Part shown: positions 1 through 64,000 of the stretch, one piece after another
How the letters are laid out: every line of letters starts with the position of its first letter
Numbering within the stretch: the first letter of the stretch is position 1
DNA from: Beroe forskalii
Taxonomy: Eukaryota > Ctenophora > Nuda > Beroida > Beroidae
Assembly: GCA_011033025.1 (NCBI GenBank)
Contig: WFMF01000371.1
Location: forward strand, 113,529 to 177,528
Reading direction: 5' to 3'
Length of the DNA stretch: 64,000 nt
Position numbers and translations under genes: made by a program
Notes under the pieces: model-generated
Database searches by the model: none
Seen by the model: only the letters and a program-made list of their open reading frames with translations
What the model was told of the DNA's origin: nothing

Positions 1-790
1 TAAGGCACCCATGATATAGATGGAATTTAATTTCAATGATTTAAAACCACCAAGCATTTTTAACTTACTTCAGTCCATTTGCTTCAATTATTATGCAAGC
101 TCTGTAATTCCCAATCATGAAAGATTCCCTTCCAACCAATTTAAATTGCCATCCTGTGTTTCTTATCTCCTTTCCATCAACTAGTATGACTCTTCGGCCA
201 CTTGTCGTTCCATGTTGAAACCTGAGGTTTTCATTTCATAGAGTTTAGTTTTTGGATTGGGGCTTACATATTTTGCAATGTAGAAAATCAAACCTCAGAA
301 GCCATATTTCAAACCAATTTGATTGAATTTTGGTTTGATCATGGAAAATCGTCTTTTGATAGGAAGAATAGATGAAAACTCTTAGATTGCATAATGTTCA
401 TAATCATATACCAAAAGAAAGTAATAAAGAGGATAAGAAGTTTGAAGAATAAAATCCAAAAAATTACCTAACAGCATGCTTTCCATCAGGTAAGTTGAGA
501 TCCCATTGTGCTACATCATCATATTTATCTAACTCATTTGACATTACTAATACTCAAATTTATTCAGTTTAATTATTGTGAATTGATTATAAAACTAACA
601 AAGAAAGGTATGCTGACAAGAGCCACCTCAGACATCAACCCTGACAAGTTGATTTTGCAGAGATCCATGGCTGAAAACTGGTAGCCTACTGGCTGGCAAG
701 CATGGACCCATGCTATTTTACCAGTATCCTACTGGTTTGATAGCATGGATCTGGTATTAGCCAATTTTGAGGGTACTTGTAGGCGTGCAA
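1..790. other. No gene recognised
   Basis: AT-rich sequence with no convincing reading frame, RNA gene or repeat structure. The stretch 978-1299 downstream of the first foldback is likewise empty. Confidence 0.5.
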
Positions 791-977
791 TAATATAGGA
801 TAATCAAACACCCTTAGGATACGTTTATATGAATTATCACAGGCAGAAGCGAGGTAATAATCAATTAATGCTCGAGCCGAAGGCGAGTGCAATAATTCAA
901 TTATCACTCGAGCCGAAGGCGAGTGTGATAATTGATATAAACGTATCCTTAAGTGTTTGATTAATCTATTATATAAC
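791..977. repeat. Foldback (MITE-like) element
   Basis: The block at 795-840 (core ATCAAACACCCTTAGGATAC) reappears reverse-complemented at about 925-972. The interior holds two copies of CTCGAGCCGAAGGCGAGTG. This is a short inverted-repeat element without coding capacity. The CGAGCCGAAGGCGAG core resembles the GGCTTCGCC hairpins at 2990 and 5770 and the GGCCGAAGGCC hairpins at 50.05 kb. Confidence 0.65.
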
Positions 978-1299
978 GTGAGAAACGGGCAGATACTTAC
1001 ACTGGTTTCCAATAAGAAAGCAAATTTAGAAGCCTTTATGGATATAAAATCCTTTAAACTAGAGCCTGAAATTGAATCTTGAAAATATCAAGCTTCGAAG
1101 TGCCTGGGAATTTTAGATTTAGATGGTGAAGAGTGGCTATGTATATTTGAATTTGCCCAGAAAGTTTGAATAAAACAAGTCCGGAATATCCATCAACTTT
1201 GATCCTATCTTTTGATTCAACAAGGTACTATAAAGTGATTGTCGATTGAAATGTACAACAACAAAATAGAAAGGACAATTCCGTGTAAGTGTGTAACGC

Positions 1300-1960
1300 C
1301 GTAACGGACGCAAATGTTTCGCTCCATGCCAGTTATGACTGAACTATACAAGACACTCATCAGATGCCGAGCTGAATACTGCTGTCCTCTCTGGAATCCT
1401 CTTGACATCAAGAGCATCCAGTTGATAGAAGACATTCAGAGACAGTTTACCCGTCGAATACATGGCCTTAAGGATCTCAATTATTGGGATAGGATCAAGA
1501 AACTGGGTATTCTCTCCTACAAAGACGGAGAGAGAGAGATACATGATCATCCATGTATGGAAGATATACCACCATTGCTCCCCAAACGACATTGCTATGG
1601 AATTCTACGAGAACAGTAGACTTGGTGTTAAAGTCAAGATACCGTTTCTCCACAAGACTGCAACATTAGCTGCCCAGACCCTTGTTGACAGTTCATTTGC
1701 TGTACACGCTGCAAAACTATGGAATAAACTACCTAGAACTGTTAACATCATAGATGACCTGGACTCCTTCAAAATCCACCTTGGGAGCTTCCTCAGACAC
1801 TTTCCCGATCAGCCCCCAGTGACAGGATACACTACGCGGAACAGAAACAGTATTATAGATTGGACGAACCAATCCGGTGGCTCTCAGATGGATCAGCGGC
1901 TGTGTTAATCCCTACTACCTCCTTTGAAAGTGAAAGTGAAAGTGAATTGCGGGCTGTGGC
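1300..1960 (+). mobile_element. LINE 3' fragment (C-terminal part of the reverse-transcriptase ORF)
   Basis: Two overlapping frames (1314-1619 and 1462-1908) read together as the region after the RT domain of a non-LTR retrotransposon. The first gives a Y-K-T-L-I-R-C-R-A-E-Y-C segment. The second gives AAKLWNKLPRTV followed by a C-terminus with FPDQPPVTGY. The same ending, PDQPPVTG, occurs in the minus-strand LINE at 36.2 kb, so they are one family. A frameshift lies near 1530. A GTGAAA-rich tail at 1925-1945 may be the 3' microsatellite. There is no RT catalytic motif here; this is a dead 5'-truncated copy. Confidence 0.75.
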
Positions 1961-2700
1961 ATTTGTTTAAAATGTAAAGATGTAAGAAGGGAAACATGAT
2001 TCAAACAAGCGAAATTTCACCAACGACCAACGTGTACAACAAAACAACAAGTATACAAAACACCAAAACAAGAAACCTTAACGTCAAAGCAAGAGAATAA
2101 ATTTGTATATGCTCGTGTATCGTTATTTATACAAGTATACTTGTGAGGGTAAGTGGTCCTTGTGGCACGTGCGTGCGCGGCTCATATAACGACTACTGAG
2201 TATACATAAACTCATTAAAGTTGCATTGAAAACTTATTTTTATCGCTGTGCATTTGATGTTCAATAAGATACTATGATGAGACATTTTTGACCTTAAGCT
2301 CCTTTTTTTTTAAGTTTTAGGATACTTATCAAGACTGTTTATGAATGTTATTAAGTAGGCTTCCGCTTTGTTACTTAGAGCTTGCTCAATCATGGTTTAG
2401 CGGAATACAAGTTCATTATTATTATTATTATTAAATCAAAACAAGATAACATGATAATGTATACACTCATGTATTGTAATGGAGTGAGAGCAAGTGGTCT
2501 TTAGGTTTTACTGGCACGTGCGCGCGCGGCTCATATAACGACTAAAGTGGACACATGAAACAAAAACAAGATAACGTAATATGTATACACCGGTGTATCG
2601 CAAGGGAGTGAGAGCATTAACTAAAACTCTAAAAAGTCAGATTTAAATGATTTTGCATAGTAGATAAATACTAATCACAAAATTCAAAAGTTTCGATTTT
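1961..2700. repeat. Two diverged copies of a non-coding repeat
   Basis: The block at about 2100-2210 (CACGTGCGTGCGCGGCTC followed by ATATAACGACT) recurs at about 2450-2560 (CACGTGCGCGCGCGGCTC, ATATAACGACT), with flanking GGAGTGAGAGCA motifs repeated again near 2605. No coding sequence seen. Confidence 0.5.
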
Positions 2701-2815
2701 GGGGTGTGATAATTTTTCAAAGGTGTGATAACTGTTCTTTGAGGGTGTGATAACTGTACAGTTATCACACACCTGAAAAATTATCACACCCCAAAATTTC
2801 GAAAATTTTAAAATC
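2697..2815. repeat. Inverted repeat / hairpin
   Basis: GGGGTGTGATAATTTTTCA near 2700 is matched in reverse complement by TGAAAAATTATCACACCCC near 2773. The centre contains repeated GTGTGATAACTGT units. The structure is a foldback of about 110 bp. Confidence 0.65.
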
Positions 2816-2930
2816 TTATGAAAATTATTAATTGACCCCTAAACTCCATTTTTGAAGCCGTTATATAACAAAAATTATCGGAGCAAGAATTATATAACGA
2901 TCGTTATATAATAAGTAATATTGCACTCCT

Positions 2931-3030
2931 CACATTGGCTAATACACTAAGAGCATGGCAAATGGTCATGACGCTAATAAAATTATTGCACTCGGCTTCG
3001 CCTCGTGCAATAATTTGGTATTGTCGCACT
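2931..3030. repeat. Fragment of the MITE seen at 5737-5903
   Basis: The lead-in CTCACATTGGCTAATACAC and AAGAGCATGGC are shared with the complete element at 5.7 kb, and the interior carries the same CACTCGGCTTCGCCTCGTG hairpin. The 3' end has diverged. From 3031 to 3466 nothing is recognised. Confidence 0.55.
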
Positions 3031-3466
3031 CGGCCTGCTCCTCTGAATAGTTATGGGATGATGATTATAGAACCCTCTGACGTTTTCTGTAATATATAGA
3101 CACTTGCCTGCTCGGGTCCATATTGGTTTAGACCCTCGCCCTACGGGCTCGGGCCAAAACCGGATACATCCCTCGGGCTAACACCCTCTGGAAGTATCCC
3201 AAAATGGACCCGATAGGCGTGTGTCTATCTTTTTTTATAGATTCGTCCGGGTTATTGGGGGAGGATTTAGCCAGCCGGAGGGGATAAAAAATAGAGCGAT
3301 AGACAAATACATTCACTGTCTTTATCACATAGTTTCAGTGTATTGTACTCCTTTCAAACAACACGCACTCTTATACTAGCAAATGTATACCAAATCAAAT
3401 GCAAATGTTTCGTTCCCGCGAGAATCTCTCTAAACATGTAATTACCGTCCCACGTGACTCGCACGG

Positions 3467-4712
3467 TAGGCGGACTTTATAGCTAACGGACTTTATAGCT
3501 AAACCGGTCAAATAGCTGAATTTTGATTTAGCTATATCGTCCGCAGTTCGGACTATCTAGCTAAATCTTTCTAGCTGTCCCTCCTCCCCTATCAGTTTAG
3601 GTGTTTAGCTATATAGTCCTCGATTCGAACTATTTAGCTAAATCTGCATCATAGCTGTTCCTCCCTCCCCATATTAAATTTATAAGATTTAAGTTAAACG
3701 GGGTTCGGACACTACGGCACAGGACTGTAGAGCACTGGACCCTACGGCACAAGAAACTACGGCACAGGACTCTTGGGCACAGTTTTGGGGCAACGCTACG
3801 GCACACTTTGGTTTTAAGGTGGACTCTGCGGCATATTCTAGGGCACGGTTGCAGTTAGGCGACAATTTTTTCCCATAACGACAGTCGACAGATGCCTCAC
3901 ATCAGAGATTCTGCTTGTCAGCTGACCTCATTAGGATTCCGGGACTCATCAGAATCACTCGGTAGAATCTACCGTAGATACTGCTTGTTAGCTGACCTTA
4001 TTAGAATTCCGTGCCCATGAGAAGAATATTAGGACTTGACTGCACATAAACTTGGCACCATGGGGAGAATCTTATGAGATGACTTAATTGCAATAACCTC
4101 GGTACCTAGTATACGAAATGCCTCTTTGCAGGATCCAACCATCAAATCCATTTTTTCGCTATCAATGTACAACAACGAAGAAGTTGAGGGCGGACGTCGG
4201 ACAGCTCTGGGTGTCGTGAGGAACTTCGCTCCTTATACCATCATGAGATCATGGTGAACCACATATCCTTCGATAGGATAGAAGGGGTACACTCGTCTGC
4301 GTACTTGGGTCAGACGGTTTATGATGGGCCCCTGAATGGGACATTGATGTTCTCTGATCAGGTGCTACATCGTATCACCACGATACATTGATGTTCTCTG
4401 ATCATGTGATATATCGTATCTGTCGCCTGCGACATTAGATACAGTGGTCATCTGGTTATTAACAGCTGTGAATCGCTACACCGACTCGGGATCATGTGGT
4501 CTGGTTAGGTGGAATCGTACGGTTTGATCAGCTATGGCAAAGCGTAGAGCATTATACCCATACCGAGGAAGGCATTCAACCTATACTGAGGAACAGTAAG
4601 GTCAGATTTAGCTATATCGTCCGCAGTTCGGACTATTCAGCTAACGGACTAAATAGCTAGAGCTAGGACTTTATAGCTAAATCCACAGAATAATTTAGCT
4701 ATATAGTCCTAC
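3467..4712. repeat. Non-coding block bounded by TTTAGCTATAT hairpins
   Basis: At 3520-3565 there is a hairpin with arms GATTTAGCTATATCGTCCG and CGGACTATCTAGCTAAATC. A near-identical hairpin lies at 4605-4645, with further TAGCTATATAGTCC units at 3608-3645 and 4690-4712. In between are CTACGGCAC(A/G) short repeats (3710-3840) and anonymous sequence. It may be one non-autonomous element with complex inverted ends. No ORF supports a transposase. Confidence 0.5.
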
Positions 4713-5240
4713 AATCGACTCGCACACGTGTCACTGTTACTGTACCAAATCAAGGTCAGGTGTTGCGCGCGCGCACGTGCCAATGGTTTCGGAGCAAACA
4801 GTTTCTCATTCTTTCATTCACAGTTTCTGTTTTGTTTCGCCGTTCTGGCTCTGCTTTACTTGTTTACACGGCGAGAAAGTCCATTTACCTCTTTCGCATG
4901 CTCTGCAGATTATATCGCAATGCCCTTATTCGTTAATATTGTTTTTGTTGTATCGATATTGTTTTTGTTGTTGCATTTGTAATCGTACAATAGTGCTCTT
5001 TGAGACATACTCCTGTTTAATTCATTAAATTATCAATTATTTCTGTTCACGAACCATCCTTCTCCTTCAGTGATTATTTGTATCATAATTTTCATTTGTA
5101 TCATAATTTTCATTGTTTCGTTCCTTTAGTTAACAAATTGTTTTTTAAAACGCGTATCGTAATGAATTTCAGACTTATTTGTAACACGTGGTAACATGAT
5201 TGGTAGCTGTCACTGCGCGTCACGTGACCAACTTTATCAT
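4713..5240. other. No gene recognised
   Basis: A short open frame around 4728-5028 is low-complexity and T-rich, with no recognisable domain. Not treated as a gene. Confidence 0.5.
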
Positions 5241-5245
5241 ATTAT

Positions 5246-5525
5246 AGTACCTTAGTACACCTAAGAACAGCATCACGTAATTGGCGCGCACTCTAAGATC
5301 GGTGCCCTTTATTAGTGTGGTTTTTATGACTTGAGATCGAAAACGATAATCAATATGGAATTGAGAACCGAAATATGTATAAAAACGAATTCGAAAAACG
5401 CAAAATTCACGAAATTGTTCACTTAATTTCATGTGCTCTTAATTACTGTACACTTAATTAGTGCGGTTTTTCCCAAACCGCACTAATTAAGTGACGCCGT
5501 TCTTAAGTGTACTAAGGTAGTTGTA
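5246..5525. repeat. Foldback element
   Basis: TAGTACCTTAGTACACCTAA near 5246 is mirrored by TTAAGTGTACTAAGGTAG ending near 5520. Inside, TAATTAGTGCGG and CCGCACTAATTA (5455-5490) form a second hairpin. The element is about 280 bp with no coding capacity. Confidence 0.6.
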
Positions 5526-5578
5526 ATTCATCTTTTCACCTTTTCATAAGTCAAATTGACGAACAATAGGTTTTCTTC

Positions 5579-5706
5579 GAAAGTGCAATAATTTATAATA
5601 GAGCATTTTGCAATTAAAATGCTCATGCAAATAAGTTGAATTGAAAGTGCAATAATTTATAATAGAGCATTTTGCAATTAAAATGCTCATGCAAATAAGT
5701 TTTAAT
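5579..5706. repeat. 64-bp tandem duplication
   Basis: GAAAGTGCAATAATTTATAA through CATGCAAATAAGTT is present twice back to back with almost no differences, which suggests a recent duplication. Each copy carries a GAGCATTTTGC / GCAATTAAAATGCTC inverted core. Confidence 0.8.
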
Positions 5707-5736
5707 ATCGTCTTCCTCACATTGGCTAATACACTA

Positions 5737-5903
5737 AGAGCATGGCTTGGGATACGCTAATTACAGTTATTGCACTCGGCTTCGCCTCGTGCAATAACTG
5801 GGGTTATCGCACTCGGCTTTGCCTCGTGACGATAACCCAAATTATTTGCACTCGGCTTCGCCTCGTGCAATAATTTTTATTAGCGCATCCCAAGCCATGC
5901 TCT
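5737..5903. mobile_element. MITE with terminal inverted repeats
   Basis: The terminus AGAGCATGGCTTGGGATACG is matched by the reverse complement CGCATCCCAAGCCATGCTCT at the other end. The interior is a run of hairpins of CACTCGGCTTCGCCTCGTG type. About 167 bp, non-coding. A related fragment lies at 2931. Confidence 0.75.
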
Positions 5904-6449
5904 AAGCGTATATTGTAGCATGAATCCTTGGATTGAAGATACAACTTTTCAATGACAATTTCACATAGTGTAGATACTGGATCCACAGATTTTAGTACTT
6001 AATTTCTCAAGTGTGGATCAATGGGTTCTGGGATGTATCTACTATCCATGCTGAAATTCTCAAGTGTGAATCCATGCTACATGAAATAGTCATTGAAATA
6101 ATAATCCACAGATTCATGCAACAATTTTTGGATATACACTAGCGAGCTGTGTTGGATATTGATTTGTCACTTGCACTGGTTTGTCACTTGAAATGTAAAT
6201 GACATACCACATGATAAATGTTGCTACTTCATGTATTTGGCAGGAGACTAATTTAATTTCGACAGATTTTACTTTGAGTAAAAATCTTGTAATTCTTATG
6301 CTCGTAGCACCATTTTGTCGCACTTAAATGTATTTATCACTCGAAGCTATTAACTTAAACTGCATACAATAATGTTCTTGCACAGAATGTAAGTTCTTGG
6401 AAGCTTTCTCCCTGCATTTCATGTCTGCTCCTAGATAGCATGTCTTCAG
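5904..6449. other. No gene recognised
   Basis: Anonymous AT-rich sequence. Short frames here show no domain. Confidence 0.5.
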
Positions 6450-7090
6450 TGGAGCAAAGTGGATTTTTGAGACAGGGACATGTTCAATGGATATGTCCAA
6501 ATGATTCCATTGGACATCCAATGGGCATCCATTGAACATGATGTCCATTGGTAAAATTGTCCAATGGTGTTCAATGGATCCAATGGATGTTCAATGGATC
6601 CACCTGAGTGGATCCAATGGACACAATCACCAAACATGGTTTGGTAGATGGACATCAGTCTGGTATTTTTGTTCAATGGATCCATTGTGTCCATTGAATC
6701 CAATGGATCCATTGTGTCCATTGAACACCATTGGACATGTCCATTGGATCCATTGCACACTGTTTCCATTGGATCCAATGGATCCATTTTGTCTATTGGA
6801 CACAATGGATTCATTGGACAAAATGGACACAATGAGCAATGGATCCAATGGACATGTTCAATGGTGTTCAATGGACACAGTGGATTCATTGGATCCAATG
6901 GACACAATGGATCCAATGGACAATAACAGACTGGTGTCCATCTACCAAATCATGTTTGGTGATTGTGTCCATTGGATCCACTCTAGATGGATCCATTGGA
7001 TCCATTGAACACCATTGGACAATTTTACCGACGGACATCACATGTTCAATGGATGTCCAATGGATGTCCATTGGACATGATGGATCCAAA
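6450..7090. repeat. Large foldback built from TCCATTGGATCCATTG-type units
   Basis: The whole block is an imperfect palindrome. The segment at about 6480-6665 (GATGTCCATTGGTAAAATTG ... CACCAAACATGGTTTGG) returns inverted at about 6925-7085. The core repeats ATGGATCCAATGGACA in both orientations. Long open frames on both strands (up to 158 codons) are by-products of the repeat and encode only M-D-P-L/C-P-L style low-complexity peptides. Confidence 0.85.
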
Positions 7091-9060
7091 ATTCACAACT
7101 CTTGTGACACTTTTACCGTTTTTTCCAGTTTGCACTAGTTGTAGGGATGAGGAACTTATGAACACTGAAGCTGAAAACAAGTAACAAGGATAATTAAGCA
7201 TGAAAGCAAGGCTAGATAAATTAATTAATTTCAGTTTTCACCCATATTACACCACCCATTCAGACAACATTCTCAAACATGAAGTCGGAATGATAACATA
7301 GCTGTTTGTAACATTAGCTTCCCACTCCCAAAATCCAAATAACAATCGGAAGGCACTAAAACTACCAAAAATTTTCTTGGGGCTCTGAACACAGACCTCC
7401 AAGGAGGTTTCTTTCCATGGATTGGGCTCACGGCACTTGCCCCCCTCCCAGTCAGAATTATGACCTTACTAGTGAAGATAAAAACAGTAACTCAAGTCTC
7501 TCTGTATTTAATGATCTAATTGGTTGTTTCAGAAAATCCTTAGTTAATAAGCAACAATAGCTATACAATAAACTCGAGAAATTTTGTCAAAATCTCATAA
7601 AAATGTCATTGACTTGACTACAAGGATGACAGTATATTTGTTCTACAGAGAAGATGATTCACTGGACAATTATATTGGAAAATAAGTTGAACATTATATT
7701 AACTATTTAGCTGATCACACAATGTTAAGGACTATGTAGCATTCAGAAAAATGAGGACAAAAGTAATGAAATGCAATGGAAAAGTTTTGTGAGTTTGCTA
7801 CCCCTATTAATTAGTTAATTCTTTGTAAATCATCAAGGCTTTTATTCGAAGGGTCTAATAGGGGCTGAAGTAGTGAAGTACCACAAAGGGCCAAAGATTT
7901 TTCTAAATAACAATTTCAATGAAGAGTTTCATCATTTCCTAACTATCATCTGTTGCCAGCTCTTTATGATCATTTTTACCTTTTATTGCCCAAAAGTCAG
8001 TCTTTGGCACTAAAATGGTTACGATTTTTTGGAGGCTTAACTCTGCCTGAGAATAATAAAATAATAAGAACACAAGAACAAGTCTTTTCAAAAACACTCG
8101 GTAGCTCCCACAGCCTGAGATGCAAATTATGGCTGGGCTTTGTAAATCATGTTCATAAAAGTTCGATTGAGAATTCGAATCTAAATGGATTTCTCCATTC
8201 CCTAGTATAGCGTGCAACACTCGGAAATTTGGAGGGTCGTATCGCAGACTAGGAAAGCTTTGTCAGACAATGTCTGACCCACTGACGGGTCGCTTGGAAG
8301 GGTCTATCAACGATTGACCAGGAAAACTGGAAAAAAGGTCTAGGTGTACGCGGCGGAGGGTTAACCGGTAAAGTAACACCCTACTACTAATTCATTGTCT
8401 GACGTCGTCAGACCCATTATTTAAAGTTTTAAATTTATTTAAATGTTAAAATAAACTCTGCGAGTCGTGGCGCGCGCGCGAGGGGGTCAGGCAACCCCTG
8501 ACAACTAATTCAAATCATTCTTACCATAAATAGATATAAAAATTTTACTTTCAAGTAACACATGAATTCATTTTAAAAATAAATTCTGGTTGAGCATTGC
8601 CCTAACCAGCGCCCTGGTTTCGCGCACGGAGTGCGCGGCGCGGCAAGCCGCGACACCCCTGGTTAGGGGCGCGCGCTTCCCCGGAGAAAAGGGAAGTATT
8701 GTGCGAGTACACACAGCTATACGGGCTTAGGAATCCCATGTAAACGGGCGCGGGCTAGTGTTTCAATGTTTCATAATTGATTTGTATTTTGTAGGATGTT
8801 ACCCTACACATGACACGTGCACAATGTTTTACATTTAAATTTGGACAGTCACATTTGCACTTTTAGTCATCCTGTAAGAAAAATAAACGGGCGAAGTTCA
8901 TCACTCCATTGAAGAATTGTAGGATTCCTTTTGATCGATTACTGAAGCAGTGCAGTGCAGACCCCTTCGCTTTCAGCAGGGGCGGGTGTCTGACAAGTTC
9001 TCTCAGCTGAGACTACATTCGAAACTGAGCAGCTAGGCTGAATGTTGAATAAAAAGCTGC
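7091..9060. other. No gene recognised
   Basis: Overlapping short frames on both strands around 7940-8220 have no recognisable domain. From about 8390 to 8760 the sequence is richer in CG, with CGCGCGCG runs and a TGTCTGACGTCGTCAGAC palindrome at 8397. A similar GACGGGGGCGCGCC motif recurs near 49.25 kb. Nothing else is supported. Confidence 0.5.
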
Positions 9061-9082
9061 CCATTGCAGTGATGGACCTGCA

Positions 9083-9964
9083 TTGATTTCTGGTTTCGTT
9101 TATGTATTTCATTCAGAACACCATATCAATCAATCCAAATGCTGTTACATGTACTTCAACCCTAGGAGAAAAAGTGAGGCTGGCACCACACATGATGATA
9201 ATCTTAATCTATTTATCAATAAGCATAAAGTCAAAAAAGTAAGTAGCACTAAATTCCTAGGTATCAATATTGACGAAAATCTAAACTGGGACACTCATAT
9301 CAAAGAATGTAAGCGTAAACTCAACTATGCTATTGCAACTCTATCAAGAATCAAAAAGTGTATTCCAGAGGTACTCCACCCAAGCCTTTATCATATGCTA
9401 TTTGAGTCTCACCTAGCGTATTGTATATCTGTCTGGGGTGGTATTCCTGATACAAAAATATCGGAGCTCTTTGTTATACAGAAAAAATGCATTAGAGTTC
9501 TATTTGGAGATTATAATGCATTCATTGATAAGTTTAAAACCTGCTCCAGAGCCAGGCCTATTGGATCCCAAGTACTTGGAGTCGAATTCTACTGCAAGGA
9601 ACACACTAAACCCCTCTTTAAAAAATATGACATCCTTACTGTTAAAAACCTCCATAGTTACCACTGTTTTATGGAAATATTTAAGATAATCAAATTTCAA
9701 AGTCCCATTGCCTTACACTCACTTTATAATTTCTCAAAAAGATCTTCATCAAATTCTATTATAACCCCACCCTATCTAAACACTTCGTTTACCAATCTTC
9801 TGTTCTCTGGAATACACTTCATCAAAAGTTGCAGCTTGATTCTACTTCTAGCCTAGGTCAGGTAAAAACAAGGCTCAAAGATGCCATACTCAAAAACCAG
9901 CATAAGCATGAAGAAGTTGAATGGCTCCCCTCACATGACTTCAACTTCAAGTTAATAAAGCTTT
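9083..9964 (+). mobile_element. LINE 3' fragment (post-RT region)
   Basis: The frame 9083-9856 encodes the thumb/C-terminal region of a non-LTR retrotransposon ORF2: S-T-K-F-L-G-I-N-I-D, W-D-T-H-I, F-E-S-H-L-A-Y-C-I-S-V-W-G-G and QKKCIRVLFG. It is clearly the same family as the minus-strand copy at 12.4-13.45 kb (FESHLSYAISVWGG, QKKCLRIIFG). Near 9790 the frame shifts, and the C-terminus (SVLWNTLHQKL onward) continues in another frame to a stop at about 9966. The RT catalytic block is absent, so the copy is 5'-truncated and dead. Confidence 0.8.
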
Positions 9965-9966
9965 GA

Positions 9967-10830
9967 AGCTCCATACTGATTAGAGTAGGTCTGCCCAAAA
10001 TGTTAACATTGTAGCAGTCGCTAAATTTACAATATAACTATTCTCGATTAATTTCAAGCCTAGAGGCTTTTTAACTTCTTTCCAGGTCCAGGTGGTGTTC
10101 TTGTTTGTTAATATACTGTGCTATTTGTTCATACAATAGCACTGTATTGGAAGTTGTATCCATAACTAGGTAGCTGTTGTAAAGGCCAATCATAATTTTA
10201 TTGAATTTTACATTATTTTAATTTGATTTGATAAAGATAACTTATAACTAAATTTATTTTAATTTGGAACTAATGGTTTATACCCACAAGCTGCATAATA
10301 ATCCCATGTAAACAAATATTCTTTAAGGTGAATCTGACAGAGCAGCCACTTATCTTATATTCTTCATTCTTAATTTATCTGCTGGCTTCTCAAACCTCAG
10401 GCTTGCCTTAACTTTGCATATTTTGTTTTGGTTCATACAATAGCCCCAGCAAGTATGATTCCTATGCCCCGGAATATGCTATTATTGGCTGCATGTGAGA
10501 TTACACCATGGGGTAGTTGTTGACCACTCAGCCTGAATTACTCGGAAATTATCGATTATTGGTCCCAAAATCTGTTCTCAAGATAACAAGGCAGCAACTA
10601 ACCATGATATTCCCATCCTTGATAATTTTATTTTACTTGTACGATCTCTATGTTTGTAAAAATGGCATTAAATTTAAATATCTTGTTTTCTTCAAATATC
10701 TTGTTTTCTTCACCCCTTTCCTTGAATTTGTGGTTAGTTTTATCCAGATACAAGTTACATGCTTGCCTAAATTTCTCCATCCAATAAGAATGATAATTAA
10801 TAATTCTTATTGGATCTTTCATCTCACTAC
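9967..10830. other. No gene recognised; one hairpin
   Basis: Anonymous sequence. At 10781-10812, CCAATAAGAATGATAATTAA and its partner AATTCTTATTGG form a hairpin. Two near-identical ATCTTGTTTTCTTCA units lie at 10680-10712. Confidence 0.5.
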
Positions 10831-11030
10831 TTCCCCCAATTTTCTAACCATTCCTATCCATCATCATTGTCTTCATCTTGGGAATTATTTAAATGGATTT
10901 ATTTCACATAACATCTAGAAAACTTTTTGAGACAAACTGAACAGGCTTGAAGGCTGAAGCTGAGTCCTTGCCAAGCATAGACTCATACAGACTTCTCACA
11001 GAGAATGAAGGAAATGATATTCTTGAGTAG

Positions 11031-13440
11031 GTAAAAGAATTGTTTAAGTAAAAGAATTGTTTTATTAATCTCCATATTCAATAAATACAATCACACTCAC
11101 ACACAAAAATACGAATGTAAACGCTAGGAAGCTACAGCATACGGCCTGTGTAATGCTAGACAAGCTATTAACAGTGGGTAATAAGATCTCTGTCATTATA
11201 TCATAATATGCATATTTCATAAAGTAAAGTATCTATGTAACTGTAACAGTATTTTCCAATATATTTGATCGAGATATATTAAGTGAACTTAAGCTTCTCA
11301 AATCAGAAATTTTTATGGTAGCTAGTAGTAGTCCTAGCATTGCAGCATTCGTTTTACCCAATTAGATGGGCTTGAGAAAAGCAAGTCAAAAAAACAAATG
11401 GTTCAACAAAAATCTTTCACCACTCTGCTTTCTAAGGCTCCCTTGTTGAACACGAGAGCATCAGTTATGGCATATTGGGTGAGTTATCAACCAAATATAC
11501 CGTTGCACAATGCACAGCTGGTTAAAGCTTTTTGTCTACCTGATATTTACAGGTCACATGTGGCTAATCAGGCTTTCCAAAATTGGTCATATAATCTTGC
11601 TGTCTAAGGACATTAGCAAGCTAAGGGCCAACGTTGACCAATTTTAAGGTACTAGGAATGACCATAAACGAGTAGAACAGAAGTTGTGGCTGGAGAAAGG
11701 ACACAGTGGCGATTTGCTTCATTGTGCCCCTTGGGACCACCTGTCCCACTATTCATGGTCACCAAATTTCAATAAAAAAAGGGTGCTACAAGATAACTTA
11801 ATGAGACAGTTCTTGGATATACTCACGTACCGTGATAAATGTATATCATTAATCAACAGGGATTGCCTGATGACCCATGTATGTTGGACTCTCATTAGAA
11901 CATGAAAGTCACTGACATATAATATTTGGTATTTGGTTTGAAGTTTGAATTTGACGTCAACTCTACAACACGTTTCATTATCATACCAAATAGTGGATGA
12001 TCGAGTATGTTTTCATTAAGTCATTAGCATATAATATGCATAAATATGATATTTTGCAAATTAGCTAATTAGATAGAGATGAAGTTGTGGAATTATTGAA
12101 CACATGGTTTACAACTTACCTATATAAAATACCTTCCATTTTTCATGGTCGATCTGTTGAACCAGTTCACTTTTACAGTGATAATTTTGAAGTTTGGGTA
12201 AAAAATGGCATTAACATTGGTCAGCTGCTTTGCAAGAGAAGTTTCAGTTAGTAGATCCAAGGTTAGAAAATTCGGTAAAGTTTTCATTGCTCCAGCTATC
12301 CATATCCTTAACCTGCCCTTCCAGGAGAGACCTCTTGAGTAAGCTTTTTATCAGGTTTTCGTCACTGTGTAGGCCACATTTCCCAAGATCAAATTTTGCT
12401 GAAGTTATTCCAGAGCCAGGGGGGCTTTGTATGTGAAGTACTTTGAGGGTTCGGGTGTAAGAAAGCGGTTTAGATTCCTTTTAGATAAATTGACCATTTG
12501 ATATAAGGATACAGGTTCTTTACAGTTTACTATTTTCACAATTTCCATGATGCACCTCAAACGATATATATTTTGTACAGTCAATAGATTATGCGTTTTG
12601 AATAATGGTTTAGAAGGTTCTCTAGAGTAAAATTCCTTATCAAGTTTCTGCATTCCATATTCTCGAGCTCGCACACAAGTGCGAAACTTTTCAAGGAAAG
12701 CCTCCTTGTCCCCAAAAATAATACGTAAACATTTCTTCTGTGTTCTAAAAATTGAATCTAGATTACTTAGGGCAACTCCTCCCCAGACAGAAATTGCATA
12801 GCTTAGGTGAGATTCGAAGAGTGAGTGGTAAATTTGCTTGTGAATTTTTACAGGAAGACAGCCTACAATGCGATATAATCTACCACATGCACTTTTTAGT
12901 TTCTTATTGAGCTCTAGAATGTGTGGTTTCCATGACAATTCGTTATCAATAGTAACACCTAAAAATTTCGTTTCATTTACAGCTTTAATTATCTTTCCTT
13001 TTATAGTAAGTTGGGATAAATTGTTTGATTCTACTTTAGTTATCTGTTTACTACGTGGTGAGAAGATCATATGGCAGCATTTCTTAGTATTAATGTGAAG
13101 AAGATTTGATTCCATGTATTGACAGATGTCATTCAGGACCTTATTAGCATTTGAGTAAGCTTCGTCAATAGTGAAGCCAGTCACAAATATGTTAGTGTCA
13201 TCAGCAAACAACACTAGTTTACAATCTTTATTTAAATTAGATATGTCATTTATATACAAAATAAAAAGCAGTGGACCAAGAACTGAACCTTGTGGTACAC
13301 CAAACTTAACAGGAAGAACTTCAGATACTTCATTTAGTGCACTCACGAGCTGCTTTCGATTTTTTAGATAACTCTCGATTAGATTCAGTGCATTGCCCTT
13401 AATGCCATAGTTACTTAATTTGTATAATAGTATAATAGTA
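11031..13440 (-). mobile_element. LINE insertion in the left P2X7 segment
   Basis: The right copy reads straight through CTTGAGTAGCCAAGG at this site. Here the site is split, with AGTAG on both sides (11026-11030 and 13437-13441), which looks like a 5-bp target-site duplication. The insert carries a minus-strand reverse-transcriptase ORF (12405-13451). The remainder to 11031 is presumably its 3' untranslated region, ending in repeated GTAAAAGAATTGTTT units. It is unusually long for a 3' UTR, so a second nested insertion is possible. Confidence 0.75.
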
Positions 13441-13451
13441 GCCAAGGCCAA
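12405..13451 (-). pseudogene. Non-LTR retrotransposon reverse transcriptase, 5'-truncated
   Basis: A 348-codon frame contains the second half of an RT domain: G-V-P-Q-G-S-V-L-G-P-L-L-F (RT motif 4), then LVLFADDTNIF with the catalytic FADD box, then the thumb segment ETKFLGVTIDNELSW and a C-terminal FESHLSYAISVWGG block. The palm's first aspartate region and the whole endonuclease are missing. The final residues continue in another frame below 12420 (a tryptophan-rich LWNNF-like segment), so the end is frameshifted. Same family as 9083-9964. No longer capable of autonomous movement. The general type is jockey/CR1-like, but the clade is not resolved. Confidence 0.85.
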
Positions 13452-13683
13452 TTGACAAGAGCCTCACAGGAAGGTTGGTATGAAAGACTGTTACTGGGAA
13501 TCAATTCAGCATCATTGAAAACCATATCCTAGACACCCTACATGACTTGTTGTGCTAAAATTATTTGTGCATTCTTTCAGAATTTGGGGTAGTCCCAAAA
13601 AGGGTGTGGCAGATAAAATTATTCCCAAGGTATTTGAGGACTGAGTTTGAGAGCATTCAGGATATGTTTGTGTCTAAAATTAA

Positions 13684-13749
13684 TTCTTAGTGCTTTAGTG
13701 AAGGTTTCATGCTTGCATCAGCATGAAACCTTCACTAAAGCACTAAGAA
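13684..13749. repeat. 30-bp perfect-stem hairpin conserved in both P2X7 segments
   Basis: The arm TTCTTAGTGCTTTAGTGAAG (continuing GTTTCATGCT) pairs with its exact complement across a loop of about 6 nt. The same hairpin, with one substitution in the stem, is at 61432-61497. It could form an RNA hairpin if transcribed; there is no direct evidence of expression. Confidence 0.7.
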
Positions 13750-13761
13750 ATAATTTGATTA

Positions 13762-14803
13762 AGGGGGGGTTCAAGCCAAATTTTTGGGAAAACACGTTTC
13801 TGAGATAACGGTTGACCCAAAGGTATACCCGTGGGCCAACTTTTTGGCCAGGTTTGGCGTACCCCAGACCCACTGGCGCCGCCGTGGCGCCATGCCCAAG
13901 TATGGGCACAAAATGGGCATATTTTTTCAAAAGCAACTTGGGCGGGATCTGAGGTGTGCAATCGATAGATAATGGTCCCCTGAGTTACCATAAAAGCATA
14001 AAAAATTTGAAGTCGATATCTCAAAAAATGGCTGAGTTATGGCTTTATGGCCGAAAAACGTATGCCCATATATGGGCATACGCGTGTCGCGCAAGCCAAT
14101 TCTGGCCCATAACTTGGGCAAATATCAATATTTTTGAATGAAACCAACTTTATTCGATAAATGGCGTTGAATTATGTATTCTCTGCAAGTTTGGGCTTGA
14201 TTGCTGTAAATGGCGATTTGAGGTTCAAAAACCTCTAAAACCACAAAATCGCCATTTCTCGGTTAAGCGTTTTTTCCATAGTGCACTTTACTCAAACGCT
14301 TATAACTTCGGTTACGATTGATATTTTTGCATAATTCTTTTTTTACGTGAAACTAGACTAAATTCCTCAGATACAAATGGAGCCGGATTTTTGAGTTAGG
14401 CCTTCAAAAATTTTTGGCGCCAAAAGCGCCAAATTTTTGCCAAAAATTTGGCGCTTTTGGACCTCAAATTTTTTGAAGGCCTAACTCAAAAATCCGGCTC
14501 CATTTGTATCTGAGGAATTTAGTCTATTTCACAAAAAGAATTATGCAAAATATTAATCGTAGCCGAAGTTATAAGCGTTTGAGTAAAGTGCACTTTTGAA
14601 AAACGCGAACGAAAATGGCGATTTTGTGGTTTTAAGAGTGTTTTGGACCTCAAATCGCCATTTGAGCAGCGATCGGCCCCGGACTTGCAGAGAATGCATA
14701 ATTCAACGCCATTTATCGAATAAAGTTGGTTTCATTCAAAAATATTGATATTTGCCCAAGTTATGGGCCAGAATTGGCTTGCGCGACGCGCGTATGCCCT
14801 GAG
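13762..14803. mobile_element. Palindromic foldback element inserted in the left segment
   Basis: From about 14074 to 14799 the sequence is a long imperfect palindrome: GGGCATACGCGTGTCGCGCA at the left end is mirrored near 14790, and CCAACTTTATTCGATAAATG at 14145 is mirrored at 14707. The centre is near 14436, in GGCGCCAAAAGCGCC repeats. The adjoining 13762-14073 part (with ATGCCCATATATGGGCAT) is probably the same insertion. It replaces about 420 bp present in the right copy. No transposase. Confidence 0.75.
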
Positions 14804-14837
14804 GGCTGTTACTGAAATAAGTTCAAATACCACTAAA

Positions 14838-15050
14838 CTTCCCGAAATGTGCCTGAGATGTGCCCCAGGTGTGTCCGAGACGTGCCCCAGGTGTGCCCCA
14901 GGTGTGCCCGAAATGTGCTCTCAGGTGGTTGTGCCCCAGATATGTTTTGTGCATTAATTGTGTCCGAGATGTGCCCCAGGTGTGCCCAAGGTGTGCCCCA
15001 GGTGGTTGTGCCCAATTGTGCCCCAGGTGTGCCCCAGATGTGCATTGGCA
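14838..15050. repeat. GTGCCCCAG(G/A)TGTGCCC short tandem repeat
   Basis: Imperfect 10-20 bp units of GTGCCCCAGGTGTGCCC / GTGCCCGAGATGTG form an array. The same array, inverted, is at 60545-60765, with a further small block at 61015-61125. Open frames here encode only a C-P-R-C-A-P-G-V repeat and are not regarded as genes. Confidence 0.85.
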
Positions 15051-15523
15051 GATTACTGAGTTACCAGATGGAGATTGTAATTCAAGCTGTGAAGAAATCT
15101 TGATTATAATTTCGTAAGAGCATGTGGATTATGTCTGTGCCGCCGTATACAATTCAATTTAAGCTTGCCAAGAACTTATCAAGAGAAACGAAGGCTAAAC
15201 CAGGCTAAGTCTTGCCGTTGCTATGGATATAGTAACAGGTATTCTGCACATGCAGATTATGATCAGTTCTATGCGAGTGCTTTGAGCTTTCTGATACGTT
15301 GTTGACTGCTGCATTGTAGCGTTTGAAAGAACAGTGTGTTTACTGTTTTTCATTTGAAATTCAAGATCTGAATATAGAGGATGGGAAATGGCTGGCATCG
15401 TGGAGGCTATTACCGATAGCATCTCCTCATAAATCTGTGGCAGACGTCGGTCAATTCAAATCAATGCTGAGCTGATAATAATGGAAAAATGTGAATTCAG
15501 AGCAATTTAAGATTGACCAAAAG

Positions 15524-17459
15524 GAAAATTGAATCGAATTTGGGCATAGCACATAGAAGACTGCTCTTGGTGTGAATCAATGTTTAATTCAACGTTCAGT
15601 ATGAGTACAATACTTGGTTTCAATTTTCAGATTTAACTTCATCATACAAGAACTAATTATAATCATCAAAACTTGCCTGGTTCAGCATAACTTAAAGTGA
15701 TTCACGAATAATGTTAAATTTTGCTCCTTCATAAACTTTCTCTGAGCTTATTAAGAGAGTGTCATTTTCGTGGCACACCTGAGCTTTATTTTTGAAGATA
15801 TATAAATATAATAAATCAAAAGTACTTATTACACGCTTAGACACTTACTAATAAAACCTTCGGAAATATTATGCCATTCAAGCGTGACCACCAAAATACT
15901 ACAAAAAATACCAGATCAATATGATCATATGACTAAATTTAATATCTGGCCCATATCATTCAATTGCATCAAAAGCCATGTTAAAATAGAAAGTCTTCAG
16001 CGATTTCTTAAATGTTCCCATTTTATCAAAAGATCATTTTAATAAGGGTTTAATTTGGTAGATGCCACATACATTTTGGATGTTTTTATTTGCCATTTTC
16101 TATTTTAAATGCGTACAAAAAGGTCAGAATTCTTTTGCAATTCTAGGCATCAATCAAACACAAGTAAATATTTGATAAATTTCTTAACATTGTTCTAATC
16201 TCATTGTGACATGTTTTTATCATTGGAATGTGTGAATAAATTCATGCCTAATATTTGGAAGTTACCGATGGGTAACTACTATGGATGACATTACAGTTCA
16301 AACCGGGCAGCATCACGTGAGTATCTGCTACGGAATGTGATCCAGTGGGTAAAAGGTCCCTTTTCTATGGTAAAGGGTCCGACTTTATATCCCCATTGGA
16401 AGCTTGAATGCAGATGAAAGGTCATACTCCTGCTGCTATCTAGTATCTACGACTTGTTATCATTTTGATACAGAGGTCAATTTCAATGGGGGGTCAACTT
16501 TTATCCCCCTCAGAATACAGTACAGATTGAAGGCAGAGTAGGAGGTAAAAAGTCACTCCTGTACCCTCGGGTGGTAAAGGGGGGAAGTAAAAGGTTGCAT
16601 CGCCGATAATACTTCATCATACCAAAAACCTGCATAAAAATTTACTTACCCAAATCCCAAATGTTGAGCTCAGTTCTGGATGGCCCTCGCCCCTCTGTAT
16701 CAAGCAAAGGGATACCGGATAAGAAGTCGTAGATAGCAGCAGGAGTATGACCATTCATATGCATTCCAGCTTCCAATGGGGATATAAAGTCGAACCTTTT
16801 GCCCTAGAAAAGTAACCTTTTACACACCGGATCACATTCTGTAGCAGATACTCACGTGATGCTGCCTCGTTCGAGGCAGATACCTACGATAGCTTCCTTG
16901 CCCTGAACTAGATGCTTTCCCTAGTTGTGAAGGAGGTCTTTCAGAAGTGTAAGCGGTTGGACTACTGTATCAAGAAGCCGGGTTTGCTTCCTAAGTAAAC
17001 CTCTGACCTGGACTTCAAGGTCCGTGTGTAGAAGCTTGCTGCCCTGGTTCATCAACAAGATGTGCATAAACATGGCTATGTGGAAAGTTGCTAGATCGAT
17101 TTTTCATACAAAACCATGGAAACCACGCAAAATTGCTTGAAGTTGAATTGTTCCACTTTTGACAGTGCTATTAAGCAATTGCTGAGAAATAAGAATAAGG
17201 TGTGGTGAACACTGAACAGCGCCATGCAGGTGATCTAACTCTATGCGTGACCGAATGGCTATAACCAGAATCTGCTGTCAGCCACCATCATGAGTCACCG
17301 AATGGCTATAACCAGAATCCGGTGTCAGCCACCATCATAGGGCAATCTGGTCTTGGTACATCTACCTAACGTGAACTATAATGCCATCCATAGTACTACT
17401 ATGACATTACCGTAACTAGTCACATATAAAACTTTAAAATCTTATTTTACTCGTTCTGT
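15524..17459. mobile_element. Non-coding insertion in the left segment
   Basis: The right copy runs directly from GATTGATCAAAAG into TAGTACTGCCCTCAGGG; the left copy has about 1.94 kb in between. There is no usable ORF. The main structure is the foldback at 16303-16868. A second duplication (CCGAATGGCTATAACCAGAAT twice, near 17253 and 17298) is also present. The insert boundaries were inferred from the comparison of copies. Confidence 0.6.
16303..16868. repeat. Inverted repeat, about 155-bp arms
   Basis: The left arm begins GGCAGCATCACGTGAGTATC and contains CTTTATATCCCCATTGGAAG and CATACTCCTGCTGCTATC. Each is found reverse-complemented between 16714 and 16868 (GATAGCAGCAGGAGTATG, CTTCCAATGGGGATATAAAG, GATACTCACGTGATGCTGCC). 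A spacer of about 250 bp separates the arms. Confidence 0.8.
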
Positions 17460-17486
17460 AGTAGTACTGCCCTCAGGGACACCTGA

Positions 17487-19342
17487 ATGCAACAAATTTT
17501 CCTACCATTGCATCTTAGGAAAACATACTCTATTGTTAATAACCTGCTTGATAGAAACATAACAAAAGACTGTCATCCAATACATAAGTCAAATGAAGTA
17601 GTAGCAGAAGAAATGAAAGATTTCTTTCATAATAAAGTTGAGAATATATACAAAAGCATAGACAGAAATCTTTGTGAAAATGAGTTTATCCCTGTTAACT
17701 GTGATTTTTCTGGTTCAATGTGGAGTACCTTTGACCCTGTCACAGATTCTGAGCTGACAGATATAATCAATGATCTCAACACTAAGCATTGTGAACTGGA
17801 TCCTATACCTAGCAGTATTTTTGTTGAGTGCATTTCCGAGCTAAAAACCATAGTTCTGTCCATTATCAATGACTCATTGCAAAATGGTATTTTTCCTGAT
17901 GCACTCAAAATGCACTAGTTAGACCATCTATTAAAGATCCTAAAGGCGATTTCAATGACTATAAAAAATTACAGACCAGTAAGCAATCTACCATACATAT
18001 CTAAAATTCTCGAAAAGGCAGTACAAAGACAACTAGAGAAGCACCTTGAAAGAAATGACCTTCATGCGGAATTTCAGAGTGCATATAAGCAAGATCACAG
18101 CTGTGAAACAGCTACACTTGCTGTGTATAATGATCTCCTATGTATCAGTGATATCAAAAGTAAGGTGGTCCTATTACTTCTGGACCTTTCAGCTGCATTT
18201 GATACAATAAATCATGAAAACCTTCTTAAAAAGCTCTTCAATATGTATGGAATTACAGAGTGGTCTTGAAATGGTTCAAATCTTATCTAAACATAAGGTC
18301 CTTTACAGTTACAATTAACCAGTCCAAATCAGATAAATGCTATCTCCTGATTGGAGTCCCACAGGGTTCTATTTTGGGACCAATATTGTTCATCCTTTAT
18401 ACTAAAGAACTTCAATCTATAGCAAAGAGACATGGATTTTCAATTCACTTGTATGCTGATGATACTCAGCTTTACATCAGATTTGATCCACTGTTTAGAG
18501 ATTTTTCAGAACTTGAATCAAGAATAATGAACTGCCTTGATGACATTAAATCATGGATGATGTGTAATCACTTACAACTGAACACTGACAAGACTGAAGC
18601 ACTGGTTGTTAGGGCCAGAAATAATTTTGATTGTCAAGTCATTGACTCAATTGTTGTTAGCCATGATGCTAATGTAACCAATGGAGTCATTAAACCATCT
18701 TCCATTGTCAAAAGCCTTGGTGTATTATTTGATGAGCATCTTACTTTTGAAAATCAAATCAATACTATGATTCAAGCTTGTTATATTACCCTTCGTAACT
18801 TGAGAGCAATTGGATCCAAACTAAGTTTCAGTTTGAAGAAGCAACTTGTACACTGCCTTGTTTTCTCAAAAATGGACTACTGCAATGCACTCTTATATGG
18901 ACAACCAGATTGTCTTATTTCGAGACTTCAGAAAGTACAGAATGCATCAGTAAGATTTCTGTTTGGTAAGAAAATAGGCAAATGGGAACATGTAACACCA
19001 TTCTTGAAAGAAGCACATTTCCTTCCAGTGAGGCTTCGTATTGACTATAAAATTGCTCTACTGGCATACAAATGTATTAACAACATTGCTCCCAAATACC
19101 TCAAAGAACTACTTCATATGAAACCTCAGTCTCAGAGTTTATCATTGAGGAACAATGAAGACTTTTTCATGCTAGACATTCCGAAGGTCCCACAGCTTTA
19201 TAGAACTGAAAGAGCATTTAGTTTTGCTGCTCCAATGGTGTGGAATAAACTGCCTTATGTACTTAGAACATGTGATAATGTTAATGTTTTTAAGAGAAAA
19301 CTGAAGACACATTATTTTGAGATAGCCTTTAAATCCCACTGA
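17487..19342 (+). pseudogene. CR1/L2-like reverse transcriptase, frameshifted
   Basis: Three consecutive frames make one ORF2. 17487-17918 is the linker before RT, with N-D-L-N-T-K-H-C-E-L-D-P-I-P; its first codons are host-site sequence. 17955-18269 is the start of the palm, with NYRPVSNLPYISKILEK, HAEFQSAYKQDHSCETA and the first catalytic aspartate region LLLDLSAAFDTINH. 18260-19342 has GVPQGSILGPILF, the catalytic box LYADDTQLY, a thumb, and a C-terminal part with RIDYKIALLAYKCI and FAAPMVWNKLP. Frame breaks near 17918 and 18260 interrupt it. The break between frames and the empty-site comparison make it a recent but inactive copy. Confidence 0.9.
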
Positions 19343-19489
19343 TATGTTATACAAGTAATTGACTATAAGTTTTATGAGTCGCTTAGATGGCTGGATTTTA
19401 TTTTAAAGCATAGCGTCTTTGAGTTAAGATCTGATTTGGCTTTAAAGCGATGTATAAATATAGAGTATTTATTTATTTATTTATTTATT
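17518..19489 (+). mobile_element. 5'-truncated CR1/L2-like LINE with an ATTT tail
   Basis: The right copy at 60.03 kb reads CATCTTATTTCCAACCAC uninterrupted. Here the LINE sits after CATCTTA and ends in five ATTT units at 19467-19489. The tail and the RT family (YADDTQLY) fit the CR1/L2 group. It is truncated upstream of the RT domain, so no endonuclease is present. Confidence 0.85.
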
Positions 19490-20146
19490 TCCAACCACAG
19501 TTCATTAAAATTTGATATCAATCAAAAGTTGAAATTTTGTCATGGTTCATGAGTATAATGTTTTACAGCAGGACTGTCTACAGGCATGTTTGGAATCAGA
19601 AGTAAAGCAGTGGTTGCACACTGGGGCCCTGAAATCCAAGGAAACTCCATCTCTCTGTTCTCTCTCTCCTCGACTCTGTATAGATTTGTATCCTGTCGGT
19701 TAAGTGGCGAATAGTCTTTCTACTTACGGACCTTCCTGCATCAAGAAATCAGGTGATCTACTTTAAAATTATGTGAGGCCCTTTTAACAGATTTTAAATT
19801 ATGGGGATTATGGGAGGCCCTTGAATTAACAGATTTTAAATTTGACTTGTTCCCTACCCTCAGCTCATCCCAGATGCTTCATTCTATCATTATATAGCCC
19901 AGAGAAAAAATATATTTCATTTTTGTGCTGTGAAACTTTATAATTGAATTGAATTGAAAATTATTTCTGTGCAATGATATAGTATAAATGCACTAAATTT
20001 TCGTTTAGATGGTAAATTAGCTGGTGATAGGAATGGTCTCAAACTATTTAAAGAGTTTTTGTGAAATGTAAAACTGTAAAAGCAATTAGTATCTCGATCA
20101 TAAATTGTTTAAACCGTTGCCTAAACTATATGTTCTTAATAAAACT
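19490..20146. other. 3' flank of the P2X7-domain gene (left copy)
   Basis: Non-coding sequence matching 59351-60030 inverted. It contains a duplicated ACAGATTTTAAATT unit at about 19788 and 19839. No ORF. Confidence 0.6.
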
Positions 20147-20806
20147 CTAAAAATCATAACAAAAGATTTTCCATGTAGTTTCAAAATCCAAAAGTTCTTT
20201 GTATCCGAGATAATTTCCATTAGGACTGGGATAAAGAACCCTTACTAAGTGAACCACACAGGCAGGTATTTGAGTGAATCGTCTCTCTGTTCCATTTTTG
20301 TAGCCCTGAAGTTGGAGTATATTAAGACATGTTTTGTAGCACCCCATCCTCATTAGTTTACAAAACTCCTCCGTTTCGCTTTTGCTCGGTAATTTCTTCT
20401 GAGTCATACCATAAACCACCAGTTCCAGTAAATCTTCATTGTTAATGACTTTATAAAACATTTCGGTATTTGTGATGCACCTTTGGAAGCCATTCATCTT
20501 GCTAACAACATCGATGTCTCTACAACAACATAATTTACCTTCACTGCTCTGACCATCGCTTGCTGATTTCTTGCACTTTCCGCACTTGCACCCACATTCG
20601 GTTTCTGACAAACTCTCATCCTCTGTGTCGTATGACTTCTCACTCCATAGTTCATCGTCACTGCTGTGACTGCTGACATCAGATCTCATCGGATCGAATG
20701 CACACGTCCAATGGGCCCAATCCATGTCGTCGAAGTCTGGATGTAGTCTGAAGGGAGAGGGGGGAGGTTTTTGGGGTGGCGTCGTGGAGGGCTCTTTGCT
20801 GGACAT
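20147..20806 (-). CDS. P2X7 C-terminal-like (zinc ballast) domain protein, left copy
   Basis: An intact 219-codon single-exon frame. Residues 1-70 are acidic and Ser/Pro-rich (PQKPPPSPF, SSHSSDDELWSEKSYDTED). Residues 72-97 form a cysteine cluster (CGCKCGKCKK, then KLCCC). Residues 98-210 follow the pattern of the intracellular C-terminal domain of vertebrate P2X7 receptors: C-I-T near an N-T-E-M-F, a helical middle, then IPACVVHLVR, YPSPNGNYLGYKE. In P2X7 that domain binds zinc and guanine nucleotide. No channel segment is present, so this is a stand-alone domain protein. Function is unknown; intracellular location is inferred from lack of a signal peptide. The Met follows an AG-ending pyrimidine tract about 20 bp upstream, so a 5' UTR intron is possible. 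It differs from the right copy at roughly 17-20 residues without stops. Confidence 0.8.
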   Translation of the reverse strand: MSSKEPSTTPPQKPPPSPFRLHPDFDDMDWAHWTCAFDPMRSDVSSHSSDDELWSEKSYDTEDESLSETECGCKCGKCKKSASDGQSSEGKLCCCRDIDVVSKMNGFQRCITNTEMFYKVINNEDLLELVVYGMTQKKLPSKSETEEFCKLMRMGCYKTCLNILQLQGYKNGTERRFTQIPACVVHLVRVLYPSPNGNYLGYKELLDFETTWKIFCYDF

Positions 20807-20939
20807 GGTATAATTTCAATGTCTACCTAGAGGAGTAGAGGATAAATTGACAAAAATTAATTAACTTATCATTAACGTAGGTATGAGCCGAGCAGAATTG
20901 CCGAGCAGAAATTTTGCCGAGCAGAAATTTTGAATCATT

Positions 20940-21524
20940 CAGGGGATACACACACGTGGATTATAAGCCAGGTCGACTAAAGTCTACGCCAAGTTTTGGG
21001 GTGAAGACACACGACGTGGAGTATAAGCCATGAATCCTACGTGTGTCTTGTAGACTATTGTCAACACACGTTATCGTAACAAAATATCGAAAGCAGTTTC
21101 TTCCGAGTCCCCGAATAGAAATTGATTGATGAAATTTGACATGATACCCTCGGATGCTCTGATCGCAACACAACACAAGAATTAAATCGGAAACATAACC
21201 CCAATCACTTCTCTTGCTTTTGATTGGTTAATAAGACGTTTGATACGGCGCTCTGATTGGCTAGCGTTGATCTATACAACTTTTCTCGGAGTTATGTACA
21301 GTGTCGACTATAGTTTACAAGACACACGTAGCTTACAAGCCATGTGGATTGTAATACCACATTTAAGGCCGACTATTTTTCATGGACTAATCTCCACACT
21401 TTTGTAGAGTCAAGAGTGTAGTCAATACTTCCACCCAAGACACACGTATGGATAATAGTCCATGGGTAAGTTATCGACAGCACGCACGTGGCTTATAAGC
21501 CATGGCTTATAGTCCATGGCTTTA
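20940..21524 (-). repeat. Upstream region with repeated ACACGT...TATAAGCCATG motifs
   Basis: Variants of GACACACGTGG followed by TTATAAGCCATG recur at about 20950, 21010, 21320, 21440 and 21490, in both orientations, with TCGACTAAAGTCTAC-like palindromes between. The same series precedes the right copy (58022-58600). Function unknown; a promoter or element-terminus role is inference. Confidence 0.6.
21199..21262 (-). promoter_or_regulatory. Putative CCAAT-box promoter, left P2X7 gene
   Basis: Read on the gene strand there are CCAATCAGAG, then AACCAATCAAAAG, then an inverted box GTGATTGGGG within about 60 bp, 390-460 bp upstream of the start codon. All three are preserved in the right copy. 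CCAAT boxes are typical of animal promoters, but no TATA box or start site can be assigned. Confidence 0.35.
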
Positions 21525-22740
21525 ATAAGCTACGCGTGTGCACCCCCTAAAATTTCAGTCAGCAGCGGGTTCGTCATCAAAATTGTCTGTGTACTGCGGT
21601 TATTCAGCCTAATAGAAATGTACTCAAGAAATAAAAACTGATCAGATGAAAGTACTTATTGAATAATATGGATGTTAACATGTTATGTTATAATTTATCT
21701 TATCTTCTTATCTTATTTCTATTTCATCAACGTTTGCTAATCTTCTAAAGCCGGCTAAATTTTGAGTATAGTCGTGAAAATAGTTGCTTTTTCGTGCCTA
21801 TGAATCAGAATAATATAATTGTGAAAACGAAAACGAAATGGAGAAATAGCGGCAACGAACAAATTGTTAGTTAAACAGCAGTTGCTATCACTTTCGGGGT
21901 GAAATTATCAAAATCCCTTAACTTTGTCTGGTGCACACAGCCAAAATAGGGATAGATAGCATTCCGGGCATGCTAAACAAAGAAACAACATCGAAGATGA
22001 TACTTCTGATTATTCGCACGAAACTAGGATGTTAATTCAGACTTATTGCCATCTCAACTTGAGATCGCAACTAGCCTGATTGTACTTCCTAGTTGTATTC
22101 GAAAGTGATCGCATTAGAGAGCCAAATTAAGCGGACACATTAACCAGGAGTGGAGGTAGTACCGTGTCAACACCGCTCAGAGTATCGAATTATTAAATTA
22201 GTGATTTCAAAACAAGTAACCACGACATGTTAGTTGCAGCCAAATTTCACCATAGCATATGACATCATCAGGCTGAAATTGTATTGGCATTTATATCATT
22301 GCACACACGCAAACATATGAATATTGATAACCAACAGGTAAGAACTACTCAATATTAGAAACGAAGCAAAACATGTCAATTTAAAATTCTCAATTGATCA
22401 AATTCACAAACTGAATAATTATGAAATTCACAAACTGAAATAAATAGCGATTTCGTCAGTTTTGCGGCTGGCTCAAGCCCTACCACTTCAAGTATCAATC
22501 TATGAACGGCTTTTCCCAGCAATTTCCTTATTTCCTTTAGAAATCATAGTCCACCCATCTCACCGTGGCCGTACTTCAATCTTTGCCCCAAACAATTAAC
22601 TTTTCTTCTGTCTAGCTCTTTTTACGTTCGAATAATAAACAAAGCTCGTGTGACATTAATTGATTTAAATAGTTAAATCATGATGAATGATGAAACTGTA
22701 CTGTTAAAAATCAGATACCTACAAAATCAAAGACAAAAGT
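21525..22740. other. No gene recognised
   Basis: Anonymous AT-rich DNA outside the duplicated segment. The duplicate ATTCACAAACTGAA at 22403 and 22425 is the only local repeat noted. Confidence 0.5.
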
Positions 22741-22744
22741 ACCA

Positions 22745-23040
22745 GGCCCGTAGCCAGGATTTTTTCCCGGGTAGGGCCCTTCACATTGAGCAAGCTACAC
22801 CAGGGGTTTGGGCCCAGCCCCCCCCGATTTTATTTGAAAAATTGGGTGTTCCAGACTGTTTTTTGGGGTCGAAATATATCAAGTTTATCATTCAGGTACT
22901 CTGTCACACTCCAAATTATCATCCAAACACGAATACAACGATATTTTTTCAAATAAGAGTAAAATTTTGGAAGGTACCATTTTTCCGACGGGCACCGCAG
23001 CCCCCACGGCCTCCCCCTGACTATGGGCCTGAAAAATGCT
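22745..23040. repeat. Dispersed repeat with CCCGTAGCCAGGATTTTT end
   Basis: Starts with GGCCCGTAGCCAGGATTTTT. The opposite end reads CCCCCTGACTATGGGCCTGA, a partial inverted match. Translated, it gives the R-S-Q-D-F-F-P-G string that commonly appears when this kind of repeat is mistaken for a protein in marine invertebrate gene models. The open frame 22680-23213 is therefore not considered a gene. Confidence 0.6.
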
Positions 23041-23392
23041 CCCCAATATTATTGACACAAATGAGCTATAAATCTTTGTGTCCCGGGATTGGGAAAGACA
23101 GGGCAAAGTTCGAAACTCTTTGCTTCAAGGCCTCAACTTGGTGGGATATATCTTTGTCGTTTTGCAGGACATCATCAAACCCCTTAAAATCTCCACTTCT
23201 CTCTTTCTCTTGAGCGGTCTTTGCTATCTGAATGCCTGGAAGATGTCATCAGTTTACTTTCCATGTCATATCTTTTAATTGTCGGATATCGCCGGATGAA
23301 TAATAACTCATACCTTAGTAATGTATGACTTCAGTAAATGCTAAGTTCTAGATTGTTTGAAGGATCGGATAAAACTTGAAAATGCAAGGTAA

Positions 23393-26300
23393 TCATGAAT
23401 TATTTGTCAAACCCTCGTGAATGAAATTAGCGATCGATTCAAAATCCTCCTCCTTGAGATTTCGTGATGTTAAAGCAGCTGACCCCATTCTGATGCCTCC
23501 CGGACTGAAATAAAAGATCTTAATTGTTGATGATTTAGTGATTTGTTATGGAACTAAACTGTTAATGGAATTATTTTTTACTGTTAATAGCTATCAAGAA
23601 AAAAGTAAAGAAGGTGAATGATGAATTCCAAATAAAACGAATAAAACGAATGTTGTGTACCATTATTATTTATAAACTATCAATCCTATCTACAAATACG
23701 CCCGGAAGCTTACTATCCCAGCAGCTGCCCAGAACTTGGAGCACTTAGTTCTTTAGTTACCTTTCCGCGTCCTTGTGCCCAGGAACAGGATACTTATTGC
23801 CGACTATATCACAAAGATCGAGGGTTTTGTCCACCCGTTCGCCGTCAATTCCCTGAGGCCTGAAGTCTAGTAGCACCGTATGGTTATCAGTTCCTCCCGT
23901 CACTATTTTGTAACCCAACTTCTGTAGAGACTTGCTCAGCGATCTTGCATTAGCTACCACCTGGGATTCATTGCTGTGACTCAGTGAGTTATTTTCTACT
24001 TTTAGACCGAAATTTCTGACAGAAAGTTTATCCACTGTGGATGGGGGTCAACACTTTTTAGTCACAATGTACCAGTTTGCTAGTCTTCAATTAACTCCAG
24101 GAAGTCGCTTACACCTTAACCTAAAATCCGCGTACGACAAACAGACGGTTCAACGTCACCAACTCACTTTTTCAAGATATTATAATGACGTCATCCTACC
24201 CGCCTATTTCTCGCGCGCAATGTTTAGGTACCTGTTGCTGATACTCTCTAAACTCCTTGCTGCTGGACTCTCTCAGAGCTACTGCCACTGCTGCCACTGT
24301 GTTGTTGTGTGGGGCTCCCTGCAAACAGATACGACAGATCACCGGTCTGCTCATTGTACGGCATAATACGGATCTTTATGTTCAAAATCAGGGCCCCTAA
24401 AACTTGGCAATCACTGTGAAGTTCATCTAAACATTGAGGGCTTCACCATGGTTCAGGTTGTCCCGATGGGGGCCAGTATCTGGGAGTTAAGAGAAAACTT
24501 ACACTAATTACCTGAACAGTAGGGACGACCGCGAAGTTGAGTGCGTGCTCTATGTCGTAAGGAACAAGTCCGCGTCCCTGCACCTCCCTGGCTCCCCGTC
24601 TGAAGAAGAGAAGTCCGGCTCTGTAGCCTCTGAGAGTCTTGTTTGCTGTTAACGTGACCACGTCACAGTGGGGAAACGGGGGACTGATCACTCCTGCTGC
24701 TACCAGCCCTGAGGGGGGGTGGGGGGGGAATACTGACGTCAATATGCCTAGAGTATTCAGCACTAGGGGTCATTGAAAACCTATCAAATTAAGTTCGCAT
24801 ACGTTTACTCATCTCATTTTCGGGGTATACATGAACCTATTTTTTCATTTTCCTCATTTTGACATAGTATGTTCTACCTTACATTATTTACACTGCCATT
24901 GTAACTTGAGAATTGACTTGTAATTTGACAAACACTTCGATTCATTTAATTATTCTTAACGTCATTCTAAGACTTGAATTCCGAATGTATGCCAATCACC
25001 CCCTATATGAGCGATATCAGCTACAAGCCACGCCCCAACACTATCAGCTATCTCCCTCATTCGCCTGTAGTCGATCTCTCTGGAGTAACCACTGGCCCCT
25101 GCTATTATCATCTTCGGCTGGTAGCAGAGTGCCTGGAAGACATGTCTGATCTGATGGCGTAGATGAGATAACATTCGGTTTTTATGCGTATTTGTTGACC
25201 TCTGCGTTGGCTAGAATGAAGAATCAGTATTTTCGATATCAAATAGGGTACTTGAAACTGGTAGAATCTACTTGAATGATCTCAAGTCTGATCCTTTCCC
25301 CTCGCAGCCTACCTGTTCTGCAAGTTTTTCATAGTCGATAATACCCGTATCAGGGTCCACACTGTAGGGCATTGTTTCGAAATAAATGCTCACAGCTGAT
25401 ACTTTCTTGTTCTTCGTCATAAAACCGTGTGTAGCGTGACCACCGTCTGAGACCTTCAGTCCCATGATTCTGTCATCAAAAGTTTTATTTGTTGCAGCAA
25501 ACCTGCAAGATAGCTGGGATTACAAAAGTTTTATTTGTTAGTAGCAGACCTGCAAGATAGCGGGGATAGGAGGGTTTTATTTGTTAGCAGCAGACTTGCA
25601 AGATAGCTGGGATTACAAAGAGTTTTATTTGTTAGCAGCAGACCTGCAAGATAGCGGGGATAGGAGGGGTTTTATTTGTTAGCAGCAGACCTGCAAGATA
25701 GCGGGGATAGGAGGGGTTTTATTTGTTAGCAGCAGACCTGCAAGATAGCGGGGATAGCAGAAGTTTATTTGTTAGCAGCAGACCTGAGTTGCAGGATAGA
25801 GGGAATAGGAGGAGTTTTATTTGTTTGATTTGTTGTTTGAAGCGTCCGTTATTCTAAAATTACTTTTGAGGAGGCTATGTCATCAAAGAGTTTGTGCTCT
25901 TTGATCCCTGATAGGCCTTGATTTAGACCCTCAGTTCTCTAGTGCATCCTGGCCTTATTTTAAAATATTTTTAGTAGTTCTTTTAATTTAATTAAGTAAT
26001 TTCCTTAGAGGCTGAGAGCTAACCAGTATAAACGGAGAAGTTAGCAAAAGTTCCGCTGTAACACTCCACATTAACTCCCCATTCCGCCCCATTTCGGGGT
26101 ATATATGAACCTATTTTTTTCATTTTCCTCATTTTGACATAGTATGTTCTACCTTACATTATTTACACTGCCATTGTAACTTGAGAATTGACTTGTAATT
26201 TGACAAACTCTTCGATTTATTTAATTATTCTTAACGTCATTCTAAGATTTGCGAATGTATGCCAATCACCCCCTATATGAGCGATATCAGCAACAAGCCA

Positions 26301-27915
26301 CGCTCCAACACTATCAGCTATCTCCCTCATTCGCCTGTAGTCGATCTCTCTGGAGTAACCACTGGCCCCTGCTATTATCATCTTCGGCTGGTAGCAGAGT
26401 GCCTGGAAGACATGTCTTGGTAATCGCACTATATAGTGGCAATCACATGTATTGATCTGTTGGCGTAGAAGAGATAACATTCGGTTTTTATGCGTATTTG
26501 TTGACCTCTGCGTTGGCTAGAATGAAGAATCAGTATTTTCGATATCGAATAGGATACATGAAACTGGTAGAATCTACTTGAATGATCTCAAGTCTGATCC
26601 TTTCCCCTCGCAGCCTACCTGTTCTTCAAGTTTTTCATAGTCGATAATACCCGTATCAGGGTCCACACTGTAGGGCATTGTTTCGAAATAAATGCTCACA
26701 GCTGATACTTTCTTGTTCTTCGTCATAAAACCGTGTGTAGCGTGACCCCCGTCTGAGACCTTCAGTCCCATGATTCTGTCGTGCGGCTGCAGCAAACCTG
26801 CAAGATAGCTGGGATTACAAAAGTTTTATTTGTTAGTAGCAGACCTGCAAGATAGCGGGGATAGGAGGGTTTTATTTGTTAGCAGCAGACTTGCAAGATA
26901 GCTGGGATTACAAAAGTTTTATTTGTTAGCAGCAGACCTGCAAGATAGCGGGGATAGGAGGGGTTTTATTTGTTAGCAGCAGACCTGCAAGATAGCGGGG
27001 ATAGGAGGGGTTTTATTTGTTAGCAGCAGACCTGCAAGATAGCGGGGATAGCAGAAGTTTATTTGTTAGCAGCAGACCTGAGTTGCAGGATAGAGGGAAT
27101 AGGAGGAGTTTTATTTGTTTGATTTGTTGTTTGAAGCGTCCGTTATTCTAAAATTACTTTTGAGGAGGCTATGTCATCAAAGAGTTTGTGCTCTTTGATC
27201 CCTGATAGGCCTTGATTTAGACCCTCAGTTCTCTAGTGCATCCTGGCCTTATTTTAAAATATTTTTAGTAGTTCTTTTAATTTAATTAAGTAATTTCCTT
27301 AGAGGCTGAGAGCTAACCAGTATAAACGGAGAAGTTAGCAAAAGTTCCGCTGTAACACTCCACATTAACTCCCCATTCCGCCTTGTCGAGACAAAATGCC
27401 TCCAAAGCTCGCTTCATGTACAGTTCCTCCACCGGACTGTAATACTCGATGGAGGTGGGGTTGTCCCTGTGATCCTCCAACCCTTTACTGCAGTTATTTG
27501 TAAAGCAGGATCCTGCCTGACCAGAGTTAACATGCATTTTAGGTTTCAATCTGGGACGTAGCCAAGGGGAAGCGACACAGGCGGTTGCCTCCCCTTTTTG
27601 GACAGACAACGTGAAAATTTTGTTAAGATGGGAGCTTTGAGTCAAGCAAAACTAAAAATCAACAGATTTTAATGTAATTCGCCACCCCCTATTCAAAAAT
27701 CTGGCTGATTTCAATATTGTAACGTGGGAAATGAACTGCAATATCCTGACGTAATAACATGAACAACTGACCGCCTCCATCACAGCTCTGGAAGTGAAGT
27801 TAGCGCTGGCAATGAGGTCCAATCGAGACTTCTGTCGGTATTTCTCCTCCTTTACCAAGCTGTAGAGCTCCGGATCTGCTTGACAGAGTGGCAGTGTTCC
27901 TTGCACTGACTCCAT
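23393..27915 (-). CDS. Serine hydroxymethyltransferase-like protein (probable pseudoenzyme)
   Basis: Eight exons on the minus strand join with GT-AG sites and matching phases: 27915-27772, 27516-27318, 26797-26619, 26402-26270, 24708-24512, 24318-24232, 23960-23761, 23504-23393 (416 codons plus stop). SHMT is a PLP enzyme converting serine and tetrahydrofolate to glycine and methylene-THF. Seen: [15 protein letters not shown] near the N-terminus, [26 protein letters not shown] (PLP aspartate and histidine), [12 protein letters not shown] (Schiff-base Lys kept), [26 protein letters not shown]. Odd: the catalytic Glu of the ASENF motif is Ala (IASANFTS), and the YSEGYPGxRYYGG loop is replaced by [14 protein letters not shown], losing its tyrosines. 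It is shorter than usual SHMT (about 460-480) at both ends. Transfer from serine is unlikely; PLP binding may remain. The final exon may splice on at 23413 instead of ending at 23393. Confidence 0.8.
25000..25502 (-). pseudogene. Duplicate SHMT-like exons 3 and 4 (downstream set)
   Basis: Exon 4 (25132-25000) is intact and nearly the same as 26402-26270, so it could be used as an alternative. Exon 3 (25502-25313) keeps its acceptor and donor, but just after the acceptor GCCGCAC is replaced by 18 bp resembling the minisatellite. This adds 11 bp and shifts the frame, with a TGA soon after. If exon 3 of this set were spliced in, the protein would terminate. A short tail of exon 2 remains at about 26045-26080. 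Confidence 0.75.
25503..25822 (-). repeat. Splice-acceptor minisatellite, array A
   Basis: About seven 45-47 bp units. On the minus strand each has a pyrimidine-rich stretch, CTATCTTGCAG, and then GTCTGCTGCTAAC, the same layout as the genuine exon 3 acceptor (CTATCTTGCAG then GTTTGCTGCAG). The last unit is that acceptor itself. Confidence 0.85.
26798..27112 (-). repeat. Splice-acceptor minisatellite, array B
   Basis: About seven units, same layout as array A, immediately upstream of the intact exon 3 at 26797-26619. Two alternating variants (GGATAGGAGGG and GGATTACAAAAG) are visible. The distal unit is degenerate (GAGTTGCAGGATAGAGGG). Confidence 0.85.
27113..27317 (-). other. Intron 2 remainder of the SHMT-like gene
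   Basis: Non-coding. It is shared with the corresponding parts of sets A (25823-26040) and C (30713-30904), including ATCCCTGATAGGCCTTGATT. Confidence 0.6.
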
Positions 27916-28130
27916 GGTAGATGGCGTTTAAACCTAGATAAGTAACTTAGGGAGCAAGTTTAAAGCGTTAAAAGATGAAGTTTAGAATCAGGCGCTTTTG
28001 AAAATCATGTGATTATCGTAGATAAGTAGGTTGGTAGGTAGTGGAGTTCTTTTAACCATTCATTCGAGGATCCAATCATCGAAAATTCTAAACTCCGCTA
28101 TTAAATCATTAACGCACAAAAAACCTTAGT
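27916..28130 (-). promoter_or_regulatory. Probable 5' flank/promoter of the SHMT-like gene
   Basis: The 200 bp upstream of the start codon are almost identical to the 200 bp upstream of the upstream N-terminal copy (31511-31700). The duplication therefore carried the promoter region as well as exons. No TATA or initiator can be named with confidence. Confidence 0.35.
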
Positions 28131-28321
28131 TTTAGTGAACGCTGAATTTGGTCGTAGTGAACGCACGTTCCAATCATTTTTTAGTGAACGTTTGTGAACG
28201 TTAGTGAACGTTCATAATTGGGGAACAATTTTCTGCTGAAGTATGTTATATAGTAACGCCCAGGAAACAAACTTCATGTTTCAAACGGCTAACTATAGGA
28301 ATAATTTAAGTTTCATAATCT

Positions 28322-29518
28322 CAGTTTGATCCAACTTAGAAAATTCTGCTTTCAGAATTTTGAATTTCGGCCATTTTCACGATTTACAGCCCCTCGAAAA
28401 CCCCCATTTTTGGCTAAAAATGGACTTTTTCGTCTATAATTGGCCACGAGGACCAAAAATAGGGCTGAAAACTGCTTTTTCCCATGTGACTGATTTCCAG
28501 AGAGTGCAATAGAACCAAATAATGATGCATTTTACGCAGAGTTTTCCCCAAGTCCGAGTATGTCAGAGAATTTTCGGAATTTTTATCAGTGTCTGGCCGG
28601 GGGGTCGTCCTAGTAAACTTATTAGTTAACCCATGAAAGTTTCCAGGTCAGTACAGTTTGATCCAACTAAGAAAATGCTGCATTTTGAATTTTGAATTTC
28701 GGCCATTTTCACGATTTATAACAGCCTCTCGAAAACCCCCATTTTTGGCTAAAAATGGACTTTTTCGTCTATAATTGGCCACGAGGACCAAAAATAGGGC
28801 TGAAAACTGCTTTTTCCCATGTGACTGATTTCCAGAGAGTGCAATAGAACCAAATAATGATGCATTTTACGCAGAGTTTTCCCCAAGTCCGAGTATGTCA
28901 GAGAATTTTCTGAATTTTTATCAGTGTCTGGCCGGGGGGTCGTCCTAGTAAACTTATTAGTTAACCCATGAAAGTTTGCAGGTCAGTACAGTTTGATCCA
29001 AGTAAGAAAATGCTGCTTTTAGAATTTTGAATTTCGGCCATTTTCACGATTTACAGCCTCTCGAAAACCCCCATTTTTTGGCTAAAAATGGATTTTTTTT
29101 CGTCTATAATTGGTCACGAGTACCAAAAATAAGGCTGATAACTGCTTTTTCCCATGTGACTGATTTCCAGAGCGTGTAATAGAACCAAATAATGATGCAT
29201 TTTTACGGAGAGTTTTCCCCAAGTCCAAGTATGTCAGAGAATTTTCTGAATTTTGATCAGTGTCTGGCCGGGGGTCGTCCTAATAAACTTATTAGTTAAC
29301 TCATGAAAGTTTGCAGGTCAGTACAGTTTGATCCAACTAAGAAAATGCTGCATTTTGAATTTTGAATTTCGGCCATTTTCACGATTTACAGCCTCTCGAA
29401 AAACCCCATTTTTGGCTAAAAATGGACTTTTTCGTCTATAATTGGCCACGAGGACCAAAAATAAGGCTGAAAACAGCTTTTTCCCATGTGACTGATTTCC
29501 AGAGAGTGCACTAGAACC
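28322..29518. repeat. About 333-bp tandem repeat, 3.6 copies
   Basis: Units begin CAGTTTGATCCAA at 28322, 28654, 28989 and 29324 (spacings 332, 335, 335). Each contains GAATTTTGAATTTCGGCCAT, CTTTTTCGTCTATAATTGG and GTGTCTGGCCGGGG. The fourth copy stops at about 29518. Non-coding. It lies between the two N-terminal SHMT-like copies and separates copy C from the rest of the gene. Confidence 0.9.
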
Positions 29519-30025
29519 ACTTAGAAGGAATTTTGTTCGCACATCTTGCGGCATTTTATGTTTCAAGGCATGTGCGTCACGTGAGTGTTTATTATTCGTG
29601 TTCTTTTCCGTGCCTCTCCATATCTTAGCCAATTTAATCCTATTCCACCCATTTTCTATTATTTTCATATTTCAGCACCGTTTATCTATTCCATTTATCA
29701 CTATTTCCTATTCTTTTTCCAGTTCCATTCTTAAATAGACAGTAACTAGACCGTTCCTTTTACCCTTCCGACTATCACTATCTTAGGGCCGTAACTCTTA
29801 AAAAACAACTCACCCTCTCCATATCTTAGCCAATTTAATCCTATTCCACCCATTTTCTATTATTTTGAGATAACATTCGGTTTTTATGCGTATTTGTTGA
29901 CCTCTGCGTTGGCTAGAATGAAGAATCAGTATTTTCGATATCAAATAGGGTACTTGAAACTGGCAATGTTATTATAGAATCTACTTGAATGATCTCAAGT
30001 CTGATCCTTTCCCCTCGCAGCCTAC
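29519..30025. other. Spacer, partly duplicated
   Basis: 29602-29665 (CTCTCCATATCTTAGCCAAT) recurs at 29815-29868. From about 29869 the sequence matches the exon 3 to 4 intron of the SHMT-like gene (near 25170 and 26470), marking the breakpoint of copy C. Confidence 0.6.
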
Positions 30026-31510
30026 CTGTTCTGCAAGTTTTTCATAGTCGATAATACCCGTATCAGGGTCCACCCTGTAGGGCATTGTTTCGAAATAAAT
30101 GCTCACAGCTGATACTTTCTTGTTCTTCGTCATAAAACCGTGTGTAGCGTGACCACCGTCTGAGACCTTCAGTCCCATGATTCTGTCGTGCGGCTGCAAC
30201 AAACCTGCAAGATAGCTGGGATTACAAAAGTTTTATTTGTTAGCAGCAGACCTGCAAGATAGCGGGGATAGGAGGGGTTTTATTTGTTAGCAGCAGATCT
30301 GCAAGATAGCGGGGATAGGAGGGGTTTTATTTGTTAGCAGCAGACCTGCAAGATAGTGGGGATAGGAGGGGTTTTATTTGTTAGCAGCAGACCTGCAACA
30401 TAGCGGGGATAGGAGGGGTTTTATTTGTAAGTAGCAGACCTGCAAGATAGCGGGAATAGCAGGAGTTTTATTTGTTAGCAGCAGACCTGCAAGATAGCGG
30501 GGATAGGAGGGGTTTTATTTGTTAGCAGCAGATCTGCAAGATAGCGGGGATAGGAGGGGTTTTATTTGTTAGCAGCAGATCTGCAAGATAGCGGGGATAG
30601 GAGGGGTTTTATTTGTTAGCAGCAGACCAGCAAGATAGCGGGGATAGCAGGAGTTTTATTTGTTAGCAGCAGACCTGCAAGATAGCGGGGGTAGCAGGAG
30701 TTTTATTTGTTTTTAATTTTATTTATTTAATATTACTTTTTGAGGAGGCTATGCTATTAAATAAGAGTTTGTGCTCTTTGATCCCTGATAGTCCTTGATA
30801 CCCTCAGTTCTCTAATGCATCCTGTCGGCCTGTCCTTATATTAAACTATTTTAAGTAGTTCTTTCAAGTGAATTAAGTAATTTCCTCGGAGGCTTAGAGC
30901 TAACCAGTATAAACGGAGAAGTTAGCAAAAGTTCCGCTGTAACTCTCCACATTAACTCCCCATTCCGCCTTGTCGAGACGGAATGCCTCCAAAGCTCGCT
31001 TCATGCACAGTTCCTCCACCGGACTGTAATACTCGATAGTGGTTGGGTTGTCCCTGTGATCCTCCAACCCTTTACTGCAGTTATTTGTAAAGCACGATCC
31101 TGCCTGACGAGAGTTAACATGCATTTTAGGTTTCAATCTGGGACGTAGCCAGGGGGAGGCGACACAGGCGGTTGCCTCCCCCTTTCTGGACAGACAACGT
31201 GAAAATTTTGTTAAGATGGGAGCTTTGAGTCAAGCAAAATTAAAAATCAACAGATTTTAATGTAATTCGCCACCCCCTATTCAAAAATCTGGCTGGTTTC
31301 AATATTGTAACGTGGGATAGGTGAAATGAACTGCAATATCCTGACGTAATAACATGAACAACTGACCGCCTCCATCACAGCTCTGGAAGTGAAGTTAGCG
31401 CTGGCAATGAGGTCCAATCGAGACTTCTGTCGGTATTTCTCCTCCTTTACCAAGCTGTAGAGCTCCGGATCTGCTTGACAGAGTGGCAGTGTTCCGTGCA
31501 CTGTCTCCAT
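30026..31510 (-). pseudogene. Truncated upstream copy of the SHMT-like gene (exons 1-3)
   Basis: Exon 1 (31510-31367), exon 2 (31103-30905) and exon 3 (30204-30026) have the same lengths, phases and splice sites as those at 27.9-26.6 kb. They encode the same odd features ([21 protein letters not shown]). No exons 4-8 follow before the 333-bp repeats. Alone it would give about 173 residues. Because it lies upstream in the same orientation, its transcript could splice into exon 4 at 26402 or 25132 and restore a full-length frame, so it may be an alternative 5' end rather than dead. Confidence 0.75.
30205..30712 (-). repeat. Splice-acceptor minisatellite, array C
   Basis: About eleven 47-bp units, the most regular of the three arrays (GATAGCGGGGATAGGAGGGG on the plus strand). 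One unit (near 30630) has TTGCTG in place of TTGCAG, and one near 30394 has CTATGTTGCAG. Confidence 0.85.
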
Positions 31511-33628
31511 GGTAGATGGCGTTTAAACCTAGATAAGTAACTTAGGGAGCAAGTTTAAAACGTTAAAAGATAAAGTTTAGAATCAGGCGCTTTCGAAAAT
31601 CATGTGATTATCGTAGATAAGTAGGTTGGTAGGTAGTGGAGTTCCTTTAACCATTCATTCGAGGATCCAATCATCGAAAATTCTAAACTCCGCTATTAAC
31701 GCACAAAAACAATACTGCACTGGCAAATAATAATTAGACAGTAGAAAGCAAGCTCATGTTTTGGGCAGTCTGGAGGAAGGCCGACTCATCTTCGGCGGAC
31801 CTGAGGCGGACTCGCTTGAGGAGACCTACGGCGAACCTAAAAGTTGAGTTTAAAGCTGAACTCACTTATGCAGACCTTAAGCTAAACTCGCATAAGAAGA
31901 CCTAAGGCGGACCTTGAGCAGACTACGATGCATTCCGTATTACAAGGACGACATGATTCACCTGGTCTCTGGAATCGTATGATGATTCACCGCCCAAAAC
32001 ATTGGGCGGCGTTAATAACTTCTGGCGGTGCGACCGGTGTTTTTGCGAATCTGACAAGTTACAAATTTGACAAGTTACCGGTTACGAAAGTTATTTCTTT
32101 TGATTTTAAAATTCTGCAATCTCAATTCTCAACCTTCATATAAAATTGAGGCAAAACATGAGCTCATTTTCATAGGCAATTTCAAACATTTCAAAAGTTA
32201 TGTTTATTCTCAACCTTCAAACATTCAAAAAATTGAGGCATAAGATGAGCCCATGTTTTGAATAGGGGTTTTCAAACATTTGAAGCACAGTCAATTTGGC
32301 AAGTTAGGGGGCGAAATTGGGAATATTTTAGACTAATGTAATTGTCGCGTTTGTATTTTAAGATTTGCTGTTGAGCGGGCCGGATCAAAAAAACTGCCAG
32401 AGAGACGTTGTTCGCAATAGTTCTAAAATACTAAAATAGTAAAATCACATCTTAGTACATAATTGGGGACTCTAATATAGAAATCACTTTTTAAAAGTGA
32501 TGAATGAATGGAATTTTCCCTCCCCCTCTGTCTTTGTCTACAAAAAAGCATTGTCAGAGGCTTTCAGAATTATTTTAGTTATGACAAAGCATTGACAGTT
32601 CCGTTTTACAGGTGCCGGGCTGGAACTACAAAGACTTCTAGGAGCAGCCCCTTCTGATGAGTACGTGCGACACATGGCGAGTTAAGAGGCACATGGAGAG
32701 TTAGAGATCTCCTCAATCCTTCCAGATCCAAACCCTTCGTTCTAGTGAGACCTGACGGAAGCGGCAAAAGTCTTCGTCTCCTGCCTGGCCATGTTTAAGT
32801 TAGTTTACCACATCTTACCCAATTTTTACCAATAAATATTTATCTGCTGTTTTTACTTTTGAATTTTGATTTTAATTAAGTTAACTACTGCTACGAACCT
32901 ACCTACTTTTGTGATTGAAGACTTATCAAGTTAATTACTTTATCAGGATTTTAAAACTATCAGTTTCGTTGGATCTGGATACTGGCCCCTTGAAGACTTG
33001 GCACCTTCACTGCATTCCTATCTTGGAACCTTCCATCTGTGAGGCAAGAAACTGCATTCAGAAACATTGCAATGACACGAAGACTCTAAACCCTATTTGG
33101 CATCCACGCACACACTGTGAACACTCGGATGACAAAAATCTGGATTGGCAGTTTAGGGAGCCACTTGAAAACGTTTAATGATACATTAAGAAAGTTTGTT
33201 CAACGGTATAGTATATTTACATATTTCTTAACAATGCATATACTGGTCGTCTTCAAGAATAGGCAGTTTAATTTATCGCAGAAAGTACACGATGCCTAAT
33301 ATAGGACTCCGCATGGAGCAAAATTGGAGATTTCCTTTCATTTCTGTCCCGTATATATGCCAAAATGTCGTCAGCATGGAATTATGACCTTTACTCTGTT
33401 GTTTTAAGCCAGTAGCAATTTTGAAGAAAAGAACAAATTGTTTATCTTTAATTGTCTGGATCACTTGTACCTATGATTTTGCATGTTCTAAAGAACATTA
33501 TTTAAACATTGAAATGGTGTCTTCAATAGATTAATTAGCCCGCAATATACCAGAACTAAAGTGCCTACCGACAAGTGCACGACTGCACGCATAAGAATCT
33601 ATTTCCCGCGGTATAACAGGGTGGCCTG
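31511..33628. other. No gene recognised; short repeats
   Basis: 31511-31700 is the duplicated 5' flank of the SHMT-like copy. 31770-31925 holds degenerate GACCTAAGGCGGACC units. 32120-32290 has a loose repeat of CTCAACCTTC ... ATTGAGGCA(A/T)AA(A/G)ATGAGC. The rest is anonymous. Confidence 0.5.
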
Positions 33629-34115
33629 TCAATGATTGGAGCTGATTGAGCACTGTAGATGCTGAAAACGACACGACAATTGCGCATATGGGACAAAAGT
33701 GGGACATAACGGGACAAAGAGGGACATTTTTACATTGGGTCTAGGTGTCTTGGTGTTGCTTGAGACTCCTTCCTGATCTTGAGACATCTGAAAAATCACA
33801 TTTTCCGTAGCACTGGAATAATTACCTAGGATTTCATCTTTGGAAATCCCCTTCACTTCCTGGCTGTCATTGATGAAGCGTATTTTGCCCAAGTCAGTGC
33901 TGTTGATTTGATGCTCATCCGGTCTCCCTTTTTGTTGAACTGTAATTGTGTTTGACTTAGGGGTCGGTTTAAAAGTGACTGAAATCCATTCAGCCGAATG
34001 GGGCGGAATTGGGTGTGATTCCTTCGATAGGATCTAACAATTTTACAAAATTTCTTATATCAGGGTAATCCATGAACTTGATGGGAACTTCAATGTTTTG
34101 TAGCAGAGTAACTGT

Positions 34116-34454
34116 CTATGTGTCAAATGATATGCTGCTCTTGGTCTGCTCCATGAAGCGAGATCCTAAAATGAAGCTTTGTGAAATTGAAGCAATCACT
34201 GCTTTCACTTCAATGATATGATTAGCTATAGCAAGTGGGAGAATAGCATGCCCATGTGTGTCTAAGGGGTGTTTGTCAGGTCCCAGAAGCTGTTCTTGAG
34301 TTTGAATCAAGGTGATCGTTTTGTCCTTGATCTTCTTGAAGACCTTATGATTCATTACTGCTGCTGCATTGCACCCTGTGTCAAGAAGAGCCGCTATAAG
34401 TGTGCCCCGAATGGATACTTCGATGAAGGGGAGTCTGCTGGATGATTCTGTCAT
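34116..34454 (-). pseudogene. Retropepsin-like aspartic protease fragment
   Basis: 112 codons with the hallmark ALLDTGCNAAAV (D-T-G active-site motif, residues about 24-28), followed by an ILPLAIANHIIEVKAVIA segment and SFILGSRFMEQ, matching the flap and the I-L-G-x-R/D-F-M end motif of retroviral-type proteases. It lies just downstream of the Gag frame, the usual gag-pro order. Confidence 0.8.
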
Positions 34455-34500
34455 GGTATTCTCATTGTTACTTGCCTTCCCCGAAAATTCTGTACGTGAT

Positions 34501-35649
34501 TCATCTGTTGGGATGTGGGCTAAGGTGGGATGCTGTCGTCGTGTGATCCCTGTGCCCGTGCTGCTTCTTTATAGTAGTGTCTGCTGCTTTCCCCCTGATT
34601 TTCTGCTGATCTGCTATCATTACGATCCCAGTTGTCACGATTCCTCTGGTTTCTGTTGTTATTGCCTTGGAATCGGGGTTGATATGAGTTGTATCGATGG
34701 GAGGGGTTCCATCTTCTTGGCCCATTGTTGGGTCTGTATCCACCTCTGTAATTTGCTGTACTGGGGTTATATCGAGGTCTGTATCTCTGTGCACCTTGCC
34801 AAGGCCTGTAAGGCTGCTGTCTGCTGTCATTCCGTTGATGTAGTCCTGATGGTGCCATGTTGCCGTTATAAGTTGGTATTGCTGTTCCTCCACGCTTCGT
34901 TGATTCTTGTGTTCAATCTGATTGATGGCCATTTTATCTACCATATTGGCTAAGGATGATACTCGAGCGTCCGTGACATCTGTGTCCATATCCTCTGACA
35001 TGTTATTGACTTGGTAGGAGGGTACTTTTGATGCTTCGTAGCAGCTCTCTAGTAGAATGGCCAGGTCCAGTAATTGATCCATTGTCATCTCATTGTGCTC
35101 ACGTAGTCTTGCTGCAATTAGAGGGTGGTTGATGTTCCTCATGAAGTCCTGTCTGAGGTTAGCTAGTCTGACTTGCTCATTTTGCTGCCCTGGATACGCC
35201 ATTTCCGACAGTCTTGATAGATCCACGAAGAGGTCGTGGATTTTTTCTGTTTTCAACCTTTTTCTAGATGCCATATCTGCAATATATTTGTCCGTATTGT
35301 TCGTGTGGTACCCCTCAGCTTTCTTTAAGAGGTCCACAAGTTCTCTGAATGGCATATCCTGGTCTAAGTGCCTTGAGATGCCCCGTAGTGCTGCATCGTC
35401 TAGGTGGGCTACCAGCAGACTTGAGAGCATGTAAAAATGGAACCCTGAGAGAGACAGCGTACAGTGGAACCGTTGGAGGAAAGATGAAAGGTCGGACCCA
35501 TGCTTGAAGGGCTGAAGGTTTTCTAATGTACTGCACTGGTCCCATGCGTACTCCTTGAAAAAGCTGGATTGTATGGTGGAGGGGGCTTCATGCGTATTCC
35601 CGGGAGGTGGGTCATCTGGGTTGGCCAGGTTGAAGATTAACATTATCAT
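34501..35649 (-). pseudogene. Retrotransposon Gag-like protein, frameshifted
   Basis: 382 codons. Residues about 20-215 are a helical, Gag-like region (F-L-Q-R-F-H, LARLREHNEMT-type segment, LLDLAILLESC) of the kind seen in LTR-retrotransposon capsids. After about residue 260 this frame becomes unconvincing, while the overlapping frame 34858-34520 is rich in Arg, Asn and Gly (RYRPRYNPSTANYRGGYRPN), as expected for a nucleocapsid-like RNA-binding tail. One frameshift near 34860 therefore separates the two. No CCHC knuckle is seen. Confidence 0.65.
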
Positions 35650-35660
35650 TGCCTACCCCT

Positions 35661-35930
35661 GCCATGTTGCTAGGAGAGAGGGTGTTAGGGTTATGTTAAC
35701 TCAAAATATTTAAATTTCAATTGAAAATTGCGAGAAGAATTCAGAAACTTGGTACTTATTGAATTGTTAGTTAAATTTACAGTTATTTATTGATTAATAA
35801 TAAAGAGATTCCTAAATATCATGGTACACGGCACCTTCATGCAGCCGCGGGTAGCCACTGCCACTATATGCTTCAATCACTTAATCCCCTCGTACAGCCT
35901 CTAAGGGGCCATCCAGAAATGAACTCATCA
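35661..35930. other. Sequence upstream of the gag remnant
   Basis: Possibly the leader or LTR edge of the retrotransposon, but no matching direct repeat was found downstream of the protease. Confidence 0.3.
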
Positions 35931-36152
35931 AAAAACGGCCTATTTTGAACATACATATATACTACCTCATCACTACCTCATCATATTGGAAAGATACATA
36001 CATACCCCAAACTCATCTCATCATTTCAAGAGTTATGTTACGTCACTCATTCAATATGAAAGGCTGAAGTGACGTCACTACTGCAATTTAAGTAAGTTCA
36101 TCTAAATTGTAATTTAAGTCAAACATTGGTCCAATTTTCCAACGAGTGGTTG

Positions 36153-37420
36153 AACCTACCTACCTCTTGTACCTCTTGTAGGTTCTTGCTGGAAATCCGA
36201 GCTAGACCACCTGTTGTAGACCACCTGTGCTCCAGTCCAGTAGCGAGTTAGAATTGGGTGAGGTATACCCGTGACTGGTGGTTGATCTGGATACGTGCTC
36301 ATGATGTAGGATGTCAATCTCGATTTAAAAGACTCTATGGACGGACTACGGAGCACAGGTGACGCTGTAGGGGAGAATGTTCCAGAGCCTTGGGTCAATC
36401 ACTGCGAATGAATTATCAAACAGGGACTTGGCGTAGGATGGAGCTCTCTTTGGTAGAGGTGGAACACAGCATCGAGTTCCTAGCCGGATGTGTTCGTAGG
36501 ACTTCAGTTGGAGGTCATTGGGAGCGAGAATATTCCAGATCTAGATGATGATGTATCTTTCTCGACGTCTCTGGATTGACATCAAGTTTAGAAACTTTAG
36601 CAGCTCCCAATATATGAGACCTTTGCAGCCGGAGATGTAATGGGTGAAGGCTCTTTGTGGTGATTCAAGCCTTTCGATATCACTCATTAACGTGGGGTTC
36701 CTTACTGGATAGGAGTATGCCAGTCTGCTTCGAACAATGGACTTAAAGACTTAAAGAGGGTAAGCATAGTGTTTTGGGATCTGTCTGAGAAGACGCTAAG
36801 CACCCAATTTGCCATTTTGTTGGCATTTTCGACTGCAGTCTTGACCTGAGTGGACCATTTCATGTCAGGAGTTAGCATAACACCAAGGTCTTTAACACTT
36901 TGTGTCGGGAGGATTTCTTGACCAGATGAAGTGGTGTACTTGGTCCACTGGGATGTGAATGGGAGCTGCTGGAGAAGGTGGCTCTTAGGTGTTCTGTAGG
37001 TGAGGAGCTCGAACTTGTTTTCATGAAGTAGCATGTTATTTGCTACGGACCATTCGATGACTTTTAGGAGGTCGCGTTGGAGGATTGACTGGTCTTCACA
37101 GCAGCTTATAGATTTACTGAGACGTGTGTCGTCAGCAAAGCTTCCGGAAGTTGATCCATCCAGACAGTTTTCAAGGCCATCGATGTACATGAGGAAGAGA
37201 ATTGGACCGAGTACAGAGCCTTGTGGAACGCCACTAAGAACAAGTGAAGAGATGGAATGTACCCCATTTACAGAAACGACTTGTTGTCGGTCAGTCAGAA
37301 ACTGCTGAATCCAAGCAAGTAGCTTTCCCTTAACGCCAAACTTCTGAAGCTTGTGAACAAGGATCTCATGGTCGACTTTGTCGAACGCCTTGGCGAAGTC
37401 AAGATATACCACATCATGTT
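36153..37420 (-). mobile_element. LINE inserted in the MITE
   Basis: Relative to the intact MITE the insertion lies between GAGTGGTTG and ATATCGCCTCTAAG. It is truncated at the 5' side (37420) inside the palm domain and has a short GGTA-rich end at 36153-36180. Same family as the fragment at 1.3 kb (shared PDQPPVTG). Confidence 0.85.
36702..37412 (-). pseudogene. Non-LTR reverse transcriptase, 5'-truncated
   Basis: 236 codons: VYLDFAKAFDKVDHEILV (first catalytic Asp), LSGVPQGSVLGPILFLMYI, then GSFADDTRLSK (catalytic FADD), then VKDLGVMLTPDMKWSTQV. The C-terminal remainder, 36700 down to 36156, is in shifted frames and ends with the PDQPPVTG segment. Inactive by truncation and frameshift. Confidence 0.9.
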
Positions 37421-37552
37421 CATATCGCCTCTAAGTGATGAGCTCATCATTTTGCAAACCTACATACATACTACCTCATCACTACCTCATCATTTCCAAA
37501 ACATACATACATACCCAAGTGATGAGCTCATTTCTGGATGGCCCCTAAACGG

Positions 37553-38385
37553 CGGTGTTCATTGTACCGTGACGTATTGAGCTGAAAATTTTCTTCTCGC
37601 CATCTGTCCAGCTACATGCCTGCTGGATTCGACCTATGTGCCTTATTTTCTCATTATCATTTCATTACATTTCATGATGGTGTTTTAATGATAGAGAGCC
37701 TATTGTTGCATGTTACCCCTCATGGAAGTTACGTAAGCCAAATATCCTGTATCAAGTCAGTAACTCTTCCCTGTTGTTACTGCCATTACGTCATCCGGTG
37801 GGCCTATAAAATGCTTTTGAATGTCTCTCATGTACATGTAGCACATCGTGGCTTATTACGTCATGTAGATAGCTTAACATGGTGCCGTGTGCTATGTGTT
37901 TCAGTACACTGCCCGTTGTTATCTGTATAATTTGCCTGCATTGCGTGAGCTTCGCTCATGCATGCTGTGGTAGTAATATCATGTGCAGGGAGACAGCAGG
38001 CAGTGTACGTGAAGTTATTTATTGAATTATCATATTTAGATTTGGGAGTCAAATGATGAGGCGCAATGTAATCTGGATGTTGTTACTTTGTTAGCAATTA
38101 AAAATAGGTAGATGAGAGAACTAGAGAAGTGGATACTGAATGATAGGTTTTACTCACAAAGATCGTTTAAGTTTTTACATTTCTTATTCCAATTTACAAT
38201 AAAGCTATCTTGTCAAAAGTCAAAATGCCGCAAAACTTATTTCTAAGTTATTATGCCATGGTGTTAAGAGATGGATAAGCTGCACCATGTGTTAGTTTAT
38301 ATTGCTAACTATATTTTTTAACATATAGGTACTTAAGCTAAGATGTGAAAGCTAGTTCATCGCAATTAATTTACTGGTGTGAGGA
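37553..38385. other. No gene recognised
   Basis: Anonymous sequence. The short plus-strand frame at 37616-37930 has no recognisable domain. Confidence 0.5.
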
Positions 38386-39126
38386 TTATTCGGGAAGAGT
38401 ATCTATCACTTCTCCTATGGCGATCCAGGGCTCGCCGTCCCGGGCGAGACTGGCTGTATCTTTTCCGATCAAGTTGGCCCCCCTCATCATTTTGCTGAAA
38501 TGCCGTATGTGGCTCTTCCCTTTGCAGTGGGTAACCATTTTTACCATCGTTTCCGAGTTGATCTGACAAAGGTGGCATCTCAGCCCCACCACCAATGCAT
38601 CAGCCAGTTGGCTGTGGTGTAAGAACAAAGCATTACGGAAGGCCAGGAGGGTGGTGTTTCGCCTTTTCCAGTCAATTGCTCTTGATAAACTACCTATCTA
38701 CTTTCTACTTTCATTGATCAGTATCATTTTTACTTTCAAGGATTCAAGACACATTTGAGATCCATCGGGGTTCCTCATGTTCGTGCACTCTATCTCGTCC
38801 CACCTTTCAGTGGAGTGAAGATCATTGTGGAATTGAGAGTTTTTGAGAAGCTCCTGTACTTTTTCCTGTTGCCTGGCTACGGGCAGTTCTGCTCTTGCAA
38901 ATTGTTCTAGCCAGGTAACGTCCTCAAGCTCCTTTTCTACTCTCTCCAATTCCTCTCCATGTCCAAATATTATTTGCACGCGGAGAGTTGGCACGGATTT
39001 TCTATGTTTTTTGCCCTTAACATGGATCAAGACTGAAGCTGGAGAGTTCATGGTAACCTTACAGGAGGCACAAAAGAGATGTCCATACACTTGGTGAGTC
39101 CCTGTTGCTCCCGTTGTTTCAGCCAT
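38386..39126 (-). CDS. Protein with two matrin/U1-type C2H2 zinc fingers
   Basis: Two exons, 39126-38702 and 38611-38386, joined by a 90-bp GT-AG intron whose phases match (AA plus C), giving about 216 residues. Finger 1 is at residues about 19-39 (FCASC ... H-V-K-G-K-K-H). Finger 2 is at about residues 152-172 (CHLC ... HCKGKSH). Both have the spacing C-x2-C-x12-H-x5-H typical of RNA/DNA-binding matrin or U1C-like fingers. The region between is charged and probably helical (EELERVEKELEDV). Nuclear nucleic-acid binding is inferred from the fingers alone. Without the intron the first frame would stop just after the donor. It could be host or transposon-encoded. It is in the same orientation as the Ulp1-like gene 1 kb upstream. 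Confidence 0.7.
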
Positions 39127-40163
39127 TATTATTCCTGTATGTAAATGTTGATTAGCACCCTGAGTGATTATGCATGAGGTTCAGAATCAAGGAAAATGCG
39201 TTAATCGATTTATTTATTGGAAAAGCACCTGTTACTAGTTTCCCTATGATGTTGCATAGTTATTGCGAATGCATGCTCAACAGTCGTGATGTCATTTGGG
39301 AGTAAAAATGGTTCAAGCGCACCGTCTTAATCATTATGTCGTGCTTGCATAACCAGTTGTTATGCTTTTTTATGACGTAATCAAATTTGCTTGCAATTCT
39401 ATGTGGTAAGGTGGCATGGTTTATTGTTACATTTCAAGTTATTGACCTGTCGTAACTTGGTGATGTTCCCCAATCTATGCATGTCCCACGCATGGGACAC
39501 AAGCCCTACGGTACACAATTAGGCGAGGCCCGGAGAGGCGCCAGCTTCCCACACTCTCTGTAGCTGGCGACTGAATCACTATCAGTGCAAGTCGGAAACA
39601 CCCTCTCTTTTCCATTTAGCCACCTGGGAATCTAACTAAATGGGGGACTTGAACTCACCACACCTCCATGTCACTATTGTGAGCCTGGCAATTGCTCTAT
39701 ATGAAGTTTAACATCACAGGTGCACTTAGGTAAAGTCAGAAACTAGATATTAAGGCATGGTTGGTCATTCATGTATGAACCATTTACTGACTTGCGCCAT
39801 GACATCACTACCATTGGGCAAAAATGCGCAATTCATTCGTTGGCATTATCTATTTTTGTACTGCAGACATGCTTGTTGCTATAGTTGATAAGCACGTCTG
39901 AAAACATAGAAAATTCTTTCGTGTAATTAAAACGAAAAAAATTTGAATAGCATGGTAAACTGCGGTGAACTGCGATAAGTCATTTTACTTTGTGTAATGT
40001 CGGGGGGTCAAGTGTCCCTTTATTACAATAATGCTTGTATAATGCTTGTTATAAAACGTGCACAGTAACACGACTCTGAGTAAATAAGTATTACTCCCCT
40101 CTACATAGCTGCAAATCAGTCGATAAGGCTCCGTGCTATTTTAATTTGTGCTGGATAATTACT
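39127..40163. other. Intergenic; possible tRNA-derived SINE
   Basis: See the SINE-like entry at 39475-39715. Otherwise nothing is recognised. Confidence 0.45.
39475..39715 (-). mobile_element. Possible tRNA-derived SINE fragment
   Basis: On the minus strand AGAGCAATTGCCAGGCTC could form a tRNA D-arm (GAGC/GCTC), and about 45 nt later GTGAGTTCAAGTCCCCC resembles a B box. The anticodon and acceptor stems do not pair well, so a functional tRNA is ruled out; a SINE head is possible. Confidence 0.3.
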
Positions 40164-40774
40164 TCATGCCTCAACTCGCTGTTTGGCTATCAGGCGCATG
40201 AATGTGTTGACCCAGCATTTCCTAGCCATGTGGCTAGGGCACTTCACCTTATACAAAGCTTCGTGATGCGTGAAGTTCTTCGCCCACAGGCAGATGTATA
40301 GAGGGGTGTCCCTTGCCACTGATTGCCGAGGCATGTCCTCTTCGCCTGAGTTCTCCATCTCTTGTTGATTGCTGGAGTGAAGTTAAACTGTCTCTCAGCT
40401 TCGACCATTAGTTTTCTTACCAAGGTTAGAGGTTGCCTAAAATCATGATTCCTAGACAGACTGTCCAGTAGCTCGATTTTTCTCATTACTGTGTTTACTA
40501 TAATCAGATACCATATCCCCTCACTGAAATAGGGTAGAAGTATAGTATGGTAATTGAATGGAAGATCCGTTAACCATAGAAGTCCTGCTTTAACCCCCTG
40601 ACAAGCCATTTTCTGCATCAGTAAGCTGTCGTATGACAGGACTCCAGGAATTTTATCTTGGATCTCCTTGAAGTAAAAATTAACTAAGTTGTCGGACACT
40701 TCCTGCTCGGGTTGCAGTGTAGCGAGATCCTCTTCTGTGACTTGAATGCCATATTTGGTTATTAACACAGCCAT
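40164..40774 (-). pseudogene. Ulp1/SENP-like (C48 fold) protein lacking catalytic residues
   Basis: The frame 40774-40244 (from Met) contains VTEEDLATLQPEQEVSDNLV and NFYFKEIQ, matching the N-terminal 'D-L..L....W-L-N-D..I-N-F-Y' block of SUMO-protease-like peptidases. It continues with LLPYFSEGIWYLIIVN and IELLDSLSRN (the H-W-x-L-x-x-x-D ... Y-D-S-L block). The last block is in the next frame (40358-40164): PRQSVARDTPLYICLWAKN, matching Q-x-N-x-x-D-C-G-V-F-x-C. Thus His is Ile, Asp is Asn and Cys is Thr by position. A frameshift, or a small intron starting at the GTAAGA near 40425, separates the frames. A normal deSUMOylase activity is not expected. It may derive from a transposon, since Ulp1-like domains occur in several DNA transposon families. 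Confidence 0.55.
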
Positions 40775-42222
40775 GTTACCTGTAATTCACTACCGGATGA
40801 GTTCCTGGCTGGGTATTGCTGGTTCCTGATAACTATACTAGTACGATTCTGCTTGTTAGTTCATGACATGAGGTGCCAGCGGTGCTAGAAACGGAATATG
40901 CGGCTATGATTAGCTTTATCCTTATGTAATGTGATAATCTGTTAATGATATCATAGGGTGTGTTTTGTTGGACAACTCGTTCATTATTCCCCCGGGTCCT
41001 ACTTCGTTTAGCAGTTATGGTGTTTTGGGAAGAGACAAGAGTAGTTATTGGTCGGCTGATATCATCGAGTGGCGAAGCCACGAGATGATATCAGCCGACC
41101 AATAACGCTCTTATTTTCCAACACGCAACAACTCTTAACCAATAGCAGTTCATTCATGTGCCCACATGGTACTGTCCTGTGATTGTACGTAATAATTTCG
41201 TGACCTTTTCGCGGCACATCTATTGGTGGTAGGCTGATCACGTGATACGCATCATCATCGCACGTGACACAGTGTAATAGATACGGTGAGATACCCTGAG
41301 ATATCTTACGGCTGAAGGAGCAGCTGCAATACGCAACAGACATGCCTCACAGATCTATATCGAAGGAAGTAGAATCATCTTTAATTTGAACTTTGTTGTA
41401 GTGCTGTTGTCTATTGTCTATAACAGGTTACCTCAGTACTTATAACTTATCAATGAGATTTTGGAAATGCGTTTTTGAATTTCTGTTCATTAAAAACTCC
41501 TGCTAATTAGTTATTAGTGCACAGGTCGCACGAATTAAGTGACGCACTTATTTACATAGTTGTTACACAGTACTATACGCACGTAACGAATTTTTTAAAC
41601 GGTGACGAATGTACGAAATTTTTCAAAGCGCAGGGATAATTATAATTTTTCGTGAGATTATGTCTCAAAAGTCAAAATCAGGAAAATTTTCGAAAGCGTG
41701 AATTTTGTTGTGATTTCATAAAACATTTCGATTTTCCTTAATTTGAAATATGAAATAAGCATTTCGGCTAAATTTTTTGACAAATGTAACAACTACCTAT
41801 GCCTATTTAACAAGCAAAGTAACTGACTACTTGGGTTATCTCTCGCATAAATTCAGCTTAGAAAGTAAAATTACCTCAGATTTCTTGTTTCGAATATGAG
41901 TTGATCACGTTAAATCACCTATTTTCCGTGCAAGACCCTACATAGTTGCATACCGCACGCTTCTCCCTTCGGACTGCTGCACCTCTTTGGCATTGTTCCA
42001 GCCGTGAGCAGTGAGATATCGATTCACCGAAAAGTTATTTAACGGCTTGCTATCCGATACAAGTTCTGGTGCTTGCTATCCGATACAAGTTCTGGTGCTC
42101 AGCAGGATATCCTGTGACTGGATGAGAGAGCATCACGTGCGCTAGTCACGTGGTTATTCGGCTCGGGCACGCTCAAGCCACGAGTGCAGGGCCAGGGGTA
42201 GTTGGAAAATAACAGAGGTTAC
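40775..42222. other. No gene recognised; hairpin and short duplication
   Basis: Contains the foldback at 41021-41129 and a 26-bp direct duplication (GCTTGCTATCCGATACAAGT and following bases) at 42047-42098. Downstream RPB1-like exons were looked for here without success. Confidence 0.5.
41021..41129. repeat. Foldback hairpin
   Basis: TTATTGGTCGGCTGATATCA at 41045 is perfectly mirrored by TGATATCAGCCGACCAATAA ending at 41105, with the loop CGAGTGGCGAAGCCACGAG itself self-complementary. Weaker pairing extends to 41021 and 41129. Confidence 0.8.
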
Positions 42223-44102
42223 CACTCAGCAGCTCTCCGCTGTCGATAATAACCTGAAATAATTAGGATAATTATAAATGTACTTATGATGTATTTATGA
42301 TTTATTTCGATACATTTACCATGTATGGGAACTCGGCTGGATCAGCTTATTAATTTCATTAATTTCATTAATTTCAGCTTATTAATTTCATACTTACTTC
42401 GAGTAACAAGGGTCAAGGTCAAGACCGAAAAAAGATGAGATCATGTGCTATTTGTAGAGTTAGAATATCCACAAGATTATATTTTCTGTGAAGTATTTGT
42501 TACCTTGGTATCAGCTGTTGAAATCCACTTAAACTGCGTACTGTTTTCAGACTGACTGTGATTGGAGGTATTCTTGGTAAAGTTAACGTATCCCGGAATG
42601 ATCATGGAAACAGCAGCTTTCCTGTGGAAATGAATAAGGTTGGAGATTTGTTAGCGTTAGGAGTTGATATGGGGTGGAGAGGGGATCGGAAAGGGATTAG
42701 GAGAGCTCTTAATAAGGGATGGAGAGGGGATTTGGGAGGGTTGAGAGTGGTTGAGCATGTCTGGAAACTGTACCCCCTGTACTAGCAACGAAGGTATGAG
42801 AAGGGTGGTTCAAAGCTGGTTCAAGGTATAAGTACGACACGAGCGAAACACCTCAAATTTGATTTGATTTGAATTACCCTAGAGATTGAATACAGACCTG
42901 TCCAGAGAGGTTTAGGTTTGCAGATGCAGGGTTGCGGGAGCTTGCCGTCCCAGGACGGAAGAAACATGAGCAAGTTCATGAACACGTCCTTGTCTATGAA
43001 CACGTCCCGTTTTGTCAACGCTCGGCCTGGGAGGAAAAAAGAATAATTTTCGTATCATTGATCGACTGAAATGAACGAAGAGAAATTCGTGCACGAACTG
43101 AATTTAGATTTTTGTCGTGACTTTTAATCAAATTTGTCTTACTATTACTCCATTCTCTAAATTATCCCGCCAGGCGCAACGTACTCGCGTAGAGCGCGTC
43201 CTGGATGACGCCCATAACGGGACGGTTGCTCTGCGGGGTGATTATGTTGACCGGAACCGCCATTATCTCAGACAGCTCGGCCTTAGTTTCCAGACTCTGA
43301 GGCGCGTGCACGTTCATCTCATCTCCGTCGAAATCAGCGTTGTAGGGCGTGGTGACGCTCAGGTTAAATCTGCGGGGAATGGGAATCTTTATTCCTTTGT
43401 TAGTGTTACGGTTATTCCCATGGTAATGCCGTTATCACAGAAAAATGCTGCTCGGCAGCGCTTGAATTTAATAAACTGCCTCAAGTACCACACGAAAACA
43501 TCATAAATATCGCACATAATATAACCCACATATTACAACCGAGCACCATAAACCCACCTGAAGGTTGACCAGGGCAGCACCTTGATCTTGTGACCCATCA
43601 TACTCATCTTGTGGAGGGTGGGTTGCCGGTTGAAGACCACGTAGTCCCCGTCCTGCATGTGTCGCTCCACAACGTAACCCACTTGGAGATGCAGGTCGGA
43701 GGACTTCTTGTTGAACCTGGGGGGTTTAGGGTAGAGTAGATTGGGAGGGTTTGGTGTAGAGTACAATGGGAGAGTTTGGGATAGAGTACAATGAGAGGCT
43801 TTTGGGTAGAGTAGAATGGGAGAGTTTAGGGTGGGGTTGTGTATAATGGGAGGGTTTGCGGAAGAGAAGAGTAGAATTGGAGGCTTTGGGGAACAGAGTA
43901 GAGTGATTATGAGGATTCATTTGATTGCGAAGATCCCGAGTCTATCATTAGTTCCATGTTGTTTTGGTAAGGATGTGAAATAGAGTGGTCTCATGGAATC
44001 TGAAATTCGCGAGTTTTTCATTCATCGCAGCACCGAATGATAGCAATTATTGCACATACTTCAAGTCAATCCTGTCGCCGTTATCTCGGATGATGTATTT
44101 GG
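42223..44102 (-). CDS. RNA polymerase II largest subunit (RPB1)-like, central exons only
   Basis: Six exons on the minus strand: 44102-44060, 43716-43558, 43369-43185, 43026-42898, 42616-42504, 42253-42223. They read [72 protein letters not shown] (catalytic Mg-binding Asp triad), [53 protein letters not shown], and [29 protein letters not shown] and the LMFL..WDGK..QP block favour RPB1 over the Pol I and Pol III subunits. Exon phases match, except that exon 5 needs the internal acceptor AAAG (start 42616) rather than the better CACAG (42621), so that junction is uncertain. Only roughly residues 430-640 of about 1700-1900 are found. The sequence is more diverged than expected for animal RPB1, suggesting a paralogue or decaying duplicate. 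Confidence 0.8.
43740..43920 (-). repeat. TTTGG(G)GTAGAGTA(C/G)AATGGGAG simple repeat
   Basis: Six to eight imperfect 25-35 bp units of GGGTAGAGTAGAATGGGAG type lie within the intron upstream of the second RPB1-like exon. Confidence 0.75.
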
Positions 44103-44214
44103 CTCATCACATATTATTCCCAGATCAAGGAGGAAGATAGCAAAGAATTGAGGAATCTATGAAGGGGCCAAACAGAGGTGAAAAGGGAAAAAAAAAACAG
44201 AGAAAGGAAAATCC

Positions 44215-44740
44215 CCCCCCGCATAGCTTAGTGGAGTCTAGTGGACTAGTGGAGGCTGAGGAGCCTAGTGGAGGCTGAGCGGAGGCTAGGAGGCTATGAA
44301 ACCTAGTGGAAGCTGAGTGGAGGATAGTTGGAGCTGTCTGAAAGTTTGAATCTACAAACTGCTTTCAAAATTAAGGAATTAGTGCACATTTACCAGTTTC
44401 AGCACGAAATTTTGTTTAATATGGAGGCCAAGCCTCCAAAATTTGGCTATTTAATAGCCTCCACTTGCCTCCATTAGCCTCCATATTAAAGCTTTAGCCT
44501 CCAATGAAAATTATGATTCAGTTTCTGTGTCCGAGGTTTATTCTTCAGTGGAGGCTAAACCAAAATTTTACCTCCATGGAGGCTTATGGAGGCTGATTAG
44601 CCTCCACAGTGAGGCTTTTTTCGAAAATTAGCCTGCCTATTGCAACCATTAGCCTCCATGTCCATGGAGGCTAATGGCTTATTTTTGAAATAAGCCTCCA
44701 TTCAGCCTCCATGGATGCTAATGGAGGCTAATTTTGGTCA
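44215..44740. repeat. GGAGGCTAATGGAGGCT repeat block, both orientations
   Basis: GGAGGCTGA / TAGCCTCCA units recur about 25 times. They are in the G-rich orientation at the left (44235-44330) and mostly the opposite one from 44425 on, so much of the block can fold back. Located upstream of the first detected RPB1-like exon. Confidence 0.8.
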
Positions 44741-45547
44741 TATTCATGTGGCACAATTTTGCCGGTGACACGTTATCTGATGAACTGGTAGTAGATGGTA
44801 GATACATGGATCCATTCTTGATAATTATAAACATCTCTTTTCTTGAACCGAAAGGTCCTCGAAGATTCTAACCCAGGTCCTTTAGGATACCTTTATAAAA
44901 AGCGAGGTTTGCAGAGGGAATTTCAGACGTGGAACCAGTAAAGCCTTGAAGGGAAATTTGAATGAAAATTAAGCATTGGAAATCGATTCAGCTTCCTCAA
45001 AAACCATTATGCACACGTCCTGCATGCACTGTGAACAGAAATCAAAATAACAAAATTTTTGGGTTTTTTGGCAAATTTTTAAAAATTTTGGAAACTTTGG
45101 CAAACAAAAGGAAATTTTTGGCTTTTTTTTTTTGGCAAACTAAAAAAAAGGGGAAGCGTTCCCAAAAAGTTGCCAAATTTCCAACCCAACATAACACCCA
45201 ACAAGTAAGGGGCGAAAATTTAATAAAATTTAAAATACCAATTTGAATAACAAATTCCAATTTCAAATAAAAGTTATCATAGCTGAAAGATCAGAAATAA
45301 TTATTTATTCTTAAAAACAATGTGAAAATTAAAGACCTATGTTATCGGACGACTGCTTGTTTGTCAATGTCACTGTCAGACATTTCTAGGCCATACAATG
45401 GTTGGACACAATGGTGAGTGCTGGAAGGAGACAAAAATTTATAAGATTTGGAACTTTTGAAGTGGAAACTAGGCAAATTAAGATCCCTTTGTTGAGATTT
45501 TCAGTTTTATCTCATGACTCATTGCATCGAACTATGACATCATAAGG
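44741..45547. other. No gene recognised
   Basis: Anonymous sequence with A/T-run-rich stretch at 45050-45170. No RPB1-like N-terminal exon was found here. Confidence 0.5.
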
Positions 45548-45912
45548 GGCCATCCAGAAATGAGCTCATCAAAAACGGCCATTTTTGAACATACATACAT
45601 ACATAGTACCTCATCACTACCTCATCAATTTGGAAAGACATACATACCAACCTCATCTCAATTTTTCAGATTAATGTTACGTCACTCATTCAATATGAAA
45701 GGCTGAAGTGACGTCACTACTGCCAATTTAAATTAGATATTCTAAATTCTAACCGGTCCAATTTTCCAACGAGTGGTTGGTGTCAAAATATCGCCTCTAA
45801 GTGATGAGCTCATCTTTTCGCAAACCTACATACATACTACCTCATCACTACCTCATCATTTCCAAAACATACATACATACCCAAGTGATGAGCTCATTTC
45901 TGGATGGCCCCT
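45548..45912. mobile_element. Intact MITE, about 365 bp
   Basis: The termini AGGGGCCATCCAGAAATGAG and CTCATTTCTGGATGGCCCCT are perfect inverted repeats, continued by a weaker match (CTCATC/GATGAG, CATACATACAT/ATGTATGTAT). The interior is non-coding with CTACCTCATCACTACCTCAT units at both ends. A TAA-like trinucleotide flanks the left end; the target duplication is not clear. Confidence 0.9.
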
Positions 45913-46096
45913 GAGTCAAAGTTCCAGCTGGTGTTATATGAAGTACCATAATCCCCTACGCTCCAAGTCCAACTCCATGCCCATCACTCATGATATGTCC
46001 GACCAAATGAATACAACTGGTGATGTCCGAAAAAGTATTTTCTAATTCTATGACAGGTAATTTAGGGAGTCGATATCAGATATACTAGTTTTGATT

Positions 46097-47719
46097 TCAA
46101 GAAGATAAATTATTAGTCGCTACATATGAATCCTCCGTAGATCGCTTAGATTTTGCCGAAGTTAAAGACATTGTCAGACTAGCAGCTTTGCTGGTACACA
46201 TGGAGACGAACTCTGTGGTGTGGTTCCTCATGTTCTTCATGCGACAGAAGTAAAGCACCGGATTCAGGGCAGAGTTGATGCAGACCGTCAGTACGTTGCT
46301 AAACTTGTGGAAGTAACCGTACTGGAAGTCGAATTGCGAGATAGCGTAGCGTCCCAAGTGCTTCTCAACCACCGCCACAAGGTACAGGAAGACCAGGGGA
46401 AGGTTGCACACCATGAACAGAATGGTGAACAGCACGATTGTAACGGTAACCGAACGGTTCGATCGATTCAAGTCCGCATTGACGGAGGTCCTCAACGAGG
46501 TGATTGTCATGATGCAGGATATGAGAATGGGTAGGATGGGGAAGTATGCTTGAAACAAGTAAACTTGGGTGTATATTTTCCCTGCCAGAGAGTCGTCCCC
46601 GAAGACCTGGTAACTCCGCCATGTGCACGTGCAAGTGCTCCAGAGCTCGTAGACGTAGGAAGTACCATGCCACATGGGGATGGAAGCTTCCAGCAGCACC
46701 AGTACGAAGTACAGCACAATGACGGCAATGACACTGTTCCGGCGCTGGGTCCGGAAAGGCCACACCAGGTGCATGGTCCGAGTAATGCTGAGGACTGCGA
46801 CCAGGAACACTGTACCGAGCGAGAAGACAAACCACAGCACGCCCCAGAAGTTGCAGAACACGACGTTGTCAAGGATCCATCCGTGTCTGTTGTCTGTTAT
46901 CATGGGAGCGCAGAGTGGTAGGGCTAGGACACTCACTGAAGCGAGGGGAACAAGGTTAGGCTTAAACATAGAGATGTTTACTGTTTAGTGTACACTGTAC
47001 TGTGAGTGTGTACACAGTATAGTGTACACTGTACTGTGTACAATTGTACATGCACTGTAAAAAGTGTACTGTGTACACTGTACAGTGTACTGTGTTCACT
47101 GTACTGTGTATCATGTACACTGTACAGTGTACAGTGTACTGTGTACAATGTACTGTGTAAATGTACTGTGTAGTATACAACTATGTAGTACATAACTACA
47201 GTGTACACTGCACATTGTGCACTGTACAACTACACTCTACACTACAGTGGACACTGTACACAGTATCCACTGTAGAATTTAGTTGTACAGTGTACAATAT
47301 GCAGTGTACACTGTGCAGTGTACACTGTAGAGTGTACAATATGCTGCGTATAAAGTTTATTGTAAAACGTGTAGTGTACGATTAACATTGTATTCGTAAA
47401 ATGTACATTGTATTTGTACGATGTACAGCGTCCAATTTACCGTGTACCCAGAGTGCTAAGTACTAACAATGCTGCTACAAGTCGCCAAAGTGAATTGTTT
47501 TGAAATAACTACCAACAATGATTGGTATGAAGGGTTGTATACAGTATAGAAGTAACATTTGACAATCACATTATTTGAGCACGTGGTACTTGAAATGAGA
47601 ACAAATAACCAATTACCGGCAATGTCTGACGACGCCACGAAGATGTACACACTTGTAGCAACGTCCCTCTTCTTACTCAGAAAATACCGCAGAGCGAACC
47701 CATTTCCAACTGTTCCTAC
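46097..47719 (-). CDS. Class A (rhodopsin-like) G-protein-coupled receptor, last two exons
   Basis: Exon 47719-47617 encodes the end of TM1 (VGTVGNGFALRYF, with the conserved G-N), loop 1 and the start of TM2 (VYIFVASSDIA). Exon 46935-46097 continues in phase (GCC-G / TG) with VSVLALPLCAP and the other five helices. Seen: a Cys before TM3 (FCNFWGVLWFV), degenerate DRY as ITR-T (SITRTMHLVWPF), two Cys in extracellular loop 2 (TCTCTW), TM6 FMVCNLPLVFLYL with the conserved Pro, and TM7 INSALNPVLYFCR (NPxxY). The tail is Ser/Thr-rich. The first exon, with the N-terminus and most of TM1, is not found beyond the hairpin at 47777. Fits peptide- or chemosensory-type invertebrate receptors; the ligand cannot be named. 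Antisense frames across it are shadows. Confidence 0.85.
46978..47450. repeat. GTACACTGTAC simple palindromic repeat
   Basis: The intron of the GPCR is filled with TGTACACTGTAC(T/A)GTG variants. The repeat unit is itself palindromic (GTACAGTGTACACTGTAC), so the block can fold in many registers. One isolated copy of the same word lies at 57602. Confidence 0.9.
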
Positions 47720-47776
47720 CTGAAAAAAAACACGTGGCTTAATAGTTGGCTTCTGATTCATGATAATATACTATAG

Positions 47777-48054
47777 TATTTTTCCCAAAACCAAAAAGGA
47801 TTTGGTTGTGATGTCCGCGGCGGTTTTAAGGCGTTCTTTACTGTAAAACCCATGATGTGAGAAAGAACGCGACGGTTAAAACTGCTGCAACGTCACAATA
47901 TACAACATTCACGTAACTTTAATGCATCAAGAAAGTGCCGTTGCGGCAGTTTTGACCGTCGCGTTCTTTCTCATATCATGGGTTTTACAGTAAAGAACGC
48001 CTTAAAACCGCCGCGGACATCACAACCAAATCCTTTTTGGTTTTGGGAAAAATA
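47777..48054. mobile_element. Foldback element, about 120-bp arms
   Basis: The left arm begins TATTTTTCCCAAAACCAAAA, and the right arm ends with its complement at 48054. CTTTACTGTAAAACCCATGA and GTCCGCGGCGGTTTTAAGG are also mirrored. The spacer is about 35 bp. Located just 5' of the detected GPCR exons, presumably in an intron. Confidence 0.85.
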
Positions 48055-48454
48055 TCACCCTTTTTCTGTGCCCAGATATTGAAATTTGGCGTCAAACCGC
48101 GCGTAAAAATTCGCGTGACCTAGCATTACTGATGACGTCACAATTACGTCATAAAATTAGATAAGCTATCTGAGACCCATTCATTAACACAATTGGGACT
48201 ATGACCGACAACATATCCAAAGATGAAGTTCTGGGGTTGTCCCGTTCTCTCTCCACTAGCTTCACAAGTTTTGCCATTTTGGGATTTTTTCGTGTCAAAG
48301 TGTTTCAAACAATCGCATATATCTCAATGATGCTGGGGAGCTTAGAACTTTTCAACCACATTTTTAAAAAGTACATTAAATTTCCTTTCCACGCTAGGAG
48401 GAGCATTTTTTCCTATCTCGAAAGCTTCATACCGAAAAATTGCGTTGAAAAACG
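48055..48454. other. No gene recognised
   Basis: An open frame of 97 codons (48201-48494) has no recognisable domain and runs into the repeat array; not accepted as a gene. Confidence 0.4.
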
Positions 48455-48469
48455 GGCAGATGTTGACTT

Positions 48470-48840
48470 TGCAATCGGCGCTGATCAGCGCTGATCAGCG
48501 CCGATCCACCGCCGATCGGCGCTGATCAGCGCTGATCGGGCCCGATCAGCGCTGATCAGCGACACCGCCGATCAGCGCTGATCAGCGCTGATCAGCGCCG
48601 ATCAGAAATTTCAAAATTCTCATCGGCGGTCGTCGGCGCTGATCGGCGCTGATCAGCGCCGATCGGCGATCAATCAGCGCTGATCAGCGCCGATCAGCGC
48701 TGATGGCCTAAAATCAGCGCTGATCAGCGCTGATCAGCGCCGACCAAAACACCTGCATAAGAGCCTTTGTAAACGCCATTTTTCCTCATCGGCGCTGATC
48801 AGCGCCGATCAGCGCCGATCAGCGCTGATCGCCAACTTGT
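48470..48840. repeat. GATCAGCGCTGATC palindrome array, left
   Basis: Dozens of 8-10 bp units alternate GATCAGCGCT and GATCGGCGCC; the 14-mer GATCAGCGCTGATC is a perfect palindrome. Mirrored at 53055-53465. Confidence 0.95.
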
Positions 48841-48989
48841 TAAATTTGAAATGATATGGACATTTGGGCGTGTTTGCCTCAAAATATAATTCCTGCTGGC
48901 CGTGCAGGTGACATTTACGGCAATTTCTCGCACAGGGCTGTAACATTAACATCAACAATCACATCAACAACATGAACCAGTTTTACGAT

Positions 48990-49660
48990 ACAGTTATGCA
49001 TTGACGTGACAGTAGAACCGTTACAAGTACAACACAGTTTCATTTCCACGACACAGTTACACCGTTACGACACAGTAGAACCGTTACGATTAAGTCACAC
49101 CGTTACGACAGTACGACACAGTAACACCGTTATAACGACACAGTAACATCGTTACTACACAGTAACACCGTTACGACACAGTAACCGCAGTAACACCGTT
49201 ACAACACAGTAAGTGTTACACCGTTGTCAAACATTGTCTGACCCCCTCTTGCCTCCGACGGGGGCGCGCCGTCTAAATTAATGTTCAGACGACGTCTCAC
49301 AATAACACCGTTACGACACAGTAGAACCGTTTCAATATAGTAACACCGTTACGACACAGTAACACTGTAACGACATTGTAACACCGTTACGACACAGTTA
49401 CACCTTTACAGCACAATAACGTCGTTACAACACAATAACACCGTTACGACACAGTAAAGCAACTACGACACAGTCACATCGTTATGACACAGTAACACTA
49501 ATACCGTTACAACACAGTTTCATTCTACGACACAGTAACACTGTTACAACACGCAGTAACACCATCACGACACAGTAACACCCTTACGACACAGTCAGTA
49601 GTCACGCAGTGACGACACAGTAACACCGTTACGACGCAGTTACGCAGTTAGTGTTACGAC
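48990..49660. repeat. (A)CACCGTTACGACACAGTAA array, left
   Basis: About 25 imperfect units of 19-22 bp (GTTACGACACAGTAACACC). Interrupted at 49210-49300 by a GC-rich TTGTCTGACCCCCTC ... GACGACGTC insertion. A small further block lies at 49840-49890. Mirrored at 52190-52870. Confidence 0.9.
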
Positions 49661-50465
49661 ACAGTTACGAAGTTAGGATCGTTCACATATTACGTGATCA
49701 ATTTTTGGTCGGTTTTAACCCCCCCTCCCCTCGTAATCAAGTTTACAGTGGTTTACCTGTTACAATAACATGTAACGTAATAAGTCGGAAACCCCCTCCT
49801 CCTATATAGGTGACAACGTATTATTTTGAACGATTATTTACGACACAGTTACGCAGTTACGACATAGTTACACCGTTACGACACACTCACAGTTGACGGG
49901 CGATGTCCGACCCTATCAGCAATTCTGAGGTCCAGCTGTGAAACGTTGCGGCAAGCGCACGAGGGTAGGATATCATACAACGACGTAAGGCTGTTATTGA
50001 AGGGTTTAGTAACGAGTAAAAGTTACTAAACGTAATATTACACACGAGGGCCGAAGGCCCAAGTGTGTAATATGGCATTGAAAAACCGAGGCCGAAGGCC
50101 GAGGTTTTTTAATGCTGAGTTTAGTAATTTTTACGAGTTATTAAACTGAATTATGCACCGTAATTACTCGAAAAATGGCAATATTTTCAAACACAAGGAA
50201 ATGTTTTAAATCAAGATTTGAAGGTACTGTTTGCCCAACTGTGTGAAATAAATTGTTACGCACTGTTCTACTGCACAATAATAAATTATTATGACCTACA
50301 GTGCGTAATAAATCCGGATATCGGCACTACAGTGCGCAATAATTTATTGCACACGGTACCCTGGTGCCTATAGGGTTTTTGAATACATAGCATAAACACG
50401 CCTGGAAGGTGCATAATACGGTGTTACTGTGTCGTATCGGTGTTATACTGTCATGACAGCGTGGC
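49661..50465. other. Left-arm-only segment with GGCCGAAGGCC hairpins
   Basis: Has no counterpart in the right arm. Contains ATATTACACACGAGGGCCGA with its partner, then AACCGAGGCCGAAGGCCGAG at 50080, which are self-complementary hairpins of the type common elsewhere in this window, and GTGCGTAATAAAT-type repeats near 50300. Probably a nested element. Confidence 0.6.
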
Positions 50466-50469
50466 TAAA

Positions 50470-50885
50470 TCCTATTTATGCAAACCGCCGATTCGGCGCC
50501 GACAAGCGCCGAATCGTCACCTATAGGGGCCTATAGGCGCTTATAATTTTTATTAGGCGCCTATAGGCGGTACCGCTTTTCGGCGCCTATAGGCGCCGAT
50601 AGTTTTCGATCATCGAATTATCGGCGGTCATCGGCGCCTATCGGCACCGAAAAGCGCCTATACACCGCTTTTCGGCGACATCAGCGGTTTTCGACCGCCT
50701 AAAGGCGCCTTTACGGCCATCACCACCTATAAGCCTCTATAGGCGCCTATAAGCGCCTATCGTGATATTTTCCATGATCCACGGCCCGGTACGAGTCTGA
50801 AGTATCGGCCCCTATAGGCGCCGATATTGATCTCTAGCTATCTGTGTTCTTCCTTATTTTTCGGCGCCTATAGGCGCCGATGAAT
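50470..50885. repeat. GGCGCCTATAGGCGCC palindrome array, left
   Basis: Units of CGGCGCCTATAGGCGCCG, a perfect palindrome, with variants such as AAGCGCCTAT. Mirrored in shorter form at 51975-52165. Confidence 0.9.
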
Positions 50886-51019
50886 TAAGGCAGCCCTAAA
50901 CTCCTTAACCCCTTAATGCCCGGTAGGTCTGAACCTGGTCCGATTTTGATGAAATTTTGGATTTTGTGTCTAGATGAGGTCGCATAATTTGAGGTTTTGG
51001 ACCCCCATGGGGCCAGAAA

Positions 51020-51512
51020 TCCTCTGGTTGTATATGCAACCACTAGGGGGAAATCGTTGCCAGTCAAATGGTACATGGTTGCATATGCAACCACTAGGCT
51101 GAACTGGATATATTATGCCTGTATTTGTACAGTGGCCTGGTGGTTGCATATGCAACCAAGTGAAGCTTTAGGCAAATTTATCCATAAGATAATATTATCT
51201 TATTTTTATCAATCAATGTGGAATATAAATATTTGCATAATTTAAGTATGAGCTTATCAATAATTTCCAAATCATTTGGGGCAAATTTCAAGTTTTGATG
51301 TGAAGAGCCCTAGAGAAGGTCATTTTTCAAATTTTTAAACCAACTTTGGCAGGTTATACCAGCTTCATATCAAACTGTAGCCTGGAAATTTCTGTCTCAA
51401 ATGAAAATTTAAACAATTTCCTACAAAACGCAATATGAACCATTTTCCTATCTCAAAATTTGCAAATTTTATGGGCGATTGAACTTGGTGGTTGCATATG
51501 CAACCACTAGGA
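51020..51512. repeat. Four GGTTGCATATGCAACC palindromes
   Basis: The 16-bp perfect palindrome, usually followed by ACTAGG, occurs near 51079, 51141 and 51490, with a one-base variant near 51026. Spacing is irregular (about 50, 60 and 350 bp). Present only on the left of the telomere-like core. Confidence 0.85.
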
Positions 51513-51537
51513 GGCAATAATGGGTTAATCGGGCTAG

Positions 51538-51945
51538 AGTTGGGGTTTGAGTTATGGTTTGGGTTATGGTTTGGGTTAGGGTTTGGGTTTGGGTTAGGGT
51601 CTGGGTTTGGGTTAGAGTTTGGGTTTGAGTTATGGTTTGGGTTAGGGTTTGGATTAGGGTTTGGGTTAGGGTTTGGGTTAGGGTTTGGGTTAGGCTTTGG
51701 GTTAGGCTTTGGGTTAGGCTTTGGGTTAGGCTTTGGGTTAGGCTTTGGGTTTGGGTTAGGGTTTGGGTCAACCCAAAGCCTAACCCAAAGCCTAATCCAA
51801 ATCCTAACAGTAACCCAAACCCTAACCCTAACCCAAACCCTAACCCAAACCCAAGCCCTAACCCAAACCCTAACACAATCCCAAACCCAAACCCTAACCC
51901 AAACCCTAACCCAAACCCTAACCCAAACCCTAACTCTAGCCCAAT
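51538..51945. repeat. Telomere-like repeats in head-to-head orientation
   Basis: From 51538 to about 51768 the plus strand is G-rich: GGGTTAGGGTTTGGG and GGCTTTGGGTTA units. At about 51770 it switches to the complement, TAACCCAAAGCC and CCCTAACCCAAACC, up to about 51945. The unit is close to the animal telomere repeat TTAGGG mixed with TTTGGG. Long frames on both strands here are repeat artefacts. Confidence 0.9.
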
Positions 51946-51974
51946 TTAGAAGTTTAGGACTGCTTTAATTCATT

Positions 51975-52165
51975 GGCGCCTATAGGCGCCTATTTAGGAC
52001 GATGAATTCAGTACTTTGGCTGATAATTGACTCGAGGCTCAGCTAATAAAACTCGTCCTTGCCAATTCAGTACTGCCTTAATTCATCGGCGCCTATGGCG
52101 CCGAAAAATAAGGAAGAACACAGATTCCTAGAGATCAATATCGGCGCCTATAGGCACTTATTGCG
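51975..52165. repeat. GGCGCCTATAGGCGCC array, right
   Basis: Mirror of part of 50470-50885, including the adjoining AATAAGGAAGAACACAGAT segment, matching 50850 inverted. Confidence 0.85.
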
Positions 52166-52189
52166 GCCTGAATGTGTCGTATAACAGCC

Positions 52190-52870
52190 GTGGTGTGTAG
52201 TAACGTCCTTACTGTGTTGTGACGATGTTACTGTGTCGTAACGTCCTTACTGTGCTGTGAAGGTTTTTTACTGTGACTTAACAATGAAACTGTGTCGTAA
52301 CGGTATTGCTATGTCGTGACAATGTGACTTTGTCTTAACTGCGTAAAACTGCGTCGTAGCAGCGGTACAACTGCGTCGTAGGGTGCTACTGTGTGTCGTA
52401 ATGGTGTTACTGCGTTACTGTGTTGTAACGGTGTTACTGTGTCGTAACTGCATGACTGTGTCGTAACTGCGTGACTTTTCGTAACTGTGTTACTGTGTTG
52501 GAACTGCATGTGCGTACAGACTGTGTCAACTGCGTCGTAATGGTGTTACAGCTTTGTCGTAACGTCCCCTTACTGTGTTATAGAGTGAGCTACTGTGCGG
52601 TTACTGTGTCGTCACGATGTTACTTTGTCATAACGGCGTTATTTGTTATTGTATCGTAACTGCGTGACTTCGTCGTAACTGCGTTGCTATTGTATTAACT
52701 GCGTAACTGTGTCGTAACGGTGCTATTGTGTCGTAACGACATTAATTTACTGTGCTGTTAAGGTGTTACTGTGTCGTATTAACGGTGTTACTGTGCCGTA
52801 ACGATGTTACATTGTCGTAACGGTGTTACTGTGTCGTGGAAATGAAACTGTGTTGTACTTGTAACGGTTC
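52190..52870. repeat. GTTACTGTGTCGTAACGGTG array, right
   Basis: Reverse-complement counterpart of the left array, about 25-30 diverged units, followed by TACGGTTCTACCGTC-like unique sequence that matches 48990-49030 inverted. Confidence 0.9.
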
Positions 52871-53054
52871 TACCGTCACGTCAATGCATAACTGTATCGT
52901 AAAACTGGTTTATGTTGTTGTTGATGTGATTGTTGATGTTAATGTTACAGCCCTGTGCGAGGAATTGCCGTAAAATGTCACCTGCACGGCCAGCAGGAAT
53001 TATATTTTTGAGGCAAACACACCCAAATGTCCATATCAGTTCAAATTTAACAAG

Positions 53055-53465
53055 TTGGCGATCAGCGCTGATCGGCGCTGATCAGCGCTGATCAGCGCCG
53101 ATGAAAAAATGGCGTTTACAAAGGCTCTTATGCAGGTGTTTTGGTCGGCGCTGATCAGCGCTGATTTTGAGCCATCAGCGATCGGCGCTGATCAGCGCTG
53201 ATTGATCGCCGATCAGCGCTGATCAGCGCTGATCGGCGCTGATCAGCGCCGATCGCGCCGACGACCGCCGATGAAATTTTTGAAATTTCTGATCGGCGCT
53301 GATCAGCGCTTGATCAGCGCTGATCGGCGGTGTCGCTGATCAGCGCTGATCGGGCCCGATCAGCGCTGATCAACGCTGATCAACGCCGATCGCTGATCAG
53401 CGCCGATCGGCAGTGGATCGGCGCTGATCCAGCGCTGATCAGCGCCGATTACAAGAATCAACATC
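53055..53465. repeat. GATCAGCGCTGATC array, right
   Basis: Mirror of 48470-48840. Flanked outside by ATCAACATCTGCCG, the inverse of CGGGCAGATGTTGA at the left end, which fixes the outer limit of the palindrome. Confidence 0.95.
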
Positions 53466-53485
53466 TGCCGAAAACGCCTATTTTT

Positions 53486-54480
53486 GGGAAAATCGACATT
53501 TGAAATTCTTAGTTTGTGACGTCATTATGACGTCGTTGGCATGACGTAAGATAATTTTAAGGTCATTTTCGTAAGTTCTATCTTTTCTACTTTCCAACGC
53601 TGGGTCGATGGGCTCTGTATCTTTTATGGTTCACGAGATATCGCCGTCTAAATAAATTATACTTCTTTCACTAAAAAAGTCTTCTCGATATGTATCTGCA
53701 GCGTCGTAACCCTTTTTAACAAGAACACCCTCAATTTTGGCGATTTCAACTCAGCCATTTCTGATCGAATTGATCTCAAATTTTAAACTCCGAGCGCGCG
53801 CACAGCGAAGGCGCGGAAACTCAATTTTCAATTTATTTGATCGTCGGGAACGTACTGTAAAAATTTTTGAAATTCGGCGAATCCATGAAAACATATAGTT
53901 GGGGGCTGGCAAGCGCAGCGATGCGTACGCATCGCGTGTACGATTCGGTGTATGAATAAGTTGTTATAACTTGGTCATTTTTTATCCAATTGATCTGAAA
54001 TTTTGACAGTTGCGCCTTTGACCCTCAAAGAAGCGACGTATCATTTTAGTGGAAATCAACCAGGAAATTCCCCAAATTGCTTCTGAAATATGTGGAAATT
54101 AATGAAATTTATACCGTCAGAATCGATGTGCAATGCTCGCCCTCGGACCCTTCGGGTCCTCAGGCTCCTCGGGCCTTCGGCCCTCGCACTGTAAGGTTCG
54201 CCGTCCAAAGCTCGCCCTCGGGCCCTTCGGGCCCTCGGGCTCGCAAACCGCCGCGGGGGGCTTGCCAGCCCCCTGATAGTAATCTAGGTAATTCATGCTT
54301 CCGATATTTGTGGGCCATCACTAAGAAACGACCGGTTAACCGAACCGAAACCGGCAAAACACCGGTTAACCTAGCATTTTTAGCCAACCAAAACCGGATT
54401 AATGAGAAATGGTAACCGGTCGTTTGCTTATGTCATCACAAATATCCGAAGTATGAAGTCATTAATGAACTAACCAGGGA
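53486..54480. repeat. Non-coding, with GC-rich palindromic patches
   Basis: 54130-54270 has TCGGGCCCTTCGGGCCCTCG-type self-complementary units. 54325-54425 has ACCGGTTAAC repeated in both orientations (ACGACCGGTTAACC ... GGTAACCGGTCGT). Frames on both strands at 54077-54415 are low-complexity S-P-S-G-P repeats and are not accepted as genes. Confidence 0.55.
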
Positions 54481-57120
54481 GCAGAGAAGGAACGAAGTGA
54501 AGTAGACGTAGTCTACAGCAGGTATTCTGGCTACCGGAGTAGTAGTGTACTCCGTAGTGGATTCTGACATCGCCATGTTGACATCGTCCTCTGAACTCAT
54601 TACAGACATCACACCGAGCAGCTCATGTACTGGTGAGAGTGCACCTAGAGTGGTAGTTCGTTATTATATTGGGGGGAATATTTCACAAAATAGGTATCAT
54701 GGTAAACTATTAAATGGTTAGTGTTTTGATCACGTGACCTGCGTAATACCATGATCACGTGTAACAGTTAAGTGCGGGTGGTTGTAGTGCGCGTTCGTGA
54801 ACAGCAAATTTGTACTAATATGATTTTGTTTCTTGAGCAACAGAATTTGTTGCATTAATTTTATGTACGCAATGTTAAGAAGAGTACAAGTTTCGTGAAA
54901 GACACCCGATTTCGATAAAGCGAGCGGTGGTTCTAATTTAGCGATCTGTGTAAGCGTTCATAACTCATAAGTTGCCGCCGCTGTCTGAACCCCCGCGCGC
55001 GTGAGATAATGGGTATGACAACGTCATACTATTCATAAGAACGAATAACTGTGACACACCAGCGGCAGTCCTGGATCGCTAAATCAGCTAGTTCATGGTT
55101 TGATTCATGGTTTGATTCATCATCATGGTTTTATTCATAGTTTGATTCATGGTTTTATTCATGGTTTGATTCAAACTTTGAGATAGGCTCTTATGTAAGC
55201 AATTATCCTAGGTCAAGCTCGTAACACAATATAAGCTTGTATACCGATACCCTTTAATAAAGGAGCAACAAAACTCAAAAGTGAGGTTGAATCAAAAGAA
55301 GGAGACATAAGGCTGACTCGTGTACACCGCGATGAAAGGGCCCTTTATTTCCATACCAGAGAAAATAGTACTCATTTCCAGAGGAACGTAAGCACATACA
55401 AATGAAACTGAAAGTTTAGTTGCCCCAAGGAATGATGTGGAATGCAATTAGTAATGAATTCTACACGTGACACGTCTTGAAGTTGATATAAACGAATAGA
55501 AGGATCTTTTTAAAATTGTATCAAAATGAATTTACTTGAAATGAATGTATTAATCTACCCATAAAAATACGCTGGTATTTTTAATTCTACTCAACATCCA
55601 AATTGTGGACTGTAGAGTGTAAGCGTAACTGTGGAGTGTAACTGTTATTAGTCATAACATTATCTGTGTGATATCCTGCAATCAAGATGAAACTGAGGAC
55701 TTGAGTAAGGGAGGTATTCTCAATCAATTCACGTGGTTTTTGCTCGACCGAATGCGTGTCACACTACAGACAACAGAATTCAGTGGCCAGTGGGAGTGGG
55801 GTTAATGGGGTTCAAAAACGTCACCAAACTGAACTCTGAGTCAGAACTGTTATCAGTTAAACAGGAGTTGAAGATAGTTTGTGAGATGGTATCAATTTAA
55901 AGCTCATTTTAATCGACACTACAACTAACTGAAGGGCACTGATGTTCATGGTATCGATTATATTAAGGGCGCAGGGCAACTCTTTTCTAAAACTTTGGTC
56001 AACATGTGGATACAACCACGTGCAGCAATGACATAACGCATTTGACGTGCTTTTAATAATTAACGTCATAATTACGAAATAGAACACATGCGCTTCTTGC
56101 ACCAGCCAGCTATCAGGTCAACAGTTCGCTCCAATCTGGCAAATTAATGACAATTGTAAATAATTCATCTGGAAACCCGATCACCACAGGTCACACGTGG
56201 CTTCTGCTGCAAGTGATTAGGATGATGGTTGTTGATGAAGCTTATAATTATTATTGTTATTATTACACGGCAAGTCAACTACTGAAATCAGATGGTGATA
56301 CAAAGACCCATGGGTTCAGGACACGTGCCATGAACTTGAGGTTGTAAGCACGCTCTGCTTCACATGCCATCTATTATAAAGAAAGAATTAAGCTATGTAG
56401 TCACCAATTTGCAGTTCCATACGAAGTTTCACTGGTGATAATTAGTCTCGATAATGATTCTAAAAGCGATTGCAGACCAGCGGTTTCACTGAAGAGTGTC
56501 ACAGATTAAAGCACCGATTTAAGCAGCCGCAATAGGACAAAGGGAGACTGGTTTATAGAGCTGGTTCAAACTTCTACAATACTTGGACAACGTCATGTCG
56601 TCATTTGGTCTTGAGGAAGGGGATCAAATCAGTTTTGGCAGGGCCCGTATGCTGGTTTTAATAGGCCATTATTTTGGACCGATCGGCAAAATGCTTGTAT
56701 TATAGCATGATAGAAAATGTTATTCTTAATATCTCTACTGCAACTGACTGGGAAAAGATAAAAGACAGGGATTCTTTTCTTTGAGTTCTCGAATTACGCA
56801 TACCTTCATTCGTAAATTAACCAGCTTCTAACGTGGTGTATGGTTTAATCTTTCACTGGTCACCCAGACAGATCGGAAATCACTCTTAGAGTTAGACCAT
56901 TTAATGATAAATCTGATGGTCTTCTCTGATCACTTGTTAACATTTCACTGGTCACCCATAAACCAGACCGATGAGAACACTCTTGACCAGTCCAACAATC
57001 ACCATCTGAATGCGCGCCCTGACACGGGACACAAATTCAATGATCAATCTGATGTCAGGTTACTGATCACTCATCACTTTAAAACCATGTCACTGGTCGC
57101 CTGTCTCCAGTTCATTGCTC
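54481..57120. other. No gene recognised; one short repeat
   Basis: 55088-55175 has 6-7 units of CATGGTTTGATT / CATGGTTTTATT. Otherwise anonymous, with only short frames lacking domains. Confidence 0.5.
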
Positions 57121-57330
57121 ATCCTGACACCAATTCACTGATCACCCTGACACCAATTCACTGATCAACCTGACACCAATTCACTGATTACCCTGACACC
57201 AAATCATTGCTCACCCTGACACCAATTCACTGATCAGCCTGACACCAATTCACTGATCACCCTGACACCAGTTCACTGCGCACAGTGACACCAATTCATA
57301 ACTCACCCTGACCCAATTCACTAACACTGC
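57121..57330. repeat. 23-bp minisatellite
   Basis: About nine units of CCTGACACCAATTCACTGATCA, with more degenerate units (TGGTCACC-, CTGATC-containing) spreading on either side from 56860 to 57480. Confidence 0.9.
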
Positions 57331-58021
57331 TTACGCTGACACCACCATTGATCACTGACACTCCAACAATTCACAGATCACCTGATACCTGATTACTGAT
57401 CATACCGACAACAAATTAACTGACCACCCTGACAATGATTCCCTGTTCGCTCTGCCACCAACTCGCTTAACACTGATACCAGGATACTGATCGCTATGAA
57501 ACCAGATAATTTAACACTTTGACACTAGTCGCCAATGAATCTACTTTTCATTGACGTATCTCTGGATACCATTCTACCAAGAACCTTCAAACCAGGCAGC
57601 TGTACAGTGTACACTGTACAGTACGGGAACAATTGCTTTAAAAGTTTGAAAAACGATTGTTTATTTAAGTAAAGATTGTGATATATACGAAGTAAATGAC
57701 TTGATAATACGAGTAAATAATAATTAATGCAACATAATAATTATGTGAAATAATTGGGTGAAATTAGCTGGGCGGCAAAACAAACAAAAACACGGAATAA
57801 CGATGTTATAATATTGCAGATGTAGTGTTTATTCTGTGCTGTGGATATGTATAGAATATCGCGGTGACCGATCCTACGTCATCAGCAGAAATCTTAACAT
57901 GCATATATCTTCCGCTATATAGGGCGTAGCGCTACCGGAATTTCACCGTGTTGTTTGTTGTGATAAGTTGCATCTAATTACGTCGATTAACTTGTACCTT
58001 AAAATTGATGACCAAACACCT
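57331..58021. other. No gene recognised
   Basis: Decaying minisatellite to about 57480, then anonymous sequence. One GTACAGTGTACACTGTAC palindrome is at 57602. Confidence 0.5.
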
Positions 58022-58285
58022 TTAAAGCCATGGACTATAAGCCATGGCTTATAAGCCACGTGCGTGCTGTCGATAACTTACCCATGGACTATTATCCATA
58101 CGTGTGTCTTGGGTGGAAGTATCGACTACACTCTTGACTCTACAAAAGTGTGGAGATAAGTCCATGAAAAATAGTCGGCCTTAAATGTGGTATTACAATC
58201 CACATGACTTGCAGTAGGCCACGTGTGTCTTGTAGACTATAGTCGACACTGTACATAACTCCGAGAAAAGTTGTATAGATCAACG

Positions 58286-58350
58286 CTAGCCAATCAGAGC
58301 GCCGTATCAAACGTCTTATTAACCAATCAAAAGCAAGAGAAGTGATTGGG
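58286..58350 (+). promoter_or_regulatory. Putative CCAAT-box promoter, right P2X7 gene
   Basis: CCAAT at 58290 and 58323, and ATTGG at 58345, about 340-400 bp before the start codon, conserved in the left copy. Immediately upstream are the TATAAGCCATGG / ACACGT motif series (58022-58280). Start site not determined. Confidence 0.35.
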
Positions 58351-58690
58351 GTTATGTTTCCGATTTAATTCTTGTGTTGTGTTGCGATCAGAGCATCTGA
58401 GGGTATCATGTCAAATTCCGTCAATGAACTTCTATTCGGACACTGAGAAGAAACGTCTATCGATATTTTGTTATGATAATGTGTGTTGACGATAGTCTAC
58501 AAGACACACGTAGGATTCGTGGCTTATACTCCACGTCGTGTGTCTTCACCCCAAAACTTGGCGTAGACTTTAGTCGACCTGGCTTATAATCCACGGCAAT
58601 TCTGCTCGGCTCATACCTACGTTAATGATAAGTTAATTAATTTTTGTCAATTTATCCTCTACTCCTCTAGGTAGACATTGAAATTATACC

Positions 58691-59350
58691 ATGTCCAGCA
58701 AAGAGCCCTCCACGACGCCACCCCAAAAACCTCCCCCCTCTCCCTTCAGACTACATCCAGACTTCGACGACATGGATTGGGCCCACTGGACGTGTGCATT
58801 CGATCCGATGAGATCTGATGTCAGTAGTCACAGCAGTGACGATGAACTATGGAGTGAGAAGTCATACGACACAGAGGAGGAGAGTTTGTCGGAAACTGAA
58901 TTTGGATGCAAATGCGGAAAGTGCAAGAAATCAGCAAGTGATGGTCAGAGCAGTGAAGGTAAATTATGTTGTTGTAAAGACATCGACGTGGTTAGAAAGA
59001 TGAATGGCTTCCAAAGGTGCATCACAAATACCGAAATGTTTTATAAAGCAATAAAAAATGAAGATGTACTGGAACTGGTGGTTTATGCTATGACTCAGAA
59101 GAAATTACCGAGAAAAAGTGAAACGGAGGAGTTTTGTAAACTTATGAGGATGGGGAGCTACAAAACATGTCTTAATTTACTCCAAATTGACGGCTACAAA
59201 GATGGAACAGAGAGACGATTCATTCAAATACCGGCCTGTGTGGTTCACTTAGTAAGGGATCTTTATCCCAGTCCTAGTGGAAATTATCTCGGATACAAAG
59301 AACTTTTGGATTTTGAAACTACATGGAAAATCTTTTGTTATGATTTTTAG
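58691..59350 (+). CDS. P2X7 C-terminal-like (zinc ballast) domain protein, right copy
   Basis: An intact 219-codon frame of the same length and layout as 20147-20806: acidic Ser/Pro-rich N-terminus, cysteine cluster (GCKCGKCKK, KLCCC), the CITNTEMF block, and the terminal IPACVVHLVRDLYPSPSGNY segment. Substitutions relative to the left copy are scattered (for example C to F at the first cluster Cys, V to A, R to D) with no stop or indel, so both frames have been kept open since duplication. A candidate splice acceptor (TCCTCTACTCCTCTAG) ends about 19 bp before the ATG, suggesting a non-coding first exon. The protein has no membrane segment and cannot be a channel by itself. Role unknown; intracellular zinc/nucleotide binding is inferred from the P2X7 family. 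Confidence 0.8.
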   Translation: MSSKEPSTTPPQKPPPSPFRLHPDFDDMDWAHWTCAFDPMRSDVSSHSSDDELWSEKSYDTEEESLSETEFGCKCGKCKKSASDGQSSEGKLCCCKDIDVVRKMNGFQRCITNTEMFYKAIKNEDVLELVVYAMTQKKLPRKSETEEFCKLMRMGSYKTCLNLLQIDGYKDGTERRFIQIPACVVHLVRDLYPSPSGNYLGYKELLDFETTWKIFCYDF

Positions 59351-60544
59351 AGTTTTATTAAGAACATGTTGTTTAGGCAACGGTTTAAACAATTTATGAT
59401 CGAGATACTAATTGCTTTTATAGTTTTACATTTCACAAATACTCTTTAAATAGTTTGAGACCATTCCTATCACCAGTTAATTTACCATCTAAACGAAAAT
59501 TTAGTGCATTTTTACCATATCATTGCAATATTGCATAGAAATAATTTTCAATTCAATTCAATATAAAGTTTCACAGCACAAAAATGAAATATATTTTTTC
59601 TCTGGGCTATATAATGAAAGAATGAAGCATCTGGGATGAGCTGAGGGTAGGGACCAAGTCAAATTTAAAATCTGTTAATCTAAGGGCCTCCCATAATTTA
59701 AAATCTGTTAAAAGGGCCTCCCATAATTTTAAAGTAGATCACCTGATTTCTTGATGCAGGAAGGTCCGTAAGTAGAAAGACTATTCGCCACTTAACCGAC
59801 AGGATACAGATCTATTATACAGAGTCAAGGAGAGAGAGAGAAAACAGAGAAGGAGGGAGTTTCCTTGGATTTCAGGGCCCCAGTGTGCAACCACTGCTTT
59901 ACTTCTGATTCCAAACGTGCCTGTAGACAGTCCTGCTGTAAAACATTATACTCAGGAACCAATAACCATGACAAAATTTCAACTTTTGATTGATATCAAA
60001 TTTTAATGAACTGTGGTTGGAAATAAGATGCAATGGTAGGAAAATTTGTTGCATTCAGGTGTCCCTGAGGGCAGTACTACTTTTGATCAATCTTAAATTG
60101 CTCTGAATTCACATTTTTCCATTATTATCAGCTCAGCATTGATTTGAATTGACCGACGTCTGCCACAGATTTATGAGGAGATGCTATCGGTAATAGCCTC
60201 CACGATGCCAGCCATACCCATCCTCTATATTCAGATCTTGAATTTCAAATGAAAAACAGTAAACACACTGTTCTTTCAAACGCTACAATGCAGCAGTCAG
60301 CAACGTATCAGAAAGCACTCCCATAGAACTGATCATAATCTGCACGTGCAGAATACCTGTTACTATATCCATAGCAACGGCGAGACTTAGCCTGGTTTAG
60401 CCTTTGTTACTCTTGATAAGTTCTTGGCAAGCTTAAATTGAATTGTATACGGCGGCACAGACATAATTCACATGCTCTTACGAAATTATAATCAAGATTT
60501 CTTCACAGCTTGAATTACAATCTCTGTCTGGTAACTCAGTAATC
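59351..60544. other. 3' region of the right P2X7 segment
   Basis: Non-coding and shared with the left copy. It contains the empty sites for the LINE (about 60030) and for the 1.94-kb insertion (about 60085). Confidence 0.65.
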
Positions 60545-60765
60545 TGCCAATGCACATCTGGGGCACACCTGGGGCACAAGACACACCTGGGGCACACCTC
60601 GGGCACACCTGGGGCACATCTCGGACAAAATTAATGCACAAAACATATCTGGGGCACAACCACCTGAGAGCACATTTCGGGCACACCTGGGGCACACCTG
60701 GGGCACATCTTGGGCACACCTGGGGCACATCTCGGACACACCTGGGGCACATCTCAGGCACATTA
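60545..60765. repeat. GGGGCACACCTGGGGCACA array
   Basis: Inverted counterpart of 14838-15050. A shorter block in the other orientation lies at 61015-61125, so this region can fold back on itself in the right copy. Confidence 0.85.
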
Positions 60766-61431
60766 TTACGTCATGTTACCTTATTAATATTATAATGATA
60801 TATGTATATTTGCTTTTATGTTGTATATATGGTTCTTATTTTTATACCTAGTTAGGTACTAACCTATTTATAATTCATCACATTCATAATATGTTACCTA
60901 ATTTTCATTGATGATGTTTGGTTGAAATGGTGTAAAATATAACATTCTATTGTTTTATTAACATTCTATTGTTTTATTAGTTTAGTGGTATTTGAACTTA
61001 TTTCAGTAACAGCCCTCAGGTGGTTGTGCCCCAGATATGTTTTGTGCATTAATTGTGTCCAAGATGTGTCTGAGATGTGCCCCAGGTGTGCCAAGGTTGT
61101 GCCCCAGGTGTGCATCGGCAGATTACCGAGTTACCCTCTATCCTTTGAAGAAAACTTGGGTGTAAATGAGACGTTCAACTTATGGTCTCAGAGCAGCAAT
61201 TGTATGTTGATGGGCCAAATTCCTTCAAAGATTTATTGTGACCTGATGGCACCATACCCCACCTCATTGACCTGCAATCAATGAATTATTCATAATGTTA
61301 CACAGAACTATCTTTGTTACACAGAACTTTTTTTAAGTAACAATGCTGCGGACCATCAAAACGAAATACTTTTTGGTTGATATAAGATACAAATTTTCCA
61401 TAACTGGGGAAAGATTAATTAATCAAATTAT

Positions 61432-61497
61432 TTCTTGGTGCTTTAGTGAAGGTTTCATGCTGATGCAAGCATGAAACCTTCACTAAAGCACTAAGAA
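61432..61497. repeat. Conserved hairpin, right copy
   Basis: Near-perfect 30-bp stem as at 13684-13749 (TGCTTTAGTGAAGGTTTCAT arm), differing at one stem base. Loop GATGCA. Confidence 0.7.
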
Positions 61498-61943
61498 TTA
61501 ATTTTAGGACTAATAAACATATCCTGAATGCTCTCAAACTCAGTCCTCAGATACCTTGGGAATATTTTTATCTGCCACACCCTTTTTGGGACTACTCCAA
61601 ATTCTGAAAGAATGCACAAATAATTTTAGCACAACAAGTCATGTAGGGTGTCTAGGATATGGTTTTCAATGATGCTGAATTGATTCCCAGTAACAGTCTT
61701 TCATACCAACCTTCCTGTGAGGCTCTTGTCAATTGGCCTTGGCTACTCAAGAATATCATTTCCTTCATTCTCTGTGAGAAGTCTGTATGAGTCTATGCTT
61801 GGCAAGGACTCAGCTTCAGCCTTCAAGCCTGTTCAGTTTGTCACAAAAAGTTTTATAGATGATATGTGAAATAAATCCATTTAAATAATTCCCAAGATGA
61901 AGACAATGATGATGGATAGGAATGGTTAGAAAATTGGGGGGAG

Positions 61944-63535
61944 TATTATCGACGGCGTATTAGCTTACCCACAGGTTTCGCGCGCAATTCATACCAATGC
62001 GCTATTCGGCGGTCGTAATTTGCGGCCAGCGGCCGCGCGCAACGCGCGTAGCATTTAGCTACGCATGGATGCTGTATCCACCAATTTCATGATAAAATTG
62101 ATTTTTTTGCAATTTCTGGCCAAAATAACATATTATCAATGATACTCATTTTATTTTTTGTGATTTTCATCAATTTTCTGTTTAGTTGATTAAAGTTCAA
62201 AATTCGAATTTTCAAAATTTTATTTGGGAGCCGCGCAATTTCATATGGATCACACAGTTATAAATTCGAGCGCTAGTCAAATCTTCCTTTTGAAGTGAAG
62301 CAACATTGCTGCATTTCTCTTGTGTGCTGTATCAGTGACGTGTCACGAGTCAGCTCGTGTACCAGGCGTCCAGGCCTTGACATCATGATTATAATTGTAT
62401 TCCTTTACGTTGATTTTAAACTGGACAATCCTTATGAATTCACTTAATTGTTTATCTGTTATTCCAGTCTTTATTTATCCTGTTTCCTGACCAGCGCAAT
62501 TTTCTCATATTTGCTGCCTTTCAGGGCAATGTTTTGGTTACAACTCTTACCTAATTTATATTCTCAACTACGTAATGCCTTGGCACTGGTGCTGAGGATT
62601 TGACACTTTTCGATGAGCTAATCAAGACTGGCTCATATTGAAACGTAGACTACAACATAATGTGGTTTTATGGTTGCATTGACTAATTAATTGATAACAT
62701 CGACTCCTCGCATTTACCTTAATTAGCTCTAGCCTTTAGGATGACATCGAGAATCGAGATTCGAGAACTTGTGACAACTTTGTGTATTTGTTTGAGTTTT
62801 CAATGACTGTAGGTACTATGTATAGCTGATTCCAGTATTTTGTTTTATTCATGGAGGTATATGATTATGAATTATTTGATCATCCAGTGTTATTTTCCTT
62901 TCCAAGTTTCCTTTCCTTGCTTATCCAGTTAGGCACATATATCATTTGCTCCGTGTTTTCAATCCTTTAAAGTAGTGGATACTGGACTCAGAATAATTAA
63001 AGTAGTGGATACTGGACTCAGAATAATTGTTTGATATAAACCATACCTGTTTGCAATTTCCAGTCAATTTCGTTGACGTGCTTAATATTAAAAGTTCCCT
63101 TCGAGTTGAAATTGATGCAACATGGTCACAAAATGCACAGCATTCAGTTTAAGTTTTTCTCCTCGATGTTCCCGGCAACAGGGATAATAAATTTGCTTTA
63201 GGCATGCTACATTCCCACCGACTATTTTAGGTTGAACTTGTTACTAGAAATATCTGTGCTTTAATACAACTACAGTTTCATATACAAATTGCCTTCATCT
63301 AAAAATTATCGAATAGCTTGCACAGTCTCCGGGTATTCATATATGAATGCCCGCAGACTGGTGAAAGTCTTTCTTCTTTCATGCAAACCTCTTGTCCTCC
63401 CTGAGGTTATATTATGTTTCCTCTTTCACGACCCTTGGCCTCTGCACACAGCTTTTAACCAAACCCATATCTGACTCTATTATCCCTGTTCGGCTGACCA
63501 CATCTACGACTCACAGCTATAAACCATGGTATTAG
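61944..63535. other. No gene recognised; one tandem duplication
   Basis: 62010-62060 is CG-rich (GCGGCCGCGCGCAACGCGCG). TTAAAGTAGTGGATACTGGA, continuing to a 31-bp unit, is exactly duplicated at 62967-63028. Otherwise anonymous. Confidence 0.5.
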
Positions 63536-63539
63536 GCGC

Positions 63540-64000
63540 CCGTAACGTTCGACGGTCGATCGAATGGAATTGTTCGATCGATCAACTCCGTTTGAACGAC
63601 TGATGTGCTTTAAGCTGGTCCCTAATGACTTCAATCATGTTTAAATGAGCAATATTTAGTTGTTTCCCTAATAGCTCAAAGATTTTCTATCTAAAAAACA
63701 TCAGTCGATCAAATGAACTTGATCGATCGACCAATTCCATTTGATCGAATGGAATTGGTCGATCGATCAACTCCATTTGAACCACTGATGTCCCTAATGA
63801 CTTGAATCGTGTTCAAATGAGCAATATTTAGTTGTTTCCCTAATAGCTCAAAGATTTTCTATTTAAAACACATCAGTCGATCAAATGAAGTTGATCGATC
63901 GACCAATTCCATTCGATCGAATGGAATTGGTCGATCGATCAACTCCATTTGAACGACTGATGTGTTTGAATGGTCCCTAATGAATTGAATCGTGTTCAAA
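63540..64000. repeat. 175-185 bp tandem repeat with GATCGATC hairpins
   Basis: At least two and a half units, with the landmark GATCGATCAACTCC near 63574, 63760 and 63935. Each unit contains a foldback, TTGATCGATCGACCAATTCC mirrored by GGAATTGGTCGATCGATCAA, and the spacer AGCAATATTTAGTTGTTTCC. It continues past the window edge. Confidence 0.85.

Follow-up and report, generated by a model that had tools for sequence, protein, structure and literature searches.

The acceptor of exon 3 in an SHMT-like gene of the ctenophore Beroe forskalii is multiplied by a minisatellite, each unit of which is a complete 3' splice-site module. Three such arrays are contained in the window, i.e. in the whole stretch of 64,000 nucleotides that was analysed. 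They probably go back to a tandem duplication that crossed the junction and was expanded as a tolerated minisatellite of the amphioxus "mirage" type, the exon-proximal site being the one in use. Nor is the process confined to this gene, as further genes carry arrays of the same design at their donors and acceptors.

SHMT-like gene B and its partial duplicates

The locus comprises one full SHMT-like gene (B) and two partial duplicates (A and C), all on the minus strand. The first-pass annotation had listed three SHMT-like copies, which is correct for the number of arrays but not for the number of genes. The exons of gene B are located at 27772..27915 (exon 1, start ATG at 27915), 27318..27516 (exon 2, donor TATACTG^GTTAGC; the caret marks the splice border), 26619..26797 (exon 3), 26270..26402 (exon 4), and, within the span 23066..24708, at 24708-24512, 24318-24232, 23960-23761, 23504-23413, and 23235-23066 (exons 5-9). 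These nine exons join without an internal stop to encode an SHMT-like protein of 466 aa. A full-length match, in which residues 8-462 align with a solved SHMT (E 5e-155), identifies gene B as a member of the SHMT family (PF00464), and its exons match this profile at C438. Directly upstream of exon 3 is the terminal acceptor TTGCAG^GTTTGCTGCAGCCGC; the frame of exon 3 is open with exon 2 (phase 1). Homology, frame, and the 466-aa product thus bear out the proposal that the last unit is the real acceptor.

Duplicate A (24821..26088) is a 1.29-kb tandem duplicate within gene B. It was derived from 26095-27382 (94.5% identity in an alignment of 1305 columns) and covers part of exon 2 up to exon 4. 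Its exon 3 (25313..25502) has a start that is 11 nt longer than that of B, and the frame is broken; exon 4 is located at 25000..25132. Copy C contains exons 1 (31367..31510), 2 (30905..31103), and 3 (30026..30204); exons 4-9 are absent. Next after copy C lies a 335-bp satellite.

Anatomy of the exon 3 acceptor arrays

A search with CTATCTTGCAGGTNTGCTGC, allowing for at most three mismatches, yielded 23 matches, all of them on the minus strand and in three clusters; the mean for shuffled sequences (n = 100) was 0.00. The repeated module consists of a branch-like CTAAC, a pyrimidine tract, CTATCTTGCAG, and about nine bases that resemble the start of exon 3; GTCTGCTGCTAACAAATAAAACCCCTCCTATCCCCGCTATCTTGCAG is an example. 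These trailing bases follow TTGCAG and agree with the first bases of exon 3 (GTTTGCTGC). The array is therefore, as had been described, a minisatellite that multiplies the exon 3 acceptor. In the common unit, the A of CTAAC is located 35 nt upstream of the final G. Of the 20 nt preceding NAG, 15-16 are pyrimidines at most of the internal acceptors; the terminal one has 13.

Unit boundaries were set such that each unit starts with the GT (or AT) that follows an AG and ends with the next AG. On this basis, array C (30196..30711) is composed of a leading partial unit and 10 complete units of 47 bp (30674-30205), and extends up to exon 3 of copy C. Array B (26789..27119) has a leading partial unit and six complete units of 46-47 bp (27077-26798), up to exon 3 of gene B. 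Array A (25494..25825), which is a duplicate of array B and whose upper end was set by the 1294-bp offset, has a leading partial unit and six complete units of 46-48 bp (25783-25503). All three are on the minus strand, and each leading partial unit has ordinary intron on its upstream side. The unit length of 47 bp assigned to all copies thus applies to C throughout, but not to B and A, where it varies between 46 and 48 nt. Paralogous copies within one assembly hence contain 10, 6, and 6 units. The terminal variant TTTTGTAATCCCAG is common to arrays B and C; together with their different unit numbers, this fits an expansion after a shared origin. About 200-240 nt of the predicted intron 2, which comprises 520 nt, lie outside the array.

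An AG is retained at the ends of nine of the ten units in C and of five of the six units in both B and A; the others end with TG or AA. If the leading unit is included, C offers 11 acceptor positions (10 with AG), and A and B offer seven each (six with AG). The earlier figure of up to about eleven competing sites consequently agrees with the number of positions in C, but exceeds the number of its AG sites and that of the sites in A and B. The GT is kept in seven of the ten C units and in all six units of both B and A. Counting the terminal one, AG^GT borders occur at 7/11 positions in C, 6/7 in B, and 6/7 in A.

A dispersed satellite that landed beside exon 3 was rejected as a source, because among at least 15 matches in the 216-Mb assembly the 47-bp unit is found at the three window sites only, and because its exon part matches exon 3.

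Arrays at other splice junctions of the genome

Eleven other loci, which belong to the SHMT, CCT, ValRS-like, HSP70, and ATPase families, carry junction-spanning arrays with unrelated sequences, some at donors and some at acceptors. Families were assigned by Pfam searches; narrower family names are tentative, and so is the precise placement of exon edges in genes other than SHMT. Unit lengths, copy numbers, and sequences differ among the arrays, and each array carries its own exon edge. A shared introner-like element was rejected for this reason.

The SHMT gene on contig C170 contains three arrays. At the exon 2 acceptor, a 31-bp unit provides six sites including the working one. At the exon 4 donor, a 47-bp unit is repeated about 36 times (TRF) and provides 33 sites of the form TATCAG[TC]G^GTAAGT, i.e. 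the working one plus 32 extra ones. At the exon 5 acceptor, a 71-bp unit provides six sites. The 466-aa product of this gene is kept by none of the 32 other donors, by none of the five other exon 5 acceptors, and by none of the five other exon 2 acceptors. The two further SHMT genes, which form a pair on C991, have a 30-bp array at the exon 7 donor.

In the CCT family, arrays are located at an acceptor of C558 (31 bp, 2.9 copies), at a donor on the other strand of C558 (37 bp, 2.9 copies), and at an acceptor of C184 (40 bp, 23 copies, exon share GGG). ValRS-like genes on C178 are affected at a donor (35 bp, 21 copies, AG^GTGGGCC, exon share 2-3 nt) and at an acceptor (39 bp, 3.6 copies, exon share ACC). 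The HSP70-family donor array of C913 (34 bp, 15 copies) comprises about 20 exon nt plus GTATGT; its exon lies outside any profile match and is presumed from a motif. In the ATPase family, donor arrays were found in C203 (45 bp, six copies, about 39 exon nt plus GTAGGT) and, at the edge of the examined stretch, in C739 (65 bp, three copies); C200 has two copies only. Unit lengths are divisible by three in 3 of 13 cases, which is about chance level. Among the six acceptor-side arrays, AG is followed by GT in the window only; the arrays of C170 exon 2, C170 exon 5, C558, C184, and C178 are without GT.

Frequency of junction-spanning arrays

A survey covered 80 gaps (55 + 6 + 11 + 8), each of which separates two successive profile matches and most of which are introns; the window gene was excluded. 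The number 80 is not an exact count of introns, because at least one gap (C691 743968-744893) is intergenic and some gaps hold unmatched exons. Coverage amounted to 11 of the 11 contigs listed for PF00118, 4 of 7 for PF00171, 3 of 4 for PF00133, 3 of 7 for PF00012, and 4 of 4 for PF00006; contigs outside this coverage had one or two matches each. A junction-spanning array was found in nine gaps, or in ten if the two-copy case is counted. The remaining 71 of the 80 gaps have no junction-spanning array with at least 2.8 copies. In particular, none was seen in the eight gaps of the four ALDH contigs, and none in C602, C2, C165, C691, and C419. The long gap of C203 contains three arrays, all of them well inside the gap.

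An array qualified for a comparison with chance if its unit length was at least 20 and its copy number at least 2.8; paralogues were dropped. In a rough test, the 15 qualifying arrays comprised nine that span a junction and six that do not, compared to an expectation of 3.57 spanning arrays (P ~0.0009) if the founding duplication is a random segment touching the intron. For the first 55 gaps alone, the ratio is 6/8 (expected 2.57, P 0.009); adding the C991 pair gives 7/10 (P 0.0015). Cases dropped due to a unit below 20 or fewer than 2.8 copies include C991 395228 and 500137, C184 224927 and 225020, C33 10555, C200 42930 and 5378, C514 594041, C602 83294, C203 623438, and C581 557603. Overlapping rows of a single array were dropped, as were the paralogous second copy (501856) and the displaced block (503387) of C991. 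Outside the gaps, and dropped for this reason, were C184 223809, C178 33266, C739 71050, and C826 6924. Junction-spanning arrays thus exceed the random expectation. This excess is suggestive but not definitive, because the rules postdate part of the data, exon edges are those of profile matches, and arrays of the same gene are not independent.

Consequences of using another unit

In gene B, the exon 3 start after the last unit is the sole acceptor choice that gives the 466-aa product. With any of the upstream acceptors, the frame would end at codon 134-152, which is 19-37 codons past the junction at codon 115. The upstream positions checked were six in B (one AA), ten in C (one TG), and six in A (one AA). 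The first-pass annotation had argued that another unit would insert sequence and usually shift the frame. The product is indeed spoiled in every case. Some insertions are multiples of three (93, 141, 234, 282, and 423 nt), but these run into a stop as well. Since every upstream choice ends in a stop, upstream use could only lower the output. Frame-preserving alternative exons were rejected in view of the stops in all alternatives tested and of the few unit lengths that are divisible by three.

The upstream units are not weak decoys. Two SHMT genes supplied 15 introns for a splice-site matrix, which is small and is used for ranking only. With this matrix, upstream acceptors score 6.2-13.9 in C and 2.1-11.2 in B, and the terminal acceptor scores 7.3. 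The latter is outscored by six of the ten upstream units in C and by four of the six in B. Choice of the exon-proximal site therefore needs an extra cause.

Origin and tolerance of the arrays

According to the explanation that we favour, a short tandem duplication would once have crossed the border between intron 2 and exon 3. It would have been tolerated because the extra copy came to lie on the intron side and left the exon edge intact. Slippage or unequal exchange may then have enlarged the tandem pair. Through exon definition, the spliceosome would settle on the unit next to the exon, and the others would be removed with the intron. Directly observed are the anatomy of the array, its presence in the duplicated copies, and the differing copy numbers. 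Most likely it is the exon-proximal unit that is used; this judgement is based on the products being intact, on unit lengths that are mostly not multiples of three, and on RT-PCR in amphioxus. Several observations speak against this explanation. Many upstream units outscore the terminal acceptor, 71 of the 80 gaps lack a junction-spanning array, and six of the 15 qualifying arrays do not reach across a junction. Random tandem duplication within introns does not account for the excess at junctions, and the splice letters in the window are not clearly decayed, unlike those that an old neutral array might possess. From their sequence, the window arrays may be young.

The main alternative, to which we give little weight, is a ratchet of dual-specific sites. 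Splicing to an upstream AG^GT would rebuild a donor, and later hops of two or more units would clear the array to exon 3, such that the copy number costs little. AG^GT is present at most window borders (19/25), and in the 15-intron matrix the upstream AG^GT borders outscore the real intron 2 donor (7.6 versus 4.2; the terminal borders score 8.8 and 6.6). However, within one 47-nt unit no more than 12 nt separate the GT from the branch-like A. This distance is too short for a one-unit intron; an intron of 47 nt was rejected on these grounds. Moreover, three of the ten C units start with AT, and the five other acceptor arrays have no GT after the AG, so that a ratchet cannot be the general reason for tolerance. 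Precedents exist in the open literature. AGGT sites that serve as donor as well as acceptor have been described for human genes, with a tandem array in UBC, and introns spliced at such dual-specific sites are enriched in tandem repeats (PMC10809524). The window resembles UBC with respect to AG^GT boundaries repeated in tandem. The UBC units, however, are coding monomers that are spliced in and out in frame, whereas the window units are intronic modules with stops. In addition, the 520 nt of the predicted intron 2 do not amount to a whole number of units, as they should in the case of tandem dual-specific sites. In potato, a duplication crossing an intron-exon border created an intron that took its donor from a former exon piece (PMC4974935). 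The likeness extends to the duplicated border with branch, tract, and AG, plus a GT from the exon piece; unlike in potato, no new intron is shown in the window.

It is improbable that the array is regulatory, as the first-pass annotation had suggested when it proposed that copy number might control output. Competing acceptors would send some of the transcripts into early-stop frames, and the unit number would tune SHMT-like output via message decay. The stops that follow all upstream choices and the high scores of many upstream acceptors are in line with this model. Against it, arrays of the same kind are spread over 11 other loci without sharing a length or a sequence, the fraction of unit lengths divisible by three is about that given by chance, and arrays of amphioxus are described as neutral to splicing (PMC3087553, PMC3902484). 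The proposed regulation by copy number is thus unsupported, and the overall interpretation of the first-pass annotation is partly supported.

Equally improbable is that the locus has no living function. It would then be a paralogue in decay, or owe part of its structure to the assembly, and the array would not matter to any message. The broken frame of A and the lack of exons 4-9 in C are in agreement with such a state. Exons 1-3 of B and C show 14 differences in 522 nt, and eight codons with changed amino acids versus five silent ones indicate little constraint, though C alone may drift. Furthermore, the gene B protein has lost YxxGYPGxRYYGG, which we take to be a conserved SHMT stretch (the motif is partly visible in aligned relatives). 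It contains 18 other residues in its place, and the relatives keep the stretch. This loss suggests that gene B is a diverged SHMT paralogue, whose putative enzyme activity is uncertain. The closest named ctenophore proteins are those of Bolinopsis (62% identity) and Mnemiopsis (search table, 58%; alignment, 62%), and 62% is the top identity among the best 120 of 7951 protein matches. The conserved SHMT of this genome is that of C170, which is 80% identical to Bolinopsis and 60% identical to gene B. These closest relatives point to a ctenophore genome. A same-species protein showing the acceptor used was not found for gene B, among the same best 120 of 7951 matches, nor for the C170 SHMT. On the other hand, gene B is open over nine exons with splice sites that can be used, its protein retains the active-site lysine stretch, and conserved genes on other contigs also carry arrays.

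Comparison with amphioxus and significance

Minisatellites at intron/exon boundaries have been named "mirages" in amphioxus, where they are reported for Adh3, the globins BflGb6 and BflGb9, TnC, and PGBD5. In the globin paper (PMC3087553), data on Adh3 and the authors' own RT-PCR suggest that regular splicing is undisturbed, though many repeats carry AG/GT; a later paper (PMC3902484) likewise reports no interference with splicing for Adh and TnC. The units of the window and of the other loci resemble mirages in that each joins the end of an intron to the neighbouring piece of exon and keeps the register of the real border. In the window, AG/GT signals are kept in many, but not all units. Both types of border are hit, namely the acceptor in the window and donors at C170, C991, C558, C178, C913, C203, and C739. 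In contrast to the amphioxus cases, the host is a ctenophore, several unrelated gene families are affected per genome, up to about 36 units occur, and the arrays are known from the genome alone. A search of open-licence papers for junction minisatellites found the amphioxus reports, and that of the ctenophore literature gave none. As far as the open-licence literature goes, the kind of array is therefore already known, and the host phylum, the spread over gene families, and the copy numbers are new.

The open-licence papers searched describe junction minisatellites for amphioxus; to these the ctenophore adds another, distant phylum of animals and several housekeeping families, which bears on intron growth and origin. 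Work on how splice sites are chosen usually deals with one or two competitors; here, about six to more than 30 near-identical ones stand side by side. In the two genes tested, one site alone yields the full protein, which constitutes a natural test of splice-site choice: which site is used would distinguish between exon definition, first-come choice, and repeated splicing. A more speculative view, which we consider doubtful but worth stating, is that in this ctenophore splice junctions, both donors and acceptors, are genome-wide hot spots of tandem duplication. The spliceosome would then ignore dozens of near-identical consensus sites in favour of the exon-proximal one or clear them by repeated splicing, and the arrays would be raw material for the growth, sliding, and birth of introns.

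Other arrays merely abut a splice site. Those next to an acceptor are C826 6924-7063 and C558 215282-215434; C581 557418-557495 abuts a donor. The G-rich repeats after exon 5 of C170 and the RNA polymerase array of the window are of the same abutting type.

Probable junction duplications in SHMT genes elsewhere

In introns 2 and 6 of C170 SHMT, the conserved SHMT gene encoded on another contig of the same genome (locus L039), an exon edge is copied at the other end of the intron. The first pattern reads ACGGCCCTATTGAAG|GT ... ACGGCCCTGCTGAAG|CC, and the second TTCAGGCCAGGAG|GTGTTCC ... TTCAGGCCAGGAG|GTGTACGG. Furthermore, intron 2 lies downstream of its position in the SHMT-like gene B of the window. 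The arrangement looks like intron sliding via junction duplication. In one of the C991 SHMT genes, the exon 7 donor unit forms a second block approximately 0.9 kb deeper in the intron (L042, positions 8888–9179).

Further arrays and ORFs in the window

At 43718–43832, a 25-bp array of pyrimidine-rich units runs up to the point where an exon encoding part of an RNA polymerase large subunit (PF00623 match) probably has its acceptor. The tract and branch-like letters are multiplied; the AG is single. Copy C, the partial SHMT-like duplicate, is separated from gene B by a 335-bp tandem satellite (28322–29519; 3.6 copies, 94%).

At 48474–53449, arrays are seemingly mirrored about position 51770, which suggests a large inverted structure. 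The centre reads GTTAGGGTTTGG/AACCCAAACCCT; 19-bp arrays are located at 49.0–49.9 and 52.2–52.8 kb, while those built of ATCAGCGCTG lie at 48.5 kb and at 53.1 kb.

An ORF with a P2RX7_C domain match (20150–20815, minus strand) and one of the same length (58682–59347, plus strand) are oppositely oriented and nearly identical over the 70 residues compared. Reverse transcriptase domains are contained in the ORFs at 12408–13463, 18230–19339, and 36705–37430.
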